From the NCBI RefSeq assembly GCF_038630985.1, contig NZ_CP152049.1, positions 6,034,501 to 6,098,500 on the forward strand: DNA of 64,000 bases, read 5' to 3'. Within the stretch, counting starts at the first letter, position 1; each line of letters starts with the position of its first letter. The translations under genes and the position numbers were made by a program. Source of the stretch: Paenibacillus sp. FSL H8-0548. GTDB lineage: Bacteria > Bacillota > Bacilli > Paenibacillales > Paenibacillaceae. The notes beneath the pieces were generated by a model. The model made no database searches. It saw only the letters and a list, made by a program, of their open reading frames with translations, and was not told the origin of the DNA. Positions 1 to 64,000 of this stretch are shown piece after piece.

Positions 1-165
1 GTCGTTATCCTTCAACTCTTGGTCAGTAAATTGGTCTGTGACGGCAGTCACAGCTTGCGGTTCTTCACTCGCTGCATAGGCAGGCGTTAGTGAGGTTAAC
101 ATCGACGCAAGCAGCGCGCAGCATAACGTCACAGACAACCATTTCTTTTTTCTCAACAATGTCAT
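1..165 (-). CDS. N-terminus of a secreted protein (partial, runs off left edge)
   Basis: An open frame on the minus strand starts with ATG at 165 and stays open to the window edge (55 codons). A strong ribosome site (GGGAGG) lies just upstream. The product starts MTLLRKKKW, followed by a hydrophobic stretch and a signal-peptidase-like site, PAYA then ASEE, so it is a Sec-exported protein. The mature part seen (about 25 residues) is acidic and polar and shows no domain. Function is unknown because almost all of the protein is outside the window. Confidence 0.75.
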   Translation of the reverse strand, partial: MTLLRKKKWLSVTLCCALLASMLTSLTPAYAASEEPQAVTAVTDQFTDQELKDND

Positions 166-763
166 TCCTCCCAAAACCCATTGATCGCTCACACTGAATG
201 CGCTTACAACCTTTTGCTTTTAGAACGTCACCACGAATGATATCGAAGATCAAAAAACGATTCAACTGAACAATCTAAACGACAGTATACTTCAGTCAGC
301 AGCTCTTATTATCGTACGATTAGTGCTGAATTGTTCACCTAGGTTTGTTTTTTTCACTGCCTGGAGCGCTCGTTCAGCCGCCATCGCAATGCTCGTTGCG
401 CAATATTATGCTTCACTACAAAACTTCTGCTGCTGCTTAGCTTTGAACGTGTATGCTGCCTCTAATGCTCCGGCCGGCTATCCTGCACCAGTGCAGTAAC
501 TTTACACTTTCAAGCCTCTGTGAAGTACCTATCTTGTACATCTGCACTAGAATGGCTTACTTTTGAGCTTCTATGCTTATATCAGGGCGTCTATCCTGCA
601 CCATGTACATGATAGACACCCTCCTGCTTAAAAATATAGCCGCTATGTTGCGAATATGCAGGATAGCGGCTGCTGCGCCAAACTTATTTACTTTTGTCTC
701 GCTTCTCCGCCAGTCTTCGATTGGTCATGACTATACGAGAAATGCCCTAGGGCTAGCAACAAA
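166..763. other. Non-coding spacer with small palindromes
   Basis: I see no convincing gene. The 573-836 plus-strand frame has no ribosome site and crosses a terminator. The spacer holds short hairpins, for example GTCTATC...GATAGAC around 585-617 and AGCCGCTATGTTGC with its imperfect complement around 639-672. It also carries TGCACTAGAATG near 543-556, a string that recurs in the inverted repeat near 57.6 kb. It probably contains the promoter of the secreted-protein gene and degraded copies of an intergenic repeat family. Confidence 0.45.
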
Positions 764-800
764 AAAACGAGCCGCTAGAATTGCTTCTTGGGCTCGTTTT
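764..800 (-). terminator. Rho-independent terminator of the pentapeptide gene
   Basis: A perfect 10-bp stem (764-773 with 791-800) with a 17-nt loop is followed on the minus strand by a T run (complement of A761-767). It sits about 43 bp after the stop of the pentapeptide-repeat gene. Confidence 0.8.
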
Positions 801-842
801 GCGTATTGCTTTTCCTCATTGCTGCTCTTACCGTGATCTCGC

Positions 843-1505
843 CTACGATGACATCCCGTCATTCACCACAAGCCCAAAAATCGTCGCAAACGTAATCGCC
901 TGCGCAGGCGATATGATGCAGCGCCGCAATTCCTCAAGCGAAACGCCCAAGCCGTTAAACTCACAGCTGCTAATATCTATGCCGCCAAGCTTGGTCAGCG
1001 ACAGCTGCGCTTGATCAATATTTACTTCATGTAAAGAAAAGCTGGCTAGTGTCATATTGGACATATCTGCCTTGGCTAGCGAGCTTTTCTGAAACTTAAC
1101 ATTCTTGGCATTTGAAAAACGCATCACGGCATAATCTCCGACGCATTGCTCGAAGAGTACATTCCGAAGCGTTGAGCCTGTAATATCCATACCGAGCATT
1201 TTGCAGTTGTGGAAGGAAACGCGATGCAAAACAACCTCGCTCAGCTCGATATTCGATAAATCACAATTTTCGAACCGCACATCAGTAAACTCTGCCTTAC
1301 GCAGGCTTGTCGCGCGGAATACGACGTTATTAAACACGACTCTATCGAAGCAAGCTTTATAGGCAGATTGATTTTGAATGCTGCAATCCTTAATGATGCT
1401 GTCGCTAATTTCATGCTCATCCGCCCACTCGTAATCTGGAACGTCTAATGTTTCAAGAGTGCTCGGTAGTTTGGGAGCTTCGATTTTCACTTTTTTACTG
1501 GACAT
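843..1505 (-). CDS. Pentapeptide-repeat protein
   Basis: A 220-residue soluble protein. From about residue 40 to 185 most of it fits the A(D/N)LxX pentapeptide pattern, with F/L every fifth position in the style of FRATSLRKAEFTDVRFEN, so a right-handed quadrilateral beta-helix is expected. The length is close to that of Qnr/McbG proteins that mimic DNA and bind gyrase, and the last 35 residues (helical, EELRRCIISPAQA) resemble the dimerisation tail of Gram-positive Qnr-like proteins. Quinolone protection is only a possibility; many pentapeptide proteins have no known role. It is monocistronic with its own terminator, and the ribosome site is weak (AGGTCATC). Confidence 0.75.
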   Translation of the reverse strand: MSSKKVKIEAPKLPSTLETLDVPDYEWADEHEISDSIIKDCSIQNQSAYKACFDRVVFNNVVFRATSLRKAEFTDVRFENCDLSNIELSEVVLHRVSFHNCKMLGMDITGSTLRNVLFEQCVGDYAVMRFSNAKNVKFQKSSLAKADMSNMTLASFSLHEVNIDQAQLSLTKLGGIDISSCEFNGLGVSLEELRRCIISPAQAITFATIFGLVVNDGMSS

Positions 1506-1681
1506 ATGCTTGATGACCTGCCTTTATTTAGTTGTGATTGCAAACGCAAACAAAAATTGCTGAATTTCTTAGGGAATATTCTTCAAAGCGTAGTCAGCAT
1601 GGTTATCCTATTCTAGAACAACCAGCAGCAACTGATTATCTCTATATTATACACATACAAATTACGATTGGGTGATATCGA

Positions 1682-1717
1682 GCAAACTCCTTTCTCAGAT
1701 TTATATCTTAATTGATC
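1682..1717 (-). repeat. 36-bp direct repeat, copy A (DinB gene fragment)
   Basis: 34 of 36 bases match 5567-5602. Read on the minus strand it gives DQLRYKSEKGV, the same peptide as the DinB-family remnant at 5.4-5.6 kb, so it is a scrap of a second DinB-like gene. It is joined directly to an integrase remnant, which marks an old deletion or insertion junction. Confidence 0.7.
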
Positions 1718-1935
1718 CCTAGACTGCTAGTAGACTTTAAACGATCTGCTTGTTTGGCCAAGTACTCCTTCAGCATTGTTAACGTTATCTCTGATATTTC
1801 GAGATCGACAAGCTCCAGCATCAACGCTTTGTGCTAAGGACATAAGCTTTTATTGTTTTCGGACTACATCCTTGAATACGATTGTCAGCCTCGTACAACT
1901 GCCACAATTCACTCAAGTTCAAAACAAAACCTCCC
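1718..1935 (-). pseudogene. Tyrosine recombinase N-terminal remnant
   Basis: The minus strand has a good ribosome site (AAGGGGAGG near 1930) and a TTG start. It encodes LWQLYEADNRIQGCSPKTI, typical of the SAM-like core-binding domain of XerC/D-type integrases. After a frameshift near 1840 the next frame continues with EITLTMLKEYLAKQADRLK, also part of that domain. The reading then stops at the junction with the DinB fragment, and no catalytic domain follows. This is a dead fragment of about 70 codons. Calling it an integrase rests on recognition of the sequence pattern, not on a search. Confidence 0.6.
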
Positions 1936-1978
1936 CTTAGAAGCTATTAATTCTAGTTTACTTCGAAGGAGAGGTTTT
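1926..1978. terminator. Palindrome, possible bidirectional terminator
   Basis: Arms 1926-1943 and 1961-1978 are complementary at 16 of 18 positions, and the sequence is T-rich on both sides. It lies upstream of the integrase remnant and downstream of the 2035-2514 gene on the minus strand, so it could end transcription of the latter. Confidence 0.5.
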
Positions 1979-2034
1979 AATCTTCTTGCCTTTTGAACTA
2001 TTCTATCTCGTTAGTTAAACAATCGTCTGATTGA

Positions 2035-2514
2035 CTATGGAATTTGAATATATTTTGACTGAATATAATAAATGCGTTCAATTTCAGTTTCATAATAACC
2101 AACATTGTATTGAGATAAATCAATGAGATCACTGAACGTATTTGGAGGTTTACAATTCCACTTTATAAAATCGAATTTCACAGGAAAATTTTCATCATTA
2201 GAATTGGGAGTATGGACGTATACTGCGTCAGCACCACTATCTTCCTCATGAATACACACCCATGTTTGATACGGTTTACTAAAATCTTTAAGTTGTTGTA
2301 AAAATTTTGAATAAAGATGTATATGTGCTTTAATGTGTTCTCTTCTTACTTTTAGACTGTTGTTGCCCAGTCCATAAAAATCGAGATGTCTATGCCAAAA
2401 GTCATACCAAGAATCATCCTCAACATTTAACTCATATCCCTCGATCAAAGACCATAGTTTTTTGAAATGTCTCCTCTTCCCACGAAACTTTTTCAATATC
2501 AGATCTCCATTCAA
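2035..2514 (-). CDS. Hypothetical protein, 159 aa
   Basis: I do not recognise this protein. It is soluble, rich in aromatic residues (Trp, Tyr, Phe) and charged; there is no signal peptide or membrane segment. Codon use is clearly more AT-rich than in the neighbouring metabolic genes, which with the nearby integrase fragment hints at acquired DNA. The ribosome site before the ATG is poor. It stands alone, with a possible terminator at 1926-1978. Size and composition would suit a contact-dependent immunity or phage-type protein, but this is a guess. Confidence 0.5.
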   Translation of the reverse strand: MNGDLILKKFRGKRRHFKKLWSLIEGYELNVEDDSWYDFWHRHLDFYGLGNNSLKVRREHIKAHIHLYSKFLQQLKDFSKPYQTWVCIHEEDSGADAVYVHTPNSNDENFPVKFDFIKWNCKPPNTFSDLIDLSQYNVGYYETEIERIYYIQSKYIQIP

Positions 2515-2608
2515 ATAATCTTTCTTTCTAAACAGCCCTTTAGCATAATGAAAAAGTTAGAGTGGCTAATATGTAAAAATATTCCTAATGTTAAACTAAA
2601 GTGTACCG

Positions 2609-3667
2609 TTAGCTGAACAAGCTCATCTTATCTCCATGCATCTGCGGTTTCATACTAATAATGACCTTTCCTATCACGAGACCTTCTCCGAAATACTCAA
2701 GTGCCTGGGTCGCGTCCTTTAAAGAATACCGCCGATCGATGATGGGCATGACTTGACCCTCTTCAACTAAAGACTTCCAGACCAACTGATCAATATGGTT
2801 CGGCTTATGTAGCAGCACCCCCACTTTCTTCTTTTCAAGCCAAGCGGTCAGCGGTGCCATCAACAGTACCTGGAAGATGCGATGAAGAGGACCGCCAACC
2901 ATGACATATGTGCCTCCTGATTTGAGTGCGCGCTTGATCGCAAAAATAGAACGGTTTCCGACAACATCGAGGATCAGATCGTATCGCCTACTACTTGCGG
3001 TGAAGTCTTCATTCGTATAATCAAGAACATGATCTGCCCCCACGGAACGCAGTGCTTCCAACTTCTCGGCTCTATCCACTCCAGTCACTTCTGCCCCAAG
3101 CAACTTTGCATATTGAATTCCAAATGTACCTACACCGCCGCCCGCCCCATTAATCAGTACCTGATAGCCCTTCAATAGCTTTCCTTTATCACGTAATCCT
3201 TGTAAGGCGAGAACTGCCGCTTGTGGAATGGCTGCCGCTTGCTCGAAGCTCAAACCTTCTGGCTTCTGTGTCAGTGCTTCTTCGTTAGCACATACATATT
3301 CCGCAAACCCTCCCCATCCGCAACCAGAAATGTCTCCGAAAACTTCATCCCCCTGTCGAAAACGTTTGACGGCGGAACCCACAGCGACTACCCGCCCCGC
3401 AATGTCCGCGCCTAGGGTGCGGTAACGGGGCTTTCGTAGTCCGCCAAGACGGTTAATATACGGTCTTCCGCGCAGGAGATCCCAGTCCCAGGAATTTACC
3501 GATGCTGCATGGACTTCGATTAACACTTCATGGTCCATAGGCTTGGGAATGTCCACCTCTTCAATGCGAAGGACATCAGGCGTTCCGTAGCTCTCATAGA
3601 CCAGTGCCCTCATTGTACTTGCTCCTAAGTTCACTTGATCGTCTTTATTTATTGTCTCGGTCTTCAT
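2609..3667 (-). CDS. MDR-family NAD(P)-dependent oxidoreductase (quinone reductase-like)
   Basis: A 352-residue medium-chain dehydrogenase/reductase. A GroES-like N-terminal domain (PKPMDHEVLIEVHAASVN, then TLGADIAGRVVAVG) is followed by a Rossmann domain with the nucleotide motif GAGGGVGTFGIQYAK near residue 172-187. The cysteine/histidine pattern of zinc alcohol dehydrogenases is missing, so it belongs with the zinc-independent quinone/enoyl reductases. Two starts are possible: ATG 3667 with AAAGGATGGG, and ATG 3613 (MRALVYESYG) with TTAGGAGC. The second matches the usual family start. The natural substrate cannot be read from sequence; related proteins reduce quinones or reactive enals. 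Confidence 0.85.
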   Translation of the reverse strand: MKTETINKDDQVNLGASTMRALVYESYGTPDVLRIEEVDIPKPMDHEVLIEVHAASVNSWDWDLLRGRPYINRLGGLRKPRYRTLGADIAGRVVAVGSAVKRFRQGDEVFGDISGCGWGGFAEYVCANEEALTQKPEGLSFEQAAAIPQAAVLALQGLRDKGKLLKGYQVLINGAGGGVGTFGIQYAKLLGAEVTGVDRAEKLEALRSVGADHVLDYTNEDFTASSRRYDLILDVVGNRSIFAIKRALKSGGTYVMVGGPLHRIFQVLLMAPLTAWLEKKKVGVLLHKPNHIDQLVWKSLVEEGQVMPIIDRRYSLKDATQALEYFGEGLVIGKVIISMKPQMHGDKMSLFS

Positions 3668-3967
3668 TGTGAGTTCCCATCCTTTCTTAAATTAGGACTA
3701 AACGTTGATTGGATCCGAATAACACAATTATATGCAACCACCCAAAATATGTAATGTTCCATTCAATACGCCAAGCAAAGATTCTTGGTTTCACTTAGCT
3801 ATTTTGTTCGTTAGTTGAGCGAAGGTCTGGCTTGCTTAAACGTCAGTATAAACAACTCATCTACTGCCAGGGCCACAGGAGAGTGAAAACCTCAATCTGA
3901 TTCTATTTTCCCTATTTGTGATACGGTTCACCGCAAATGATCTTAACTATCCTGCCCATAGTTGAGA

Positions 3968-3997
3968 AAACGGCAGCCATGAATCTGGCTGCCGTTT
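3968..3997. terminator. Terminator hairpin
   Basis: A perfect 12-bp stem (3968-3979 with 3986-3997) and a 6-nt loop, with T-rich flanks on both strands. It lies about 90 bp beyond the stop of the minus-strand GNAT gene and probably ends that transcript. Confidence 0.75.
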
Positions 3998-4089
3998 CTT
4001 CGTGTTTATGAAGCAATCGTTCCTCGATAGCTTAATGAGTATTCTTCATTTTAGAAGTCTAGAATTCGTTGGTCAACGTAATAACTTTT

Positions 4090-4527
4090 CTAATCCGATT
4101 TATTCGAATATCTCAATGATACAAGGTAATTGATCCCGATTTTCTTTGCCCGTTTAATTGGTATTTGCCTACGTTTGTATTCTTCAAAACCTAATTTATA
4201 ATAGAGCTTCATGGCTGGAATATTGGTATCGGCAACTTCTTCAATCAAGTAAGCCTCATATGGTGTATTCTCAAGGGTATGACGAATCATTTGCGAAGCA
4301 ACACCTTGCCCCCTGAATTCGGCAGCTGTTCCTACAAATTCGATTGAGCCTACACCAGGTAAAGGATTAACAAAGGGAGATTCAAATTCTTTTTTAAGGA
4401 AAATACCAGCCATACTTCCTTTTAAAAAGCCTAAATCAAGCCACTGTGTGAATCCCTCGGCGAATATTTCAGATATCCCTTGCCTCGCGTCAAACTCAGC
4501 TTGATCAGCTCTAACCACCTTAAGCAT
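4090..4527 (-). CDS. GNAT-family acetyltransferase, probably internally deleted
   Basis: A 145-residue protein. The acetyl-CoA binding motif A is clear (VGTAAEFRGQGVASQMIRH), followed by the C-terminal DTNIPAMKLYYKLGFEEYKR typical of GNAT proteins. The N-terminus (ARQGISEIFAEGFTQWL) runs abruptly into LGFLKGSMAGIF; from memory of this family about 50-60 residues carrying the first beta strands should lie between. The frame is intact, so a shortened protein could be made, but activity is doubtful. The gene is 7 bp after the TetR remnant, a common regulator-acetyltransferase pairing. Confidence 0.6.
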   Translation of the reverse strand: MLKVVRADQAEFDARQGISEIFAEGFTQWLDLGFLKGSMAGIFLKKEFESPFVNPLPGVGSIEFVGTAAEFRGQGVASQMIRHTLENTPYEAYLIEEVADTNIPAMKLYYKLGFEEYKRRQIPIKRAKKIGINYLVSLRYSNKSD

Positions 4528-4534
4528 GGTATGG

Positions 4535-5056
4535 TCACTCCCTTTCCTTAAATAGAAATGCGGTGAGGATAGAAGGTGAGGGCATGGTGAATTTGCTCTT
4601 TAGTAATACTTTCATCTGAGCCAAACCCTGAATCGATGCATAAAAAAGGGCAGCCATTTCCTGCGCATCACCCGAGTGAAATTCCCCATGCTGCTGACCC
4701 TTGCGAATGAGCTGTGTCGTAGAATCAAGCAACCTGGCATTTACCTGGAGGATCTCTTCATAATGTTCTGCAGCTGTGGTAGCTCCCGCTAATAGCGATT
4801 GATTAATAAGGATCAGTAGATGAGCTAGTTCCTCCCCATTGATCATGTCAGTGTAGACTTCGTCGACAAACTGTGCCATTAACTTTTTAGGGGAGTGATC
4901 GGATTCAAAGATAGTAATATTACGTTTCAATCCTTCAACCGCGTAGGCAACCAATTCGTTAAATAACTGATCCTTCGTTTTGTAATGACGATACAGCAGC
5001 CCAATACTAATGCCAGCTGCATCCGCGATATCCTGAACATTCGCGCCGTTCTCATG
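4535..5056 (-). pseudogene. TetR-family regulator, 5' truncated
   Basis: The C-terminal ligand-binding half is intact. The frame extends upstream of the TTG-started version into VQDIADAAGISIGLLYRHY, the recognition helix of a TetR HTH, but then meets a TAA stop about two codons before ENGANV. The first ~25 residues of the DNA-binding domain and the start codon are gone. The breakpoint lies near 5056, next to the VOC remnant, so one deletion could have removed both ends. Confidence 0.75.
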
Positions 5057-5107
5057 TTAAGCTATAGTTACCCGATAGTTGAATGACCAACACTATCATC
5101 CCTAAGT

Positions 5108-5419
5108 TTATTGCTGTGCAATCTCCCAGGCATGCCCTGCCGGGTCCGTAAAAGCAGCACTGCGTATTCCCCATGGCCGGTCCATTGGACCGTTAAGTAG
5201 AGTAACACCACGTATATTCAATTCGTTACATACTGCATCAACATCATCTACTCGGATGGTAAACTGAAAACGAGATCCTGTTTCTGGGCTTGCGACTGTT
5301 CTAGGATGGATCAAACCGTATGCTTCGGAAATACTCAGGAGGTTAATACTCATATTACCGAAGTTGAATACTGCAGAGACATCGTCTTCATATACGGCGG
5401 AAATGTCTACTGGCCAAAT
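5108..5419 (-). pseudogene. VOC/glyoxalase-superfamily protein, N-terminally truncated
   Basis: The frame codes for EDDVSAVFNFGNMSINLL followed by the second half of a vicinal oxygen chelate protein, ending DPAGHAWEIAQQ. The first beta-alpha-beta module with its metal ligand is absent; upstream the frame closes at a TAG (5420-5422). An internal ATG at 5353 could start an 81-residue product, but half a VOC fold is unlikely to work alone. It overlaps the DinB remnant in another frame, again showing a deletion junction. Confidence 0.65.
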
Positions 5420-5617
5420 CTATCCACTCCCGTGCGTTGAGCCACCCAAAGCCGTCATGTCTGACTTTATAATTTGGATTCATCGTATCAACTTTCTCTT
5501 CCCACTCTGACATTCTCATTAATACTAAGTTGAGAGTATTATGTGGTTATACATTTGCCCTAAAGACCAAACTCCTTGCTCAGATTTATATCTTAATTGA
5601 TCTAAGGAATAACACTG
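5388..5617 (-). pseudogene. DinB-family protein remnant
   Basis: Two pieces in different frames: LDQLRYKSEQGVWSLGQMY (5520-5615) with a stop soon after, and from ATG 5519 NPNYKVRHDGFGWLNAREW ending at 5388. Both are typical of DinB/YfiT-like four-helix proteins, but the centre of the gene is missing and the join is out of frame. The first piece contains repeat copy B (5567-5602). Clearly nonfunctional. Confidence 0.65.
5567..5602 (-). repeat. 36-bp direct repeat, copy B
   Basis: It matches 1682-1717 at 34 of 36 positions and is part of the DinB remnant. The two copies are 3.9 kb apart in the same orientation and bracket the decayed stretch. Confidence 0.7.
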
Positions 5618-5857
5618 CAATTCGCTTTTATATTACTAATGACTTCTTCCTAGTCCCCATCTATAATGTGAATTAATAGCGGACGATTGCATGGATACCA
5701 TAAAATAAGCAGCTGTGTACCACCCTACATTAAATAATGCATCCTTTTCCTATATAATAAGGATGTAACTCATATTTATAGAAATTGACGAAGAAGAGGC
5801 TCATAAAGTATGCAAATATGGTTTAATTACCTTTTTTATAGAGAATAGAGGTGCGAG

Positions 5858-7099
5858 ATGAAGTATGAGATGACATTGGAGCAGCGCGATTATATTATGG
5901 GGACACTATCGGAGGAGCAACGTCATTTCCTGCATCATGAGCTGGTTAGAGGCCGGAGAACGTTGTTCGCACGGCAGCTTGCGAGGAAGAAATGCCAGTT
6001 CATCCCTGAGGATGCTCAGTTTGAGGATATTGCATCATTTATAGAGGAATGGGACTACATTGGCTTTACAGACAGCGGCGAGGTATCGCCGCATACGAAG
6101 TGCGAATGCGGCCGCTCGCTCCGCTACCAGCATCAGGTGCTGCATCTGCCGACGAATACGATCCGTTACTTCGGCATCGAGCATTTGCAGCTGCACACAG
6201 GCATTGATGCTAAGGCGATATCAGATATTATGAAGGGCTTTGATGTGCTTGATGGAGAAATGAACGAGATGCTCAGCAAGCATCGCGATGGCTGGCAGCT
6301 CGGTCAGCATTTATTTTTGCCGCTGCCCCCTGAGCTGGAGATACCTGTTGATATACAAGCGCATATGGATGCCAAGCTTCCACTGCTCGATAGACAGCTT
6401 GCTCGCATTCGCAGCAGACTGCATGAGCTTGATGTTGCCAGCAGAAAAAAGCGGCTCGCAGCCGCTTTAACCTATTTTGATGAGCCTACACCCGCAGCTG
6501 CGGAGCAATCTGATGCTGCGCCAATCGGCGAGATTGCTGCACAAGGCTCCTTCGATTTTGACGAATCAGGCGCAAGCCAAAGTTCCTTTAGCTTCGAAGA
6601 AACGGTCAGCGGCCAAGGCGCGTTTGTGTTTGAGGATGAGAACAGTCAAGGAGCCTTCGTATTCGACGACGCACCCGAGAGCCAAGGGGCCTTCCTATTC
6701 GACGAGCCCGCTCCGCTTCCGTCTCCTTCTGAACCATATTCGCCTTCACAGGATGCATTCGCTTATGAAGAAGCTGGCAAGAAGCTCGGTGCCGCGGCAA
6801 TAAGAGAATCGGAGCTGAGCAGCTCCAGCTCGAAGAGCTCAAGTCCGTTCTACTTACCGCAATCTGCTCAGTACGTTGTGGATGACGCCCTCAAATATGG
6901 TCGCATCAGCACGCTCGCACTGTCCAACTTCATCATTGAACAGAAGCTCGTTTCCGACATCCGTATGTCCACCGGCAAGCCCGCTGTTTACATTGCCGTC
7001 GCTGCTTACTTGGACAAGCTTGCAGCTGCGGGACAATGCGAGCTTGTCACTGGCGACTCTCAGGATCGCGTCTATACGAATAACAAGGAGCAGCATTAG
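5858..7099 (+). CDS. DUF3895-type protein with acidic-aromatic repeats
   Basis: A 413-residue soluble protein of unknown function. Residues 1-200 are mixed alpha/beta and include a possible metal site, HTKCECGRSLRYQH, near residue 79-92. Residues ~230-310 hold six imperfect repeats of the type QGAFVFDD (QGSFDFDE, QSSFSFEE, QGAFVFEDE, QGAFVFDD, QGAFLFDE, QDAFAYEE) separated by Ser/Glu/Pro-rich linkers. A low-complexity serine stretch follows. The last ~75 residues (VVDDALKYGRISTLALSNF onward) look like a DUF3895 domain with winged-helix character. The stop overlaps the convergent permease gene by 4 bp. The start at 5858 has GAGGTGCGAG upstream. Confidence 0.7.
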   Translation: MKYEMTLEQRDYIMGTLSEEQRHFLHHELVRGRRTLFARQLARKKCQFIPEDAQFEDIASFIEEWDYIGFTDSGEVSPHTKCECGRSLRYQHQVLHLPTNTIRYFGIEHLQLHTGIDAKAISDIMKGFDVLDGEMNEMLSKHRDGWQLGQHLFLPLPPELEIPVDIQAHMDAKLPLLDRQLARIRSRLHELDVASRKKRLAAALTYFDEPTPAAAEQSDAAPIGEIAAQGSFDFDESGASQSSFSFEETVSGQGAFVFEDENSQGAFVFDDAPESQGAFLFDEPAPLPSPSEPYSPSQDAFAYEEAGKKLGAAAIRESELSSSSSKSSSPFYLPQSAQYVVDDALKYGRISTLALSNFIIEQKLVSDIRMSTGKPAVYIAVAAYLDKLAAAGQCELVTGDSQDRVYTNNKEQH

Positions 7100-7938
7100 C
7101 CCTTAACAGCCGAGCCTACGGTAAGCGCGTTTTCAACCTGTTCACTAAAGAGCATGTAAATGAGTACCGTCGGCAGGCTCGCAATGGTCATCGCTGCTCC
7201 CATCGCACCCCAATCCGTCGTAAATTGTCCTTGGAAGAACAGCAGGCCAAGTGGCAGTGTCTTTAAGTTCTCCTTCGTAATTAGGATAACGGCCATCGTA
7301 AATTCATTCCATGAATTAAGAAAAATAAAAATGACCATCGTAGCGAGTGCAGGCTTAATAATCGGCAGCATAATGCTGAAAAACGTCCGGTAAATGCTCG
7401 CTCCATCGATACAAGCCGATTCCTCCATCTCAATCGGAATACTACGGAAGAAGCCATAAAACACCATAGAAGCAAATGATATATTGAATGCAATATAAGG
7501 AATAATTAAAGCGCCGTACGTGTTCGCCAAATGCAAGTCCCTCACGATAATCGCCAGCGGAATCATGATCACTTGAATCGGAATAAACATCCCGACGAGA
7601 ATATACGTATGAGCGATCTTGCTAAAACGCCAGCGCAGCCTTGCCGCCGCATAGGAGAACATGACTGCAAGCAGAATGGCTCCGGCCACTGTAGCAACTG
7701 CAACGAGCAGACTATTCATAAAATAGACCGGAACATTATATTTTGACCATGCTTCTACATAGTTTTCAAAACGGAAATGTGTCGGCGGGCCAAATGGGTT
7801 AGTTACAAAGATCTCATCGTTGTTTTTCAGAGAGTAAAAAATCATCCATAATAGCGGGTACACAGACACTATCGCATACAGCCACAAAAAGATCGTCATG
7901 CTTGGGTTGTTTTTTCTCAGCTTCATCATCCAGGCCAT
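7096..7938 (-). CDS. Carbohydrate ABC transporter permease (MalG type)
   Basis: A 280-residue inner-membrane protein with six predicted transmembrane segments. The EAA loop that contacts the ATPase is visible as ESACIDGASIYRTFFSIMLP, near residue 172-191. The C-terminus ends in VGSAVKG, as in many CUT1 permeases. It is the last gene of a minus-strand set: sensor kinase, regulator, binding protein, MalF-like and MalG-like permease. No ATPase is encoded nearby, so a shared MsmX-like ATPase probably energises it, as is usual for Bacillales CUT1 importers. The substrate is unknown but should be an oligosaccharide or glycoside. Confidence 0.9.
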   Translation of the reverse strand: MAWMMKLRKNNPSMTIFLWLYAIVSVYPLLWMIFYSLKNNDEIFVTNPFGPPTHFRFENYVEAWSKYNVPVYFMNSLLVAVATVAGAILLAVMFSYAAARLRWRFSKIAHTYILVGMFIPIQVIMIPLAIIVRDLHLANTYGALIIPYIAFNISFASMVFYGFFRSIPIEMEESACIDGASIYRTFFSIMLPIIKPALATMVIFIFLNSWNEFTMAVILITKENLKTLPLGLLFFQGQFTTDWGAMGAAMTIASLPTVLIYMLFSEQVENALTVGSAVKG

Positions 7939-7953
7939 TTCTGTCCACCTCCT

Positions 7954-8835
7954 CTAGTAAGAAATCCGTTCTCTAGCAATCAGTCGATTAATAATTAGCG
8001 TCGCAATCAAACATTCGATAACGAGAATCGCTGCTGCGGCACTGCCATAACCGAACTCTCCAACTCGGAAAGCAGAACGATACATGAGATAAGTGAGCGT
8101 ATACGTAGAGGTTCCTGGACCGCCGCTGGTCATAATGTACATGTTGGCAAAAGCGTTCAAGCCCCCTGTAATCGCAAACACAAGACAAAATTTGTACGTC
8201 TCCGCCATCATCGGGATATTGATTTTCATAATGGCCTGCAGCTTCGTTGCGCCATCGATGCGCGCAGCCTCCATATATTGTTCAGGTACAGACTTCACTC
8301 CTGCAAGCAGCAGGGCAAAGTGGTATCCCATATACTGCCAAGCGTTAACAAATGCGATTGCAATAATCGCCGACTTGCTGCTGGAGAGCCAATCCTGCTT
8401 GTATTCAAGTCCAAGTAATTCAAATACCTTATTGATTAGACCGTATTCACCGTTATAAATCGACAGCCATAGCTGGCAGACAACCGTAATCGAGAGCACT
8501 ACGGGGATGAAAAAGCTAATTCGCAATATTTTACGACCCTTAAACTTCGCATCCGCTACCGCAAAAGCAAGAATCGAGCCAATTCCAATTTGTGTAACGG
8601 TTATAATAACCGCGAAGATTAGGCCATTTTTAACGGAAGTGAAAAACAGGCTGTCCTGAAACAATCTCGTATAATTATCGAACCAAATGAAGGTGCCCTC
8701 CGAGAGTCCATCCCATTCATATAAGCTGCGAAAGAACGTTTGTATAATTGGATAAAATACCATGACCGTGTATAGAAGAAGCGCAGGCAGTATAAACAGA
8801 AGTATGGCCGTCTTATTCCCTAGAAATTTGTTCAT
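7954..8835 (-). CDS. Carbohydrate ABC transporter permease (MalF/UgpA type)
   Basis: A 293-residue protein with six predicted membrane helices and the EAA motif EAARIDGATKLQAIMKINIP. I chose the start at 8835 (MNKFLGNK) because AGAGGATG precedes it by a good distance; an in-frame ATG at 8877 would add 14 residues but lies in the spacer. It is 15 bp upstream of the partner permease, so the two are co-translated, and it follows the binding-protein gene after a spacer with a stable hairpin. Confidence 0.9.
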   Translation of the reverse strand: MNKFLGNKTAILLFILPALLLYTVMVFYPIIQTFFRSLYEWDGLSEGTFIWFDNYTRLFQDSLFFTSVKNGLIFAVIITVTQIGIGSILAFAVADAKFKGRKILRISFFIPVVLSITVVCQLWLSIYNGEYGLINKVFELLGLEYKQDWLSSSKSAIIAIAFVNAWQYMGYHFALLLAGVKSVPEQYMEAARIDGATKLQAIMKINIPMMAETYKFCLVFAITGGLNAFANMYIMTSGGPGTSTYTLTYLMYRSAFRVGEFGYGSAAAAILVIECLIATLIINRLIARERISY

Positions 8836-8896
8836 TTCATCACATCCTCTGCTAGTCTGACTTAGGCTATAGCGCACGCAGTGAGCTGGCTAGAGA

Positions 8897-8941
8897 GAGC
8901 TAGAACCCACCCCATTGCCGCGTCGGAGTGGGCTCTAGCTC
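8897..8941 (-). promoter_or_regulatory. Intercistronic hairpin between binding protein and permease genes
   Basis: A 14-bp stem with one mismatch (8897-8910 with 8928-8941) without a T run. Such structures after solute-binding protein genes usually protect the upstream message or partly end transcription, giving more binding protein than permease. Confidence 0.6.
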
Positions 8942-8974
8942 ATTTAACCGCTATTGTATTGTTTGCAGCCGCTG

Positions 8975-10315
8975 CTACTTCGCAGCCGGAATGGCCTTGT
9001 TCACATCCTCAATGAACTGCTCCGCCGTGTAGGAGCCTGTCATCAGGCTTTGCGAGGCATCCTCAATTGCTGCTTTAAACTTTGCATCCGAAAGCCCCCA
9101 TGCGAAAGCAGTTGTGCTCGTGATCTTCGCAATATCCTCGGACAGCTGCTGCATCATCGGCGGATACTCGGTAACAATCGCTTTATCTACCTTTGTAGCT
9201 ACAATCGGATTGCCCCGCTCCGTATATTTGTACTCCGCATATTTAAGGGATAGGAAAGCGGCTACCTTAGCTGCCAAATCCTTATCCTTCGTATCCGGGT
9301 TTACAGCATAGCCGCCAGGTCCGCCGCCGCCGCTGAATGCATATTTGCTTGCTTCATAGTTCGCTGCGTCTGTGCCAGGGAAGTACATCCAGCCTGCTTT
9401 GTCGCCAAGCTGCTTCGTTGATTCTGCAATTTCCCAATTTCCGTTCAGAAACATTGCTGCTTTTCCCTGATGGAACAAGGCTGCTGCTTGGTCATAGTTC
9501 AGGTTCGTTGCGCCCTTCGGCAGCATTCCTGCTTTCACAAGCTCAATAATTTTGTCAGCAGCATCCTTGAATGCAGGATCACTCGCGCTAGCTTGACCTT
9601 TATCCAGCTTCGACACGCCCTGCGGCTCGTTCCGAGTCACGAACATATCGTACAAAGCAACCGTTGGCCATTTTTCTTTGGCGAATAAGGACAACGGCGT
9701 AATTCCTGCCGCATTGAACGCTTTAACAGCAGCCATCAGCTCATCATAAGTCGTTGGCACCGTTACGCCATTTTGCTCAAACAGCTCTTTGTTGTAATAG
9801 AGCAGCATGAATTCATTGCCAGCATATGGGAAGGCATAAGAGTGGCCATCCTCTGTTACGAGTGTGTTCATGGTGCTTGGGTACATTTTGTCCCGGAAAC
9901 CAAGTGAATCTACATAAGAGTCAAGCTCTAGAATATTGCCGGATTTTTTGAACGTCGTAATAATATCCAGTCCCGCTTGAAAAATATCAGGAAGGTTGCC
10001 CGTTGCCGCATAGGTTTTAAGCTTTTGCCCATCATCCTGCGCCTGTACCTCAAGCTCCAGCTCGACATTCGGCATTTCCTTCTTCAATTCTGCTACAGCA
10101 TAGTCATAAGGAAGTTTCGTGTCATCATCCGCATACTGTGCATAGATGCGAAGCTTAACCGCCTTAGGTTCCTCGGGCTTCGTTTCTTCCTGCACCGTTT
10201 CTTTGTTGCCTTCATTTGCCGCTTTATTGCTTGCAGGTTCATTGTTGCCCGCAGAGCCGCAGGCTGCTACGAAAATTAAACAAAGACTCATTATTGCCAC
10301 TGCCAGCTTGTTCAT
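8975..10315 (-). CDS. Extracellular sugar-binding lipoprotein of an ABC importer
   Basis: A 446-residue family 1 solute-binding protein. A lipobox (IFVAAC, Cys near residue 19) ends the signal peptide, so the mature protein is tethered to the outer face of the membrane by lipid. An acidic/Asn-rich linker follows, then the periplasmic-binding fold with KLRIYAQYADDD and, further on, GKAAMFLNGNWEIAE, typical of CUT1 binding proteins. It is expressed downstream of the YesMN-type genes, with a group II intron in the spacer. Start ATG 10315 with TAGGGGG upstream. Confidence 0.9.
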   Translation of the reverse strand: MNKLAVAIMSLCLIFVAACGSAGNNEPASNKAANEGNKETVQEETKPEEPKAVKLRIYAQYADDDTKLPYDYAVAELKKEMPNVELELEVQAQDDGQKLKTYAATGNLPDIFQAGLDIITTFKKSGNILELDSYVDSLGFRDKMYPSTMNTLVTEDGHSYAFPYAGNEFMLLYYNKELFEQNGVTVPTTYDELMAAVKAFNAAGITPLSLFAKEKWPTVALYDMFVTRNEPQGVSKLDKGQASASDPAFKDAADKIIELVKAGMLPKGATNLNYDQAAALFHQGKAAMFLNGNWEIAESTKQLGDKAGWMYFPGTDAANYEASKYAFSGGGGPGGYAVNPDTKDKDLAAKVAAFLSLKYAEYKYTERGNPIVATKVDKAIVTEYPPMMQQLSEDIAKITSTTAFAWGLSDAKFKAAIEDASQSLMTGSYTAEQFIEDVNKAIPAAK

Positions 10316-10453
10316 TGTTTGACCCCCTAGAGTTTGTTCTGAAAAAATAAATCACGACCTCGTTCTCTTTACAATTCTGAGTATAAACAATGTGACTCGT
10401 TAAGATAATGAAGAAACTGCGTGCTTTTGGTAATATCCGCAGATTTGTATGAA

Positions 10454-12344
10454 ATCGAGTAGGAGGGGGTGACTAGCCCCCGTCCTCTCACACCACCGTA
10501 CGTACCGTTCGGTATACGGCGGTTCATGTCATATTCCGCAATTGGTTGTATCTGTCCGTTAGACTCTTTAGACCAAGAGATGACCAGTATTGGTTATTTA
10601 ATGATCGGTCGAGAATTGGACTACTTGCGATTCGCCAGTGTTTCTTCCTTGAATTCCCCCACTCGTACGCCTTCTGTTTCGGAACTCCCAGAGACTGTAG
10701 TTTTCTAACCTTTGTCTTAGGTTGTTTCCATTGTTTCCAGACACACATTCGAAGTCTTCTTCTCGTCCATGCATCCAACTCTCGAAATACACTCTTCGTG
10801 TCGGTTAGTGCGTAATAACCGCACCAACCTGTTAGATACGGATTGAGTTCTTTAATCCGCATTTCGATTGGGATCGGTTTGCTGCGGGAGGTGATCGCCT
10901 TGATCTTGGCTTTCACTCGTTGCAGGGATGTCTTTGCCATCTTGATTCGCGGGTTCTGCTTATCCCAGCTGAACGTGAACCCCAGAAATTTGCGTTTCCA
11001 CGGACGGTCTACCGCACTTTTCCTTCGGTTAACTTTCAGTTTCAGTTTATCCTCAATGAATGTGGTTATGGATCTCATCACCCGATCTCCTGCCTTCCAC
11101 GTTTTCACGTAAATGTTACAGTCATCGGCGTATCTCACGAAGCGAAGGTTCCTCTTCTCCAGTTCTTTATCTAGTTCGTCTAATACGATATTCGATAATA
11201 ACGGACTGAGTGGACCCCCTTGCGGTGCTCCTTCTGTTGTTGCTTGGACGAGACCACCTTCCATGACTCCCGCCTTTAGGTAAGAGCGGATCAGCCTCAG
11301 TACCGCCTTATCTGGTACTCGCTGCGCCACTTTTGCCATTAAGCGGTCATGATGGATGCGGTCGAAAAATTTCTCCATGTCAATGTCCACCACAAGGCGA
11401 TGTCCTTCTTGCATGTACGTACGTGCTTTCCTTACCGCATCATGTCCTCGCCTTTTCGGGCGAAATCCATAGCTGTGTTCGGAGAACGTCGGGTCGAATA
11501 CAGGGGTCAATACTTGCGTGATCGCCTGTTGTATGAGGCGGTCTGTCACGGTCGGTATGCCTAAGAGCCGAGTTCCACCGTTCGGTTTCGGGATTTCGAC
11601 CCGCCTCGCTGGACTCGGTTCATAGGTTCCGTTCTCGATGCTTTCGCGAATGGTTTGCCAGTTTTGTACGATGTGTCTGCGTAAATCTTTTACCGACATA
11701 CCATCTACGCCATGGCTTCCTTTATTCGCCTCAACCCTTGCTAGCGCCGACAGCATATTTTCTCGTGACAGCACTTTCTCAATCATCCTTCGATACACTC
11801 CCTTGCGTGAACGATTCTTTCTCTTTGTGCCGCTGATGGACTCCGCCCTTCTGGGTACCCTCACGTATTCACCGCTATTTTCCCCAGATAAGTCCTTTCG
11901 GATTGTCTGCTTTCATCATCCATCCTCGAACGCCAAGTTTCCTCATTCCTATTCCATGTTCAGCCCTTCCGCAGACGGTTGCAACCATCTGCGTACTATG
12001 GCGTCTGCTGACTTCTGTACGTTCAGCTTGCCCTCATGAGCAAGGTTACGGAGTTTGCTCCGCCTTCCGTACAGATCTCCCCAGGTAAGAACGCTATCTT
12101 CCTCTCCATCTATCTGCTTCATTTACTCTCGTACGCCTTCGGCAGTAAGGACTTTGACTTGTTATGCAGTCTCATCCAACGTACGCTAGCCTTGTATGAA
12201 GTTCGTGTTCCTCAGACCGGAGATTTGCCGTCGGCTTCCTTCAGATTCCATCTCGCGATGGACACCCTTGCCTTAAGCTATGGCTACTACTGCCTTCACC
12301 ATTCGGGACTTGAACCCTAGAGATAGCGCCCATGCTGGGCGCAC
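10454..12344 (-). mobile_element. Group II intron (bacterial class C-like), complete
   Basis: The minus strand has the conserved 5' end GTGCGCCCAGC at 12344. It has an internal RT/maturase gene and, at the 3' end, a domain V-like hairpin (GAACCGCCGT...ACGTACGGTGG, about 10486-10530) and domain VI, ending CTACTCGAT near 10454. It is inserted right after the hairpin of the yesN terminator, in the middle of its T run. That is the known site preference of class C introns. All parts look intact, so it may still splice and move. The 3' border is inferred from the class consensus and could be off by a base or two. Confidence 0.9.
10524..11864 (-). CDS. ltrA: Group II intron reverse transcriptase/maturase
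   Basis: A 446-residue intron-encoded protein. RT motifs are in order: SYGFRPKRRGHDAV (131-144), VVDIDMEKFFD (158-168), GAPQGGPLSPLLSNI (212-226) and catalytic YADD (245-248). A maturase X-domain follows (LNPYLTGWCGYY). There is no C-terminal HNH endonuclease, as in class C introns. It reverse-transcribes and helps fold its own intron. A start at 11864 gives a basic leader; an internal ATG at 11786 (MIEKVLSREN) is also credible. Confidence 0.95.
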   Translation of the reverse strand: MRVPRRAESISGTKRKNRSRKGVYRRMIEKVLSRENMLSALARVEANKGSHGVDGMSVKDLRRHIVQNWQTIRESIENGTYEPSPARRVEIPKPNGGTRLLGIPTVTDRLIQQAITQVLTPVFDPTFSEHSYGFRPKRRGHDAVRKARTYMQEGHRLVVDIDMEKFFDRIHHDRLMAKVAQRVPDKAVLRLIRSYLKAGVMEGGLVQATTEGAPQGGPLSPLLSNIVLDELDKELEKRNLRFVRYADDCNIYVKTWKAGDRVMRSITTFIEDKLKLKVNRRKSAVDRPWKRKFLGFTFSWDKQNPRIKMAKTSLQRVKAKIKAITSRSKPIPIEMRIKELNPYLTGWCGYYALTDTKSVFRELDAWTRRRLRMCVWKQWKQPKTKVRKLQSLGVPKQKAYEWGNSRKKHWRIASSPILDRSLNNQYWSSLGLKSLTDRYNQLRNMT

Positions 12345-12347
12345 ATA

Positions 12348-12370
12348 AAGAGCCGCTATTGGCGGCTCTT
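12348..12370 (-). terminator. yesN terminator split by the intron
   Basis: A 9-bp perfect stem (12348-12356 with 12362-12370) whose loop and arm include the stop codon of the response regulator. The T run reads CTTTAT and is cut by the intron 5' end at 12344; removing the intron would restore CTTTATTTC. Confidence 0.8.
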
Positions 12371-13945
12371 CTCATATTCGCTCGGGGAATATCCGTAGAA
12401 TTTTTTGAAGCTTTTGCTAAAATAGCCCGGATCATTATAGCCGACCTTCTCCGCTATATCGGTTAGCCGCACCGTGTTGCGCGCGAGCAGCTCCTTCGCC
12501 TGCTGCATCCGATATTGTGTCAAATGATCGCTGACCGTGATTCCAATTTCCTTCTTAAAGACCGCTCGCAGATAACTCGGATTAATAAAGACATGCTGCG
12601 CAATCTGCTCCAATTGCAAGCCTGGATCAGCATAATTCTGCTCAATGTATTCCTTCGCCGCCTTGGCTATTTTGGAGGAACGGGTGTTGCGATGCTTGCT
12701 ATTGTACACGACTGCTTTATGAAACAGCTCCTTGATCCATTCAAAGGTTTGCTCTGCGGACTCGAATTTGCGAATCTCATTGTACGGATAAAATTGCTCG
12801 CCGAAGCAATCTGCTATTGGATGCCCTGACTCCTCGAAATAAGAGAGGTTCACCGATACAAGGCCCATGCAAATGACATAAATATAATCAATCGACAGCC
12901 GCCGCTCCCGTATCGTTTGAAATACATCGTCAAGCTTGCGCTCAAGCTGCTCCCAGCTGTTCAACCGCAGCAAAACTAGCAGCTCCTCATTCGCCTCTGT
13001 AGGATAGAATGGCTGATTGCCGCTGCTCGGCAATTGCTCGCCGTAAGCGATGACGCGGTCATGCCCAAGTACAAATTTGTTTTGCAGTGCTTCAAGCGCC
13101 TCGCCGTAGGAGGCATAGACACCTTTAAAGCCCTCCTTGCTGCGGCCGACACCTACGGTAATCGTAAATTTTAAATATTTTTTAATGAGAAAACAAAGCT
13201 TCTTGTATCCCTCTAAGGAAGGAATTTCATCGTTATGCCCGCCTTGATGTCTAACCAAGCAAATAATACGCCCTTCGGGCCCGTTAAAAATAAGATGATT
13301 CCCGCTCTCCTCCATCGCTTCATTAAGCACATTCGTCACCGCATATTTCATGAGCAGCCGATCGCTCGCCTTGCCCCACTTCCGATCCATATGATCAATT
13401 TCAACACAGGCGATCACATAGCAGCCCGTTTCAGCCTGGATGCCCAGCTGCTGAAGCCGCCTAATTGTCTCCTCCTCGGTTAGCGCATATTCTCGGCTAA
13501 TCAGCTGGCCCAGAAAGCTTTCCTTCATCAGCTCCGTATTTTCCCGCAGCGTGAGCTTCTCCTCCTGCGCCTTCTGATATTGCTGCCGCAGTTTAACGAG
13601 CGTCAGCAGCAGCTCGTCCTTGGAGAAGGGCTTCAAAATATAATCCTCGACGCCAAGCTTGAGCGCCTTCCGTGCATAATCAAACTCATTATGACCGGTA
13701 ATGAGTACAATGCTGACCTCTGGATACAGCTCCTTCAGCTTCTCCGACAGCTCCAGCCCGTCCATAAAGGGCATGGTAATATCAATTAACGCAATGTCCG
13801 GACGCTCCGCCTCAACAAGCTCCAGCGCCTCAATTCCATTTCTCGCTTCCATGCTTATGGAGAAGCCCAGCGTCTCCCAATCCAGCACCGATTTCAAATA
13901 ATCACGAAAAATAACCTCATCATCTACGATCATTACTTTTTGCAT
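12356..13945 (-). CDS. YesN-type response regulator (AraC family)
   Basis: A 529-residue two-component regulator. The N-terminal receiver domain (1-120) has the phospho-acceptor in IALIDITMPFMDG and the conserved Lys in YILKPF. A long central region is followed by a C-terminal AraC/XylS double HTH (about 430-529), with the second-helix signature VGYNDPGYFSKSFKKFYG. It should bind upstream of the neighbouring importer when phosphorylated by the kinase gene 15 bp upstream. Its stop codon lies within a terminator hairpin. Confidence 0.93.
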   Translation of the reverse strand: MQKVMIVDDEVIFRDYLKSVLDWETLGFSISMEARNGIEALELVEAERPDIALIDITMPFMDGLELSEKLKELYPEVSIVLITGHNEFDYARKALKLGVEDYILKPFSKDELLLTLVKLRQQYQKAQEEKLTLRENTELMKESFLGQLISREYALTEEETIRRLQQLGIQAETGCYVIACVEIDHMDRKWGKASDRLLMKYAVTNVLNEAMEESGNHLIFNGPEGRIICLVRHQGGHNDEIPSLEGYKKLCFLIKKYLKFTITVGVGRSKEGFKGVYASYGEALEALQNKFVLGHDRVIAYGEQLPSSGNQPFYPTEANEELLVLLRLNSWEQLERKLDDVFQTIRERRLSIDYIYVICMGLVSVNLSYFEESGHPIADCFGEQFYPYNEIRKFESAEQTFEWIKELFHKAVVYNSKHRNTRSSKIAKAAKEYIEQNYADPGLQLEQIAQHVFINPSYLRAVFKKEIGITVSDHLTQYRMQQAKELLARNTVRLTDIAEKVGYNDPGYFSKSFKKFYGYSPSEYEKSRQ

Positions 13946-13960
13946 CTGATTTCCCCGCCC

Positions 13961-15742
13961 CTAGCTCGCTTGATACGGAAGCTCTACCGTTACGCTGGTG
14001 CCCTGTCCGCTCTTGCTCTCAATTTGCAACCCATACAGCTCACCAAAATACAGCTTTATTCGCTCCTGCACGCTGCTTAGGCCGAATCCTACCTGCTGCT
14101 GCGAGTCATGCATGCTCCTCTTTATCGCAAGCAGCCGATCCTCCGCAATGCCTGCGCCATCATCTCTCACGACCACGATAACCTTCTGATCCTCGCGCCT
14201 TGCGGTTATTGTAAGCTGACCAAAGCTCGCTTTATTTTTCAAGCCATGATAAATCGCATTTTCCACCAGCGGCTGAATCGTCAGCTTCGGAATCGTACAT
14301 GCCATAATGTCGGGAGCAATATCCATCTCATAATTAAACACGTCCGAATAACGAATACGCTGAATCGATAAATAATCGCTGACGCTTCTAATTTCATCCT
14401 CCAGCCTAATCTGGTCCTTGCCCTGACTAAGTGCCACCCGATAAAAGTCGGCAAGCGCCTTCGTCGTTCGCTGCACATCTCTTGTCCTGCCCATCTCCGA
14501 CAGCGTATAAATAACGTCCAGCGTGTTGTACAAAAAATGAGGCTTGATCTGCGCCTGCATGAGCGCGAGCTCGTACTCCCGTTTCTTCCTCTGCTCCGCG
14601 CTAATGTTGACCAGCAGCTCCTGGACTCGGCCCATCATCGTATTGAAGCCCGAGGCGAGCAGCCCGATTTCATCACCCGAGGTCACTTCAATCTGCTGGT
14701 CCAAATTCCCTTCCTTCACCTTCTTCATATGTCTGGACAAATGAACGATGGGCTTAGAAATGACATTGGACAGCAGCCTTGCGCTAAATAGCGCAATTAC
14801 AAAGCAGACAAGACCGATCAAGAGGATTAAGCTCGTAATTTTGCTCGTATCCTCAGTCAGCAGATTATAAGGCATCATTGATATTAAGTGCCAGTCTAGA
14901 TTCGAAATATCCGTGCTGATCAACAGCATCTTTCCTTGATTGGTCACTTGAATATTAGTTTTGGCTTTCCCCTCCATGACCCAGCTCCGCAAGGCGGGCT
15001 CAGCTACTTGCTCCAGAACGTCTGCCTCGTTTTGCGAGGATACAATAAGCCCATTGCTATTAGCGATAAAATAAGAGCCTTCCTTGATTGAACCTATATT
15101 TTTATACACTTCCGATACATCGCTTTCACGAATGTTCAAAATAACATAACCAAGCGGAACACCCGTATTGATGTTGACGATTCGCTTGCCTAGCGTAAGG
15201 ACAGGCTTCGTCGAGTCCGTAACCAAATAATCTCGTCTTTGCATCGGAAACCATAGATTTGCGCCATTCGATTGCTTCAGCCGCTCCAGCATCTCGCTTG
15301 CAGCAGCAAGCTCGGGCTCGCTCTCCATTCTCAAGCTGGAGCCATAAATTCGATTGTTCTGATCTACGAAAGCAGCCGACTCTACATCAGGAAATACGAC
15401 CATGGCAAAGCTAAGCTGATTGGTGATCTTCGTATAAAGCTGCAGATCAGAAACCTGTCCTCTTGCTTGCTCCTCCACCAGCACCTTATTCAAATTCAAA
15501 GTCAGCATATTCGCTGAACTGGTCGCATTCGTCATGATTCCATTAATTTGAGTAATAATGAGCGAGGAATTATCGGATACGTTTTTCACTGTTTTTTCTA
15601 CAATCGCCTTCGTATAAATATGGTGGGACGCAAAGCCCAGCACGAACAGGGGGACAATGATAAGCGGAACATATACGAGCATAATCTTGTTGCGAATTAA
15701 TAAATTGCGGAACCATTCGAAGCGTTTTGGCCGCTTATCCAT
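13961..15742 (-). CDS. YesM-type sensor histidine kinase
   Basis: A 593-residue membrane kinase. The first membrane helix is near residue 18-38, an extracellular Cache-like sensor spans to ~290, and a second helix is near 295-320. Next come a HAMP domain (KPIVHLSRHMKKVKEGNLDQ), a His_kinase domain with the phospho-histidine in QAQIKPHFLYNTLD, and an HATPase_c domain (VENAIYHGLKNK; DDGAGIAEDR; GFGLSSVQERI). The extracellular part probably senses the sugar-bound binding protein or free sugar. First gene of the minus-strand sugar locus. Confidence 0.93.
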   Translation of the reverse strand: MDKRPKRFEWFRNLLIRNKIMLVYVPLIIVPLFVLGFASHHIYTKAIVEKTVKNVSDNSSLIITQINGIMTNATSSANMLTLNLNKVLVEEQARGQVSDLQLYTKITNQLSFAMVVFPDVESAAFVDQNNRIYGSSLRMESEPELAAASEMLERLKQSNGANLWFPMQRRDYLVTDSTKPVLTLGKRIVNINTGVPLGYVILNIRESDVSEVYKNIGSIKEGSYFIANSNGLIVSSQNEADVLEQVAEPALRSWVMEGKAKTNIQVTNQGKMLLISTDISNLDWHLISMMPYNLLTEDTSKITSLILLIGLVCFVIALFSARLLSNVISKPIVHLSRHMKKVKEGNLDQQIEVTSGDEIGLLASGFNTMMGRVQELLVNISAEQRKKREYELALMQAQIKPHFLYNTLDVIYTLSEMGRTRDVQRTTKALADFYRVALSQGKDQIRLEDEIRSVSDYLSIQRIRYSDVFNYEMDIAPDIMACTIPKLTIQPLVENAIYHGLKNKASFGQLTITARREDQKVIVVVRDDGAGIAEDRLLAIKRSMHDSQQQVGFGLSSVQERIKLYFGELYGLQIESKSGQGTSVTVELPYQAS

Positions 15743-15892
15743 GTTCTCGTTACGCCCCCTAGCCGAAAAATATATTTTTCACCAACTTTACTACATAATA
15801 TAAAGCGGAAGTAAGCGGTTAATCAACTTAAAAATAGATAAGAGGGGCTGCTCATACACAAATATGCTTAGTTATAATCATTTTTAAACATA

Positions 15893-15935
15893 AACAGGCA
15901 ACTTTTCGTTTATGATAAACGAAAAGTTGCCTGTT
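15893..15935. terminator. Strong terminator hairpin
   Basis: A perfect 20-bp stem (15893-15912 with 15916-15935), a 3-nt loop and a T run on the plus strand. It sits just after the stop of the minus-strand 15959-17194 gene and can insulate that gene from the kinase gene downstream. Confidence 0.85.
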
Positions 15936-15958
15936 TTTTTGCTTATTCAATCTAATGC

Positions 15959-17194
15959 TTATTGAAGAGCTGCTGCATTGTCGTCAGCATTCACGATCAC
16001 AATTTCAGCATTAGTTATACCTGGTAACGATCTCGTCATGATTGGGGAGTGGTATGCAGTAATTTTCATACCTTCTCGTAAATCAGCACCATTCAAGGAC
16101 ATTGAGATCACTTTAGTGTCATCTGAAATATTTAGAATTATATCGTTAGCCGTAGATTTGTCTGAATTGATATCGACATATACTTGACCTTCCGTTGCAG
16201 CGTCCGAGGCTATAATTGTGCCTTCAACTTTGTAAGTATCCATTGCTTTTACAACAATTTTGTCCGCATGAGTCTGACCTGGATAACTCATTGTCATTAC
16301 TCCATTATAGTAAGCATCGACGCGAACATCACTTTTCAAAGCTGCTTCCGTTAATAAATTTCCATCTTCGTCCACGATTTGAGTATTTTCATCTACGGAT
16401 AGGATAACATAATCCGACCCGCCCTTTTTCATTGGATTTCCAATTACCGTAAAACGATTATCTGTTGCATTCGTGATAATACCATTTGTACCGATTTCAT
16501 CTTCCTGAGCGTCTTCTTCCATAATCGTATTCACCAAAATATAGTTGGATGTCGATTGAGGAGGAATACTCATCGTAGCCGCAGGGCCGTAGAATGCTTT
16601 GACGCTCATCCCTGGCTGAATCACGCTTGCTTCAATAACTATGCCATTTTGATCTAAAATTTGAGCTTTGTTAGCAAATCGTAGAATAACCGTCTCTTCA
16701 TTTGATGAATAGATGTCTGTCCCTTTTACTACAATACTGTCTTCCTTCACTTCGGATACTATACCATTAATCCCAAGAAAGCTTTGATCTTGAACAACGA
16801 GCGTTAGTGCAGTTCCTTGTGCGGGAAGGCTGCGCGTAATATTCCCTCCGTAAAATGCTTTAACGACTTTTTTCTCATCAATAATCGTTTTTAATGCCAC
16901 TTTCTTTCCTTTAGAATCAATAATTTTAGTATCTTTAGTAATAGATAAAATGATCTCGCTTTGATCAGTTACAGCAAGACCTCGACCTAATACGGTAATG
17001 AATTTACCCGATTTATCATTAACAAAATTAGTAATAAGCCCCATTGTAGCTGGGACAATTTTAGCTTGGTTTTGAATTATCCCTTGTCCATTATGAATCG
17101 TAGAGGGTGGAACATTTTGTGCGTATGCGGTAAGCGGAATAATTGCCATGGCTAGAATAGATGTTGTTGCTAACATTTTGTTCATTTTGTTCAT
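15959..17194 (-). CDS. Secreted protein with four ~85-residue beta repeats
   Basis: A 411-residue exported protein of unknown function. I place the start at 17194 (MNKMNKML), 8 nt after GGAGG; the longer frame from 17209 overlaps that ribosome site. A signal peptide (IIPLTAYA, then QNVPP) is followed by four homologous modules. Each begins with a G-I-hydrophobic-T/S strand (ITNFVNDK, GIVSEVKED, GIITNATDN, GTIIASDAA) and ends in a shared V-A-F/Y-Y-G/N...MTRSLP-like signature (VKAFYGGNITRSLP, VKAFYGPAATMSIP, VDAYYNGVMTMSYP, ITAYHSPIMTRSLP). The modules look OB-fold or beta-barrel like. No SLH or anchor is present, so it is probably released or wall-associated. Confidence 0.75.
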   Translation of the reverse strand: MNKMNKMLATTSILAMAIIPLTAYAQNVPPSTIHNGQGIIQNQAKIVPATMGLITNFVNDKSGKFITVLGRGLAVTDQSEIILSITKDTKIIDSKGKKVALKTIIDEKKVVKAFYGGNITRSLPAQGTALTLVVQDQSFLGINGIVSEVKEDSIVVKGTDIYSSNEETVILRFANKAQILDQNGIVIEASVIQPGMSVKAFYGPAATMSIPPQSTSNYILVNTIMEEDAQEDEIGTNGIITNATDNRFTVIGNPMKKGGSDYVILSVDENTQIVDEDGNLLTEAALKSDVRVDAYYNGVMTMSYPGQTHADKIVVKAMDTYKVEGTIIASDAATEGQVYVDINSDKSTANDIILNISDDTKVISMSLNGADLREGMKITAYHSPIMTRSLPGITNAEIVIVNADDNAAALQ

Positions 17195-17459
17195 CTGTGT
17201 TTCCTCCAATGAAGTACCTAAGTTTTTTGTAGTAGGCGTGCTTGCTTACACATTTCTAAACGGAGAAATTTGCTGAATGTTGCTTAAATTGAAAATAAGT
17301 TTTTGGTACCTTTTTAAAAGTGACCATTCTGCAAATACAATATTGCAGAGTTACTTGCGTTATTTTTTCCCAATACTAATACAACTGCAACATAATTGGA
17401 CTGATTCCCGTTTCTACCTTTTGAAACACAAAAAATAGACACCAAGGAGATTGATTACT

Positions 17460-17990
17460 ATGAAAAAAAAATATTTTGCTTTTATGCTCGTTATTGCACT
17501 AGGTTTGGTTCTGACTGCATGCTCAGGCTCGAACACAAACTCTGGTACGAATAACAATACTTCCACAAACCAGGAAGCTGAAGTTTCTACGACAAAAACG
17601 ACCAAAGAAATGGTTGATGAAATGCTTGCCAAAATTGAGCAGCCTTCCTTGGTTGAAATGACTGGGGATATGGTCAACCAAATGTACTATTTCGACGCAT
17701 CTTTACTCGATCAATATACAATTATGTCCCCAATGATGAATATCAAAACGAATGAAGTTGCCGTGTTCAAAGTGAAAGATGCTAAGGATCTAACAGCCGT
17801 CCAAGATGGCATTAAGAAGCGTGCAGCAGATATCCAAAAAACGTTTGAAACCTATCTTCCGGACCAATACGAGAACGCGAAAAACTATAAGCTTGTAACC
17901 AAAGGAAACTATGTGTTTTTTGTAATTGCGGATGCTGCCGATGTCGATAAATTCATTAACGCATTTGACTCCTTCTTCGAACAGAAATAA
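17460..17990 (+). CDS. DUF4358-type lipoprotein
   Basis: A 176-residue lipoprotein. The start at 17460 follows AAGGAG; the TTG nine bases upstream overlaps that site and is less likely. The lipobox is LVLTAC, followed by an Asn/Ser/Thr-rich linker. The folded part (TTKEMVDEMLAKIEQPS ... YVFFVIADAADVDKFINAF) fits DUF4358, a family found beside MBOAT and DHHW genes. It is 5 bp upstream of the MBOAT gene, so it probably serves the same extracellular acylation pathway, though its biochemical role is unknown. Confidence 0.8.
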   Translation: MKKKYFAFMLVIALGLVLTACSGSNTNSGTNNNTSTNQEAEVSTTKTTKEMVDEMLAKIEQPSLVEMTGDMVNQMYYFDASLLDQYTIMSPMMNIKTNEVAVFKVKDAKDLTAVQDGIKKRAADIQKTFETYLPDQYENAKNYKLVTKGNYVFFVIADAADVDKFINAFDSFFEQK

Positions 17991-17995
17991 CGAGT

Positions 17996-19378
17996 ATGGT
18001 ATTCAGCAGTCTACTTTTTCTCTTTCTCTTTCTGCCTGCTGTGCTGCTGCTTTATTTCGTATCGCCGTGGAGATTGAAAAACCTCGTATTATTCGCGACA
18101 AGCCTCATTTTCTATGCATGGGGCGAGCCCGTGTATATTGCGATCATGCTTCTTTCCACGATTACAGACTACGGCTTCGGACTGCTCCTAAGCAATCCGA
18201 AGCGCAGCAGCCTGCAGCGGAAATGGATCGTTGTCGCCTCCATCATCGTTAATTTGACTTTGCTCGGTTATTTTAAATACGCTGATTTTTTGATCCAAAA
18301 TGTGAATGCACTGCTTGGTACGCAAATCCCGTTAACTGAGCTGGCGCTGCCAATTGGCATATCGTTTTATACGTTCCAGTCCATGTCCTACATTATTGAT
18401 ATCTACCGAGGCACTGCAAAAGCGCAGCGCAACTGGCTCGACTTCGCTACCTTCGTCGCCTTGTTTCCGCAGCTCGTCGCTGGGCCTATCGTTCAGTACT
18501 CGACGATCGCAGAGCAATTGCGCCATCGGACCGTCAGCACAGAGCTATTCGCGGAGGGCGTGCGGAGATTCATCATTGGATTAGCGAAAAAAGTGCTGCT
18601 TGCCAACAATATCGGCCTCTTATGGAATACGATATCCAGCACAAGCGTAGAATCGATGCCGGCTTTGACTGCTTGGCTAGGGATCATTGCCTTCGCTTTT
18701 CAAATTTACTTCGATTTCAGCGGTTATTCCGATATGGCCATTGGGCTTGGCCTCATGTTTGGCTTCCGCTTTAATGAAAACTTCAATCGCCCGTACACGG
18801 CGCAAAGCATTACTGACTTTTGGCGTCGGTGGCATATTTCACTCAGCACATGGTTTCGTGACTATGTGTATATACCGCTTGGCGGTAATCGGAAAGGGCC
18901 TTGGAAGCAGCTAAGAAACATTATGATCGTTTGGCTGCTGACTGGCATTTGGCATGGGGCAAGCTGGAATTTTCTGCTTTGGGGCTTATATTTCGGAGTT
19001 GTTCTCGTTTTTGAAAAATGGCTCGGCCTAAGGCTGCTGCAGCGAATGCCCGTCTGGGTTCGACATATGTACGCATTGCTGCTTATTTTAATCGGCTGGG
19101 TATTTTTCGCCTTTGATGAGCTTTCGGCAATGAGCGCTTATTTCGCTGCTATGCTTGGATTTAACGATCAGCCGCTATGGAATGATGAATCGTTGTATCT
19201 GTTGTATACGAACGCTATTTTGATTCTGCTATTAGTGCTGGCATCCTTGCCCAAGCGCAAGAAAGAGCTTCGCTTAGCACCGGTCATTCAGCTCGGCTGG
19301 CATGCTGTGCTGTTTCTCATGTCAATCGCTTATTTGGTTGACGCCACGTTTAACCCGTTTTTGTATTTCCGTTTTTAA
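17996..19378 (+). CDS. MBOAT-family O-acyltransferase (AlgI/DltB-like)
   Basis: A 460-residue polytopic membrane protein, about ten or more helices. It carries the MBOAT signatures FLPQLVAGPIV-like (FPQLVAGPIVQYS), DFWRRWHISLSTWFRDYVYIPLGG (shown in part) and the catalytic-histidine motif TGIWHGASWNF. Family members move an acyl group, usually acetyl, across the membrane to extracellular polysaccharide or teichoic acid together with a partner esterase/transferase. That partner is the next gene, 21 bp away. The acceptor polymer cannot be told from here. Confidence 0.92.
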   Translation: MVFSSLLFLFLFLPAVLLLYFVSPWRLKNLVLFATSLIFYAWGEPVYIAIMLLSTITDYGFGLLLSNPKRSSLQRKWIVVASIIVNLTLLGYFKYADFLIQNVNALLGTQIPLTELALPIGISFYTFQSMSYIIDIYRGTAKAQRNWLDFATFVALFPQLVAGPIVQYSTIAEQLRHRTVSTELFAEGVRRFIIGLAKKVLLANNIGLLWNTISSTSVESMPALTAWLGIIAFAFQIYFDFSGYSDMAIGLGLMFGFRFNENFNRPYTAQSITDFWRRWHISLSTWFRDYVYIPLGGNRKGPWKQLRNIMIVWLLTGIWHGASWNFLLWGLYFGVVLVFEKWLGLRLLQRMPVWVRHMYALLLILIGWVFFAFDELSAMSAYFAAMLGFNDQPLWNDESLYLLYTNAILILLLVLASLPKRKKELRLAPVIQLGWHAVLFLMSIAYLVDATFNPFLYFRF

Positions 19379-19399
19379 TGGTGAAGGAGGCTGGCAAAT

Positions 19400-20548
19400 A
19401 TGAACAAGAAGACGGATCGCGCTTTTGTATGGGGCTTCGTCAGTATTCTGTTTGCCCTGTCGTTATTATTTTTTGTGCTGCCTGTGCAAGTATTCTCCGA
19501 CGTAGAAAATCGCACACTGCAGCAAGCACCCAAGCTTACTTGGGAGAACCTTTGGTCCAAGAAGTTTTCGGATGAATCCGAAAGCTATGTGACCGATCAT
19601 TTCCCTTTCCGGACGGGCTGGGTTTGGTCAAAATCATTACTGGAGCAGCTTCGGCTGCAGCAGGAAAATAACGGCATTTACAAGGGCTCGGATGGCTATT
19701 TATTCGAAAAGTTCAATGAGCCGAGTTCCGCAGAGCTCTTGGAATATACAGCGGCGGTAAAGAAATATGCGCTAAATCATCCCGATGCAAATGTAACCTT
19801 TATGCTGGCGCCTACCTCTATCGGCCTTTATCCCGAGCGTTTGCCTTGGCTCGCCGAAGCTTATCCGCAAACGAACGTAAACAGCCTTATTGCTGATCAG
19901 GTCCAGGGCAGCTTATCGTTTATCAACGGCTTTGACTTTCTGCGTCCGGCTGCCAGCGGCTCCAAGCCGATCTACTACAAAACAGATCACCACTGGACAA
20001 CCTATGGCGCTTATCTGGCTTATGCTGCTTACGCAAAGAACATGGGCTGGACGCCCGCTGTTGAAACGGATTTTGATATTAAAACCGTTACCGATTCGTT
20101 TCTTGGCAGCTATCATACGCGCAGTCAATTCAGCGGATTGGACGCGGATGCCATACAAGCCTATTTACCGAAAAATAGTTTCGCTACTGAAATGTACGTT
20201 GCGGATACCGATCAAACGCTCAGCAGCATGTATGATCCGAGCTACTTAGCGAAAAAGGATAAATACTCTTATTTTCTCGGCGGCGTGCATGCGTTATTAA
20301 CGCTTAAAACCGAGCTTACACCTGGCACAGCTGACCTAGATAAGCTGCTGGTCATCAAGGATTCTTATGCGCACAGCTTCCTGCCATTCCTTACGCAGCA
20401 TGTGGAACAAATTCATGTCATCGATATTCGCTACTATAATGGCAGCATCAGCGACTACATGGCGGAAAACGGGATTAAGGATGTGCTTCTGCTCTTTAAT
20501 ACAACAACGTTTATAACCGAACGGAATTTGTTGAAGCTGAAATATTAA
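19400..20548 (+). CDS. DHHW-family protein (AlgJ/AlgX-like acyl transfer partner)
   Basis: A 382-residue protein with one N-terminal membrane anchor (~10-30) and an SGNH-hydrolase-like extracellular domain. The name-giving motif is KTDHHWTTYGAY near residue 199-210. DSYAHSFLPF near 325 likely supplies the nucleophilic serine. In alginate-type systems the MBOAT protein exports the acyl group and a protein of this fold attaches it to sugar hydroxyls. The ribosome site is GAAGGAGG. Last gene of the three-gene operon. Confidence 0.88.
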   Translation: MNKKTDRAFVWGFVSILFALSLLFFVLPVQVFSDVENRTLQQAPKLTWENLWSKKFSDESESYVTDHFPFRTGWVWSKSLLEQLRLQQENNGIYKGSDGYLFEKFNEPSSAELLEYTAAVKKYALNHPDANVTFMLAPTSIGLYPERLPWLAEAYPQTNVNSLIADQVQGSLSFINGFDFLRPAASGSKPIYYKTDHHWTTYGAYLAYAAYAKNMGWTPAVETDFDIKTVTDSFLGSYHTRSQFSGLDADAIQAYLPKNSFATEMYVADTDQTLSSMYDPSYLAKKDKYSYFLGGVHALLTLKTELTPGTADLDKLLVIKDSYAHSFLPFLTQHVEQIHVIDIRYYNGSISDYMAENGIKDVLLLFNTTTFITERNLLKLKY

Positions 20549-20647
20549 GAGGATGGCAGCTGGGGCGGTTAATCCTATATTTGTCTGGTGGCGGCAAGAA
20601 TAGCTGGAAAATCTCCAGTTAAACTAGGCAATACCGAGTCTTTTTCA

Positions 20648-20736
20648 GATATACAGGGAAAAACACCCGCTAATTTTGTCTGCTTGATCTATTTTGACCC
20701 TATTTGTCCAAATTAACGGTAGTTTTTCCATGTATC
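20648..20736. repeat. Palindromic intergenic element
   Basis: GATATACAGGGAAAAACACC at 20648 and the sequence ending at 20736 (AACGGTAGTTTTTCCATGTATC in two parts) form a long imperfect inverted repeat, with AATTT/AAATT pairing inside. It lies in the spacer after the DHHW gene and has no T run at the end, so it is more like a dispersed palindromic repeat than a terminator. The rest of 20549-20872 shows no gene. Confidence 0.55.
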
Positions 20737-20872
20737 AAGCTCCAACACGTACAAATCGAAAGATTAGAAGGAGAATTTCCTGTTACTCAAACAGCCTCCT
20801 GAGCCTTCACCCACATATCAGCACTGAGCCAATAAACGTGGAGTCTCAATAGTAGTATTATCTACTAGGGGG

Positions 20873-21007
20873 TTAGTTTTCCTTCTGCTTCTGCGCTTCA
20901 TAACGCTCTATTGCTTCCTTCGCTAAATCACGCTTTGGCAGCTTGGAGTTAATTACTAGCAGCAATCCAATGACGATAAGCAACAGAATAACAATTAAAA
21001 TTTCCAG
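20873..21007 (-). CDS. Small single-pass membrane protein, 44 aa
   Basis: A short frame not opened by ATG. A CTG at 21005-21007 lies 6 nt after GGAGGG. The product is an uninterrupted hydrophobic helix (LEILIVILLLIVIGLLLVIN) followed by a basic then mixed-charge cytoplasmic tail (SKLPKRDLAKEAIERYEAQK). This topology and the strong ribosome site argue for a true small protein. The CTG start is unusual; no ATG, GTG or TTG is available in frame before the upstream stop. No terminator was identified and the function is unknown. Confidence 0.5.
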   Translation of the reverse strand: MEILIVILLLIVIGLLLVINSKLPKRDLAKEAIERYEAQKQKEN

Positions 21008-21088
21008 CTTACTCCCTCCGCCCCAACTGTACTCTAGAAAAGCTCAGCTTCTCAAAAAACAGTCTTTTCTATTGGTACGCTGATTCAA

Positions 21089-21646
21089 TCAATCATAACC
21101 GCCCTCTGATTCAGGTAAGTTGATGTATTCCTGCTTAGCCTCGACAATGCTTTGAATGTACTCTCGCAATTCCAATACACGCTCTGCATCTTCAGATAAC
21201 TCACAATATTTGTCCGTCCAAGTAAAAGTTTTCGTTTCTCCATTTATATTGATTTCCCATGTGTCCTCGCTGTAAGGAACACGTTCACAGCCTTTAACCG
21301 CTGGTTCCAGCTCCTTCATAGCCATGATGTTTATTTCTCTCATTTTCTCATAAATACTGATCATTTCTTCTTTTGTAAACGCAATTTTTGCAGAAGCTGT
21401 CCCATTCATGATCAAATCCTTTGTTGCTGTTCCTTGAAAAGTATTAATTTCGTTTTTGTTAACGGTTCCATATCCGTAGCGGACCATGAAATTAAAAGCA
21501 TTCGGCATGGTCTTCGGCATCGTATTTTGCTCAGCAGCTTTACTAGGTTTCTGTATCCTTGTTGATTCTATTTTAATATTTTTTTCCGTACTGCAGCCTG
21601 CAGTGATTAGCAGCAATACGAATATAAATGAGTATAATCGTTTCAT
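21089..21646 (-). CDS. Putative lipoprotein, 185 aa
   Basis: Start ATG 21646 follows GGGAGGGC. The signal peptide ends in a lipobox-like LLITAGC (Cys near residue 18). A polar linker leads to a small mixed domain with two later cysteines (VKGCERVPYSED and DKYCELSEDAE) that could form a disulfide. I do not recognise a family. It is AT-richer than the metabolic genes and stands alone. Confidence 0.65.
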   Translation of the reverse strand: MKRLYSFIFVLLLITAGCSTEKNIKIESTRIQKPSKAAEQNTMPKTMPNAFNFMVRYGYGTVNKNEINTFQGTATKDLIMNGTASAKIAFTKEEMISIYEKMREINIMAMKELEPAVKGCERVPYSEDTWEININGETKTFTWTDKYCELSEDAERVLELREYIQSIVEAKQEYINLPESEGGYD

Positions 21647-21724
21647 TTGGGTGCCCTCCCATTATTTCTACCTAGCATTTAGACGGGAATAAGAGCTAAT
21701 AGTTGCGGAATTCGAGCATATCGA

Positions 21725-22234
21725 TTATTTTTTTGCATTACGGAACCGATATATTCCAAAATCTCCAAAGCTTGAAGCTAATATAGCATCGCGAAGCGGA
21801 TAGAGATTAGGGGTAAATCTTAATTCGATGCCTTTTTCCAAAAGTCGATCCATTAAACGATCTATCGGCTCTACCTGTAATGGTATAACCGTTTGATGTG
21901 ATACATAATAACCCGCTGTTTTATCCATAAGTTCAAAGCTATCCTCATGAAAGTGATATCTATACAACATTTGCTCGGCGATTTTTGTATACCAACCACT
22001 TTCCACTGTAACGATTGTATGCGCAGACGTATGATTGAAAAATAACTGTACATGCTCCTCAGTCGTCTCTTCCGTTCTCCTGCAAACAATGCGGGGACAG
22101 TCCCTTGGAACATAATATGAATATTCATTCTCTTCGTCAATCGCCCATACGACGGGCTGACTGCCTGGTATATTTTGATTTTCTCGTGGCACAAATAATT
22201 TAATGCTGCTATCCTCGCTAAAATGATATAACAT
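21725..22234 (-). CDS. DUF6886-like protein
   Basis: A 169-residue soluble protein starting MLYHFSEDSSIKLFVPR. It contains VVWAIDEENEYSYYVPRDCP and the ending ELRFTPNLYPLRDAILASS, which I recognise as the DUF6886 pattern (an RES/ART-like small fold has been suggested for similar N-terminal YHFSE proteins, but this is uncertain). The ribosome site is AGAGGGTG. No operon partner; function unknown. Confidence 0.65.
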   Translation of the reverse strand: MLYHFSEDSSIKLFVPRENQNIPGSQPVVWAIDEENEYSYYVPRDCPRIVCRRTEETTEEHVQLFFNHTSAHTIVTVESGWYTKIAEQMLYRYHFHEDSFELMDKTAGYYVSHQTVIPLQVEPIDRLMDRLLEKGIELRFTPNLYPLRDAILASSFGDFGIYRFRNAKK

Positions 22235-22512
22235 TCCGCACCCTCTTTACTATTGATTGGTATGCTGCAAGGACAAACTTAACTTATCTTAATAATCTTA
22301 CTGTAATTAGGTTTTCAATTTCCATAGATAAAATACGATTTCCTACCTAAGTATGGAGAATAATAATATTCATTATAAAGCCTACGGCCGAGTTCGTGTG
22401 TAGTCAAATCAAAGTAATGCACTTTCTGCAATAGAAAGCAAAAAAATGAGCGATTTTCAGAGCTACATTGCACAAAATACAGGCCTGTTGATTATCCAAG
22501 TATTAGGATAAG

Positions 22513-22800
22513 GGGAAGGTGTGGAAATAGATCTATTTATTAGATCTATTTCAGCATTTTAAGCTAAGTTGGCGAATTTAGATCTAAAAAATAGACCTAT
22601 TTCATCGCAAAGCGGGCATGATGTGCCCATTTGTTGGGAAGGTGTAAGAATAGATCTATTTATTAGATCTATTTCAGCGTTTTAAGCTCATTTGGTGGAT
22701 TTAGATCTAAAAATTAGACCTATTTCACCGTAGAGCGGGCATGATGTGCCCATTGGTTGGGAACGTGTGTGAATAGGTCTCTGTAGTCGTCCTATTTCTG
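22513..22800. repeat. Tandem repeat, 123-bp period, about 2.3 copies
   Basis: GGGAAGGTGT begins at 22513 and 22636, and GGGAACGTGT at 22759. Each unit contains AATAGATCTATT-TATT-AGATCTATT and a complementary TAGATCTAAAAANTAGACC, so it can fold on itself. The third unit is diverged and breaks off. The surrounding spacer (22235-23001) has no credible gene. Confidence 0.8.
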
Positions 22801-23001
22801 CTGGGAATGGATAAGCTCTTTTCAAATCACATTCCCTTTTACTGGGTAATCAACAGGCCTGTATAAAGCGCAATGTAGAGGCGGCAGATGGGCTCAACTA
22901 ACCCAACTATCCAGCTTATATCAACTGACGACTTACACCTTACCATCTTGTATGCTATCTCGCTAACTAACTTCTGCTTGAGTTATTACTTCCAAAAAAA
23001 A

Positions 23002-23036
23002 TCCGCTAATCAACTTAGGATAAGTTAACTAGCGGA
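23002..23036 (-). terminator. Terminator of the tubulin/GTPase operon
   Basis: A 16-bp imperfect stem (23002-23017 with 23021-23036) followed on the minus strand by T8 (complement of 22994-23001), five bases after the stop of the last operon gene. Confidence 0.85.
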
Positions 23037-23041
23037 AATGT

Positions 23042-26000
23042 TTATGATTTATCTACAACGCTTAACACAGTAAGCTTATATTCTTCTTCACCGATACGGA
23101 TAATGCTGTCCGCCGGGATATCGACCTGCTTGCCGAGATTAACTTCAACCCGGCTTCCATAACCATTGAGCTCATTCGCCTCATTGCTGCCGATGTCTGG
23201 CAGAGGGCTAGTTTCTGCTTGACTCCCCGAATCAGAATCAGATTCAGGCGCATTAGGATTGGTTGTCGCAGAACTGCTCCCTGAAGCACCCGAATCACTC
23301 GAAGCAGCCGTTCCGTATTCCGCATCTGATACAGGCGTTGCAGCAGGCAAAGATGCAGACGGTTCCGTTGACTCCGAAGGCTGCTGCGACCATTCTCCGG
23401 AAGGTGCGTCTGTAACACTGCCATTTGCCGTATCCGTGCTGCAGTTAGAGGCTAGCATCAGCTTAGTATATTCAACCTTTTCAATGCCCGCCGACTCTAT
23501 AGTTAACGAGCTCGGTGCAAACTGTTCACAAGCGGCTGCGTCCTTGAACAAGAACACTAGGGAGGTTGTTGCCTCCTGCCCCTCGATTTCCGGCTGCAGC
23601 TCCGCATAAACGAGCGTATCTGGACCCGTCATATTCGCTTCAGCAGTAGGCTGAACCCCAGGCAAAATGGCCCCTTCCTTCCCCTCATCGCCTTTGTTCG
23701 CATTAGAGTAAATGAACCCGGCAACGATCAATACAACTCCGAGGCCCGCAATCGTTGTTATCATCTTCGCTTTCGAATTCCGAAAAAATAATAAGGGATT
23801 GCCCGAGGAAAGCTCTCGTTCAGCCTGCTTATATACAGCCTTAAGGAAGGCCCCTCCCTTGTCGAAATGCTGTTTCCGATTCGCACGTTTCTTGAAAGCA
23901 TCGCGGTCATATTTCACAAAATAGCTGACAATCGCTGAGGAATATGCAGGTACGAACCCTCTTGGCCTCATGAATTCAGACTGCTGCTCAGACCATTGAA
24001 AAAACTGATAAATCATTTCCTTATTCGGAGCATGACGATGCAAATAGTCCAGCAATCCCACATAATCTACTGTCTCTGTATCGGTACTGCGCAGAAACGC
24101 CAGCATAAGCTGCGGAAAATCAGCTCGATCCAGCTGTCCCTCCAGCAGCCCGCGTCCTGCCAACTGTACAAGATCAATCTCCGGCGGCGACAGTCTGTCG
24201 AACAATGAAGCTGACGGCTTAGGCTGCACAAACCATTCATACAAGGCAAGCAGCATAACGGCTGCCGAGCTCTGACGCGGATCCTGCAGCTTTCCGTTCC
24301 AGCGCTGCAGCCGATCCTTATGGCTTAGGAAATCTGCTGACGCAAGCTGATCCTTGGTGATCCTGCTCAGCTCAAGCTCAGCAAGCGTCGTCCGATAGAC
24401 AGCAAGCTCCAGCTCCCGATATAAATCCCCAGCTTCATCCGAGGATCGCTGTTTTTCTATTCCATCCAGCCTGCGCAGCTGCTCGAAGGCTCTGCTAACC
24501 GCTGGGAGCGAATAGCGCTCACGCTCAAGCTTGCCTTGCAGCTGCTGACGGGCTAGTGTATGGAAAGGCGCATAACCAAGCAGCTTAGGATGCACGCTGC
24601 CCCACTCCTCAATGAGCTGAAGCACGCTTTTGGCACCTGATACCGCTTGAAGCTTCTTCTCCAGAAAGGGCAGCAGTAATGTGTCGGCCAGCCGCGAACC
24701 AGCAAGCAGCGACTTAAAAAAGGCTTTGCTTAAATTCGGACTGCTTTCAATTGCCGCATAAAGCGCAGCCGCTGCTTCCTGATCGTTCTGCTTGTTCGCA
24801 TTATTGAGCGCTGAGATGAAGAAAGAGATCATCTTGCCCTCAAGATTTTTGCCATCGATTCGGTAATACTCCTTGAAGACATCCACAATGAACGCCTCGG
24901 GAACTGCCCCTTGCCGTACACGATCAAATTCATAATCGAAGCGTGACAGAAGAATATCATTCAGCCGAATTTTTGAATCTATTGAGCCTGATGGCTCCAA
25001 ATAATCGAGCAGGCCTCGCAGCACCGCGCTTTTATGCGCTTCATAGAGCGATTCATTGCCCTCCTCAATTTGATAAATAATGCATAGCTCATGATAGCTG
25101 GATGCAGCTGTTTGACGCTCTGCCCCCATATCTGCCAGCATTAACTGAGCAAATTGAAAGAAGCTCTCCGCGCGATCCGGTCGCTCTAGCATGTCCCAAG
25201 CGAAATCCAAATACGGCTGCTCCGCTCCATCCAAATCCACATTCATGATCCGGCCGCTCACGAAATCAAACGTAAAATCCTTCTCGATGCTTCGATCTCC
25301 CGGGCGTAGGCTCCCCTGCTCAACGAACGTTAAATGCACTGATTTTCTACTTTGCGGCTCCTTGGCATAGGTGATAAAGCCAAGCTGCTTGCGATAGGCA
25401 TAAGGCAGGCTCGCATAAAGCACCATCAGAAGCTGCTTGGCTTTGTCCGGCAGTTGAGCAATAGGCACATCAAGCGAAACATATATTTTCTTCTTGCCGC
25501 CAACGGCTGCCATCACCGCATAAAGCAGCTGCTTGAAAGCCTTCTCTCCAATATTCAGCAGTGCTAATATGGAACGATACGAGGGTCTAACTACAGCCGC
25601 CCTCTCAAGCGGCAAATGCGCAAGCTCTGCGATCTCTGTCCCCTTGTCAATATCATAGCTGTCCGTAAAGGATGCTCGCAGCCAGCTCTCATAAGGACTG
25701 ACTGACTCATCTTCATGACCGCTTGGAATAACATAGTTATGTGTAAAGAACGCGCTGCGAAGCCCCGTGAAATCTGCTGCCTGATACACGCTGCGTCCCA
25801 GCAGGATATCGCCATTATCCAAATGGAGCAAATGCATCGTCTCTGGATATGCCGCTCCGTCCTTCTCACCGCGTGTGGAAAGCTCCGCAGGTGCGTCGTA
25901 TACACAGAAGGGATGCAGCACTTTTTTGATAAAAGCAGGCTCTAAACCGTTTGATTTGGCGATCGTGTCGTAGCCTTCCGTGGATCTGAAAATACCGCGT

Positions 26001-26056
26001 CTCTCCCGTGCGTACAGCTGCTGCTGGATCATCCTGCGGGGCTTGGAATCGCGCAC
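23042..26056 (-). CDS. GAP1-like (GTPase-associated) membrane protein
   Basis: A 1004-residue protein with GTG start; its first base is the last base of the upstream GTPase stop codon, so the two are coupled. The N-terminal ~250 residues (QQQLYARERRGIFRSTEGYD; KVLHPFCVYDAP) fit the N2-type domain of GTPase-associated protein 1 as I know it. A long helical middle follows. One membrane helix lies near residue 757-779 (TTIAGLGVVLIVAGFIY), then an extracellular Ser/Thr/Ala-rich linker and a short beta domain at the end. So a cytoplasmic part faces the GTPase and the tail lies outside. It is probably the output or scaffold of the system; no enzymatic motif is visible. Confidence 0.8.
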   Translation of the reverse strand: MRDSKPRRMIQQQLYARERRGIFRSTEGYDTIAKSNGLEPAFIKKVLHPFCVYDAPAELSTRGEKDGAAYPETMHLLHLDNGDILLGRSVYQAADFTGLRSAFFTHNYVIPSGHEDESVSPYESWLRASFTDSYDIDKGTEIAELAHLPLERAAVVRPSYRSILALLNIGEKAFKQLLYAVMAAVGGKKKIYVSLDVPIAQLPDKAKQLLMVLYASLPYAYRKQLGFITYAKEPQSRKSVHLTFVEQGSLRPGDRSIEKDFTFDFVSGRIMNVDLDGAEQPYLDFAWDMLERPDRAESFFQFAQLMLADMGAERQTAASSYHELCIIYQIEEGNESLYEAHKSAVLRGLLDYLEPSGSIDSKIRLNDILLSRFDYEFDRVRQGAVPEAFIVDVFKEYYRIDGKNLEGKMISFFISALNNANKQNDQEAAAALYAAIESSPNLSKAFFKSLLAGSRLADTLLLPFLEKKLQAVSGAKSVLQLIEEWGSVHPKLLGYAPFHTLARQQLQGKLERERYSLPAVSRAFEQLRRLDGIEKQRSSDEAGDLYRELELAVYRTTLAELELSRITKDQLASADFLSHKDRLQRWNGKLQDPRQSSAAVMLLALYEWFVQPKPSASLFDRLSPPEIDLVQLAGRGLLEGQLDRADFPQLMLAFLRSTDTETVDYVGLLDYLHRHAPNKEMIYQFFQWSEQQSEFMRPRGFVPAYSSAIVSYFVKYDRDAFKKRANRKQHFDKGGAFLKAVYKQAERELSSGNPLLFFRNSKAKMITTIAGLGVVLIVAGFIYSNANKGDEGKEGAILPGVQPTAEANMTGPDTLVYAELQPEIEGQEATTSLVFLFKDAAACEQFAPSSLTIESAGIEKVEYTKLMLASNCSTDTANGSVTDAPSGEWSQQPSESTEPSASLPAATPVSDAEYGTAASSDSGASGSSSATTNPNAPESDSDSGSQAETSPLPDIGSNEANELNGYGSRVEVNLGKQVDIPADSIIRIGEEEYKLTVLSVVDKS

Positions 26057-27315
26057 TATTCTCTTCTCCCCTCAATGTAGTTCAGCTTATAAAGCAGCCA
26101 AATGAAAGGCTCATCCACTCGGATTGGGCTAACGACGGTTTGCAGCTTCTGATCCACGGGGTTGCTGCCAAGCGCGGATACGGCGTAATACGCGGTATCT
26201 CTGAAATAAACGTCCATCGTACCTTTGAAGGGCCGATCGACCTTCTCAATAAAGCGGCGGATTTCTCCATCGATATTTTCGAATTCTGTCAGGTTAAAAT
26301 AATTGCGGTGCACCATATTGTTGAAAACATTGCTGTTCGATTTAATGTATTCCCCATCCTCATCCTTAAGCGAATGAAGCATGTCGCTCTTCGTCAGCAC
26401 GACGGCGGTCGGAATATCCGTTTTGTTGTTCTCCTGATAAGCGATGAAATCGCCGAACATCGTTAGCACGACATCGCGCGGCTCATCGTATTGGGAGACC
26501 CATTCTCCCGGCTTGTCGCCGAGGTTCATTCTTATTTTCTCGCGAATGGAACGAATTTGCAGCGGATCAACCATCAGCAGAATGCCTGCCGAGTTTTTGA
26601 TATGCTGGCCGTGAAGGCCAAGGTAATCCTGCTCCACCATACCCTCGCCCGCCACATCAAAAAATACGAGCGTAAGCGGCGGCTTCGATTCATCCTTAAA
26701 CACAAATTGGAAAATGAAAGGCTCCTGCATTTTCTCCTTTTGGGTGGAAGCAAGCAGATCGCCGCGCTCGAATAACGGCTCCTCGTAATAGGTACGGAAC
26801 TTGCGGCTAATCTCGGCATTAAGCGGCATGCAGGCTGCATCAAAATGGTCTGCTGTCGTATTTTGAAGCGTATGAATTAATGCCGTCATATACACCGATT
26901 TACCAACCTGAGATGCGCCGATAATTGAAATGATGTTGCTTGGCGCCTTGCCCGCCGTTACTGGAAGCTCGTTATGGCATTTCGGACATAGCCTTCTGCG
27001 TGTCAGCTCTCCGTACCGATCATTAATGCCAATGAGCACATGGTCGGAATAGACGCGGTATTCCTCCGGCACATCTACCGGATGCAGCACCGCCTCCATA
27101 TCGTGAACGGAATCAAGGCCAAAGCGCTCCCGATATTTATTGAGCTCCTCATCCTCTCCAAGCGCATAATCCTCATCGTCCTCACGGGAATGGGTAGCGC
27201 GGAAAACGACCTCATCCGGCGTAAACTTGCTAAAGCAGTAGGGGCACACAATATCATAAAATAACGGCCGCTGCTTTGGCTCTGGTTTCTTCTTAAAAAG
27301 ATCAAAAATACCCAT
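26056..27315 (-). CDS. Zinc-ribbon P-loop GTPase (conflict-system type)
   Basis: A 419-residue soluble protein. Two zinc-knuckle pairs, CPYC (24-27) and CPKC (110-113), flank a charged insert. The GTPase core has Walker A GASQVGKS (133-140), a G3-like DVAGEG (220-225) and G4 TKSD (308-311). The domain resembles the double-GTPase proteins that occur with GAP1 partners. The lysine, serine and aspartates needed for nucleotide binding are all present, so it should be active. It is followed directly by the GAP1-like gene and preceded by a beta-rich protein gene 14 bp upstream. Confidence 0.85.
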   Translation of the reverse strand: MGIFDLFKKKPEPKQRPLFYDIVCPYCFSKFTPDEVVFRATHSREDDEDYALGEDEELNKYRERFGLDSVHDMEAVLHPVDVPEEYRVYSDHVLIGINDRYGELTRRRLCPKCHNELPVTAGKAPSNIISIIGASQVGKSVYMTALIHTLQNTTADHFDAACMPLNAEISRKFRTYYEEPLFERGDLLASTQKEKMQEPFIFQFVFKDESKPPLTLVFFDVAGEGMVEQDYLGLHGQHIKNSAGILLMVDPLQIRSIREKIRMNLGDKPGEWVSQYDEPRDVVLTMFGDFIAYQENNKTDIPTAVVLTKSDMLHSLKDEDGEYIKSNSNVFNNMVHRNYFNLTEFENIDGEIRRFIEKVDRPFKGTMDVYFRDTAYYAVSALGSNPVDQKLQTVVSPIRVDEPFIWLLYKLNYIEGRRE

Positions 27316-27329
27316 CCGATCTGCCTCCT

Positions 27330-27965
27330 TTATACTGAAATCAGCTCGTACATTTGCCCATAGGCTCGGCCATCTGTGAAAAACAATCGAATATAGTCCT
27401 GTTTGCCAACCTCAATGGCTGGCAGAACATTTTTTCCCGCCGCGAACGGCGCAACGAAGGGATACTGCAAGCCGTCCTCTTTATTCGCAGGGTAACCGCC
27501 TTGCTTCTTCACATAGCAGAGTACATCCTTGGCGATCGGCACTTCTGGCGTAACCTGAATTTGAATCGTTTTGAGCTTTCGAAAAAAACCGCTCTTGTCA
27601 GAAATTGAATAATATATTTTAGCCTTGCCGGCACTGATTTCTATTCTGTTCTCACGATTCTGCTGAAGGATAAGCTGCGGGCCGCCGCTCCCTTCCAAGC
27701 AAGCATATACGGTGAAAATATATCGCCCGAAGCCCTCGATTCGGATATGATAGCCGTTGTTCGCTTTATATTCCGCCTTCGTGTACAGCTTCATATTTGC
27801 AGCGTTCTCACCGCTAATCTCCGCCTGCTCAGCAGATACCTTCCCAATATAGACCGCGTCTAAATCACGCGGCCAAATCCAGCGCAGCGTACAGCGGTCC
27901 TCCTCCATAGTACGGGTCAAGCCGCTGATCATAGGAGAAGCCGCCTCCGCATCCATAAAACGCAT
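27330..27965 (-). CDS. Beta-rich hypothetical protein of the tubulin/GTPase operon
   Basis: A 211-residue protein without signal peptide or membrane helix. Alternating hydrophobic pattern and frequent Tyr/Gly suggest two immunoglobulin-like or FN3-like beta sandwiches (for example HIRIEGFGRYIFTVYACLEG and KTIQIQVTPEVPIAKDVLCY in part). It is between the membrane vWA gene (22 bp) and the GTPase (14 bp), so it is made with them and probably acts as a binding module. I know no catalytic function. Confidence 0.65.
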   Translation of the reverse strand: MRFMDAEAASPMISGLTRTMEEDRCTLRWIWPRDLDAVYIGKVSAEQAEISGENAANMKLYTKAEYKANNGYHIRIEGFGRYIFTVYACLEGSGGPQLILQQNRENRIEISAGKAKIYYSISDKSGFFRKLKTIQIQVTPEVPIAKDVLCYVKKQGGYPANKEDGLQYPFVAPFAAGKNVLPAIEVGKQDYIRLFFTDGRAYGQMYELISV

Positions 27966-27987
27966 TTACATCCGCCTCCCGCATCGT

Positions 27988-29277
27988 TTAAAATCCATGG
28001 CTGCGGCTGTCCTTTGCCCGCCCGCTGAAGCCTGTAGAGGAAGGCTCAGCCTTCTTGCCACCGCTTCTTCCGCCACTGCGCGGCTTAAGGCTGCTGCTCT
28101 CTCTAACCGGTACAATAAGCGTAAATGCACCAATAATTGCCGCCAGTACAAGGATCGCTATAAAGCGAATGAAGCCATCTGAGAACGCATGCCCGGATAA
28201 TCCATATTCCAAAATAAATCCAGCCAGCAAGCCTGAGACGATGCCTCCAGCGCCAAAGCTTAGCGCAAGGAAACGATTGTCGAACATTAACCCCAGCGAT
28301 ACTCCAATAGCTGCACCGATAATGGCTAATGATAAAATCCGCAGCAGCGTGTAGAACGTACTATGCTCCATCACACCTGTACGGTCCGTTATGAGGGTCC
28401 GATTATCAAGCTTGTTGTATATATTTTGGAAGACGAGCGCTATTCCACCTGCTTCTGATACATCGTAATAGCTTCCTCCGGTAGAATCCGCGATTTGCTG
28501 AAGCAAAGCTGTGCCTCTAGCATCTACGACACTAAGGCCAACCGTATTGACGACTACCTGCTGTGCTTGATAGGCTTCAAGCTGCCGACTGATATTAGAT
28601 TCACTGAACCCATCGGACAGCAAAATAACCATCGTGCCGCGCTCTGCATATTTTTTGCTCTCAATCGTCTTCATCGTCTCCGCCAGCGCTAGGCTAAAAT
28701 TGGTTCCGCCATCCGTCGGCTCAAGCGCATCAATCGCCGCATTCACTTCATCCTTCTCAGCCTGCGACTTCACAGAAACGAAGGGCTGCAGCAATTCGGC
28801 TGTATTGCTGAAGACGACTACAGCCACTCGTTTATCGTCCTTCATGTTTTCAATCAGCTGCTTAGCAGCCGTATAGCGCTCGTTTTCCGGGTCTGTCTCC
28901 AGCATGCTCCCCGAGTTGTCTATGACGAGCACGATATCCTTTACCTGCTTGCTGCCGCCGAAATGCAGCCCGTAAAGAAGCTGCAGCAGCGCTCCAACCG
29001 CAAACAGCAGCACCAGTGTAGCTGGTACGAGCAGCTGCCACGATAAGCCTGTATAACGCGCTCGCCAGGAAGAACCGTTCAAACGAGGCGCAATCATCTC
29101 GGCAATCAAGCAGGACAGCCCGATGCAGAGCGCAAGAACGCCAAAGTAGAGACCTGCGACGACAAAGCGCGGCCAGCTCTCGAGCAGCGCGCCTAGTATA
29201 ATCTCGCCGATTGCGAACCCCACTGTACCGCCAATTAAGCTGAACAGCAGAAGCAGCCAATTTATTTTTCGTTGCAT
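27988..29277 (-). CDS. Polytopic membrane vWA-domain protein
   Basis: A 429-residue protein. Three N-terminal membrane helices (about 7-25, 38-60, 82-102) are followed by a von Willebrand A domain with a complete metal-ion (MIDAS) site: DNSGS (120-124), the conserved Thr in TDGGTNFS and Asp in ILLSDGFSE. Three more helices follow (~310-390) and a basic, glycine/serine-rich tail. The vWA domain has the organisation of adaptor vWA proteins that bind partners through Mg2+. It is the fourth gene of the operon; 59 bp separate it from the 800-aa gene upstream. Confidence 0.85.
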   Translation of the reverse strand: MQRKINWLLLLFSLIGGTVGFAIGEIILGALLESWPRFVVAGLYFGVLALCIGLSCLIAEMIAPRLNGSSWRARYTGLSWQLLVPATLVLLFAVGALLQLLYGLHFGGSKQVKDIVLVIDNSGSMLETDPENERYTAAKQLIENMKDDKRVAVVVFSNTAELLQPFVSVKSQAEKDEVNAAIDALEPTDGGTNFSLALAETMKTIESKKYAERGTMVILLSDGFSESNISRQLEAYQAQQVVVNTVGLSVVDARGTALLQQIADSTGGSYYDVSEAGGIALVFQNIYNKLDNRTLITDRTGVMEHSTFYTLLRILSLAIIGAAIGVSLGLMFDNRFLALSFGAGGIVSGLLAGFILEYGLSGHAFSDGFIRFIAILVLAAIIGAFTLIVPVRESSSLKPRSGGRSGGKKAEPSSTGFSGRAKDSRSHGF

Positions 29278-29336
29278 ATTGAAAGCATCCTTTCCGCACT
29301 TGCTAGTGGACCGCAGCTATTACCTAGTCATACCGG

Positions 29337-31739
29337 TCAGCGAAGCTTAGGCAGAAGGGAGGGATCAAGCGCGTGAAACTCGTACCCGTTCTGCATATAG
29401 GTTTCGTAATAGACTTTGCCGTTCCGATAGTACATTAAATCATCTAAATGAAAGCCGCCCATAAGGTTCAGCTTCTCAACCCCGCTGCTGCGCTTCTCAT
29501 GCACACAGCCGAGCTTATAGATGCGCGACGTTTCGTCCACGCCAAGAGCATAGCGAATAAACTCGCTTTCCCGATCTCCAAACAAATATTTCTCCTCATA
29601 ACGATGCTCATGTGTATAATCGAGCAGCCTTGTATGAATAACAGCATTTTCCTCCAGCATGCGGTAAAGCTTGTGGAACAGCTCGTCCCTCGATAATGCT
29701 TTGCGATTGCTGTAAGCAATCGATACGTTCGCCCGCAGCAGCAGCTCTTCCTCAAAGGTCTGAGCAAAGGGCTCAGCGGTCAAAATATGCTTGCGGCAAA
29801 TACTAATCAATCGCTCTACGAATGGGATATCTCCCTGCTCCAACAGCTGCCTAACGCTGCTCGCCAATGCGTTCTCAAAAAACGCCGCTGTGCCGCGCTT
29901 CTCCTCAAACTCCTTCATCACATTCTCGGTTACACGCTCATAATAATCGAAAATGTTCTGCCCGATATATTCATCTGCGACACGGATGCTTTGCAGCGCC
30001 GTCTCCTTAAGCTCATGCTCTAAACCAGCCATTTGCTCCACGCTAGCCTGATACGTCTCGTGCAGTCGATTCAGCTCACCAGCAAATCGTCGATACATCG
30101 CAAGCTCTGTCTCCAAACGCAGCAGATGCCACTTCAGTTGATAAACGGTGTCAAGAAATACTCGTATAAAGGAACGCAGGTTTTGCTTGTCCAGCAGCGG
30201 AAGCCGCTTGAATTTCAAATCCTCGACTCGCATTTCACGGGTTCGCTCAAGCTCCTCGCCCGCCAAATCAATTTCTCTAACCAAATCGCGCATACGAGCG
30301 CGAACAGCCTCCACCGTACTTCCAGACTCCTGCTGCTCGCCGCTCCATTCAGCTACCTGATAGAAGCTAATTTCCGGATGCTCCTTCAGCCTTTGACTAA
30401 CGGTGCGCTGCAGCTCCTCGGCCGCTTTCACAGCCCCCATGCGCTCTTCCGCTGCGCTAGTGAAATGCTTATGAAAGAAGGTGGCGCAGCTATCGCTGAA
30501 CAGTGCTTCCTCAGCCTCGCGCAGCGACATGCGCCGAATCTGTTCGAACTTGATCCCGCTTGTTAAGAGCCCCTGCATATCGACGAGCTGCTCCTCGCTT
30601 GGTACGATACCAGCCAATCTCGCCTCCATCGCCGGCGCATCAAGTCCGAAAAATGCCAGCTTCTCCTTGCTGCCGAGCTCAGGGCTGCTTTGCAGCCTCA
30701 GCTTCAATTGCTTGAAGAAGTGATAAAGCACCGTCAAAGCAATTGAATAGTTAGGACGCTTCACCTTGGCTAGTCCAGCAGAGACGAAGCCCTGCCTTCC
30801 AGATTCGGCCATCAAGCTGTTCTTGAAGGAGGAATTGTTGTAGCTTACCTCATTAGACTGCAGCTGCGCATCCTTCCTCTTCCTGTTTTTGAGCAGCAAA
30901 ATGTGGCAAATGATTTCATAATTATCCAGCATCCCGTTCTGAGTCGTCATTCCACGCTCGTTGCGGTCAGATAATACATAGACAAGATCAAACAACGGAG
31001 ACGAGTTGTGAATAACGGGGATCGCTAAACCGTCTCCTGTCACTTGCAGCTGCGCGGAGTACGAATAATCAGGCCGCTGCATGCCGTCCAGCTCACGCAA
31101 GAAGCTAATTCCAGCCGCGCTGCCATACCCGAACGTCTCCGCTTGCTCCCGTTCCTGAATTAATGCGTACATATCCATTTGCACCGATTTGAACAGCAGC
31201 AGAAAAATCGATTTGGCAAGCAGCGATATTTCAGGCACGAGCACGTTTAAAGGATCATCTACCCTCGTAATGACAGCTAGCTGAAGGCGATCGAAGGAGG
31301 CGTACAGACGTCCATAATCCGCTATTCTATCGCTAACCTGCCGCAATGCTCGGTTAAGCTGCACCAGATGGCTTCCTTCTTCATGGAAGGCTGCTCCGAT
31401 ATCCTTGCGCTTTGTTCGGCTGTCGCCTTGACCCGCAGTAACGCCAGCCAGTGAAACCCGCATAACCTTTTGAGAGGATTTAATACGCTTGCCTTCATCC
31501 TCCTTGGCGAGTGCTGCCGCTGTTTCTCCTGTGCATACATGAAAGTATACAACTCCGGCATTGTTATCCCATCTCTGCTCATTCGAGCGAATCATCGGGG
31601 CAATAGCTTCTTCTGCCTCATCGCCAATAAATAAAAAGACAGTTGGATAATAAATACTGCTCTGATCATCCTCAAGGCCGCTTAGCTTCTGTTCTGCGGC
31701 CGAATAATCGGCCGCGTATTGATCCAGCACTATTCTCAT
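29337..31739 (-). CDS. Large hypothetical partner of the tubulin-like protein
   Basis: An 800-residue soluble protein that I cannot place in a family. The first ~200 residues have a mixed alpha/beta pattern (PTVFLFIGDEAEEAIAPMI; LNVLVPEISLLAKSIFLLLF) that could be a degenerate vWA-like or Rossmann-like domain. The middle is long, charged and helical, with coiled-coil character around 430-620. The C-terminus is a small aromatic domain. The start is 2 bp after the tubulin-like stop, so it is translationally coupled to it and probably binds it. Confidence 0.65.
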   Translation of the reverse strand: MRIVLDQYAADYSAAEQKLSGLEDDQSSIYYPTVFLFIGDEAEEAIAPMIRSNEQRWDNNAGVVYFHVCTGETAAALAKEDEGKRIKSSQKVMRVSLAGVTAGQGDSRTKRKDIGAAFHEEGSHLVQLNRALRQVSDRIADYGRLYASFDRLQLAVITRVDDPLNVLVPEISLLAKSIFLLLFKSVQMDMYALIQEREQAETFGYGSAAGISFLRELDGMQRPDYSYSAQLQVTGDGLAIPVIHNSSPLFDLVYVLSDRNERGMTTQNGMLDNYEIICHILLLKNRKRKDAQLQSNEVSYNNSSFKNSLMAESGRQGFVSAGLAKVKRPNYSIALTVLYHFFKQLKLRLQSSPELGSKEKLAFFGLDAPAMEARLAGIVPSEEQLVDMQGLLTSGIKFEQIRRMSLREAEEALFSDSCATFFHKHFTSAAEERMGAVKAAEELQRTVSQRLKEHPEISFYQVAEWSGEQQESGSTVEAVRARMRDLVREIDLAGEELERTREMRVEDLKFKRLPLLDKQNLRSFIRVFLDTVYQLKWHLLRLETELAMYRRFAGELNRLHETYQASVEQMAGLEHELKETALQSIRVADEYIGQNIFDYYERVTENVMKEFEEKRGTAAFFENALASSVRQLLEQGDIPFVERLISICRKHILTAEPFAQTFEEELLLRANVSIAYSNRKALSRDELFHKLYRMLEENAVIHTRLLDYTHEHRYEEKYLFGDRESEFIRYALGVDETSRIYKLGCVHEKRSSGVEKLNLMGGFHLDDLMYYRNGKVYYETYMQNGYEFHALDPSLLPKLR

Positions 31740-31741
31740 AG

Positions 31742-34700
31742 CTATTTCAACTTTCTGCGAATTTCATTAAGCTTTGTCGTCATTTCCTTGTAGAAGCGAT
31801 GCATCTCCTCGCCATTTGCCAGCTCGACCTTCTCATATTCGAGACGCTCGCGCGCATCCAAGAAAATGCCGAACAGCTCCTCCAGCTTAGCCAGCAGCTG
31901 CGAGGTATCTTCCGTTGCTGTCATTTCCGTAACTCTGCGGCCAGCTTTGCGCATAAGCACGCTGCGGCTCTTCTCATCGAGCTGTCGGAAGCTCTCATAG
32001 ACCTCTTGCTCCACATAGTTGCTGCTCTTCATTAAATTAGCGAATGGCGGCCATGCTTCCTCTTCCGGGTCACGGTCATACACATAAAGAGCGCCCTTCT
32101 TGCAGATCGTATCGGTATATAGAGCCTCGATAAACTGATCGAAGCCTTTTCCCTCATCCTCATGCTGGTGCAGCAGCTGCTCAAGCTCGCTCGACTTAGC
32201 CGCTATGGCGTCGTATTTCGCTAATTCCTCACGAACAAGCCTTAGTTGCTCCGGTGAACGAATTAGATTTTCCTGCGCCAGCTCCTCATTGAAGCTTCCG
32301 AATATATCCTTCGTCGATTCGAGCTCCAGACCTTCCGAGAGCAGACGCTTCAATTCATTCAACGCTCGTTTAACCTCACCCAAATTCGGCTTTGCAGCAT
32401 CCAGCTGCATATTATATGGCTTTAATTCAGCCGCCAGCGAAAAAGGTTTCGTGAAACGAAGCTCATATCGGCTGCTCAAGTTATTGTTAATGTCCTTCTC
32501 CGCAATAATGCGATAGCCTTCGGCTTTAACAAACTCAGCACGTACTCTTGCGTTGTAGCTTTTCACTCGCGGATTAACGTACGTGTCGCCCCATGATTTC
32601 TCTGGAATTGGCGATGGCAGGAAGGTCCAATTGACTCGCTCGGTTTGTACCAAATGGCGTCCAATCCCTTCCTTATCCATGATCGTCCGCTCATAGCTTT
32701 CCTCATATACCTTCAGCGGCGTATAGACGAACAGAGGCACACCGTTTCTCGTATTCAGCCAGAAAATCCGATTTTTGACCTCACTTTCCTTAATGGTAAA
32801 GTGAGATTTGCCAATCGAGTTGTTTTGGTAGTTTCGAATACCGCGCAAAATGCTAGGCGCTTGAACCGGTACGGACACGAAGCCCCATGACGGCACATGC
32901 AAATTGCCCGAGCTATTGCTCAGATGGAATACAGGTACAGCCTCCTCGTCCAATTTGCTGGCGATATGGCGCTCGACAAACTTCTCGATCGATTCCTCGT
33001 TCCCGTATTTCATAACGAGAAACTCTTCCATCGACTTCGTAATCAGATCACCAAATTTATCGGTCAAAAATTCCGAGATGGAGCTGACAATATCGACCTC
33101 CTGCTCCTTCACCCACAGATTGGAATGGTCCAGCAGCTCCTGCGTAAAGTCGCGAATCAGGTCATCCCCGTCCTTCTTGTCCATCAAGCGGCTGATCACA
33201 TCGGAAATATCCGGTACGCCGACAATATTCCAATAGTAGGTTTTGTTTCCTTTGTGATCCGCTTGCTCATCGCCTTTGGTGAGAAGCTCGCCATTTTTGG
33301 CAAAAATCGAATTAAGCACATTTAGAATTTCCGTAAATACGTTGTAAATCCGATTATTTTCATTATTCAGCAGCGTATGCAAATCCTCATAAAACTCAAT
33401 CAATTGCTCCATGCGCTCGACATCGGCAAGCAGCCAGTACTCATTTATTTTTGCTTCAATATAGTTGTTTTTCTTCTTATCCTTGGACACGAACGCACTC
33501 TTCGCATCGCCCATCCGCTCCTCCGCTTGCTCTCTAGCCGCTTCAATCTCTCGTGGAAGACGTGTCAGATTCTCGCGAAGCGTCTCAATATAAGAGAGCA
33601 GCATCTTGAGCAGGCAGAAGCCCTTTTCCGTATAAAGGAGACGCGACACATAGAATGGTCCCTGCTCCGGATGAAGGAAGGTACGCCGAATTTGATCAGT
33701 AAATTGCCCAACGATTTCACCAGGAAGCTGTTTTTTGGCTTTGATGTATTCCTCTCGCGCACGTGCCAAGAAGTTTTGCTCCAGCTCGGTGTCCATGTTC
33801 ACTGCCTGCATCTTCACCACATTATTGTAGCTTAGGCGCTCACTGTTCTCGAAGCCTGGGAGCGGCTCCGGCACACGCGAATCGAACGTCTTCATCATCG
33901 TTTCGAGATCGATGCCCAGCTTGTGCGCGAACTTCTCCACGTCATCCTGACTCGGTGCCCTGTCGAACATTTTGTCCATTTTGTTGAAGAGACGGTACGC
34001 TAAGTAGGTTGTCATTTCCTCAATCGGCAGCACCGCCGAGGAAGCACCAATAATGTTATAGTCGTAGTTAGCCGGGTACATTTTGTTCATTTGAGCGATA
34101 TTCGTCCGAATATTGCTAATATAGTCATGAATGGCGAATTCCTCGCCCGACTGCTTCTCTTCACTCGAAATAAAGTTCGTAATGTTCTCCGCTGTTACGT
34201 TCATGCAGTAATCATAGGCATTTTCAAGCAGCTTGCCTTCCGCATTAGTAGCAGAAATAAGATGGCATAGGTTAAATGGCGGAAGCGGCGAATTAACGGA
34301 TAAAATATTGCCGTACTGCTGCTTGAAGCGCTCTCCCCTACCGTCCACATTCATCCAATAGTCCAGCTCCTTCAGAGCTGCATAGCCGTTTTTCTTAATG
34401 TACTCGCGCGTATGATCACTCAAGCTTTTGTTCGCAAGATTAATGTCCGGCGTAAACAAATAACCAAGCGTATTTACGCGGTCGATACCCGCAGCGCCAT
34501 GATCGCGCTCGATTATCCCTCTAACGATATAGGAAATATCAAGGAAGCAGCCGCTTCCTGTTCCGCCCGATAAACCCGTAAGCAGAAATACCATCAGCTT
34601 CTTATTCGTGCCGACAGACAGCGTCTTGATCTTCTTGTCAATGCTTTGCACGACCTGATTAATCTTCGTAAACAGCAGCAGCCGTCCTGCTTGACGCACG

Positions 34701-35131
34701 CCTGCCGCTCCGTTCATCCCATCGGTAATGCTAAGCTCCGGCGAGAGCCAGTCGGTAATGTACGGCTCCAAAATACTGCGGTTTTGCAGCAAGCCCCCAA
34801 CCTCGGCATTGGATAGCAGCACGAATTCATTAATCGGATCAAGACCGATGCCCTTATACTTTTTATTGCGATCCTGCTCGTTCGTTTCGAAGGCAAGAAA
34901 CTCCACGTTGCTTGGCTTCTCCATCTTCCTTTTGGAAACAGGATCCTCAGGCAGCTTAAAGCGCCGATTAATCTGATATTTCAAGCGCAGCAGCGCATCA
35001 ATCCCTGTACCGCCAAGTCCAATAATCAAAATCGGATTGTCAATGGTGTCTACCCGTATTTTCTCACTGACAATACCTCCGCCAAGCGATACATCAAGCT
35101 GCTGTATATGTTCTCTTACGATTGGTTTCAT
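31742..35131 (-). CDS. Tubulin/FtsZ-like GTPase of the Tubulin_2 type
   Basis: A 1129-residue protein. The N-terminus has a Rossmann-type nucleotide loop, IIGLGGTGIDALLRL (36-50), and the tubulin signature GGTGSG (189-194, within LTGLSGGTGSGCFLDIS). Together these identify the FtsZ/tubulin-superfamily GTPase core. After ~400 residues the rest is a long helical extension found in the large bacterial tubulin-like proteins. No membrane helix. GTP-dependent polymer formation is likely from family knowledge but not shown here. It is the second gene of the minus-strand operon, 25 bp after the secreted vWA gene. Confidence 0.9.
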   Translation of the reverse strand: MKPIVREHIQQLDVSLGGGIVSEKIRVDTIDNPILIIGLGGTGIDALLRLKYQINRRFKLPEDPVSKRKMEKPSNVEFLAFETNEQDRNKKYKGIGLDPINEFVLLSNAEVGGLLQNRSILEPYITDWLSPELSITDGMNGAAGVRQAGRLLLFTKINQVVQSIDKKIKTLSVGTNKKLMVFLLTGLSGGTGSGCFLDISYIVRGIIERDHGAAGIDRVNTLGYLFTPDINLANKSLSDHTREYIKKNGYAALKELDYWMNVDGRGERFKQQYGNILSVNSPLPPFNLCHLISATNAEGKLLENAYDYCMNVTAENITNFISSEEKQSGEEFAIHDYISNIRTNIAQMNKMYPANYDYNIIGASSAVLPIEEMTTYLAYRLFNKMDKMFDRAPSQDDVEKFAHKLGIDLETMMKTFDSRVPEPLPGFENSERLSYNNVVKMQAVNMDTELEQNFLARAREEYIKAKKQLPGEIVGQFTDQIRRTFLHPEQGPFYVSRLLYTEKGFCLLKMLLSYIETLRENLTRLPREIEAAREQAEERMGDAKSAFVSKDKKKNNYIEAKINEYWLLADVERMEQLIEFYEDLHTLLNNENNRIYNVFTEILNVLNSIFAKNGELLTKGDEQADHKGNKTYYWNIVGVPDISDVISRLMDKKDGDDLIRDFTQELLDHSNLWVKEQEVDIVSSISEFLTDKFGDLITKSMEEFLVMKYGNEESIEKFVERHIASKLDEEAVPVFHLSNSSGNLHVPSWGFVSVPVQAPSILRGIRNYQNNSIGKSHFTIKESEVKNRIFWLNTRNGVPLFVYTPLKVYEESYERTIMDKEGIGRHLVQTERVNWTFLPSPIPEKSWGDTYVNPRVKSYNARVRAEFVKAEGYRIIAEKDINNNLSSRYELRFTKPFSLAAELKPYNMQLDAAKPNLGEVKRALNELKRLLSEGLELESTKDIFGSFNEELAQENLIRSPEQLRLVREELAKYDAIAAKSSELEQLLHQHEDEGKGFDQFIEALYTDTICKKGALYVYDRDPEEEAWPPFANLMKSSNYVEQEVYESFRQLDEKSRSVLMRKAGRRVTEMTATEDTSQLLAKLEELFGIFLDARERLEYEKVELANGEEMHRFYKEMTTKLNEIRRKLK

Positions 35132-35156
35132 AAATTACTGCCTCCTGTGCTCTAAT

Positions 35157-36929
35157 TTATACGAGATATTCGATGAATATCGTTTTGTCCACTTGCTTCA
35201 GCGAAACCGTAATCCGGTCCCCGCTCTTCATTTCCAACTCACGAGCTGCATCGATGGCCCGTCCCGACTTCTCAACCGTGGCGGTAGACGCATTTTGCAG
35301 CACGATACGGTCATTGCTGCCTGGTTTAAAGATGACCTTCTCGGTTTCCTTCATTTCCGGCGCGAGCTGCAGCAGCTGGTGAAGCTGAAGCTTTCCCTTG
35401 AAGGCTGAGAGCTTCTTGTACTGCGGCGACGTTTTGTCGCCTGTATTTTCATCGCGAATTTCGATGATCAGCTGTCCGACAAAACCTCGATTCGCCTGCT
35501 TCATAATCCGCAGCACATAATAAGCTGCCGCCAGCAATACAATTAGCCCTACAGCACCTAAAATAACAGGAACGATTGGGAATGGCTTTGCCTCTTCGAG
35601 AGCTGGCTCAGCCGGTGTCGCCGCACCCGATTTGGCACTAATGGTTATGGCATCTGTTTCACGGAAGAAGCTTTTCTCCTCCGCCTTTACTCTTATCTCA
35701 TAGTCATGCTTCTCAGCAATTTTATATGTTCCTTCAAAATGGTCTCCCGCGTTTTCCATCGGGATCTCCTCTGTCGCGCCCGTATCCATATCTTTAACGA
35801 GTAAAACAGCATTCATGTTGCTGTACTGCGTGTTGTCCTCCAGCTTTTTGCCGCCGCTGACGAGGTATGAGGTGAATGACACCTTATCCCCCTTTGAATA
35901 GGTCGATGAAGCGAGCGGGTCCATCACGAGGCCCAAATCATAGTTGAAAACGAGATTAATATCGATTTTATCCCGATTCACGCCTTTCACCTGAAGCGTC
36001 CAATCTCCTTGTGACGGAGCAAGCAGCTTAAGCAAAGAATAGCTCTTTGACTTCGACAGCAGCACTTCATCGGAAGGGATCGGAATCTCGTTGCCCGACG
36101 GGTCAAGCAGCTTGGTCTCCACAGGCTGATCCGACATAATAGAAATATTCGCTTCGAGTACGTTCGAGTTGGGAACCGATATTTTCACATTCTGGTAGCT
36201 GCCGTCCGCTGTAAAGGAATCGACTGGCACAACGTTGAGCTCCAGATGGCTGGCAAAAATTTCACTCAGAATTTGCGGCAGATCATCTGCCGAATCGGTC
36301 GCAAACGACTTGCCGCCAGTCAAGCGCGATAACTCATCCAAAGCTGTTTCATTTAATTTCCCATTAGCGTTCAGCCCAATCGTATAGAGCGGAATGCCGC
36401 TGTCATTCGCTTCTTTAAGCGCCAGCTCCATATCTGCATCAGATTCGGCTTGTGTTCTACCGGAGCGTTTGTCAAAATCGTTATTGCCGTCTGCCAGCAA
36501 AATAATCATCGGCTCATGATCAGGATCAGCGCCGTCATTAAGAATTTGCACAGCCTCCTTGACGCCAACGGATATGTCCGTATAGGCACCGCGGTTTAAC
36601 TGGTCGATAAAGCTCTTTAGATTATCTTTATCTGCTGTCGACTGAATTTCAAGCAGCGCCTTCTCACGCTGAATCTGATCCGTATACGCAACGATGCCCA
36701 CCCGATCTCCCTTTGTCGGCAGCATGTCAATGAACATCTTCATCGCTTCATTCCCGATTTTTCCCGGATCACTGGTACTCATGGAGTTGCTTACATCCAG
36801 TACGAGCACTGCGTCGATTTGGGAAGCGCCTTGCGCCGCATGCACGGTAGAAAGGCCGCTGAGCGGGAGAAGCAATAAAGAGATCGAAAGCACGATGAGA
36901 TGACGCCTAAAGCGTTGAAATGGATTCAT
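35157..36929 (-). CDS. Secreted, membrane-anchored vWA protein (first gene of the system)
   Basis: A 590-residue protein. A signal peptide (~1-32, ending VHAA) leads to an extracellular vWA domain with MIDAS DVSNS (45-49) and IILLADGNNDFD. A beta-rich middle follows (~210-430). One membrane helix (~447-475, VPVILGAVGLIVLLAAAYYV) precedes a cytoplasmic beta domain of ~110 residues that resembles an FHA-like fold (GQLIIEIRDENTG; DRIVLQNAS; GDRITVSLKQ). The topology suits a receptor: metal-dependent binding outside, coupling inside. Ribosome site GAGGAG; it heads the seven-gene operon. Confidence 0.85.
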   Translation of the reverse strand: MNPFQRFRRHLIVLSISLLLLPLSGLSTVHAAQGASQIDAVLVLDVSNSMSTSDPGKIGNEAMKMFIDMLPTKGDRVGIVAYTDQIQREKALLEIQSTADKDNLKSFIDQLNRGAYTDISVGVKEAVQILNDGADPDHEPMIILLADGNNDFDKRSGRTQAESDADMELALKEANDSGIPLYTIGLNANGKLNETALDELSRLTGGKSFATDSADDLPQILSEIFASHLELNVVPVDSFTADGSYQNVKISVPNSNVLEANISIMSDQPVETKLLDPSGNEIPIPSDEVLLSKSKSYSLLKLLAPSQGDWTLQVKGVNRDKIDINLVFNYDLGLVMDPLASSTYSKGDKVSFTSYLVSGGKKLEDNTQYSNMNAVLLVKDMDTGATEEIPMENAGDHFEGTYKIAEKHDYEIRVKAEEKSFFRETDAITISAKSGAATPAEPALEEAKPFPIVPVILGAVGLIVLLAAAYYVLRIMKQANRGFVGQLIIEIRDENTGDKTSPQYKKLSAFKGKLQLHQLLQLAPEMKETEKVIFKPGSNDRIVLQNASTATVEKSGRAIDAARELEMKSGDRITVSLKQVDKTIFIEYLV

Positions 36930-37080
36930 ATTTGTACTCCTCTACATTGGGACAGCCTATATTGCCAAGCTAGTCCAATAGTCACGGTTAGTTTCTGTTG
37001 CTTTGAAAATGATATAATATAAAATGAGTATACCTGATAGATTTCCATAAATCACTATTACTGTAAGAGGGGAACAGCCT
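36930..37080. promoter_or_regulatory. Shared divergent promoter region of the tubulin/GTPase system
   Basis: A 151-bp spacer between the minus operon and the plus pair. On the plus strand TATAAT at about 37014-37019 could be a -10 box about 60 bp before the small gene; the -35 match is weak, which may mean an activator or another sigma factor. The minus-strand start has GAGGAG upstream. Confidence 0.45.
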
Positions 37081-37236
37081 ATGGTTACTTACGTATGTCT
37101 TGCGCTAATGTTTCTTTTTGTCTTAATCACAGCCCTTAGCTACCGTTCGAGAGTAAAACGCGCACCCTCTCCCGAACAATTGAACAAGCTTGTCTTCTCC
37201 ATTCTCAAAAGCGGCGGGCAGCGTGATCGCGAATGA
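37081..37236 (+). CDS. Small membrane protein, 51 aa, coupled to the next gene
   Basis: ATG 37081 follows AGAGGGGAACAG. The product begins MVTYVCLALMFLFVLITALS, a single membrane helix, followed by a basic cytoplasmic tail (YRSRVKRAPSPEQLNKLVF). Its TGA overlaps the ATG of the next gene (ATGATG at 37233), a classical translational coupling. It is too short for usual gene finders. It is divergent from the tubulin/GTPase operon and probably belongs to it. Confidence 0.75.
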   Translation: MVTYVCLALMFLFVLITALSYRSRVKRAPSPEQLNKLVFSILKSGGQRDRE

Positions 37237-38189
37237 TGAAGAAGCTGCCTGTTATTATTAGTCCTTATATTAAAACACGTTATCCTTATAATAAGCTTAA
37301 AATATGCCGCCGCTGCAATCACTTTACAGTACTTGGCGACGAGGATTGTCCAGTATGCGGAAAATCTTCATTGCTTGGTGTGGAGCAAAGGGCTGCCTCC
37401 ATACTGAAGCGATCCATGTGGGGCGCACGGGTAATCGTTATGCTCATTTGGGCCATAAGCCTTGTCGTGAGCCAGTCGATTTTGCAGACCAGCTTGTCCA
37501 TTATAGGAGGAGCCGTGCTACTCGCTCTATTATGGACGTTGCAGAGACGCCTGACCCCTGCACTTTTACGTGTAGAGCTTGAAAATTTATTTCACAAAGA
37601 AGCCTATACCCTCGTAGCTGGGCTTGCTAATGACCGCGAAGAAGCTATAAAAGTATTTCATAGCGGCAATAAACCGCTCGCCTATGAAATGCTGCGCGAG
37701 ATCGGAGCGCTTGTACATACCGATCAGCTCCGAATAGAGCAAATATTGCTGCTCCAATCGTTTATGCTGCGCAAGGACATGGATCTTATGATAGACCCGC
37801 TGCTGATGGACCATTTTAATACAGATCTTGTAGAGTATATCGGTGAGCTCGCAAAAATCAGACGGGATCTGCTCAAGGAAAATACGTTTCGGTACGTGCT
37901 GCTGCACGAAATCCAGATTTTGAAAATGGAGCAGGGCGACAATATTCTCGCCTCGGTTGCCGGCGCCGCAGTTAGAATGCAGCGCTATATTTCACTTTAT
38001 CCGTATTTGATCATGCGTTATGCAGGCAAGCTTCCGAAGGATCGTTTTCTGCGGCTCTACCGAATGCTTCAGAGCAATCCTGAAATCGGAACAGGCCCAT
38101 TGTATGAAGAAGTTATGCGCGTCTATAACGAGAAATACAAGTGGGATGAGGATTTTCGGTCAACTGGCAACGAAACGGAATTGAAATAA
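37233..38189 (+). CDS. Zinc-ribbon membrane protein of the tubulin/GTPase system
   Basis: A 318-residue protein. An N-terminal zinc ribbon with CRRC (25-28) and CPVC (39-42) is followed by two close membrane helices (~65-103; VIVMLIWAISLVV and IIGGAVLLALLW). The rest is ~200 residues of cytoplasmic alpha-helix, with repeated Leu/Arg/Glu patterns suggesting a helical-repeat scaffold. No family recognised. The gene shares the promoter region of the tubulin/GTPase operon, and the GTPase also has a zinc ribbon, so a role in the same machine is inferred. A terminator follows. Confidence 0.75.
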   Translation: MMKKLPVIISPYIKTRYPYNKLKICRRCNHFTVLGDEDCPVCGKSSLLGVEQRAASILKRSMWGARVIVMLIWAISLVVSQSILQTSLSIIGGAVLLALLWTLQRRLTPALLRVELENLFHKEAYTLVAGLANDREEAIKVFHSGNKPLAYEMLREIGALVHTDQLRIEQILLLQSFMLRKDMDLMIDPLLMDHFNTDLVEYIGELAKIRRDLLKENTFRYVLLHEIQILKMEQGDNILASVAGAAVRMQRYISLYPYLIMRYAGKLPKDRFLRLYRMLQSNPEIGTGPLYEEVMRVYNEKYKWDEDFRSTGNETELK

Positions 38190-38197
38190 TATGAAGA

Positions 38198-38248
38198 AAA
38201 ACCGGCTGACAGACACTTTAACTAAGTGTTTGTCAGCCGGTTTTTTTA
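38198..38248. terminator. Bidirectional terminator
   Basis: A long stem (38198-38217 with about 38227-38246, one mismatch) and T7 on the plus strand, A-rich on the other side. It separates the plus-strand zinc-ribbon gene from the convergent 38260-38835 gene. Confidence 0.85.
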
Positions 38249-38259
38249 AGCTTTGAAGA

Positions 38260-38835
38260 TCATGACTCTTCTTTCCATTGATTCAGCTTTTGCATGACTA
38301 AATCATAGGTTTTCTTCGAAATGTCAGGAAGCTCCCCGCCTAACGCAGAGGCTGCCTGCTTGAACCCTTCTTCAATTGCTGACTTTAATACTTCAAACTT
38401 AGAAGCATCTCCGCCTGAAACTGCTTTGGCGAAATCAACGATTCGATCACTTACCTTTTCCGGGCTTAGCTCTCCCTCTCCTTCAATACGAGCTTGAGCT
38501 TCCAGCCTTGTAGCCTCATCCACCTCGAGTATCGTATCAGCCGTTACATCACTGAATGTCATTCCTTGTTTCTTTAATAGCTCCTCTACGATTTTTCTTA
38601 AATCATTATAAATTCGATCACTCTCACCCTTTAGCTTATCAATCGTAGCCTGATCCGCTTTAGGCTTTTCATAAGTCGTTTTCTGTTCCACACTGCTATT
38701 TGGAATGTATTGTTCCTTCTGTTCTGCTGCAGTTTTTTCTGTTTTCGATTCGTTCTCTGCTGCTCGTTCTTTGCTTATGCCCTTTTTGTAAGGCAGCGTA
38801 GTCGAATCATTCAATCGGTTTGCGTTTATTTCCAT
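38260..38835 (-). CDS. Helical cytoplasmic protein, DUF5610-like C-terminus
   Basis: A 191-residue protein without signal peptide. Residues 1-60 are disordered, Lys/Glu/Gln-rich. The remainder is helical (IYNDLRKIVEELLKKQGM; VSDRIVDFAKAVSGGD; AIEEGFKQAASALGGELP). The latter part resembles the DUF5610-type helical domain, in which VxDxIxDFA and a following EGFxxA repeat are seen. Role unknown. A perfect palindrome lies 42 bp before the start. Confidence 0.6.
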   Translation of the reverse strand: MEINANRLNDSTTLPYKKGISKERAAENESKTEKTAAEQKEQYIPNSSVEQKTTYEKPKADQATIDKLKGESDRIYNDLRKIVEELLKKQGMTFSDVTADTILEVDEATRLEAQARIEGEGELSPEKVSDRIVDFAKAVSGGDASKFEVLKSAIEEGFKQAASALGGELPDISKKTYDLVMQKLNQWKEES

Positions 38836-38876
38836 TTTAGCGCCTCCGTCCTCATTTTGATTGTGAATTACACTCA

Positions 38877-38916
38877 GTTAAGTTATTTATCGGAACATTC
38901 CAATAAATAACTTAAC
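38877..38916. repeat. Perfect palindrome upstream of the helical protein gene
   Basis: Arms GTTAAGTTATTTA (38877-38889) and TAAATAACTTAAC (38904-38916) are perfect complements around a 14-nt loop. No T run follows. It could be an operator or an mRNA leader hairpin. Confidence 0.6.
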
Positions 38917-38934
38917 TCACGATACAAACAAAAA

Positions 38935-38971
38935 AGCTAGCCCATCTGTAATCGCTACAGATAAGCTAACT
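38935..38971 (-). terminator. Terminator of the SLH phosphoesterase gene
   Basis: A 16-bp stem with a few mismatches (38935-38950 with 38956-38971), followed on the minus strand by a T run (complement of A about 38928-38935). It lies 24 bp after the stop of the 38995-43119 gene. Confidence 0.75.
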
Positions 38972-38994
38972 CCTTCATGTATGATCTAGTGGTA

Positions 38995-41900
38995 TTATAG
39001 AACGCGCAGCATAGCAATAACCTTTGCTGCCTCAGCACGTGTTACAGAGCGCTCGGGATTAAATTCACCATTTCCATCCCCTTGAATGATTCCTAGCTTC
39101 TCTACATTCGCAATCGCTTCGATCGCCCAAGCCTGCGCTTTGTTCAAATCATTAAAGCTTGCAGATTGATTATGATTTGTAGACTTTCCAAACACGTACT
39201 CATAGGCGCGATTTATAATTACAGCCATCTCTTGACGACTAATCTGCGCCTGAGGATTAAATCGTTGGTTGCCTTGACCGTTCACGATACCCGCTTCCGC
39301 TGCAGCAGCAACTGCTTCCGCATACCAAGCATCATCTTTCACATCTGTGAAATTACCATTATCATTTCCTGTTGCAGTAAGCTGTAAACCACGAGCAATG
39401 ATTGTTGAGAACTCTGCACGAGTAATGGATGCATTCAACCCAAACTGCTGCGTATTTATTCCATTGACTAGATTAGCGGCAGATAACATCTGAATGTACT
39501 CGTAAGACCAGTGAGCACTCGACACATCCGAATAATTCGTCACAACCTCAATTGCCACATAGGTATGGCCAGTCAATAGATTAAGGTTTTTGGAGAGCGG
39601 CGCTACATTCGCCTGCACTAGTGATAGCTTTCCATCCGCATTCAATTCATACAAATTCGTGTAAGTAGATAATTCTCCTGCACCAATTTCAAGCCTATAA
39701 TTAACATCAACCGCTTTATCACCTATCGCTGCTCTAACTGTAAATGCCTTGCTTGCTGCACTCGCAGTCTTCTGTGAGGTTTGAATTTGATCCGCATAGG
39801 TTTGCTGCTCAGCGTTTGATGCATATTTAACTGAGATTCCAACCGTTTCCTTGCCGTTATTTTGCTGTAACAGCTCATTAATCTTTTGCCCCTGAATAAC
39901 AATGTCCGGCTGATTAGGTACAGTGATGATAACAGCACCATCAGCCAACTGTTTGATTAGTTCAGTCAATCCAGCTGGAATTTGAATAGAACCACCATCA
40001 CTGCTTAATTCAATGACCAAACGCTTGGATTGAAGCGCTGCTGTTACCTCTTGTTCAGTAAGCATATGATCTTTTGTTGTCGTTGGTGGTTTTTCCGTCG
40101 GAACATTGTTGGTTGGATTCTCGACAGGAGGTTCACTTTTCGTTGGTTTCACGACAGAAAACTCATCGATCAAATCACCTGCACTCGTACGTGCTTCCAC
40201 ATGAATCTTATCCTCAGTAATTTCAATCGCAGAATATACCGGAATATCCTCATCAAACATAAAATTCAAATAATTATATTGAATACCATCATAAAATTTC
40301 CAGCCTGAAGCACCGCCATCGAGATATACAGTACCCTCATTTGTAGCTTTATTTGGCTTTCCATCTTGCATGGGATAAGTGCGCGAATACACGTGATCAT
40401 GGCCAACTAGAACTAAATCAACTGCCTTCTTTTCTAATATCGGCGCAAAATACGTTTGTGTATACTCTACAAGGGTGTCGCGGCCTTCTTCAGTGTGGTA
40501 TGCAGGACGGTGGAACATAGCGATCGTCCATTTTTTATCATTCAGATCCAAATCCTGCTGCAGCCATGCAGCTTGTTCGATCATTTGTTCTTCGGTGCCT
40601 TCTGAGTTCAATACCACAAAATGTGTATCATCGACATCATAAGAGTAAGCATATTGCAGATGAGATTCCGGCCCGTTTTCCGGGAAATTCGCGCCTTTTG
40701 TGAATACATCCTTGCCTTCACTCTTCACATCATGATTTCCCAATGTTAGAGCGGTTGGAATTGTTGTCGCATAGACCGAAGATGCTTTCCAGAACTGCTG
40801 CCACTCTCGAAATGCACCACCTGCGTCAACCATATCTCCACCATGCATAATAAACTGTGTTGATGGATATTGCGCCAATGCGCCGGACATGAGTTCTTGA
40901 TAGATTTGTAATCCTTGATCTTGATTCGTATGTGAATCCGTAATATACAAAAATGAGACTGGCGTAGATTTGTTTTGATCAACAGTAGAATATTCATACC
41001 ACTCCGACCATTTGTCCTCATAGCCTACACGATATTTGTAAGCCGTATCTGCTTTCAAGTCTTCAATCAGAACATTATGGAAACGAATTTCACCTTTCGT
41101 GCCGTTTTCCTCCATACTAAGCACTTGAAGCTCACTCTCGGCATGCTGTTGTTTTACATTAGCAGCATTAAGATTTTCTTCTGCCTTCCAATCACTAGCC
41201 TCGATATATTGAATATACGTATCTTCTGTATCTGAATTGGTATTCCATGCAGCGCTTAGCTGTGTAGACATATCCTCTGCCACATAGGTTTGTACAAATT
41301 GAGGTACATCCATACCATACTGCTCAACGACTTCATAATTTACAACCTTGCTGTTTTGATCACCTTTGATGGCTTGAACCTGGTATGTTCCAAGCGCCAA
41401 GGTGGTTAAGTCTGTTGTTAATTGTCCTTTAGCATCTGTTTTGCCAAGACTGCCATTCAATTGCTGACTGCTAACATCAGCCTCTGCGATATAGCCTGTC
41501 GTTTGGCCATCTGCAAAAATAATCTCGAACAACCCATCCTCAGCTTCTGCTGAAGCATAGTAACGTTCGCCAGCTTTGGCAACCATTAAAACATCAGATG
41601 ATGTATCATCATCCTCATATACATTAGTCGTTGCAGCGTTAATTGTAACTGCTGAGCTTTGCTTTAATAATCCAGTGAAGTATATATCCGCACCTTCAAA
41701 AGGTTTGCCTTCACGATCTGATACCGTAAATGTAGAGGCTGTACCCAACCCAACACCCGTCATTTTCAACTGATATGGAAACCCGATTGTATAGTGAATA
41801 GGGGCAGCTATTGGTGAGCTAGTTTGAGCTCCGCCTGCTGCTAGCTTCGAATTGTTCATTGTAACCGTCTTATAATCCTCACCGCGCTCTAATACAGCAT

Positions 41901-43119
41901 GAGAGCTAACTCTGAAGTTGACCGTAACGACAACATTTGCTGCTGCTGCCAATACATGATCAAGCGTTACCTGAACATTCCCGTTCACATTATCAATATC
42001 TGAGGTTAGAGTAACTCCACTCGCCTGAGTAATCCCTTCAACTTGAAGCGTACTTGCATCGTAATTCAAGGAAAAATTTGCCGACTCTGCATTCAAGTAA
42101 TCTTTGATACTAACATGAACAGCATAGAGTTCATTGCTTACCGCTTCCTCAGCAGCAGACATGAATAGACGTTCTCCTGCATTAATCGTAAAGGCGTATG
42201 TTTTCCCTGCTGGGTTGCCATCGTTATCCTTCACTTCAACAACAAGCTCATGATAACCGCCGTCGATATTTTCGCCGGGGTATGTTATTAGATTCGTATC
42301 TGGAGAATAATGTACGTCATCCGTAATATCCGTCCCGTCCAACTGCACAGATAATGTAGCTAAATCCAGACCCGACTTGGTATCGATCAGTTCAACCTTC
42401 AATTCATCAAGTGGAGCAGTCAATACTTCGTTTTCAGCAGGCGCTATCGCTTTAATGGTTGGAACGTCATTATCCTTATCCGTTTCCTCATAGATAAAGG
42501 CAATATCATCTACCCATACGGAGCCCTTATTTTTCTTGCTCATATTCGATTGCTTCAATTGGAAAAACAATTCAAGAATAATCGGGCCTTGTTTACCTTG
42601 CGGAACCTCTGCCTCGATATATTTCCAGCCAGACCAATTAATACCTACTTCATTTTCATCATAAAATTCAGCTTGGAAAGAAGAACCGCTTCCTCCTTTT
42701 TCTCTAAATTTTGTCGTTAATAGATGTCCATCATTATTGCCATAAATCCACATGCCCACTTTAATAGGGTAACCTGTTATTGGAATATATCCGTTTGTAT
42801 ATCCTACTTCAATTTGAGAGGGGTTATCTACGATGCCTATCATATCGTAATCAATTCTAGCGGAATGTTGTCCATTTCTTACATACTTCTGGTTATCTTC
42901 GAGGTGTATCGACGCTTCATACATACGTTTAGGATTAAATTTAACATCCGAAATTCCATCCTCAAAATCTTCAACGATAACGGAAGCTGCAATTGCATCT
43001 GCTGCATGAACCGCATTGCTTTGCCCAAATCCGATCAGCATTTCTCCGCCTAGCAACGTCATCATTGATGCGACTACGATTGATTTGCGTAATACTTGTT
43101 GTGCTTTACCCTTCATCAC
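38995..43119 (-). CDS. S-layer-anchored metallophosphoesterase with cohesin-like domain
   Basis: A 1374-residue surface protein. Order of parts: signal peptide (~1-40); a carbohydrate-binding-like beta domain (~45-215; VIVEDFEDGISDVKF); an Ig-like bacterial domain (~225-315); a cohesin-like domain (~318-410); linker and repeat region; a purple-acid-phosphatase-like FN3 domain (~605-700); and a calcineurin-like metallophosphoesterase (~718-910). The last has all metal motifs: TDSH, GGDMVD, GNHD, FHRPAYH, GHDHVYSR. A low-complexity linker follows, then three SLH domains (~1190-1374) for wall-polymer binding. It probably hydrolyses phosphate esters or cyclic nucleotides at the cell surface. Its own terminator shows it is monocistronic. 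Confidence 0.9.
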   Translation of the reverse strand: MMKGKAQQVLRKSIVVASMMTLLGGEMLIGFGQSNAVHAADAIAASVIVEDFEDGISDVKFNPKRMYEASIHLEDNQKYVRNGQHSARIDYDMIGIVDNPSQIEVGYTNGYIPITGYPIKVGMWIYGNNDGHLLTTKFREKGGSGSSFQAEFYDENEVGINWSGWKYIEAEVPQGKQGPIILELFFQLKQSNMSKKNKGSVWVDDIAFIYEETDKDNDVPTIKAIAPAENEVLTAPLDELKVELIDTKSGLDLATLSVQLDGTDITDDVHYSPDTNLITYPGENIDGGYHELVVEVKDNDGNPAGKTYAFTINAGERLFMSAAEEAVSNELYAVHVSIKDYLNAESANFSLNYDASTLQVEGITQASGVTLTSDIDNVNGNVQVTLDHVLAAAANVVVTVNFRVSSHAVLERGEDYKTVTMNNSKLAAGGAQTSSPIAAPIHYTIGFPYQLKMTGVGLGTASTFTVSDREGKPFEGADIYFTGLLKQSSAVTINAATTNVYEDDDTSSDVLMVAKAGERYYASAEAEDGLFEIIFADGQTTGYIAEADVSSQQLNGSLGKTDAKGQLTTDLTTLALGTYQVQAIKGDQNSKVVNYEVVEQYGMDVPQFVQTYVAEDMSTQLSAAWNTNSDTEDTYIQYIEASDWKAEENLNAANVKQQHAESELQVLSMEENGTKGEIRFHNVLIEDLKADTAYKYRVGYEDKWSEWYEYSTVDQNKSTPVSFLYITDSHTNQDQGLQIYQELMSGALAQYPSTQFIMHGGDMVDAGGAFREWQQFWKASSVYATTIPTALTLGNHDVKSEGKDVFTKGANFPENGPESHLQYAYSYDVDDTHFVVLNSEGTEEQMIEQAAWLQQDLDLNDKKWTIAMFHRPAYHTEEGRDTLVEYTQTYFAPILEKKAVDLVLVGHDHVYSRTYPMQDGKPNKATNEGTVYLDGGASGWKFYDGIQYNYLNFMFDEDIPVYSAIEITEDKIHVEARTSAGDLIDEFSVVKPTKSEPPVENPTNNVPTEKPPTTTKDHMLTEQEVTAALQSKRLVIELSSDGGSIQIPAGLTELIKQLADGAVIITVPNQPDIVIQGQKINELLQQNNGKETVGISVKYASNAEQQTYADQIQTSQKTASAASKAFTVRAAIGDKAVDVNYRLEIGAGELSTYTNLYELNADGKLSLVQANVAPLSKNLNLLTGHTYVAIEVVTNYSDVSSAHWSYEYIQMLSAANLVNGINTQQFGLNASITRAEFSTIIARGLQLTATGNDNGNFTDVKDDAWYAEAVAAAAEAGIVNGQGNQRFNPQAQISRQEMAVIINRAYEYVFGKSTNHNQSASFNDLNKAQAWAIEAIANVEKLGIIQGDGNGEFNPERSVTRAEAAKVIAMLRVL

Positions 43120-43298
43120 TTTTCACTGCTCCTGTTATTAGATTTACTGGTTACCGAGTACTATAACAGTGCAATGTAAAATAGAATGGCATTAAATGTT
43201 AAGAAATTATATGAAAATAAATGATTATCAACCATAGGATTGGCAACGGTGAGTATTTCTGTGTAGAAAAAGAAATTCCCCCTATCTGTCTCAATAAT

Positions 43299-43362
43299 TT
43301 TGACTATTGACTAAATAGGTCTACTGCAATAAACTCATGATAAAGGTCTATTCAAATAAACC
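43299..43362 (+). promoter_or_regulatory. Promoter and two operator-like repeats for the BlaI/BlaR1 pair
   Basis: Two -35-like TTGACT boxes (43299, 43306) with TAAACT at 43329-43334, 17 bp from the second. Two related 20-mers, at 43316-43335 and 43343-43362, agree at 15 of 20 positions; the second is a near palindrome, AGGTCTATT-CA-AATAAACCT. The first covers the -10 box. This is what is expected for a dimeric winged-helix repressor such as BlaI. Confidence 0.6.
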
Positions 43363-43382
43363 TAAAATAATGAGGTGAAATA

Positions 43383-43742
43383 ATGGAACAATACAAGCTA
43401 TTTGATGCGGAGCATAAATTTGTCTCTCTCATTTGGGAGAATGAGCCTATGAATTCAACCGAGCTCGTAAAGCTTTGTCTCGAAAAATTAGGCTGGAAAA
43501 AGTCAACTACGTATACCGTTTTGAGAAAGCTTTGCGATCGTGGTATTTTGCAAAATCAAAACGCAATTGTCACTGCCCTTATTAAACGCGAGGATGCACA
43601 AAAGTATGAGAGTGAGGCCTTGATAGAAAAAGCTTTTGATGGGTCATTGCCGCAATTTTTAACTGCTTTTTTAGGTAAAAACAAAATTACTGAAAAAGAA
43701 GCCGAGCAGCTTAAACGTATCATTGAGGAGGCGATCAAATGA
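43383..43742 (+). CDS. BlaI/MecI/CopY-family repressor
   Basis: A 119-residue repressor. The winged helix is at residues ~8-70 (EHKFVSLIWENEPMNSTELV; KKSTTYTVLRKLCDRGIL), followed by a helical dimerisation tail. Such repressors are cleaved or released when the partner sensor protease is activated. Ribosome site GAGGTG. Its stop overlaps the start of the M56 gene by 4 bp (ATGA), so the two are produced together and probably repress their own promoter via the two sites just upstream. Confidence 0.93.
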   Translation: MEQYKLFDAEHKFVSLIWENEPMNSTELVKLCLEKLGWKKSTTYTVLRKLCDRGILQNQNAIVTALIKREDAQKYESEALIEKAFDGSLPQFLTAFLGKNKITEKEAEQLKRIIEEAIK

Positions 43743-45277
43743 TCTCGTTTTTCACCTCCATTTTGAATATGAGTATAACTGCAAGTTATGTTGCACTTGC
43801 CATTTTTGCAATAAGACTGCTCTTAAAAAAGGCACCGAAGGTTTTTTCCTATGCATTATGGCTGGCGGTGCTCATAAGACTTGTATTCCCGTTTAGCTTT
43901 AATTCTTCCTTTAGCTTTTTAGGCTTTCTACAGCCTAATCTTCAAGCTGATACAGGAACAATGAAATTTGTTCCCTCTACTATAGGCATGATGCAAAGTC
44001 CTGCGGTTGATGCTGTTAACTCATCTCTTCCACCAGCAACAGCAACAGCGATAGCAAGCGTCACATCAATGCAAAGCATTATAGAGATTTCCGGAATGAT
44101 CTGGGTTATTGGCATGGTCATACTACTTAGCTACTCCGTTATTTCGTACTTAAAAGTAATCAACAATGTGAAAACCGCAACGCTTATCAAAGATAACATC
44201 TTCGAAACCGATAGGATTACCACGCCATTTTTATGCGGATTCATCAAGCCTAAAATATATGTTCCTATCGGAATAAGTGATGACGAACTATCTTATATTG
44301 TGGCGCATGAGCAGACTCATATCCACAGACTGGATTATCTTATTAAACCGTTTGCGTTTCTAGTCCTTATTGTTCACTGGTTCAATCCGCTTATGTGGGT
44401 CTCCTTTGCATTAATGAGCAAGGATATGGAAATGTCCTGCGACGAAAATGTAATTAGAAAAATGGGCAATGAGATAAAGGGCAGCTATTCAAAATCGCTT
44501 CTTTCACTTTCGGTTAAAAGCAGCGGTATAATCATTGGCAGCCCTCTCGCCTTCGGGGAGAGCAATGTCCATTCTAGAATTAGAAATGTCCTCAACTATA
44601 AAAAACCAACATTTTGGGTGGTCATAGCTGCTTCCATGGCAACACTGATTTTCATCATAGGTTTTACGGCCAATCCTGCAGGAAAACAGGATTTATCGGA
44701 TCATAATTTTGGTCAGATGGCTGTGGTTTGGGCAAATGCACTGAAAACCCGTGATGGGGAGCCCCGCTATGAAATGATGTCTTTGGGGATGAAGGAAAAA
44801 TTTAAGCAAGAGCAAATAAATAAAGCGGGGGAAGACTGGAATTTTAATATCGGATACTCCAGCCCATGGGTCGTAGACTTTGAAGTTAAGCTTGACGGTA
44901 GCATTGCTCTTATCACTTATTTAACTAAAACCAGCGAACCTGCATTCTACAAAACAGAGGAAGCGGTTACCTTTGGCAAAGAAGACGGAAAACTCGTAGT
45001 TACTGACTATAAAAATATTTATGAGGATAAATTAGTAGATTCTACCGATACTGCAGTAAAAGTAGAAAACTATCTTGAAATCATTATGTCTTCACCAGTA
45101 ATATCCTCTAACCCTAATGATTATATCAAAGCTCATCACGTTGAATATAATCGCATATTAGAAATGGGTGATGAGGCTCTTAATTATCTGAATGAGCGGT
45201 ATGAAACATTCCAGGATAATGGACTCAAGGGCCATATTGTGGCTGCTCTGCGCAAAGACCTTTTAGCCGACGATTGA
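43739..45277 (+). CDS. BlaR1-type M56 sensor metallopeptidase with DUF4829-like tail
   Basis: A 512-residue membrane protein. N-terminal helices and the gluzincin site HEQTH (190-194, in IVAHEQTHIHRLDYL) are typical of peptidase M56. A last helix lies near 300-318. The ~190-residue extracellular part lacks the penicillin-binding SxxK/SxN/KTG motifs of BlaR1. Instead it resembles a DUF4829/NTF2-like sensor (VVWANALKTRDGEPRYEMMS, and a helical end EYNRILEMGDEALNYL). So it senses something other than beta-lactams and presumably cleaves the adjacent repressor. Confidence 0.9.
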   Translation: MISFFTSILNMSITASYVALAIFAIRLLLKKAPKVFSYALWLAVLIRLVFPFSFNSSFSFLGFLQPNLQADTGTMKFVPSTIGMMQSPAVDAVNSSLPPATATAIASVTSMQSIIEISGMIWVIGMVILLSYSVISYLKVINNVKTATLIKDNIFETDRITTPFLCGFIKPKIYVPIGISDDELSYIVAHEQTHIHRLDYLIKPFAFLVLIVHWFNPLMWVSFALMSKDMEMSCDENVIRKMGNEIKGSYSKSLLSLSVKSSGIIIGSPLAFGESNVHSRIRNVLNYKKPTFWVVIAASMATLIFIIGFTANPAGKQDLSDHNFGQMAVVWANALKTRDGEPRYEMMSLGMKEKFKQEQINKAGEDWNFNIGYSSPWVVDFEVKLDGSIALITYLTKTSEPAFYKTEEAVTFGKEDGKLVVTDYKNIYEDKLVDSTDTAVKVENYLEIIMSSPVISSNPNDYIKAHHVEYNRILEMGDEALNYLNERYETFQDNGLKGHIVAALRKDLLADD

Positions 45278-45329
45278 AAGCCTGAAGCAGCAGAACTAAA
45301 CTCTCTGAGCAGGTGCAACGGTCATGTAA

Positions 45330-45765
45330 CTCCTGATCGCAATGGGGGGAAACAGCATCTATAAAGAACTATTGGAATCGCAGGGCTATGACGTAAACAC
45401 CGCAACCACTTCTGCTTTTGTCCAGCAGAGAAATAAAATCCTGCCGTCTGCTGTGGAATTATGTCATACGGGTAAAGGATTTGGGCTCCACTGGTATTCT
45501 TTCGGGACTGCGTCTGCCCATTTGATCAAAACGTTCATCTGATACTCACCAAAAAAAACCAAAGAGGTCAAGGCTCATCCCGAGATGTACAGGTTCGTCC
45601 CTTCCACGTCTACCTTTGATTTTTTGGATCTGCATGAGAACTTGTTTTACCCGATTTCCTTTCAGGTTGCCATTCACGGTTGTAGACATTTCCTGCGCTC
45701 ACGATTTCGTTTTTATATAGAAATCAAAACGATGGTGAATTTTATACAGAAAAAAAGTTGCCTGC
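45330..45765 (+). pseudogene. IS4-family transposase remnant
   Basis: Two stretches match IS4-type transposases: AMGGNSIYKELLESQG...ATTSAFVQQRNKILP (45342-45460) and KEVKAHPEMYRFVPSTSTFD (around 45560-45620), ending in DLHENLFYPISF. Between and after them the frames are broken, and most of the DDE core is deleted. No terminal inverted repeats could be found. Confidence 0.7.
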
Positions 45766-45790
45766 CCCGTTAAAGAGCAAACAACTTTTT
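45752..45790. terminator. Possible terminator after the truncated PIN gene
   Basis: AAAAAGTTG (45752-45760) pairs with CAACTTTTT (45782-45790) across a 21-nt loop, with a T-rich tail on both strands. It lies between the IS4 remnant and the PIN gene. Confidence 0.45.
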
Positions 45791-45846
45791 ATTTTCGTAT
45801 CCAGTATTTATTTTTCTCCACAATTGCCCTTAATTTAAATCTATAT

Positions 45847-46062
45847 TTAATAGTGGTCTATACTTCTTTTTGATGTAAATAGCTTTTCTGCACGAAGTTG
45901 TTCCTCGTGTTCTAACCCTGCAAACACCTCAGAAACCGTAATTACAGAAAAATAAATCGGCATTTTATCACAGGAGGCCTGTTGAACAGAATTGATAACA
46001 TTACTCTCGTTAGTAAGAATTGCAATCGCAATATTCGTGTCCAAGAGATACCCATTACTCAT
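45847..46062 (-). pseudogene. VapC-like PIN toxin, C-terminally truncated
   Basis: The frame starts at ATG 46062, overlapping the antitoxin stop (ATGA). It has the first PIN motif YLLDTNIAIAIL with the catalytic Asp, and the second conserved acidic motif VSEVFAGLE, then ends after 71 residues. VapC proteins are about 130 residues, and the later Asp residues of the active site are missing, so nuclease activity is unlikely. The loss of the 3' half abuts the IS4 remnant, which may have caused it. Confidence 0.75.
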
Positions 46063-46292
46063 GCATTCCATTCCTCACGCGATTTGTTGACTTCTTCAAG
46101 AAGCTCTTTCCCTCGTTCAGGCGTTAAAGTACCGGCCGCTTCCAAAAGATCATCAATGGAATAGTCATCTTCTTGAGCTTCCACAGTTTGCTTTTCAAGG
46201 TCAATCAATACACGAGGGTTATTTATATTGAGTTTTTGAAGGATGGATTTTATCGCACTCGTGGCTTGTTGATCCATTTTTTGGGGGATCAT
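46059..46292 (-). CDS. VapB-like antitoxin
   Basis: A 77-residue acidic protein. I start it at 46292 (MIPQKMDQQA) because GGAGGGATAACG precedes it; the longer frame from 46385 has no ribosome site. The first part could bind DNA. The C-terminal half (DDYSIDDLLEAAGTLTPERGKELLEEVNKS) is typical of antitoxin tails that wrap around PIN toxins. Coupled by 4-bp overlap to the truncated toxin gene, it may remain only as a relic or as a protector against a related toxin elsewhere. Confidence 0.7.
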   Translation of the reverse strand: MIPQKMDQQATSAIKSILQKLNINNPRVLIDLEKQTVEAQEDDYSIDDLLEAAGTLTPERGKELLEEVNKSREEWNA

Positions 46293-46367
46293 CGTTATCC
46301 CTCCATTGTCAATTAATAACTCATTATAACATATACAGGGCTGTTTCAATAGTAACCACCGGTCTTC

Positions 46368-46499
46368 ATGCGTGTGTATCGGCAAGCCGCAAAAAGTTTT
46401 TGGCTGGCATACGGATTACGCAACACTGAAATTGTCACTGAGCTTTCTGTAAGGGACTACTTCGGTGAGAAAAATAACACAGCGGATGAAGAACTCTAA
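46368..46499 (+). pseudogene. Short frame, probable 3' end of a lost gene
   Basis: A 43-codon frame (begins MRVYRQAAKSFWLAYGL, ends NNTADEEL) has protein-like composition, no ribosome site, and a terminator hairpin just after it. It looks like the last part of a gene whose 5' end was replaced. Family not recognised. Confidence 0.4.
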
Positions 46500-46512
46500 A
46501 TTCACGTAAAAC

Positions 46513-46551
46513 AGGCAACCTTTGCACATATAGAATACGCAAAAGCTGCCT
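46513..46551 (+). terminator. Terminator after the short frame
   Basis: AGGCAACCTTTGC (46513-46525) pairs with GCAAAAGCTGCCT (46539-46551) with few mismatches, followed by TTTATTTTT. Confidence 0.65.
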
Positions 46552-46601
46552 CTTTATTTTTCTAGTTATTCAGTATTTCAAACTCATTTCGGGTTTTTTA
46601 G

Positions 46602-47249
46602 TCATTTAAAGCTTGCGCTTTTCAATATAACATCAAGTATGATACCCGGATGAGCGTTTTTGATGTTTTCTGGCACAGACGTGTAGACGTCTTGATCAAA
46701 CGTGGACAAGAAGCTCTTTTTTCCTTTTAACTAAGTAAGAGCAAACGTCGAAATCCAAACCACCATCAGATGCAAAAATTTCGCCGGATTGAATTCTTTG
46801 CTCTAGAAGCTTTAAAGGTTCATATTTACTTTCGTATCCCAAAATTTTATTGCTTATGAAACTTAGTTCATCCTCAACTTCTTCACTAGCTGCCTTCATA
46901 CGCTCTTCGTAAACCTTAGCAACATCGCTAATACGTATGGTTTCATTGCTTGGATAATGAAAAACAGTATGAGCTGGAATCACTACATGCGCTCCTGGAG
47001 CTGGACGTTCTATCCCTTCGAATCGGCCCTAGGCAATCCATCTCGATATCGTTTGGTGCGATACACCAATCATTCGAGCAACATCGCTTGTAGAATAAGA
47101 GATATCTTGAGCAGGGATTACATTTTGCACGAGTCCAACATGTTGTACGTAATTATGTTCTCCTTTAATTTGGGGGATGAGAAAATATTTTTTGCATAGT
47201 CTTGCTGACGTTCTTGTACTTCTAATACGTCTGTCAAAGACATATCCAT
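46602..47249 (-). pseudogene. HTH-domain regulator gene, broken by frameshifts and a stop
   Basis: The start ATG 47249 has GGTGAGGTGATGG upstream, and reads MDMSLTDVLEVQERQQDYAK up to a frameshift near 47127. The next frame gives a helix-turn-helix, STSDVARMIGVSHQTISRW, then a TAG at the position of an expected Leu codon (IA-stop-GRFEG). It then continues in frame through PAPGAHVVIPAHTV into the 95-codon block ending at 46696. Another frame continues with FLSTFDQDVYTSVPENIKN to 46602, possibly a fused or following gene. Such HTH proteins often pair with PIN toxins. Function lost. Confidence 0.6.
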
Positions 47250-47439
47250 CACCTCACCTCCATTCTACCATTGATAAGGAAATAACGACCTGCATGTCGA
47301 ATAAGAAAGCAAATAACTCGAACAGGCAGGGACGAACTTTATCAAGCGTTATATTTATATCTTAAGGGATAAGCAGTCAAGGACACCGCCAATTTCTTTG
47401 GTTCAACTTATATAGTTGGGTTAGTTCGTTTAGGAAATA
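47250..47439. other. Spacer left of the inverted repeat
   Basis: No gene seen. It contains TTCAACTTATATAG near 47402, a string also found near 57981 on the far side of the sugar cassette. It is probably decayed DNA plus the promoter of the broken HTH gene. Confidence 0.35.
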
Positions 47440-47667
47440 GCACTATAGGACTAGGCTACGCTGCAGTTTGTACAACGTAATCGACGTTACTTGCCTGACT
47501 CGATACGTACACTGTAGTTTGTGCAATAGATTGCCTAGTATAGCGCGATATTCGTTGGTTTGGAGCTCATTCTCCTGCATAATTACAATGTAGCCATCTG
47601 AAACAGCACTCATGTGAGGTTTTCATTGTAATAAGTGCAGTGTAGGCGCTTCTCCTTATTCTAGCGG
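47440..47667 (+). repeat. Left arm of a ~228-bp inverted repeat
   Basis: Its reverse complement aligns along its whole length with 57514-57741, with roughly 90% or more of the bases identical by eye. Inside are four related ~20-mers of the type TACACTGYAGTTTGTRCAA in both orientations. It lies just beyond the 3' end of the arabinoside cassette. Confidence 0.85.
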
Positions 47668-47774
47668 AGACGTTGTCATCGCTTGGCCAAGTGATAAATG
47701 TATTTTATTGAATAAAAGCAAATAGGCTGCCAGTTGTATTAACCAGCAGCCCACTTGTTATTGTTGTTCTCTAA

Positions 47775-48665
47775 CTACCATCCATCCGTCATTACAACAG
47801 GCTTAATCTCACCAGCCTCGATAAACAATCTATCGATACATAACATCCGATTGCCCGGCTCATTATCCCCAATAATTCTACGATGATAGACTATGAACCA
47901 TACGTCTTCCTCGGGCAAATGCAAATATCCGTGATGACCAGGGCCTTCCGCAATCGGCTCTTGCTTCTCCAGAATGGTCCCTTTGTTCTCGAAGGGCCCC
48001 AGCGGATGATCGCTTACGCCATAGGCAACACGATAGGTTCCATTGGTCCATCCGCCCATCGACCACATGAGATAATAGAGACCATCCTTCTTTATCATAC
48101 AGGGCCCTTCCACATAGCCCTCCGGAGTAATGGACTCGAAGAGCTTCCCATTGCCAAGCGGGACAAACCCTGTCATATCGTCATTCATTTGTGCAACGTT
48201 GCAATGCCCCCATCCGCCATAATAAAGATAGATCGTGCCATCATCATCTTTGAAGAAATGTGCATCGATCGGCTGGGCATTATGGATGAACCGATCAATA
48301 AGCGGTTTCCCAAGATAACCTCTGTACGGGCCTTCCGGCCGATCCGCTATTGCAATCTCCAAGCCGCCAATTTCATCGTTCGATTGAATATCGTTTGACG
48401 CGAATACGAGATAATATTTTCCTTTGTGTTCAATATGGGTTGGCGCCCAAACGGCTCTCCACACCCAAGGGAAATCTGACATTTCAATAATAGCTTCATG
48501 TTTGTCCCAGTGGATCAGATCTTCGGAGCTGAATGCATCCAAATTCATCTGCATCGTATATTCCGTAAAGGAACGAGTTGCATAAATCCAATGCTTCCCC
48601 GCGTAAGTTCGCGCTTCAGGATCTGCATACCAGCCAGGTACAATGGGATTCGTTACACCTTTCAA
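47775..48665 (-). CDS. GH43-family glycoside hydrolase (arabinosidase-like)
   Basis: A 296-residue enzyme without signal peptide, so cytoplasmic. It is a five-blade propeller with the GH43 catalytic triad in order: base Asp15 in GWYADPEA, pKa-tuning Asp134 in QPIDAHFF and acid Glu186 in YVEGPCM. Family members cut alpha-L-arabinofuranosides or beta-xylosides with inversion. It is the last gene of a cassette that imports a sugar and carries a GH127 enzyme, so an arabinose-containing oligosaccharide is the probable substrate. Ribosome site GGAGCTGC. Confidence 0.88.
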   Translation of the reverse strand: MKGVTNPIVPGWYADPEARTYAGKHWIYATRSFTEYTMQMNLDAFSSEDLIHWDKHEAIIEMSDFPWVWRAVWAPTHIEHKGKYYLVFASNDIQSNDEIGGLEIAIADRPEGPYRGYLGKPLIDRFIHNAQPIDAHFFKDDDGTIYLYYGGWGHCNVAQMNDDMTGFVPLGNGKLFESITPEGYVEGPCMIKKDGLYYLMWSMGGWTNGTYRVAYGVSDHPLGPFENKGTILEKQEPIAEGPGHHGYLHLPEEDVWFIVYHRRIIGDNEPGNRMLCIDRLFIEAGEIKPVVMTDGW

Positions 48666-48718
48666 TCAAGAGCAGCTCCTTCCTCTTCGACAACATCATT
48701 CCATTCGCACTCACATTA

Positions 48719-50560
48719 TTAATAGCTGTAAAGCCCAGGCTCTTCCTTCTCACGAATCCATACCTGCATAAAGCCAGGCTCCCTGTTATCCCAAGCGTAA
48801 TAAGGGATGAACTGGAAAGGCTTGCCGTTCCCATCCTTGCCTCGCAGAACAGTTACGCCTCCAAGCAGCTCCGGCATATGATCCACATACAGCCTCTCCC
48901 CTGCCGAAAATGTATATTCATCATAGGACAGCTCCGCATGATCCGCCTGCTCCATACAATACACAATCGGTCCGCGTTGAATAGCAATTCGACCTCTATT
49001 CTCCTGTACCTCCTGCTTGGCACGAACAATTTCTACAGGCATATCAAGCTCGAGCACGATCGTATCGCCCTGCGACCAGTTTCGACTTAGAACAACATAG
49101 CCCTGCTCTGTCAGAGCTTCCAATCCAGATATTTTTTCTCCACCGACTTGAACGTTATATCCTCTGCACCAATCAGGCACCCGCATACGAATGCTGAAAT
49201 AACTGCTTTTCTCTGCGTCCACGGTAAGCTCGATTTTACCGTTCCAAGGATATTGCGTTTTTTGATTCAGCTTAACGCTCACTCCGTCCCGGACAAGGAA
49301 TTCCGCTTCACTATTTATATATTGATTCACCGCTATCCCCTTATCGGTTTGAGCATAGACATATTGGCCTATTGATGGTAGGAAACGTGCTAAATTCGTC
49401 GGGCAGCAGGAAGTATCGAACCAAGGTACACGATGGTGGTCGCCCTTCGACGCTAACGGATTAACATAAAAAAACTTGTCACCCGATAACGAAATTCCAG
49501 CTAAAGCTCCGTTGTACATTTCACGCTCCACAATATCAGCATATTTGCTGTCCCCAAACAACATGTTCATCCGATGATTCCAAAATACCATAGCAATAGC
49601 GGCACAGGTTTCGCAATAAGCAGATTCATTCGGCAAATCGTAATCATGTGTGAAACCTTCATTATGATGAGAAGGTCCAATTCCTCCGGTTAAATACATA
49701 TTGCGCTCTACCGTATGTCTCCAGACACGGTGCAGGGCATCGACGTAGGTTGGATCGCCGGAAGCATGAACTACATCTGCCATCGCCGTGTATAAATACA
49801 TCGCCCGAACAGCATGGCCAGTTACCTTCTCTATGCTGCGAACTGGAACGTCGTCTTGGCAGTACGCTGGTCCCCATTCCTTCTTATCCCATATGGCTCC
49901 TACGCCATGGCCATGCCCGCGTTCCTCAAGCAGCCAAAGCGCCAGCTTCCAATAGCGCTCTTCCTTCGTGATGCGATACAGCTTCACGAGAGCGAGCTCA
50001 ATCTCCTCATGACCTTCTACCCAATGCCGCTTGTCTGGTCCAAAAACATGATCGTAATGATCTGCCATTTTACATGCTACATCGAGAAGGTGGCGTTTGC
50101 CAGTCGCTTCGAAATAAGCGACCGCTGCCTCGATCAAGTGGCCTCCATTGTACATTTCGTGCTTCTCCATATCTGTCCATTTGCTCTCAGGTGCTTCTAA
50201 TGTATAGTAGGCACACAAATATCCGTCCGGTTCTTGCGCTGCTGCGATGAGCTCAATAATTCGATCGGCCTCCGCCTCCAGCTCTGAATCGCGATCCGTC
50301 ATTAACGCATAAGCTACGCCCTCAAGCACCTTATACACATCAGAATCATTGAAATAAATGCCTTCAAACTTCCCTTCTATCAACCCGCCTGCTTTAGCGA
50401 AATTCGATATGCGGCCTGTCTCCTCGCATTTCATTAGGCAGGTCGTCAGCGTAACCTTCTTCAGCACCTCCAGCCGCGGACGCCAGAAGGCGTCATCAAT
50501 GCTTACTTTCGTAAAGGGCACGCCTTGCCAATGATGCAGTCGTTCTTGTATATGTGTCAT
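48719..50560 (-). CDS. GH127 beta-L-arabinofuranosidase
   Basis: A 613-residue cytoplasmic enzyme with an (alpha/alpha)6 barrel and C-terminal beta domains. The zinc-cysteine active site of this family is intact: Glu317 and Cys319 in SAYCETCA and the Cys385-Cys386 pair in DTSCCPTNLA. One of the paired cysteines is the nucleophile in characterised members, and Glu301 (HHNEGF) is the likely acid/base. It releases L-arabinose from beta-linked arabinofuranosides, such as those on plant hydroxyproline-rich glycoproteins. Located 21 bp after the permease gene. Confidence 0.92.
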   Translation of the reverse strand: MTHIQERLHHWQGVPFTKVSIDDAFWRPRLEVLKKVTLTTCLMKCEETGRISNFAKAGGLIEGKFEGIYFNDSDVYKVLEGVAYALMTDRDSELEAEADRIIELIAAAQEPDGYLCAYYTLEAPESKWTDMEKHEMYNGGHLIEAAVAYFEATGKRHLLDVACKMADHYDHVFGPDKRHWVEGHEEIELALVKLYRITKEERYWKLALWLLEERGHGHGVGAIWDKKEWGPAYCQDDVPVRSIEKVTGHAVRAMYLYTAMADVVHASGDPTYVDALHRVWRHTVERNMYLTGGIGPSHHNEGFTHDYDLPNESAYCETCAAIAMVFWNHRMNMLFGDSKYADIVEREMYNGALAGISLSGDKFFYVNPLASKGDHHRVPWFDTSCCPTNLARFLPSIGQYVYAQTDKGIAVNQYINSEAEFLVRDGVSVKLNQKTQYPWNGKIELTVDAEKSSYFSIRMRVPDWCRGYNVQVGGEKISGLEALTEQGYVVLSRNWSQGDTIVLELDMPVEIVRAKQEVQENRGRIAIQRGPIVYCMEQADHAELSYDEYTFSAGERLYVDHMPELLGGVTVLRGKDGNGKPFQFIPYYAWDNREPGFMQVWIREKEEPGLYSY

Positions 50561-50581
50561 AATATAATCTCCTCGCTTTCC

Positions 50582-51412
50582 TTATCCCTTTAGACCTGTT
50601 AACGTAATTCCTTCTAGGAAATAACGCTGTCCAATCAAAAACACGATAACACAAGGCAGTACAACCGCCGCTGAAGCCGCCATAAGCAAATCCCATTGCG
50701 CGGTATAAGAGCCTTGGAACATCTGCAATCCTAATGCCAACGTAAAGAGCTTATCGCTCTTTAGATAAATAAGCGGTCCCATGAAATCATTCCATGATCC
50801 TAAGAAGCTAAACAGCGCAACGACAATAATTGCTGAACGGCTTAATGGGAATATAATTTTGATATAGATTTGAAAATAGTTCGCTCCATCTACGAATGCC
50901 GCTTCATCAAAATCTCGCGGAATCGTTAAGTAAAACTGTCTTAGCAGAAATATATTAAAGATCCCCCCGCCAAAATAAGCAGGAACGATTAATGGATAAT
51001 ACGTATCGTAGAAGCCAAGCATTTGCCAGCCAAGAAAGCTTGGAATAATCGTAACCGCTGCCGGCAGCATCATGCTGGTCATAAGAATGGCGAACAGCGT
51101 ATCTCTGCCCTTCCATGAGATCCGTGAAAAACCAAATGCCGCTACGCTGCTCGTCACCACCGTTCCAATAAGAACGCTAACAACAATAATGATCGTGTTT
51201 GTAAAAAAAGTATCGAACGGCAGCACCGTGAGCGCTCTGCGGAAATTATCCCATTGAAACGGCGCTGGTATCCATTCCGGCGGCATCGTAAAAATCTGTG
51301 ATAAATTCATGAGCGAGCTGCGGATTAACCAAATGAACGGGATGATAAACATGGCTGAGATCAAGATTAGAGCTCCGTAGCCTGCACTAAGCATAAGCCT
51401 CGATTGTTTCAA
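50582..51412 (-). CDS. Carbohydrate ABC transporter permease (MalG type)
   Basis: A 276-residue protein with six predicted helices. The EAA motif is EAAFVDGANYFQIYIKIIFP, and it ends GITLTGLKG, typical for this partner. Its start overlaps the end of the upstream permease gene by 4 bp. Imports the arabinoside captured by the binding protein. No ATPase gene is present, so a shared MsmX-like ATPase is needed. Confidence 0.92.
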   Translation of the reverse strand: MKQSRLMLSAGYGALILISAMFIIPFIWLIRSSLMNLSQIFTMPPEWIPAPFQWDNFRRALTVLPFDTFFTNTIIIVVSVLIGTVVTSSVAAFGFSRISWKGRDTLFAILMTSMMLPAAVTIIPSFLGWQMLGFYDTYYPLIVPAYFGGGIFNIFLLRQFYLTIPRDFDEAAFVDGANYFQIYIKIIFPLSRSAIIVVALFSFLGSWNDFMGPLIYLKSDKLFTLALGLQMFQGSYTAQWDLLMAASAAVVLPCVIVFLIGQRYFLEGITLTGLKG

Positions 51413-52296
51413 GAGCGCTCACCTCCTTCGTAATGCACCCAAGACTTAGAGGTTTTGAATACGATAAACGTAAAGAACATAATAATGATAAACAAAATCC
51501 AAGCAAGCGCTGATGCATACCCCATCTCAGTATCTCTAAACCCCGTTCTCCAGAGGTAAAATACATAAAACAAGCTTTTGTTATTCGGTCCGCCTTCCGT
51601 TAAGATATAGGCTTCATTAAACACCTGGAAGGAGCCGATAATCGTCATAATCGTATTGAAGAATATCGTCGGCGTGACCATCGGTATCGTAATATGGCGC
51701 AGCTTGTTGTACCAGCCACCTCCATCCACATCGATAGCTTCATAATACTGCTTGGGAATACCAGAGAGTCCCGCTAGAAAAATAATGACCGTGCTTCCGA
51801 TTCCCCATAGCGTAGTCAGCACAACCGATGGAATAACACTGCCTTCCGAGTACAACCAATTGCTTGTCGGCAAATGCAGCCAATTGAGCACGGAATTAAT
51901 TAGTCCTAGATCAGGATTCATCAGCCACATCCAGATCATCGCGGATGCAACGGCTGGCACAATGCTCGGAAGATAGATAATCGTCCGGAACATCGCTCTA
52001 CCTTTGACATTCATGTTCAGCAGTAATGCAATAAAGAAGGAAAGAATGATGACTGCAGGAACCCGCAGAATAACAAAATAGAACGTAACACCTAACGATT
52101 TATAGAACAGATCATCTTCACCTGAGAACATCTTTACATAGTTATCAAAACCGATAAAGGAAGTTTGATCCTTGAAGACGTTATAGTCCGTTAAGCTAAG
52201 CACCAGGCTTGCAATCATTGGTCCTAATGTGAAAATGATAAAACCGAGTATAGCCGGAGCCGTAAACAATAGCCCGTAAAATAGTCCCTTGCGCAT
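51409..52296 (-). CDS. Carbohydrate ABC transporter permease (MalF type)
   Basis: A 295-residue protein with six predicted helices and the coupling motif EAIDVDGGGWYNKLRHITIP. It has the long periplasmic loop after the first helix seen in MalF-like proteins of Gram-positives. It lies 94 bp after the binding-protein gene and overlaps the second permease. Confidence 0.92.
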   Translation of the reverse strand: MRKGLFYGLLFTAPAILGFIIFTLGPMIASLVLSLTDYNVFKDQTSFIGFDNYVKMFSGEDDLFYKSLGVTFYFVILRVPAVIILSFFIALLLNMNVKGRAMFRTIIYLPSIVPAVASAMIWMWLMNPDLGLINSVLNWLHLPTSNWLYSEGSVIPSVVLTTLWGIGSTVIIFLAGLSGIPKQYYEAIDVDGGGWYNKLRHITIPMVTPTIFFNTIMTIIGSFQVFNEAYILTEGGPNNKSLFYVFYLWRTGFRDTEMGYASALAWILFIIIMFFTFIVFKTSKSWVHYEGGERS

Positions 52297-52390
52297 ACCT
52301 GCCTCCGATCCCGAAGCTCTCTAGTTATAGAAGACGACGGTCTATAAGCCGATCGTCGTCTTCTGCATCGTAGAATTCGAAATGACGTGA

Positions 52391-53794
52391 TTACTCTATA
52401 TCTCTTCGTCCTTGCACTTGTTCTTGTGCTTTGGCAGCAATAGAATCCATCGCTTCCTGCGCGGTTTGTTGACCGAGCCATACTTTATCCAAAGCAGGGT
52501 TCACGATATCCATGATTTTAGTAAAGTTTTTCACATATCCTGTCGGTGTCTGATGACTCTTAGTCAAAATAACATCCACGATAGCGTCTTTATAACCGGA
52601 AGGCCTTGAATCTAGATTCTCTGTCCATTTGGCGAGCAAGGCTGGCTCTGTGTACCAATCTTTATATGATGGCATCCATGTTCCGGCTGTTATCATATCA
52701 ATAGAGGCTTCCGGATCAAGAAGCGCTTTCAACAGCTCCCATGCTTCTTGTGGATGCTCCGTTGATTTAAATATCGAGAACATTCCACATACAACCGTAG
52801 TCACTGGCTCTTTCAGAACTGGCATTACTCCTACGTTAAAGTTAAACTTCGACTGCGCGAGTCCCGTGCTGGCCCATTGGCCATCAATGGCCATCGCTAC
52901 CTTTTTCGTCTGAAGGGCAACATTTGTTGATGGGATGTTTTTGGCTTGCACCGGTGAAGGCGCGACATGGTGCACATTCATCAAATCCGACATTTTCTGT
53001 ATAGCCTCGACTGCTTCCGGCTGGTTAAGCGCAAAGCTCTTACCATCCGCTGAGACGAAGTCACCGCCATTGGAATAAACAAAGTTGCTGTAGACGCCCC
53101 ACCATGTCGAGATGTTAATCCCATACTGCTTAATATTTTTCGCATCAAATCCTGCTTCGTTCGCCGATTTGCCTTTTGTGTCGATCGTCAGCTTCTTCGC
53201 GACTTCAACAAACTCATCCCATGTCCAGGCTTCCGATACTTTACTAGGCGGAGGTGCAATGCCCGCTTCCTTAAAGATGTCCTCGTTATAAAATAGACCA
53301 AATGATTCTGGGCCTGGAGCAATACCGATGACATTACCCGGCTCAAGCGAATACATAATGTTTGGAACTAGGCTGTCTACACTGATCTCGGAGTCATTGT
53401 CCAGAAATTGTTGAAGGTTATAAAACTTCCCCTGCTCTGCCAACGGAAAGGCAATGGTGCCTGACTCCATCATGGCGATATCCGGTACATCATTACCCGC
53501 TACCATTGTGGTCAGCTTCGTATCATAATCAGCAGCAATATGTTGAAGATCAACTTTAATATTCGTATATTTCGCTTCAAACCTTTGAATCGCTACCTTG
53601 TATGCAGCCACTTCCTCCGGCGCACCCCACACGGTCATCCGAAGAGTAATGGGCTTCTTCGCTGGTGTTTCACTGGATGTAGAGTTTGGGCTATTATTGT
53701 TATCTGTGGTGGATTTTGAGCATGCAGATAAAACAGTAGCAAACATTAACAGTAGAGCCATTAGAACGATTATCGATTTTCTTTGTTGTTTCAT
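52391..53794 (-). CDS. Extracellular sugar-binding lipoprotein (arabinoside cassette)
   Basis: A 467-residue solute-binding protein. Signal peptide with lipobox VLSAC (Cys near residue 25), Asn/Ser-rich linker, then the family 1 fold (LRMTVWGAPEEVAAYKVAIQ; DVPDIAMMESG; KVAMAIDGQWAS). It delivers substrate to the two permeases encoded next. A promoter with TATAAT and a cre-like site stands in the 116-bp spacer before it, so the transport/hydrolase genes can be expressed apart from the YesMN pair and be subject to carbon catabolite control. Confidence 0.92.
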   Translation of the reverse strand: MKQQRKSIIVLMALLLMFATVLSACSKSTTDNNNSPNSTSSETPAKKPITLRMTVWGAPEEVAAYKVAIQRFEAKYTNIKVDLQHIAADYDTKLTTMVAGNDVPDIAMMESGTIAFPLAEQGKFYNLQQFLDNDSEISVDSLVPNIMYSLEPGNVIGIAPGPESFGLFYNEDIFKEAGIAPPPSKVSEAWTWDEFVEVAKKLTIDTKGKSANEAGFDAKNIKQYGINISTWWGVYSNFVYSNGGDFVSADGKSFALNQPEAVEAIQKMSDLMNVHHVAPSPVQAKNIPSTNVALQTKKVAMAIDGQWASTGLAQSKFNFNVGVMPVLKEPVTTVVCGMFSIFKSTEHPQEAWELLKALLDPEASIDMITAGTWMPSYKDWYTEPALLAKWTENLDSRPSGYKDAIVDVILTKSHQTPTGYVKNFTKIMDIVNPALDKVWLGQQTAQEAMDSIAAKAQEQVQGRRDIE

Positions 53795-53856
53795 ATTCGA
53801 AAACCCCTCTCGATTTCAAGCGTTATTAGTTCATAGCTGCAGTCTATGATGCTTTT

Positions 53857-53883
53857 ATTATAAGTTCTAGGGTAGCGCTTACA
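53857..53883 (-). promoter_or_regulatory. Putative -10 box and cre site of the binding-protein gene
   Basis: On the minus strand TGTAAGCGCTACCC (53870-53883) matches the CcpA-binding cre consensus at 12 of 14 positions. It lies about 8 bp upstream of TATAAT (53857-53862), 60-odd bases before the gene. Binding there would overlap the polymerase site and repress during growth on preferred sugars. Confidence 0.55.
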
Positions 53884-53910
53884 TAACCCGAAAAGCTTTG
53901 GATAGGTGGA

Positions 53911-55689
53911 CTAATATTCGCTTTTCAGCGGCAGCCTAATGACTACTCTCGTTCCGGTTCCCGGAAAGGAGCTGATTGAAATACCGTATTCCTCACCATA
54001 CGTCAATTGAATCCGAGCGATGGTGTTCTTGATTCCGATCGATGAGGATTCCTTATACAAAATCGCATGTATAGCATCCTTGCTCATTCCCCGTCCGTTA
54101 TCAGCAATCTCATAATAGCGTGTTTCGCTTTCGATCCAGCCGCTGATTTGAATAAGGCCGCCCGTTTCCGTCTGATCAAAGCCGTGTAAAATCGCATTCT
54201 CAACAAAGGGCTGGAATAATAGCCTTGGCACCTTGTACTCATAAAGTGTCGAATCAATATCGTATTTCACGATAAATTTATCTTCAAAGCGAACAGACAT
54301 AATATAGAAATAATTGTTCATCCACTTCGTCTCCTCAGATAAATGAACGGCTCCCCAATCCTTCCTTGACGTATAATGGAGCATATTGGATAAACAAACA
54401 AGCATCTTGCTTAGTTCCTTCTGGTCGTTCTCAATGGCCGTCCAATTCATAATATTTAACGTGTTATATAGGAAGTGAGGATTCATCTGCATGCTTAGTG
54501 CTTGAATTTCAGCCTCTTGCTCCTTTAATTTAATCTCATAATTTTCTGTAACTAGAAGCCGTATCCGTTCATTCATCCGATTAAAGCGCTGCAGTAAAAT
54601 ACCGAACTCGTCATTGGTGCCAACAACAATTTGCGTTTGAAAATCCCCTACGCCTACTGACCTCATCGCACCAAGCAGCTTCTTAATCGGGTTCGTAATT
54701 CTATCTGCCATAAAATAAGCGAAAATAAGTGCCACAATTCCCATAATAACTGCCAAGAGAGTAATCGAGGTACGGATTACGGGCACCAGATTGCTCACAA
54801 GCGTAGATTCCGGCGTCCATACGATTGACATCCATCCCGTCACTTCCGAGCGATCGAAGTAGACGATCATGGCCTGCCCATCCAATGTCAATCTTCGTGT
54901 ACCGCTGCTCTCCATTTGGAGCTGTTCTAGCCATGGCTCTCTGTAGGTTTGCGTAACTCTTTCCGGCTCGCTGCTTGCAGCAACTTTATGGTCTGCATCC
55001 AGAACCAAATAACGCGAGCCCTCAGGAATACTTTCCTCATATAAGGACTCCAATGCTTCTAATTTAAAGCTGATCGTCAGAACTGGCCGTTCAATATCAG
55101 CTTCCAGCTTCTCCAGTGTCGTATTGTTGACATGAGAGAAATCAAGAACACGCGTTGCAGAGAACAAATAACGAAAGTCTATCTTCCCTTCCTTCAAATA
55201 AGGCTGATCAAACATTTCAACGAAATCGTAAGTGGGATACCATACCATTTTGCCTCCAGCCTGCTGTGCTTTACGATAAACATCCGACTGCGTTGGATCG
55301 CCTTGCGGAAGCATCTGCCCAAAGGTGAAATAGGACGTCCAGAGCTGGTACGAATACGTATCCTTATTTTGAGAAAAATATTTACTTAAAATGGCCGACA
55401 CCTGACGATCGGCTGCAAATATGTCCGCTTCGTTTAACGGGTCCAGGTTGTTGAATATTCGAAATAAATCCTTGTCTACGAATAAAGCTAGACTGTTCAG
55501 GTCAACGATCCCGAGCTTTGTATCCAAAATCTCATTATTTTTTTTGACAATCTCATACACGTTTTTCTGTGCCTGCTCCGTCACAACCTGTAGACTGGTG
55601 CGATAAAAAAGAAGCCCTAAAACGATGAGAGGAATGGCAATTAAAAAGATATAGCTCGCTAAAATTCGAGAGCGGAATGTCATCTTCAT
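53911..55689 (-). CDS. YesM-type sensor histidine kinase (arabinoside cassette)
   Basis: A 592-residue membrane kinase. Helix near 8-28, a large extracellular sensor to ~290, second helix (~293-320), HAMP (NPIKKLLGAMRSVGVGDFQ), phospho-His in MQMNPHFLYNTLNI and HATPase_c (VENAILHGFDQT; DNGRGMSKDA; GIKNTIARI). The start overlaps the stop of the response-regulator gene by 4 bp. It probably senses arabinosides. Confidence 0.93.
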   Translation of the reverse strand: MKMTFRSRILASYIFLIAIPLIVLGLLFYRTSLQVVTEQAQKNVYEIVKKNNEILDTKLGIVDLNSLALFVDKDLFRIFNNLDPLNEADIFAADRQVSAILSKYFSQNKDTYSYQLWTSYFTFGQMLPQGDPTQSDVYRKAQQAGGKMVWYPTYDFVEMFDQPYLKEGKIDFRYLFSATRVLDFSHVNNTTLEKLEADIERPVLTISFKLEALESLYEESIPEGSRYLVLDADHKVAASSEPERVTQTYREPWLEQLQMESSGTRRLTLDGQAMIVYFDRSEVTGWMSIVWTPESTLVSNLVPVIRTSITLLAVIMGIVALIFAYFMADRITNPIKKLLGAMRSVGVGDFQTQIVVGTNDEFGILLQRFNRMNERIRLLVTENYEIKLKEQEAEIQALSMQMNPHFLYNTLNIMNWTAIENDQKELSKMLVCLSNMLHYTSRKDWGAVHLSEETKWMNNYFYIMSVRFEDKFIVKYDIDSTLYEYKVPRLLFQPFVENAILHGFDQTETGGLIQISGWIESETRYYEIADNGRGMSKDAIHAILYKESSSIGIKNTIARIQLTYGEEYGISISSFPGTGTRVVIRLPLKSEY

Positions 55690-57281
55690 TCCTCATGCTT
55701 CCTTTCTGGAAGTAAAGTGTGTTTATAGGATTCAGGCGATACTCCATTTTGCTTCTTAAAAACTCTGCAAAAATATTTCGTGTCCTGATACCCGCACTCC
55801 TCGGAAATTTCATAAATTCGAAGTCTGTTCTCTGCAAGCAGCTCCTTCGCGCGTTTCATCCTTGCTGCCGTCACATGCTCGGAAAACGTCCTCCCTGTCC
55901 TGCTTTTAATTAAGGTGCTGAAATAGGACGGATTAAAGAAAAAATGCTCTGCTGCTCGTTCAAGCGTCACATCTTCTTTCGCATTTTCTTGTATCCAGCT
56001 GAGGCAATTCGCAACGATGATTTCTTTTTTGTTCTGCTGCGCTTGCATTAAAGCATCTTGCAGCTCCAAAAGCCTATCCTCTAGAAAAACCATTAGTTCG
56101 TTATAAGTTCCACAATCTTGAATAAGAGCCGTAGCTGTATTCGTGAGAAGGTTTCCAACCTTGCGATCAACGATAGGACGAATTCGGCTTATGAGCTTCA
56201 TCAATAGAAGAGATGTGTTTTCCTTAAGTACCGCTGGGTTCGCATGACCGCCGTCTGAAAGCTGCTTGAAGGCTGCCCTGCACATATCTATCGCACCATT
56301 TACAGCATTTCCGATCAGAGCTTCAAATAGCTTTTCCAAGTCGAGATTTATAGCATTTGAAGAAGGAAGCAGCTCATCATGAAACAGCACTCCCTTCCAG
56401 CTCTCATAGAAGCTATAGCGGTTTGCCGTTTGGGACGCCCGATAAGCTTTCGGCGCTTCCTTCAATAGAGATGTACAATTTGGTCCTATCCCGTGGGTAA
56501 GCTGCCCAATATCTGTCCAGTTCATCGCTAGTGCTGCTGCTACGCTGCGAATTTCTTTTTTTCTATCTAAAGTAAGAGGGGAGCTGCGGATAATCGTGAC
56601 GGCTTGATACCCCTCCTCTTTCAGTGCATTCAATGGGATCGTCATTGCTGTCCCAATGGTTGCCCAGCTACGCTCCAGGTCTCGCAGGAACAATGTGAAA
56701 TCATAATTTTCATCGCTGCTAAGATCAATGGTTAGCTTTGAGAAAATAACAATCCCCTCCCCCTGCAGCTCATCATACTTATTTAGCTCATCGTACTCCA
56801 TCGTCGTTATGCTTCCATTTAGCCAAGCTAACAGCAGCCGATTTCGATAAGCCGAGGAGGCGCTCTCCATCTGATGCTTCAGCTCCGCTGCCTTTTCGTG
56901 CTGCATCGATTCTTTCCCCAGCTGAAGCTCAATTCGACTGAGTACCTCCTCGATTTTCTCTACTTCCACAGGCTTTAACAAATAATCATAAGCACCGTGG
57001 CGAACCGCCTTCTGTGCATACTCAAACAGATCGTAGGCTGACACCATGACAACCTTCGTATGAATGTTTTCTTCCTTCAGCTTCTGCAAGAAGGTTAGTC
57101 CGTCCATGTTAGGCATCCGGATATCCGACAATACGACTTCCGGCAGCTCTGATCGGACAAGCTCCAATGCAGAAGCACCATCTTTAGCGGCAATGACCTC
57201 GGCACTCGGCCGTAATTGGCGTAATAAATTCAACATTCCTCTAAGATGTCTCGGTTCATCATCTACTACCAATATTCTCAC
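55686..57281 (-). CDS. YesN-type response regulator (arabinoside cassette)
   Basis: A 531-residue regulator. The receiver domain has the acceptor Asp in VVLSDIRMPNMDG and Lys in YLLKPVEVEK. A long linker domain follows, then a C-terminal AraC double HTH (about 430-520) with CGYQDTKYFCRVFKKQNG. It heads the cassette and lies just inside the right arm of the inverted repeat, with a short direct repeat starting 4 bp upstream of its start. Expected to activate the binding-protein promoter. Confidence 0.93.
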   Translation of the reverse strand: MRILVVDDEPRHLRGMLNLLRQLRPSAEVIAAKDGASALELVRSELPEVVLSDIRMPNMDGLTFLQKLKEENIHTKVVMVSAYDLFEYAQKAVRHGAYDYLLKPVEVEKIEEVLSRIELQLGKESMQHEKAAELKHQMESASSAYRNRLLLAWLNGSITTMEYDELNKYDELQGEGIVIFSKLTIDLSSDENYDFTLFLRDLERSWATIGTAMTIPLNALKEEGYQAVTIIRSSPLTLDRKKEIRSVAAALAMNWTDIGQLTHGIGPNCTSLLKEAPKAYRASQTANRYSFYESWKGVLFHDELLPSSNAINLDLEKLFEALIGNAVNGAIDMCRAAFKQLSDGGHANPAVLKENTSLLLMKLISRIRPIVDRKVGNLLTNTATALIQDCGTYNELMVFLEDRLLELQDALMQAQQNKKEIIVANCLSWIQENAKEDVTLERAAEHFFFNPSYFSTLIKSRTGRTFSEHVTAARMKRAKELLAENRLRIYEISEECGYQDTKYFCRVFKKQNGVSPESYKHTLLPERKHEE

Positions 57282-57284
57282 ACC

Positions 57285-57395
57285 GCTCAGCTCCTAGATC
57301 AAATTTACGTAGTGGTCGCTGCGCGAGTAGATCATTCTGAAGGGTCGCTCAGGCGAACACTTCGTTTCTCCAGAACGATCTTCTCGCTTCGCTAA
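57285..57395 (+). repeat. Direct repeat, copy 1
   Basis: The sequence from GCTCAGCTCCTAGATC to the end CTCGCTTCGCTA recurs at 57801-57965 with only a few changes. The centre differs: 12 bases here, a hairpin insert there. Confidence 0.8.
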
Positions 57396-57513
57396 ATCTG
57401 CATGTGATAAGTTCAACTTATAGATTAGACTCCAATGCGCAGCTATCCTTGTATCCTTGCAGCATCCTTAGCTGCGTACGACCCAAAATTCGTTATATCA
57501 TGCACTAAAGTTT

Positions 57514-57741
57514 CCGCTAAAATAAGGAGAAGCGCTTACACTGCACTTATTACAATGAAAACCTCACATGAGAGCTGTTTCAAATGGCTACATTGTATTA
57601 TTGCACTAGAATGAGCTCCAAACCAACGAATATCGCCCTAGAATAGGCATTCTATTGCACAAACTACAGTGTACGTATCGAGTCAGGCAAGTAACGTCGA
57701 TTACATTGTACAAACTGCAGTGTAGCCTCTCCCTATAGCGC
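57514..57741 (-). repeat. Right arm of the ~228-bp inverted repeat
   Basis: Reverse complement of 47440-47667, near identical. It lies in the spacer before yesN. Within it GTGTAAGCGCTTCTC on the minus strand (around 57525-57539) is a half-good cre match; the left arm has a G instead of A there, so only this copy could bind CcpA. Confidence 0.85.
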
Positions 57742-57800
57742 TGAACTCATCGAGCTAGCACGACCAATCTAAGAACCGGAGAACGAAAGCTAAAGTAACT

Positions 57801-57965
57801 GCTCAGCTCCTTGATCAAATTTACGTAGTGGTCGCTGCGCGAGTAGATCATTCTTACGATCGCGGTTGCAGCCAGATTCTTTGATTTTCTAAGACATTTA
57901 AAGGTAAGAATCTGGCTGCAAAGGCGAACACTTCGTTTCTCCAGAACGATCTTCTCGCTTCGCTA
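57801..57965 (+). repeat. Direct repeat, copy 2, with hairpin insert
   Basis: Same sequence as 57285-57395, but the centre holds a perfect 16-bp inverted repeat (57866-57881 with 57906-57921, TTGCAGCCAGATTCTT and complement) around a 24-nt loop. No gene is present between 57282 and 58555. Confidence 0.8.
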
Positions 57966-58282
57966 TAACTTTATTTTTCAGTCCAACTTATATAGCTTTA
58001 GTTTATTCAAGGTGAAACGGCTGTCGCCGTCCTTATGGCGGTGGCGCGTTTCATTCCGGAGAAATATAGAGATAGTATGGTGAATTGATATACTTTCCTA
58101 TATTTAAAAAAAGCGCCTTCATGTGGACAAGCGCTGAATTTTTGTTGACCTCATTATAAACACATTAGCCCTATATAGACAGATTAATAATATTAGATTG
58201 GTGGACTAATATTGGTATAATTATAAAGGACAAAATCACCCTTACAAGCGATTGGAAATCGCAGACGCGTCAGCTCACACTT

Positions 58283-58467
58283 CTAACGGAAACCAGAGAC
58301 GCTAAATCGCCTTTATTGTTCGTTTCAAGATTGTAACGGAAACACAGGCCTCTATTTGTACCCTACATGCCGTATCTCGCTTCATTTCTGCGTAATAGCG
58401 TCTCCCTCTTCCGTTAGAATGTGATGCTAACCAAAAATGGAACTTTAGCGTCTCTGATTTCCGTTAG
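58283..58467. repeat. Palindromic repeat with four CTAACGGAAA..AGAGACGCTA units
   Basis: Two forward units (58283-58304, about 58332-58354) face two reverse units (58396-58417, 58446-58467). The outer pair differs at one of 22 positions, so the whole 185 bp can fold into one long imperfect hairpin. It lies between two sugar loci, downstream of the third binding-protein gene. Confidence 0.7.
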
Positions 58468-58518
58468 CTTTCGTTATCAACAGGTTCGGAGAATGCATAC
58501 TTTTCTATACAATAACAA

Positions 58519-58544
58519 AAGAAGCGCCTCATTAGGCGCTTCTT
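58519..58544 (-). terminator. Terminator of the third importer operon
   Basis: A perfect 11-bp stem (58519-58529 with 58534-58544), 4-nt loop, T run on the minus strand. It sits 12 bp after the stop of the binding-protein gene. Confidence 0.85.
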
Positions 58545-58555
58545 CGATTACTCTA

Positions 58556-60121
58556 TTATTTTGCCGCTAAAAATGCGTCAATTTGGCTTTGTACCTCTGC
58601 TATAATTTTTTCGATTCCAGCTGAGCCCAGCTGCTTCTGCAAATCTGCCAGCCCTTTATCAACATCCTTGATAGCTCCGTATTCGAGTGGGATAGCGTAA
58701 CGCAGCATCACATTGCTCACATTCGCTACCTCGGTCTTCACCTTACTGTTATCAAACACGAAGGTTTCAAGCGGATAGTGATAAACCGTTTCCTGCCACG
58801 ATTTTTCCATAGCGGAAGCCTCTTCTGGGAAAGCGACATCGTCACGATTCAAATCAGAGTTGAAGCTCCAATTAGAGAAGCCCGTATAATTGGCGCTCTT
58901 GTCTGTGGATTGATACTTATTATCCCCAACAGCTGTGTAGTGAACCCCATCAATACCATACATCATGAGATTATGCAGCTCTGCATCATTTTGCATGAGA
59001 TCAATGAACATCAAAGCGCGCTCAGCATTTTTGGAGGTTGCATGAATCGACGTACCATTCTGTGTAGCAACTGCCTGTGACTTTTTCTTATCAGGAGTAA
59101 TGTCAGCCAAAGCCGCTTTGAATGGGGAATTTTCTCTTTCCATCGCAGCCTTTAATGCTCCCAGTGTCCCCATATTATGAGTAATAGATGCTGTCTTTCC
59201 TTCTTTGAAGTCCTGTTGATGATCGTTCTTATTGTTCAGTACGTTCTTGGACCAGGAATTATTGTCTGCAAGATCCTTGTAGTAGCTCAATAGTCCTTTA
59301 AATTCCTCTGTTTCATAAACGTTGAAAATTTGTCCCTTCTCATCCGTCAGCTTAAAGCCAATGGGAAGATCGAAGTCAAGCATATTCCATTCGAACTGCT
59401 GCTTCAATAATACACGGTCTAAATTATGAAGCTTCCAGTCCCCCGTTTCCGGAGTAAATGGAATGACTCCCTGCTCCTTTTCCGCAATCGTCTTCAAATA
59501 GTTTGCGTAAGCTTCAGGACTGTCGAGTGCAGGAAGATTGTATTTTTCGCGTAAATCCTCACGGTACAAAATAAGCTTTTCTACGGATTCCCCTCTATTT
59601 TGAGGTACCATATACAGTTTTCCATTTACTTTAGATTGATCCCAGCTAGACTCAGGCATTAGCTCCCAAGTTTTCGGCATATACGTCGATAGCAGCTCTT
59701 CTGTTAAATCTAGGAAACCACCTTTTAAAGCTTGGTCGTTATAGCCAGCCCAGTTAGCAGAGTAAATCAGGTCAAAATCTTCATTCGCCGCTAATTTAAG
59801 TGGATATTTTTGTGCCCAATCCGACCAGTCTAGAAATTCGCCTTCGATAGTTGCATTGATTTTTTCCTTCAGCTTCTTGTTGATTTCAGCAAAGACAGTG
59901 TCGTAGTCTACTGGCTTTGGCCCTACAAAAATCATTTTAAGCTTAACTTCTTTGGATGTATCGATTCCAGGCTCTACAGCATCCTTTTCTGGAGCAGACG
60001 CTTGTGGCTCTTTAGTAGGCTGCGGTGACTCGGCTGCCTTATTCGTATTGCCTGAGCATGCAGATAGAAGCATTACAAATGTTAATACAAGTGCGAGCAA
60101 AATGGATTTTTTCTTTGACAT
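58556..60121 (-). CDS. LplA-type extracellular solute-binding lipoprotein
   Basis: A 521-residue binding protein, longer than the other two and of the LplA subtype, which binds larger oligosaccharides (in relatives, pectin- or xylan-derived). Lipobox LLSAC (Cys near residue 22) and an acidic/Pro linker precede a domain starting VKLKMIFVGPKPVDYDTV. It comes after the two permease genes, an order typical for LplB-LplC-LplA sets. Its substrate cannot be deduced, as no hydrolase gene is next to it. Confidence 0.88.
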   Translation of the reverse strand: MSKKKSILLALVLTFVMLLSACSGNTNKAAESPQPTKEPQASAPEKDAVEPGIDTSKEVKLKMIFVGPKPVDYDTVFAEINKKLKEKINATIEGEFLDWSDWAQKYPLKLAANEDFDLIYSANWAGYNDQALKGGFLDLTEELLSTYMPKTWELMPESSWDQSKVNGKLYMVPQNRGESVEKLILYREDLREKYNLPALDSPEAYANYLKTIAEKEQGVIPFTPETGDWKLHNLDRVLLKQQFEWNMLDFDLPIGFKLTDEKGQIFNVYETEEFKGLLSYYKDLADNNSWSKNVLNNKNDHQQDFKEGKTASITHNMGTLGALKAAMERENSPFKAALADITPDKKKSQAVATQNGTSIHATSKNAERALMFIDLMQNDAELHNLMMYGIDGVHYTAVGDNKYQSTDKSANYTGFSNWSFNSDLNRDDVAFPEEASAMEKSWQETVYHYPLETFVFDNSKVKTEVANVSNVMLRYAIPLEYGAIKDVDKGLADLQKQLGSAGIEKIIAEVQSQIDAFLAAK

Positions 60122-60169
60122 GCTGAATTTCCCCCTAGACTTATATTGATAAACCAGGCTTCCCTGGAA

Positions 60170-61102
60170 TCATCCTTTTACAGCGCCAATCGTTAAGCCT
60201 TGAACAAAATATTTTTGAACAAATGGATAAGCAATGAGAATAGGGCCGCTCGCTACAATGGTCATCGCCATCTTAAGCCCCTCTGTCGGAATGATGGTCG
60301 TAACTACTGCGCCTGAGCCCATCATCGCCTTCCGCATACCATCCATATTGCCTAACATTTTGTACAAATAATATTGAAGCGGCATTAAATTCTGATCGGA
60401 TATAAACAAGAGCGCGTTATACCAATCATTCCAGTAGCCAAGGGCAAGAAAAAGACCGATGGTAGCCAAGGCTGGTTTAGACAAGGGAAGAATAAGACGA
60501 ATAAAGATTAGAAAATCGCCTGCGCCATCTATTTTTGCTGATTCAGTAATCGCTTCCGGTATGGCGCTCATAAAGGACTTCATGACAATAATGTAAAAAA
60601 CGTTAAGCAGCAAAGGTAGAATTAATGCCAGCGGCGTATCCTTTAAGTGGAGGTAATTGACCATAAGCAGGTACCAAGGAACCAACCCTCCGTTAAACAA
60701 CGTAGTGAAGAAGAAAAAGAAGGAAAAATGATTGCGCCATTTGAAATCCCTTCTAGAAATGCAGTAAGCAGTCATTGCGGTGAGAAGCAAGCCTAATGCA
60801 GTGCCAACTGCCGTAACCAATATCGTGACCGTATAAGCTTTGAGCATTTGATCAGGATACTTGAATAAAATTTGATATGCCTCCAACGAAAATTCTGAAG
60901 GGAAAAATTGAAATCCTTTCACAACAATACTGCTTTCCTCGGTTAAAGACGACGATAGTATAAGAATAAAAGGAATGATGCATAGGCATGCAAGAATCGC
61001 AAGAATGGTATAGCCAATTACAGCGAATAGCTGGCGATCCGTTTGTTTTATACCCGAGCTCTTGCTCATTTTTTTATTTAAGCCTAAGTCAGATGTATTC
61101 AT
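60170..61102 (-). CDS. LplC/YtcP-type ABC permease
   Basis: A 310-residue membrane protein with six predicted helices, coupling motif ESAKIDGAGDFLIFIRLILP and the C-terminal GLTIGAVKG. Extended N-terminal tail of ~25 polar residues, as in other YtcP proteins. It is 14 bp downstream of the LplB-like gene and 48 bp upstream of the binding-protein gene. Confidence 0.92.
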   Translation of the reverse strand: MNTSDLGLNKKMSKSSGIKQTDRQLFAVIGYTILAILACLCIIPFILILSSSLTEESSIVVKGFQFFPSEFSLEAYQILFKYPDQMLKAYTVTILVTAVGTALGLLLTAMTAYCISRRDFKWRNHFSFFFFFTTLFNGGLVPWYLLMVNYLHLKDTPLALILPLLLNVFYIIVMKSFMSAIPEAITESAKIDGAGDFLIFIRLILPLSKPALATIGLFLALGYWNDWYNALLFISDQNLMPLQYYLYKMLGNMDGMRKAMMGSGAVVTTIIPTEGLKMAMTIVASGPILIAYPFVQKYFVQGLTIGAVKG

Positions 61103-61116
61103 AGCTTGACCCCCAT

Positions 61117-62037
61117 TTAGAATAGCGCACGATCCTTGTCGTATTTGCGAACGGCATAGTTCACTACCATTATTGTTGTGAATCCTAAAATAGATTGATA
61201 AACCCCTGCTGCTGCCGACATTCCAATTTCATTCGTAGTAATCAGAGATCTGAATACGAAGGTATCAATAACATCCGTCGTAGAGAACAACACCCCGTTA
61301 TTGCCGATTAAGTTGTAGAACATTCCGAAGTCACCTCGAAAAATATTGCCGACTGCAAGCAAGGTGAGAATAATAATGGTAGGATACAGGTTCGGAATCG
61401 TCACGCGCAGCATGCGCTGGAAAATATTCGCCCCATCGATTTCGGCCGCTTCATACATTTCTGTATCAATGCTCGTAATCGCCGCTAAATACATGACCGT
61501 TCCGTATCCGAGCATCTTCCACGCCGACACAAATACTAATATATAGGGCCAATAGGCAGGTGTGTTGTAAATATCAACTGGCTCCATCCCCAGACCCTTA
61601 AGCAGAGCATTCACCGTTCCAATGTCGGTATTTAATAGGTTGTAGGCGATAGCTCCAACGACTACCCAGGATATAAAGTATGGCAGGAACATGATCGTTT
61701 GAGTGATCTTGCGGAACCACTTGCCGCCAACCTCAAACAAAAAAATCGCTGTAAACATTTGGAGTAAATTATTCACAATGATAAATGCGATATTGTATAG
61801 TGCTGTATTTCTTGTCACTCGCCAAGCATCCCCTGATTCAAAGAAAAAGCGAATGTTAGCCAAACCGTTCCATGGACTGCCGAACACACCGCCCGCATAA
61901 TCATAATGTTTAAAAGCAAGAATAATTCCCACCATCGGTACGTAAGCAAAAAGGAGAAAAAATATTACTCCTGGTGCCAGCATCAACAAAATGATTCTAT
62001 ATCTGACAAGATCATTCCAAAATTGATGTAGATTCAT
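61117..62037 (-). CDS. LplB/YteP-type ABC permease
   Basis: A 306-residue membrane protein with six predicted helices. The motif LAFKHYDYAGGVFGSPW after the first helix and the coupling loop EAAEIDGANIFQRMLRVTIP mark the LplB subgroup. First gene of the importer operon; 164 bp separate it from the response regulator, and a hairpin there suggests a separate transcript. Confidence 0.92.
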   Translation of the reverse strand: MNLHQFWNDLVRYRIILLMLAPGVIFFLLFAYVPMVGIILAFKHYDYAGGVFGSPWNGLANIRFFFESGDAWRVTRNTALYNIAFIIVNNLLQMFTAIFLFEVGGKWFRKITQTIMFLPYFISWVVVGAIAYNLLNTDIGTVNALLKGLGMEPVDIYNTPAYWPYILVFVSAWKMLGYGTVMYLAAITSIDTEMYEAAEIDGANIFQRMLRVTIPNLYPTIIILTLLAVGNIFRGDFGMFYNLIGNNGVLFSTTDVIDTFVFRSLITTNEIGMSAAAGVYQSILGFTTIMVVNYAVRKYDKDRALF

Positions 62038-62157
62038 CTCTACGCTCCTCTCTACCCTCTGTACGTCTTATTATAAAAGGCAGCAAGGATCAAAAAAATT
62101 GTGAGAAACAACTAAAACCAATACTAAATCAACGATTTCATGAAAAACGGCAAATAA

Positions 62158-62189
62158 ATAGCTCATAGTCCAACTGCGACTTGAGCTAT
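62158..62189 (-). terminator. Possible terminator after the third yesN
   Basis: ATAGCTCA (62158-62165) pairs with TGAGCTAT (62182-62189), and T-rich sequence follows on the minus strand. It lies just after the response-regulator stop and would separate it from the importer operon. Confidence 0.5.
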
Positions 62190-62201
62190 ACCTAAACATT
62201 A

Positions 62202-63791
62202 TTAAACTTTATTCTTTTTGCGATACTCTCCCGGTGACATTCCGATCAGCTGCTTAAACTGTCTATTGAAATAAATCATGTTTTTATATCCCGCCTGCTC
62301 AGCAATTTCATAAATCTTCTTCGTAGGGTCAGCCAGTCGCTCACATACCCGCTCCATGCGCAATTTATTTACATAGTCGCTGAATAAAATATTCGTCTCC
62401 GATTTAAACAGTTGTCCTAGATAATTAGGCGTAAAGTCAAAGTGGGCGGCAACCTCATTAAGTGTAATTTTCTGATCCAATCTTTCCTCTACATACGTTG
62501 TCATTCGATCGATCAGCTTTCGTTTTTGTCTTTGTTTTTTTAAATAGAGCAGCTCGGATAATTCAAAAAACCTTCTTCTGATCCAGGAGAGAATATCATG
62601 CACCGTTTCAAATTCGAACAAAATAAACGGCTGATGGGTCTCCCACTTTAAAATTTCATATAAATGCTCGTTCATTTGCTGCAGATCTGCGTGGAGCTTA
62701 GAGGTAATCCGAATAATAAGCTCGTAAATATCATTTTTCTGAGTTAATGGTTTATCGCCGCTAAACAGCTTAATCAAACAATCATCAATCGTCATCAGAT
62801 CATATTCAAGCATCGCTTGAAGCATCGTATTGACAACCTCTTCGAAATTCGGTGCCATTGCAGCCTGTGGACACCATTCTGAAGCTCCTTGAATTAACCG
62901 ATTTTTGCCCATAATCCATTTAATGCTCAGCGCAGCCTGTGCCTGCCGATAGCAATCATGCAGCTTGTTTACTTCGCTAGTGTACATGCCTGTTCCGATG
63001 GTAATGGTGTGTGAAAAGGTCTGATTGAAGCTCTGCACCAGCTCTTCCAGCAAGGCTGTAAAATATTCCTCTTGAATCGTCGCCAGCAAAACATAGCGGT
63101 AGTCATAGCTTGTCATGATGCTGCCCAAATTGTTATTCAGAACAAAATCCCGGAAATATTGAGTGATGCTGTTCATAAACAAGCGGCGCTCATCCTCCGT
63201 CTTGTCTTTAAACTTCCAAGCGAGATTATCGATCTCTATAATGGCCACAGTAGATCCCCGCTGCAATAGCGGTGTGATAAAGCTATGAATATGTGCCTCG
63301 ACCTGTCCCGGCGTGACGTCATTTAACCACCGCAGCAGCAGCTCCTGATTCACTAGAGTTAAGGTTTCAGATAGAGCCATAACCTCTTTTCGTTCTTCTT
63401 CAATCTTGTTGCAAATCTCAATCAGCATATCGTTAAGCTCGCTGTCATCTACCGGCTTAAGCAAGTAACCGCTTGCATTAAGCTGAATCGCTTCTTTGGC
63501 ATAGCTAAAATCCTGATGGCCGCTAATAAAAATAATTTGCACATCCGGATTGATTTCCTTCGCTTTGCGCGCAAACTCCATTCCAGACATAATCGGCATT
63601 CGAATATCAGACAAAATAAGATCGATTCGCTTCTGCTCCATAATTTTCAGCGCCGAAAACCCGCTCATGGCTGTCCCAACGTCCTGTAGATTCAAATGCT
63701 CGTTGCCGACTACACGACGTCTTAACCACTCTAAATCAACAGCCTCATCATCTACTAATAAAATGCTAATGTCCAAGCTCATATTCCTCAC
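62202..63791 (-). CDS. YesN-type response regulator (third system)
   Basis: A 529-residue regulator. Receiver domain with the acceptor Asp in LILSDIRMPIMSG and Lys in YLLKPVDDSE; central domain; C-terminal AraC double HTH (about 425-525) with AGYKNMIYFNRQFKQLIG. The start overlaps the upstream kinase gene by 4 bp. It most likely controls the LplABC-type importer downstream. Confidence 0.93.
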   Translation of the reverse strand: MRNMSLDISILLVDDEAVDLEWLRRRVVGNEHLNLQDVGTAMSGFSALKIMEQKRIDLILSDIRMPIMSGMEFARKAKEINPDVQIIFISGHQDFSYAKEAIQLNASGYLLKPVDDSELNDMLIEICNKIEEERKEVMALSETLTLVNQELLLRWLNDVTPGQVEAHIHSFITPLLQRGSTVAIIEIDNLAWKFKDKTEDERRLFMNSITQYFRDFVLNNNLGSIMTSYDYRYVLLATIQEEYFTALLEELVQSFNQTFSHTITIGTGMYTSEVNKLHDCYRQAQAALSIKWIMGKNRLIQGASEWCPQAAMAPNFEEVVNTMLQAMLEYDLMTIDDCLIKLFSGDKPLTQKNDIYELIIRITSKLHADLQQMNEHLYEILKWETHQPFILFEFETVHDILSWIRRRFFELSELLYLKKQRQKRKLIDRMTTYVEERLDQKITLNEVAAHFDFTPNYLGQLFKSETNILFSDYVNKLRMERVCERLADPTKKIYEIAEQAGYKNMIYFNRQFKQLIGMSPGEYRKKNKV

Positions 63792-64000
63792 TCCTGACGA
63801 ATCTCCTCATTATCAAGCGGAAGTAAAATTTGCACCGTCGTACCTGCTCCATAAATGCTGCCAATGCGAATGCCAAAATCGCTGCCGTATCTGAGCTTGA
63901 TTCGCTCCTCTACATTTTTCAATCCGTAGCCGTCTGATTCCGTCGTATTAAACAGCATTTTTTTCAACGTTTCCGGTCTCATTCCAATGCCGTTATCAAT
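63788..64000 (-). CDS. YesM-type sensor kinase, C-terminal end (partial)
   Basis: The frame runs in from the right edge. It shows the last part of an HATPase_c domain: DNGIGMRPETLKKM (N and G1 boxes), then GYGLKNVEERIKLRYG (G2 box) and GTTVQILLPL at the end. The start and sensor domain are beyond the window. Confidence 0.9.
   Translation of the reverse strand: MDNGIGMRPETLKKMLFNTTESDGYGLKNVEERIKLRYGSDFGIRIGSIYGAGTTVQILLPLDNEEIRQE

Follow-up and report, generated by a model that had tools for sequence, protein, structure and literature searches.

A nine-gene Paenibacillus locus encoding two tubulin-like proteins, one with and one without GTP motifs, alongside a P-loop GTPase, a GAP1 protein and two vWA proteins

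Organization of the locus

Within the 64,000-nucleotide stretch of Paenibacillus DNA analyzed here (the window), seven minus-strand genes and a divergent gene pair, together spanning positions 23042-38189, form one unit (Table 1). In the order of transcription, from P7 to P1, the minus-strand genes are separated by gaps of 25, 2, 59, 22 and 14 bp and finally by a 1-bp overlap, and directly downstream of P1 lies a 16-pair stem followed by a T8 tail. The terminator scan returned 17 terminator-like sites against 16.6 in shuffled sequences, so that most of the other sites are noise; the site behind P1 is nevertheless credited, because it has the longest stem and is correctly placed. An earlier note on this DNA had described seven closely spaced genes with a single terminator and a divergent two-gene unit across a shared 151-bp region, and all of these elements were recovered at their positions.

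The starts of P7 and P9 lie 151 bp apart, and a consensus scan of this gap listed no sigma-70-type promoter. PhoP-type TTMAC repeats were considered for the divergent region and rejected (0/93 in forward and 1/93 in reverse orientation); a different repeat was seen there. A TGATATAAT element at 37010 is oriented towards P9-P8.

A search against Pfam, which the same note had proposed, confirmed Tubulin_2, GAP1-N2, GAP1-M, DO-GTPase and two VWA proteins, while NCBIfam matches of the locus proteins all fell far below their cut-offs. Comparison of P1, P2, P3, P5 and P6 with PDB sequences gave no credible match. By hydropathy, 5 of the 9 proteins (P1, P4, P7, P8 and P9) contain membrane segments, a count that excludes one borderline hydrophobic segment in P5.

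Table 1. Genes and other features of the locus, with positions in the window and the basis of each assignment
Feature	Positions	Strand	Basis
Intrinsic terminator directly 3' of P1	23002..23036	-	terminator scan
P1, GAP1 protein, 1004 aa, GTG start	23042..26056	-	Pfam; hydropathy; tail composition; distribution
P2, DO-GTPase kind of P-loop GTPase, 419 aa	26056..27315	-	Pfam, motifs
P3, all-beta FN3-like protein, 211 aa	27330..27965	-	structure model, distribution
P4, multi-TM vWA protein, 429 aa	27988..29277	-	Pfam, hydropathy
P5, second degenerate tubulin, 800 aa	29337..31739	-	Pfam, hhalign, fold, motifs
P6, FtsZl1/Tubulin_2 protein, 1129 aa	31742..35131	-	Pfam, motifs
P7, signal segment + vWA + TM protein, 590 aa	35157..36929	-	Pfam, hydropathy
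Divergent intergenic region, 151 bp	36930..37080	no strand	
P9, single-TM microprotein, 51 aa	37081..37236	+	
P8, CxxC...CxxC membrane protein, 318 aa	37233..38189	+	

Two tubulin-like proteins, one with and one without GTP motifs

P6 matches Tubulin_2 at residues 35-385 (7e-75, 252.9 bits). Its SGGTGSG motif, which sits in the T4 loop and agrees with the GGGTG(S/T)G loop that defines the FtsZl1 type, is present in 95 of 96 aligned rows, as is GLGGTG; the sole exception is a distinct protein from genome G088. A search of phages and plasmids found P6 in no phage and on no kindred plasmid.

The earlier note counted one tubulin-like protein and left both the 800-aa P5 and the 211-aa P3 unidentified. 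The locus holds two: P5 is a diverged second tubulin, and P3 has an FNIII-like fold. For the P5 protein of the window itself the Pfam Tubulin match stays below threshold, but 31 of 60 homologs reach E<=0.01, and hhalign and the predicted fold back the same identity. The P5 alignment (A1) comprised the window protein and 59 of the best 120 of 236 homologs. Glycine-rich GTP loops were found in none of 95 aligned sequences, the two phosphate-binding loops being without glycines in all aligned relatives. C-terminal to the tubulin part, a long helical region is predicted. Judged from these motifs, the locus has two tubulin-like proteins, P6 with GTP motifs and P5 without, and their genes are coupled in all loci.

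Pairs of unlike tubulin-fold subunits are also seen in eukaryotic alpha/beta tubulin and in BtubA/BtubB, a comparison of how such pairs work rather than a claim of membership. In both of these, the nucleotide sites are kept in the two subunits, whereas P5 has lost both loops.

A P-loop GTPase coupled to a GAP1 protein

P1 carries GAP1-N2 (6e-48, 162.9 bits) and GAP1-M (1e-27, 96.4 bits), both against cut-offs of 24. Hydropathy and composition place a single TM segment at ~765-783, followed by a polar tail of ~220 residues. A TM segment in the C-terminal half recurs in 87 of the 91 sequences scored, and the tail, at a median length of 245 residues, is rich in A, G, S, T, D and E.

The adjacent P2 matches DO-GTPase2 (8.5e-7) and DO-GTPase1 (1.4e-6), with 29.3 bits barely above the cut-off of 27. 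Its motifs are uniform: GxxxxGKS, TKSD or AKSD, and the Walker B glutamate (as DVAGE or DAAGE) each occur in 94/94 rows. Together with the P6 loops, this bears out the view that intact GTP motifs are present in two GTPase classes. P2 also has a single CxxC...CxxC set (residues 24-27 and 110-113), forming one zinc-ribbon-like unit with a long insert. The GTPase-GAP1 gene pair, P2-P1, is coupled in all loci.

Surface, adaptor and divergently encoded proteins

Two proteins carry vWA domains. In P4 (VWA, 8e-21) the domain is flanked by TM groups, with 6 hydrophobic segments in all, and the six commonest forms of its MIDAS motif, all DxSxS, account for 94/95 rows. P7 (VWA, 7.6e-15) has a signal segment, one TM segment at ~450-468 and a tail of ~120 aa, and its vWA domain is inferred to face outside. 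As had been proposed, MIDAS residues are found in both domains, the patterns being mostly kept across relatives. The FHA-like character once assigned to the P7 tail found no support, as Pfam gave no FHA match, and no Pfam match to YtkA was found in P7 either.

The structure model of P3 (pLDDT 90) is all-beta, and its first half resembles FN3 structures; the second half of the model is probably another FN3-like domain. Public "beta-mannanase" names on P3 homologs are unsupported. One homolog (P0206) in the set searched bears the precomputed label PF25833. The P3 alignment (A2) comprised the window protein and 41 of the best 120 of 161 homologs.

P8 has an N-terminal CxxC...CxxC pair, two hydrophobic segments and a C-terminal part beyond them. 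Its conservation is low, with a median of 41% identity to the P8 of the window.

Distribution, gene order and rates of change

P1, P3, P5 and P8 were searched for genome-wide in 197 Paenibacillaceae genomes, and P2, P4, P7 and P9 were checked inside the loci. P1, P3 and P5 each occur in 95 of the 197 genomes, in an identical set. P8 occurs in the same 95 genomes and elsewhere only as one weak partial match (G168). The earlier note had treated the genes as a single system, to be abandoned if they lay apart in most genomes; P1, P3 and P5 were never apart in the 197 genomes, nor was P8, save for the match in G168, an outcome that upholds the single-system view for the genes searched genome-wide.

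Eight or nine genes stand in order in 93/95 Paenibacillaceae loci and in 16/16 loci outside that family, Brevibacillus included, and P8 adjoins P7 divergently in 94/95 and 16/16. The clearest insertions are an oxidoreductase-type ORF, 448-476 aa long, that separates P4 from P3 in nine loci of clade g8, and a 250-aa ORF in L061. A Brevibacillus P5 used as taxon-mapping query returned 3 loci, 2 from Brevibacillus and 1 from Paenibacillus. Among the genomes in the matches listed, presence follows clades (g8 16/16, g14 21/21, g7 21/22, g13 0/22), while within some genera it is patchy.

Mean distances relative to RpoB, trimmed to well-filled columns, were 2.1x for P6, 2.0x for P2 and 4.5 to 7.1x for the other six proteins, with P1 and P8 at 6.5 to 7.1 times RpoB. 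A statement that the core evolves as slowly as RpoB (regression slopes 1.11 for P6 and 0.89 for P2) was dropped, since slopes ignore the intercept. The RpoB sample consisted of 60 of the 197 genomes, hand-picked from the matches listed (29 with the system, 31 without); G186, the third carrier in the genus of the window, lies outside it. For the RpoB-tree test 58 rows were used, after removal of G012 and G109, whose rows were not RpoB and which both lack the system; the tree that included them gave 10 changes on 60 rows. The operon tree (P6, P2, P7 and P4; FastTree without bootstrap) had 95 rows and excluded L097, the locus of G088.

Relation to published systems

The locus belongs to a published kind, on two accounts. 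Makarova and Koonin (2010, PMC2875224) described neighborhoods of FtsZl1, a large FtsZ-like protein (~1000 aa) with a GTP loop in an N-terminal FtsZ-like domain, a central coiled coil and a helical C-terminal domain, linked to genes for vWA proteins and a diverged P-loop GTPase; their Figure 1 legend includes Brevibacillus brevis. The P6 GTP loop, the vWA genes and the P-loop GTPase match this description. The passages of that paper considered here mention no second tubulin, and they leave unnamed the linked families B1-B9, which may overlap P3, P5, P8 and P9.

The second account is the Firmicutes tubulin theme among the GAP1-N2/DO-GTPase systems of Kaur et al. (2020, PMC7159879), which features a pair of tubulins, two vWA proteins (a YtkA fusion and a multi-TM form), a DO-GTPase usually with two N-terminal zinc ribbons, a GAP1 protein with a polar tail and an FNIII-repeat component. 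Shared with our locus are GAP1-N2/GAP1-M, the polar tail, a zinc-ribbon DO-GTPase, FNIII, two tubulins and two vWA proteins. The composition, which had seemed undescribed, therefore has its core in section 29 of that paper. The main-text tubulin passages differ in that they state no loss of the GTP site in one tubulin and include neither the divergent microprotein and P8 nor a strict gene order, all of which the locus shows. The divergently encoded P9-P8 pair belongs invariably to the set, yet it goes unnamed in the passages of the two papers considered here. Among the matches listed in the open-licence PMC literature, no experimental study of such systems was found.

Possible functions of the apparatus

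Kaur et al. proposed GAP1-N2 systems as biological conflict systems (PMC7159879), and as the gene set is the same, an anti-phage or anti-invader role has to be weighed: surface and FNIII parts would sense the invader, the GTPase would set a threshold, and tubulin polymers would serve as decoys, a barrier or a dormancy trigger. P1 and P8 diverge fast, which leans towards defence, and the patchy presence in some genera agrees with it. However, gene composition is near-constant, presence is clade-wise, P6 is absent from phages and kindred plasmids, and PADLOC models matched none of the nine proteins better than E 0.01. We consider this role rather unlikely.

Less probable still is a strict form of the proposal of Makarova and Koonin, in which FtsZl1 filaments would remodel the membrane or form vesicles, with the other parts as scaffold and the GTPase-GAP1 pair structural rather than signalling. 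The linkage of FtsZl1 to vWA and GTPase genes (PMC2875224) and the membrane segments in 5/9 proteins fit it, but the authors could not align T6-H7 in FtsZl1 and left filament formation open, and the P-loop and tubulin GTP sites are both kept, which suggests regulated turnover. That two or more separate units merely adjoin, with P9-P8 as a bystander, is nearly refuted: the pair does lie on the opposite strand and P8 is poorly conserved, but P8 shares the P5 genomes and its divergent place beside P7 is all but fixed.

The reading we favor, at roughly even chances, is an inherited membrane-associated apparatus in which an active and a GTP-dead tubulin would operate under GTPase control. P6 and P5 would co-assemble at the inner membrane face; the GTP cycle would come from P6, and P5 would serve as a fixed cap, a nucleator or an alternate subunit. 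Outside, the vWA proteins may use their metal site to engage ligands of the cell wall or surface, and the P2-P1 switch, with P3 as adaptor, could couple the ligand state to tubulin assembly. Membrane and wall would likely be remodelled or stabilised locally as the outcome, rather than a one-shot suicide response being set off. Inheritance by clade and the lack of phage-borne copies lean towards such an envelope role, and at modest odds an envelope-associated assembly appears preferable to anti-phage defence. More tentatively, and with doubt outweighing confidence, this two-subunit apparatus may constitute a bacterial cytoskeleton-to-surface linkage, inherited in Paenibacillus and Brevibacillus, of a kind not previously observed in action and with no role in defence. 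One of its subunits would be permanently GTP-dead, a separate P-loop GTPase/GAP1 switch would drive it, and it would be connected to vWA and FNIII proteins at the surface.

Sketched before in two comparative-genomics papers, the fixed nine-gene set is a good target for experiments. If the favored reading is true, an uncharacterised two-tubulin machine would be present in 95 of the 197 sampled Paenibacillaceae genomes and in Brevibacillus. It would offer a tractable test of what an FtsZl1-type tubulin and a DO-GTPase/GAP1 pair do. It would also allow one to ask whether a tubulin can function alongside a GTP-dead partner and whether published "conflict systems" are envelope machinery.

Gene content and predicted topology

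The earlier note had described nine genes as a single membrane apparatus, and its gene list was borne out by translation and Pfam searches (table below). Spacing between genes of the unit ranges from an overlap of 1 bp up to 59 bp. Directly 3' of P1 lies a 16-pair stem that ends in a run of eight T. By hydropathy, P1 carries one transmembrane segment followed by a polar tail, whose median length among relatives is 245 residues, P7 a signal segment and one transmembrane segment, P9 one transmembrane segment, and P8 two; a rough count puts the hydrophobic segments of P4 at 5 to 8 across relatives. We infer the side of the membrane that each domain faces. Homologs of P5 and P3 bear the public names "transcription initiation factor TFIID" and "beta-mannanase", respectively, neither of which found support in this analysis.

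Genes of the system (P1 to P9) and other features of the window
Feature	Window position	Orientation, order of transcription	Length	Content
Nine-gene system	23042-38189			P1 to P9
P7		minus, 1st	590 aa	vWA (Pfam)
P6		minus, 2nd	1129 aa	Tubulin_2 (FtsZl1), E 7e-75 (Pfam)
P5		minus, 3rd	800 aa	predicted degenerate tubulin
P4		minus, 4th	429 aa	vWA, six hydrophobic segments
P3		minus, 5th	211 aa	FNIII-like
P2		minus, 6th	419 aa	DO-GTPase2, E 8.5e-7
P1		minus, 7th (last)	1004 aa	GAP1-N2 and GAP1-M
P9		divergent to P7-P1	51 aa	
P8		divergent to P7-P1	318 aa	
Divergent gap	36930-37080		151 bp	
Acyltransferase-like pair	17996-20548	plus		two genes that, on inspection by eye, resemble a membrane-bound O-acyltransferase and an AlgJ/AlgX-like partner; near the cluster, outside the system
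Group II intron	11963-12262	minus		RNA domains

Distribution and gene order

An even draw of 197 genomes from the Paenibacillaceae was searched genome-wide for GAP1-N2, P5, P3, P8, and Tubulin_2. GAP1-N2, P5, and P3 were each found in 95 genomes, the same ones in every case, and P8 occurred in these 95 and, as a partial match (E 2.6e-4), in genome G168. Tubulin_2 scored above the cut-off in 96 genomes, and in 98 at E<=0.001, the two further genomes giving weak matches only. The additional genome among the 96 was G088, whose stretch contained none of the other eight system genes. The parts searched genome-wide are one system, carried in full or not at all within the family.

Gene order was read around P6 in 95 family loci. 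The complete set, with P8-P9 divergent and then P7 to P1, was present in 70, and the same order with P9 below the detection cut-off in 22; the remaining loci were one with P9 misplaced, one cut by a contig end, and that of G088. Under a looser rule, a P9-like peptide was detected in 77 of 94 loci. Outside the family, all nine genes stood in order in 16/16 loci. One of these (L118, genome G363) has a P4 of 214 aa and a P8 of 247 aa plus a fragment, both of which look broken, and most of its other system genes are of usual length. Wider sampling found Tubulin_2 in 48 genomes out of 299 from the class (46 above the cut-off) and, at the level of the phylum, GAP1-N2 in 8 out of 299 (7 above).

The G088 locus (L097, 4226-16401) is a different Tubulin_2 locus, encoding a tubulin of 1123 aa with neighbors of 747, 728, and 1407 aa, all without Pfam matches; GAP1-N2 was not found in that genome. 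The 728-aa gene starts within about 30 bp after the tubulin gene, and its product is a candidate further tubulin partner that may be worth testing.

Descent and evolutionary rate

Among the sampled genera (coded g1 to g19), the system was carried in g6 (18/19), g7 (21/22), g8 (16/16), g9 (3/3), g10 (5/7), g14 (21/21), g18 (6/21), and g19 (1/1), but was sparse in g1, the genus of the window (3/21), and g2 (1/21). No carriers were found among the genomes of g3 (3), g4 (6), g5 (8), g11 (1), g12 (1), g13 (22), g15 (1), g16 (1), and g17 (2). Genus labels took 10 changes when placed on a tree built from four joined system proteins, against a minimum of 9 and a shuffle mean of 60.7. In an RpoB phylogeny of 58 genomes chosen by hand, presence of the system took 9 changes, compared with a mean of 19.8 and a lowest value of 15 in 100 shuffles. 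In 29 genomes, the distances of all eight proteins tested tracked those of RpoB (Mantel r 0.42 to 0.64, with 0/999 permutations as high). The three g1 carriers fall at three places in the operon tree, the window adjoining the g2 genome G194, so that either the window's copy may have passed from one near relative to another, or most of the genus may have lost the system. Mean distances relative to RpoB were 2.1x for P6, 2.0x for P2, and 4.5 to 7.1x for P7, P3, P4, P5, P8, and P1; the system proteins are not slow.

An intact tubulin and a predicted degenerate partner

The glycine-rich phosphate loops of the tubulin GTP site are conserved in P6, with SGGTGSG (T4) and GLGGTG (T1) each kept in 95/96 aligned sequences; the sole exception for both is the distinct G088 protein (AGGTGSG and GLGGIG). 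At the matching strand-loop-helix positions, P5 mostly has F-x-GD in place of GLGGTG, and the T4 glycines are replaced by DDPxNV-type residues. Two adjacent glycines were found at neither aligned loop place in any of 95 P5 sequences. A string search for a glycine loop in the first 420 residues gave one match in 95 (L074, residues 103-108), far upstream of that protein's own T4 place near 190, and a slightly different pattern gave 0/16 among relatives outside the family. Since the loop glycines are absent at the aligned places, P5 has probably lost its GTP site and would bind no GTP.

Coupled genes and the divergent region

With each gap taken as the distance between one gene's final sense codon and the start codon of the next gene, P6-P5 measures 2-15 bp in 94/94 loci and P2-P1 -46 to +6 in 93/93; the four other operon gaps reach 1.1-2.05 kb in some loci. 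Because their gaps are always tight and the other four variable, P6-P5 and P2-P1 are singled out as pairs that are probably made together.

In the divergent region, an extended -10 element (TGATATA[AG]T) aimed at P9-P8 was present in 63/93 gaps, at a density of 1.66 per kb versus 0.09 nearby. In the window's own gap, scanning for the consensus revealed no promoter of the sigma-70 type. A direct repeat, [GC]TTAA-N6-[GC]TTAA, occurred in 39/93 gaps from four genera and is absent from that of the window; an OmpR-type regulator of the P7 operon could use it as its box.

Inserted and neighboring genes

In nine g8 loci, P4 and P3 are separated by an additional ORF of 448-476 aa, read on the operon strand (e.g., L019 13676-15103 and L021 4908-6266), which matched pyridine nucleotide-disulphide oxidoreductase in 5/5 scanned; a redox enzyme inside the operon was seen in this one genus. 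In two g8 loci (L032 and L049), P7 and P8 lie 1.9-2.4 kb apart, with a second P7-like open frame there in L049. A 250-aa ORF that matched nothing in Pfam separates P3 from P2 in one g10 locus (L061).

A tenth gene behind P8, encoding about 600 aa with one N-terminal transmembrane segment, was found in at least 55/95 family loci (within L003-L096) and 16/16 outside (L118-L133), and in 49 family loci no other sizeable ORF comes between it and P8; as the stretches stop about 2.4 kb beyond P8, some copies may be missed. A C-terminal bacterial SH3 domain, which points to the cell wall, was detected in 2/5 scanned. A search run without a positive control did not find the tenth gene in the window's genome.

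Proposed mechanism and relation to earlier work

Our best reading, to which we give about an even chance, is a membrane-associated two-tubulin assembly under the control of a P2-P1 switch and vWA proteins. P6 would assemble at the membrane with GTP-dead P5, and the state of the assembly would be set by the P2-P1 switch and also by the vWA proteins, reaching outside via metal-dependent binding. The FNIII-like P3 would act as an adaptor, with P9-P8 contributing membrane components. The analysis shows the gene set, motifs, predicted folds, coupling, and co-inheritance; contacts, filament formation, sidedness, ligand, and outcome are what we infer.

The earlier note had proposed defense or envelope remodeling. 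A conflict system, as which this Firmicutes theme is classed in the text compared from Kaur et al. 2020 (PMC7159879), is a rather unlikely alternative. P6 matched nothing in a phage collection, and its sole match in a plasmid collection was partial and cyanobacterial; no PADLOC defense model matched better than E 0.01. Plain membrane remodeling without a switch appears improbable; remodeling is predicted for FtsZl1 loci in the compared text of Makarova and Koonin 2010 (PMC2875224), which defined FtsZl1 with its vWA and GTPase neighbors. Prior work also includes a 2024 PSP paper (PMC11237479), and no experimental work on such systems was found among the matches listed from the open-licence PMC literature. 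As far as the published text compared goes, the two-tubulin system adds to this theme a degenerate tubulin, coupled pairs, an invariant divergent pair, and an all-or-none, clade-wise pattern.
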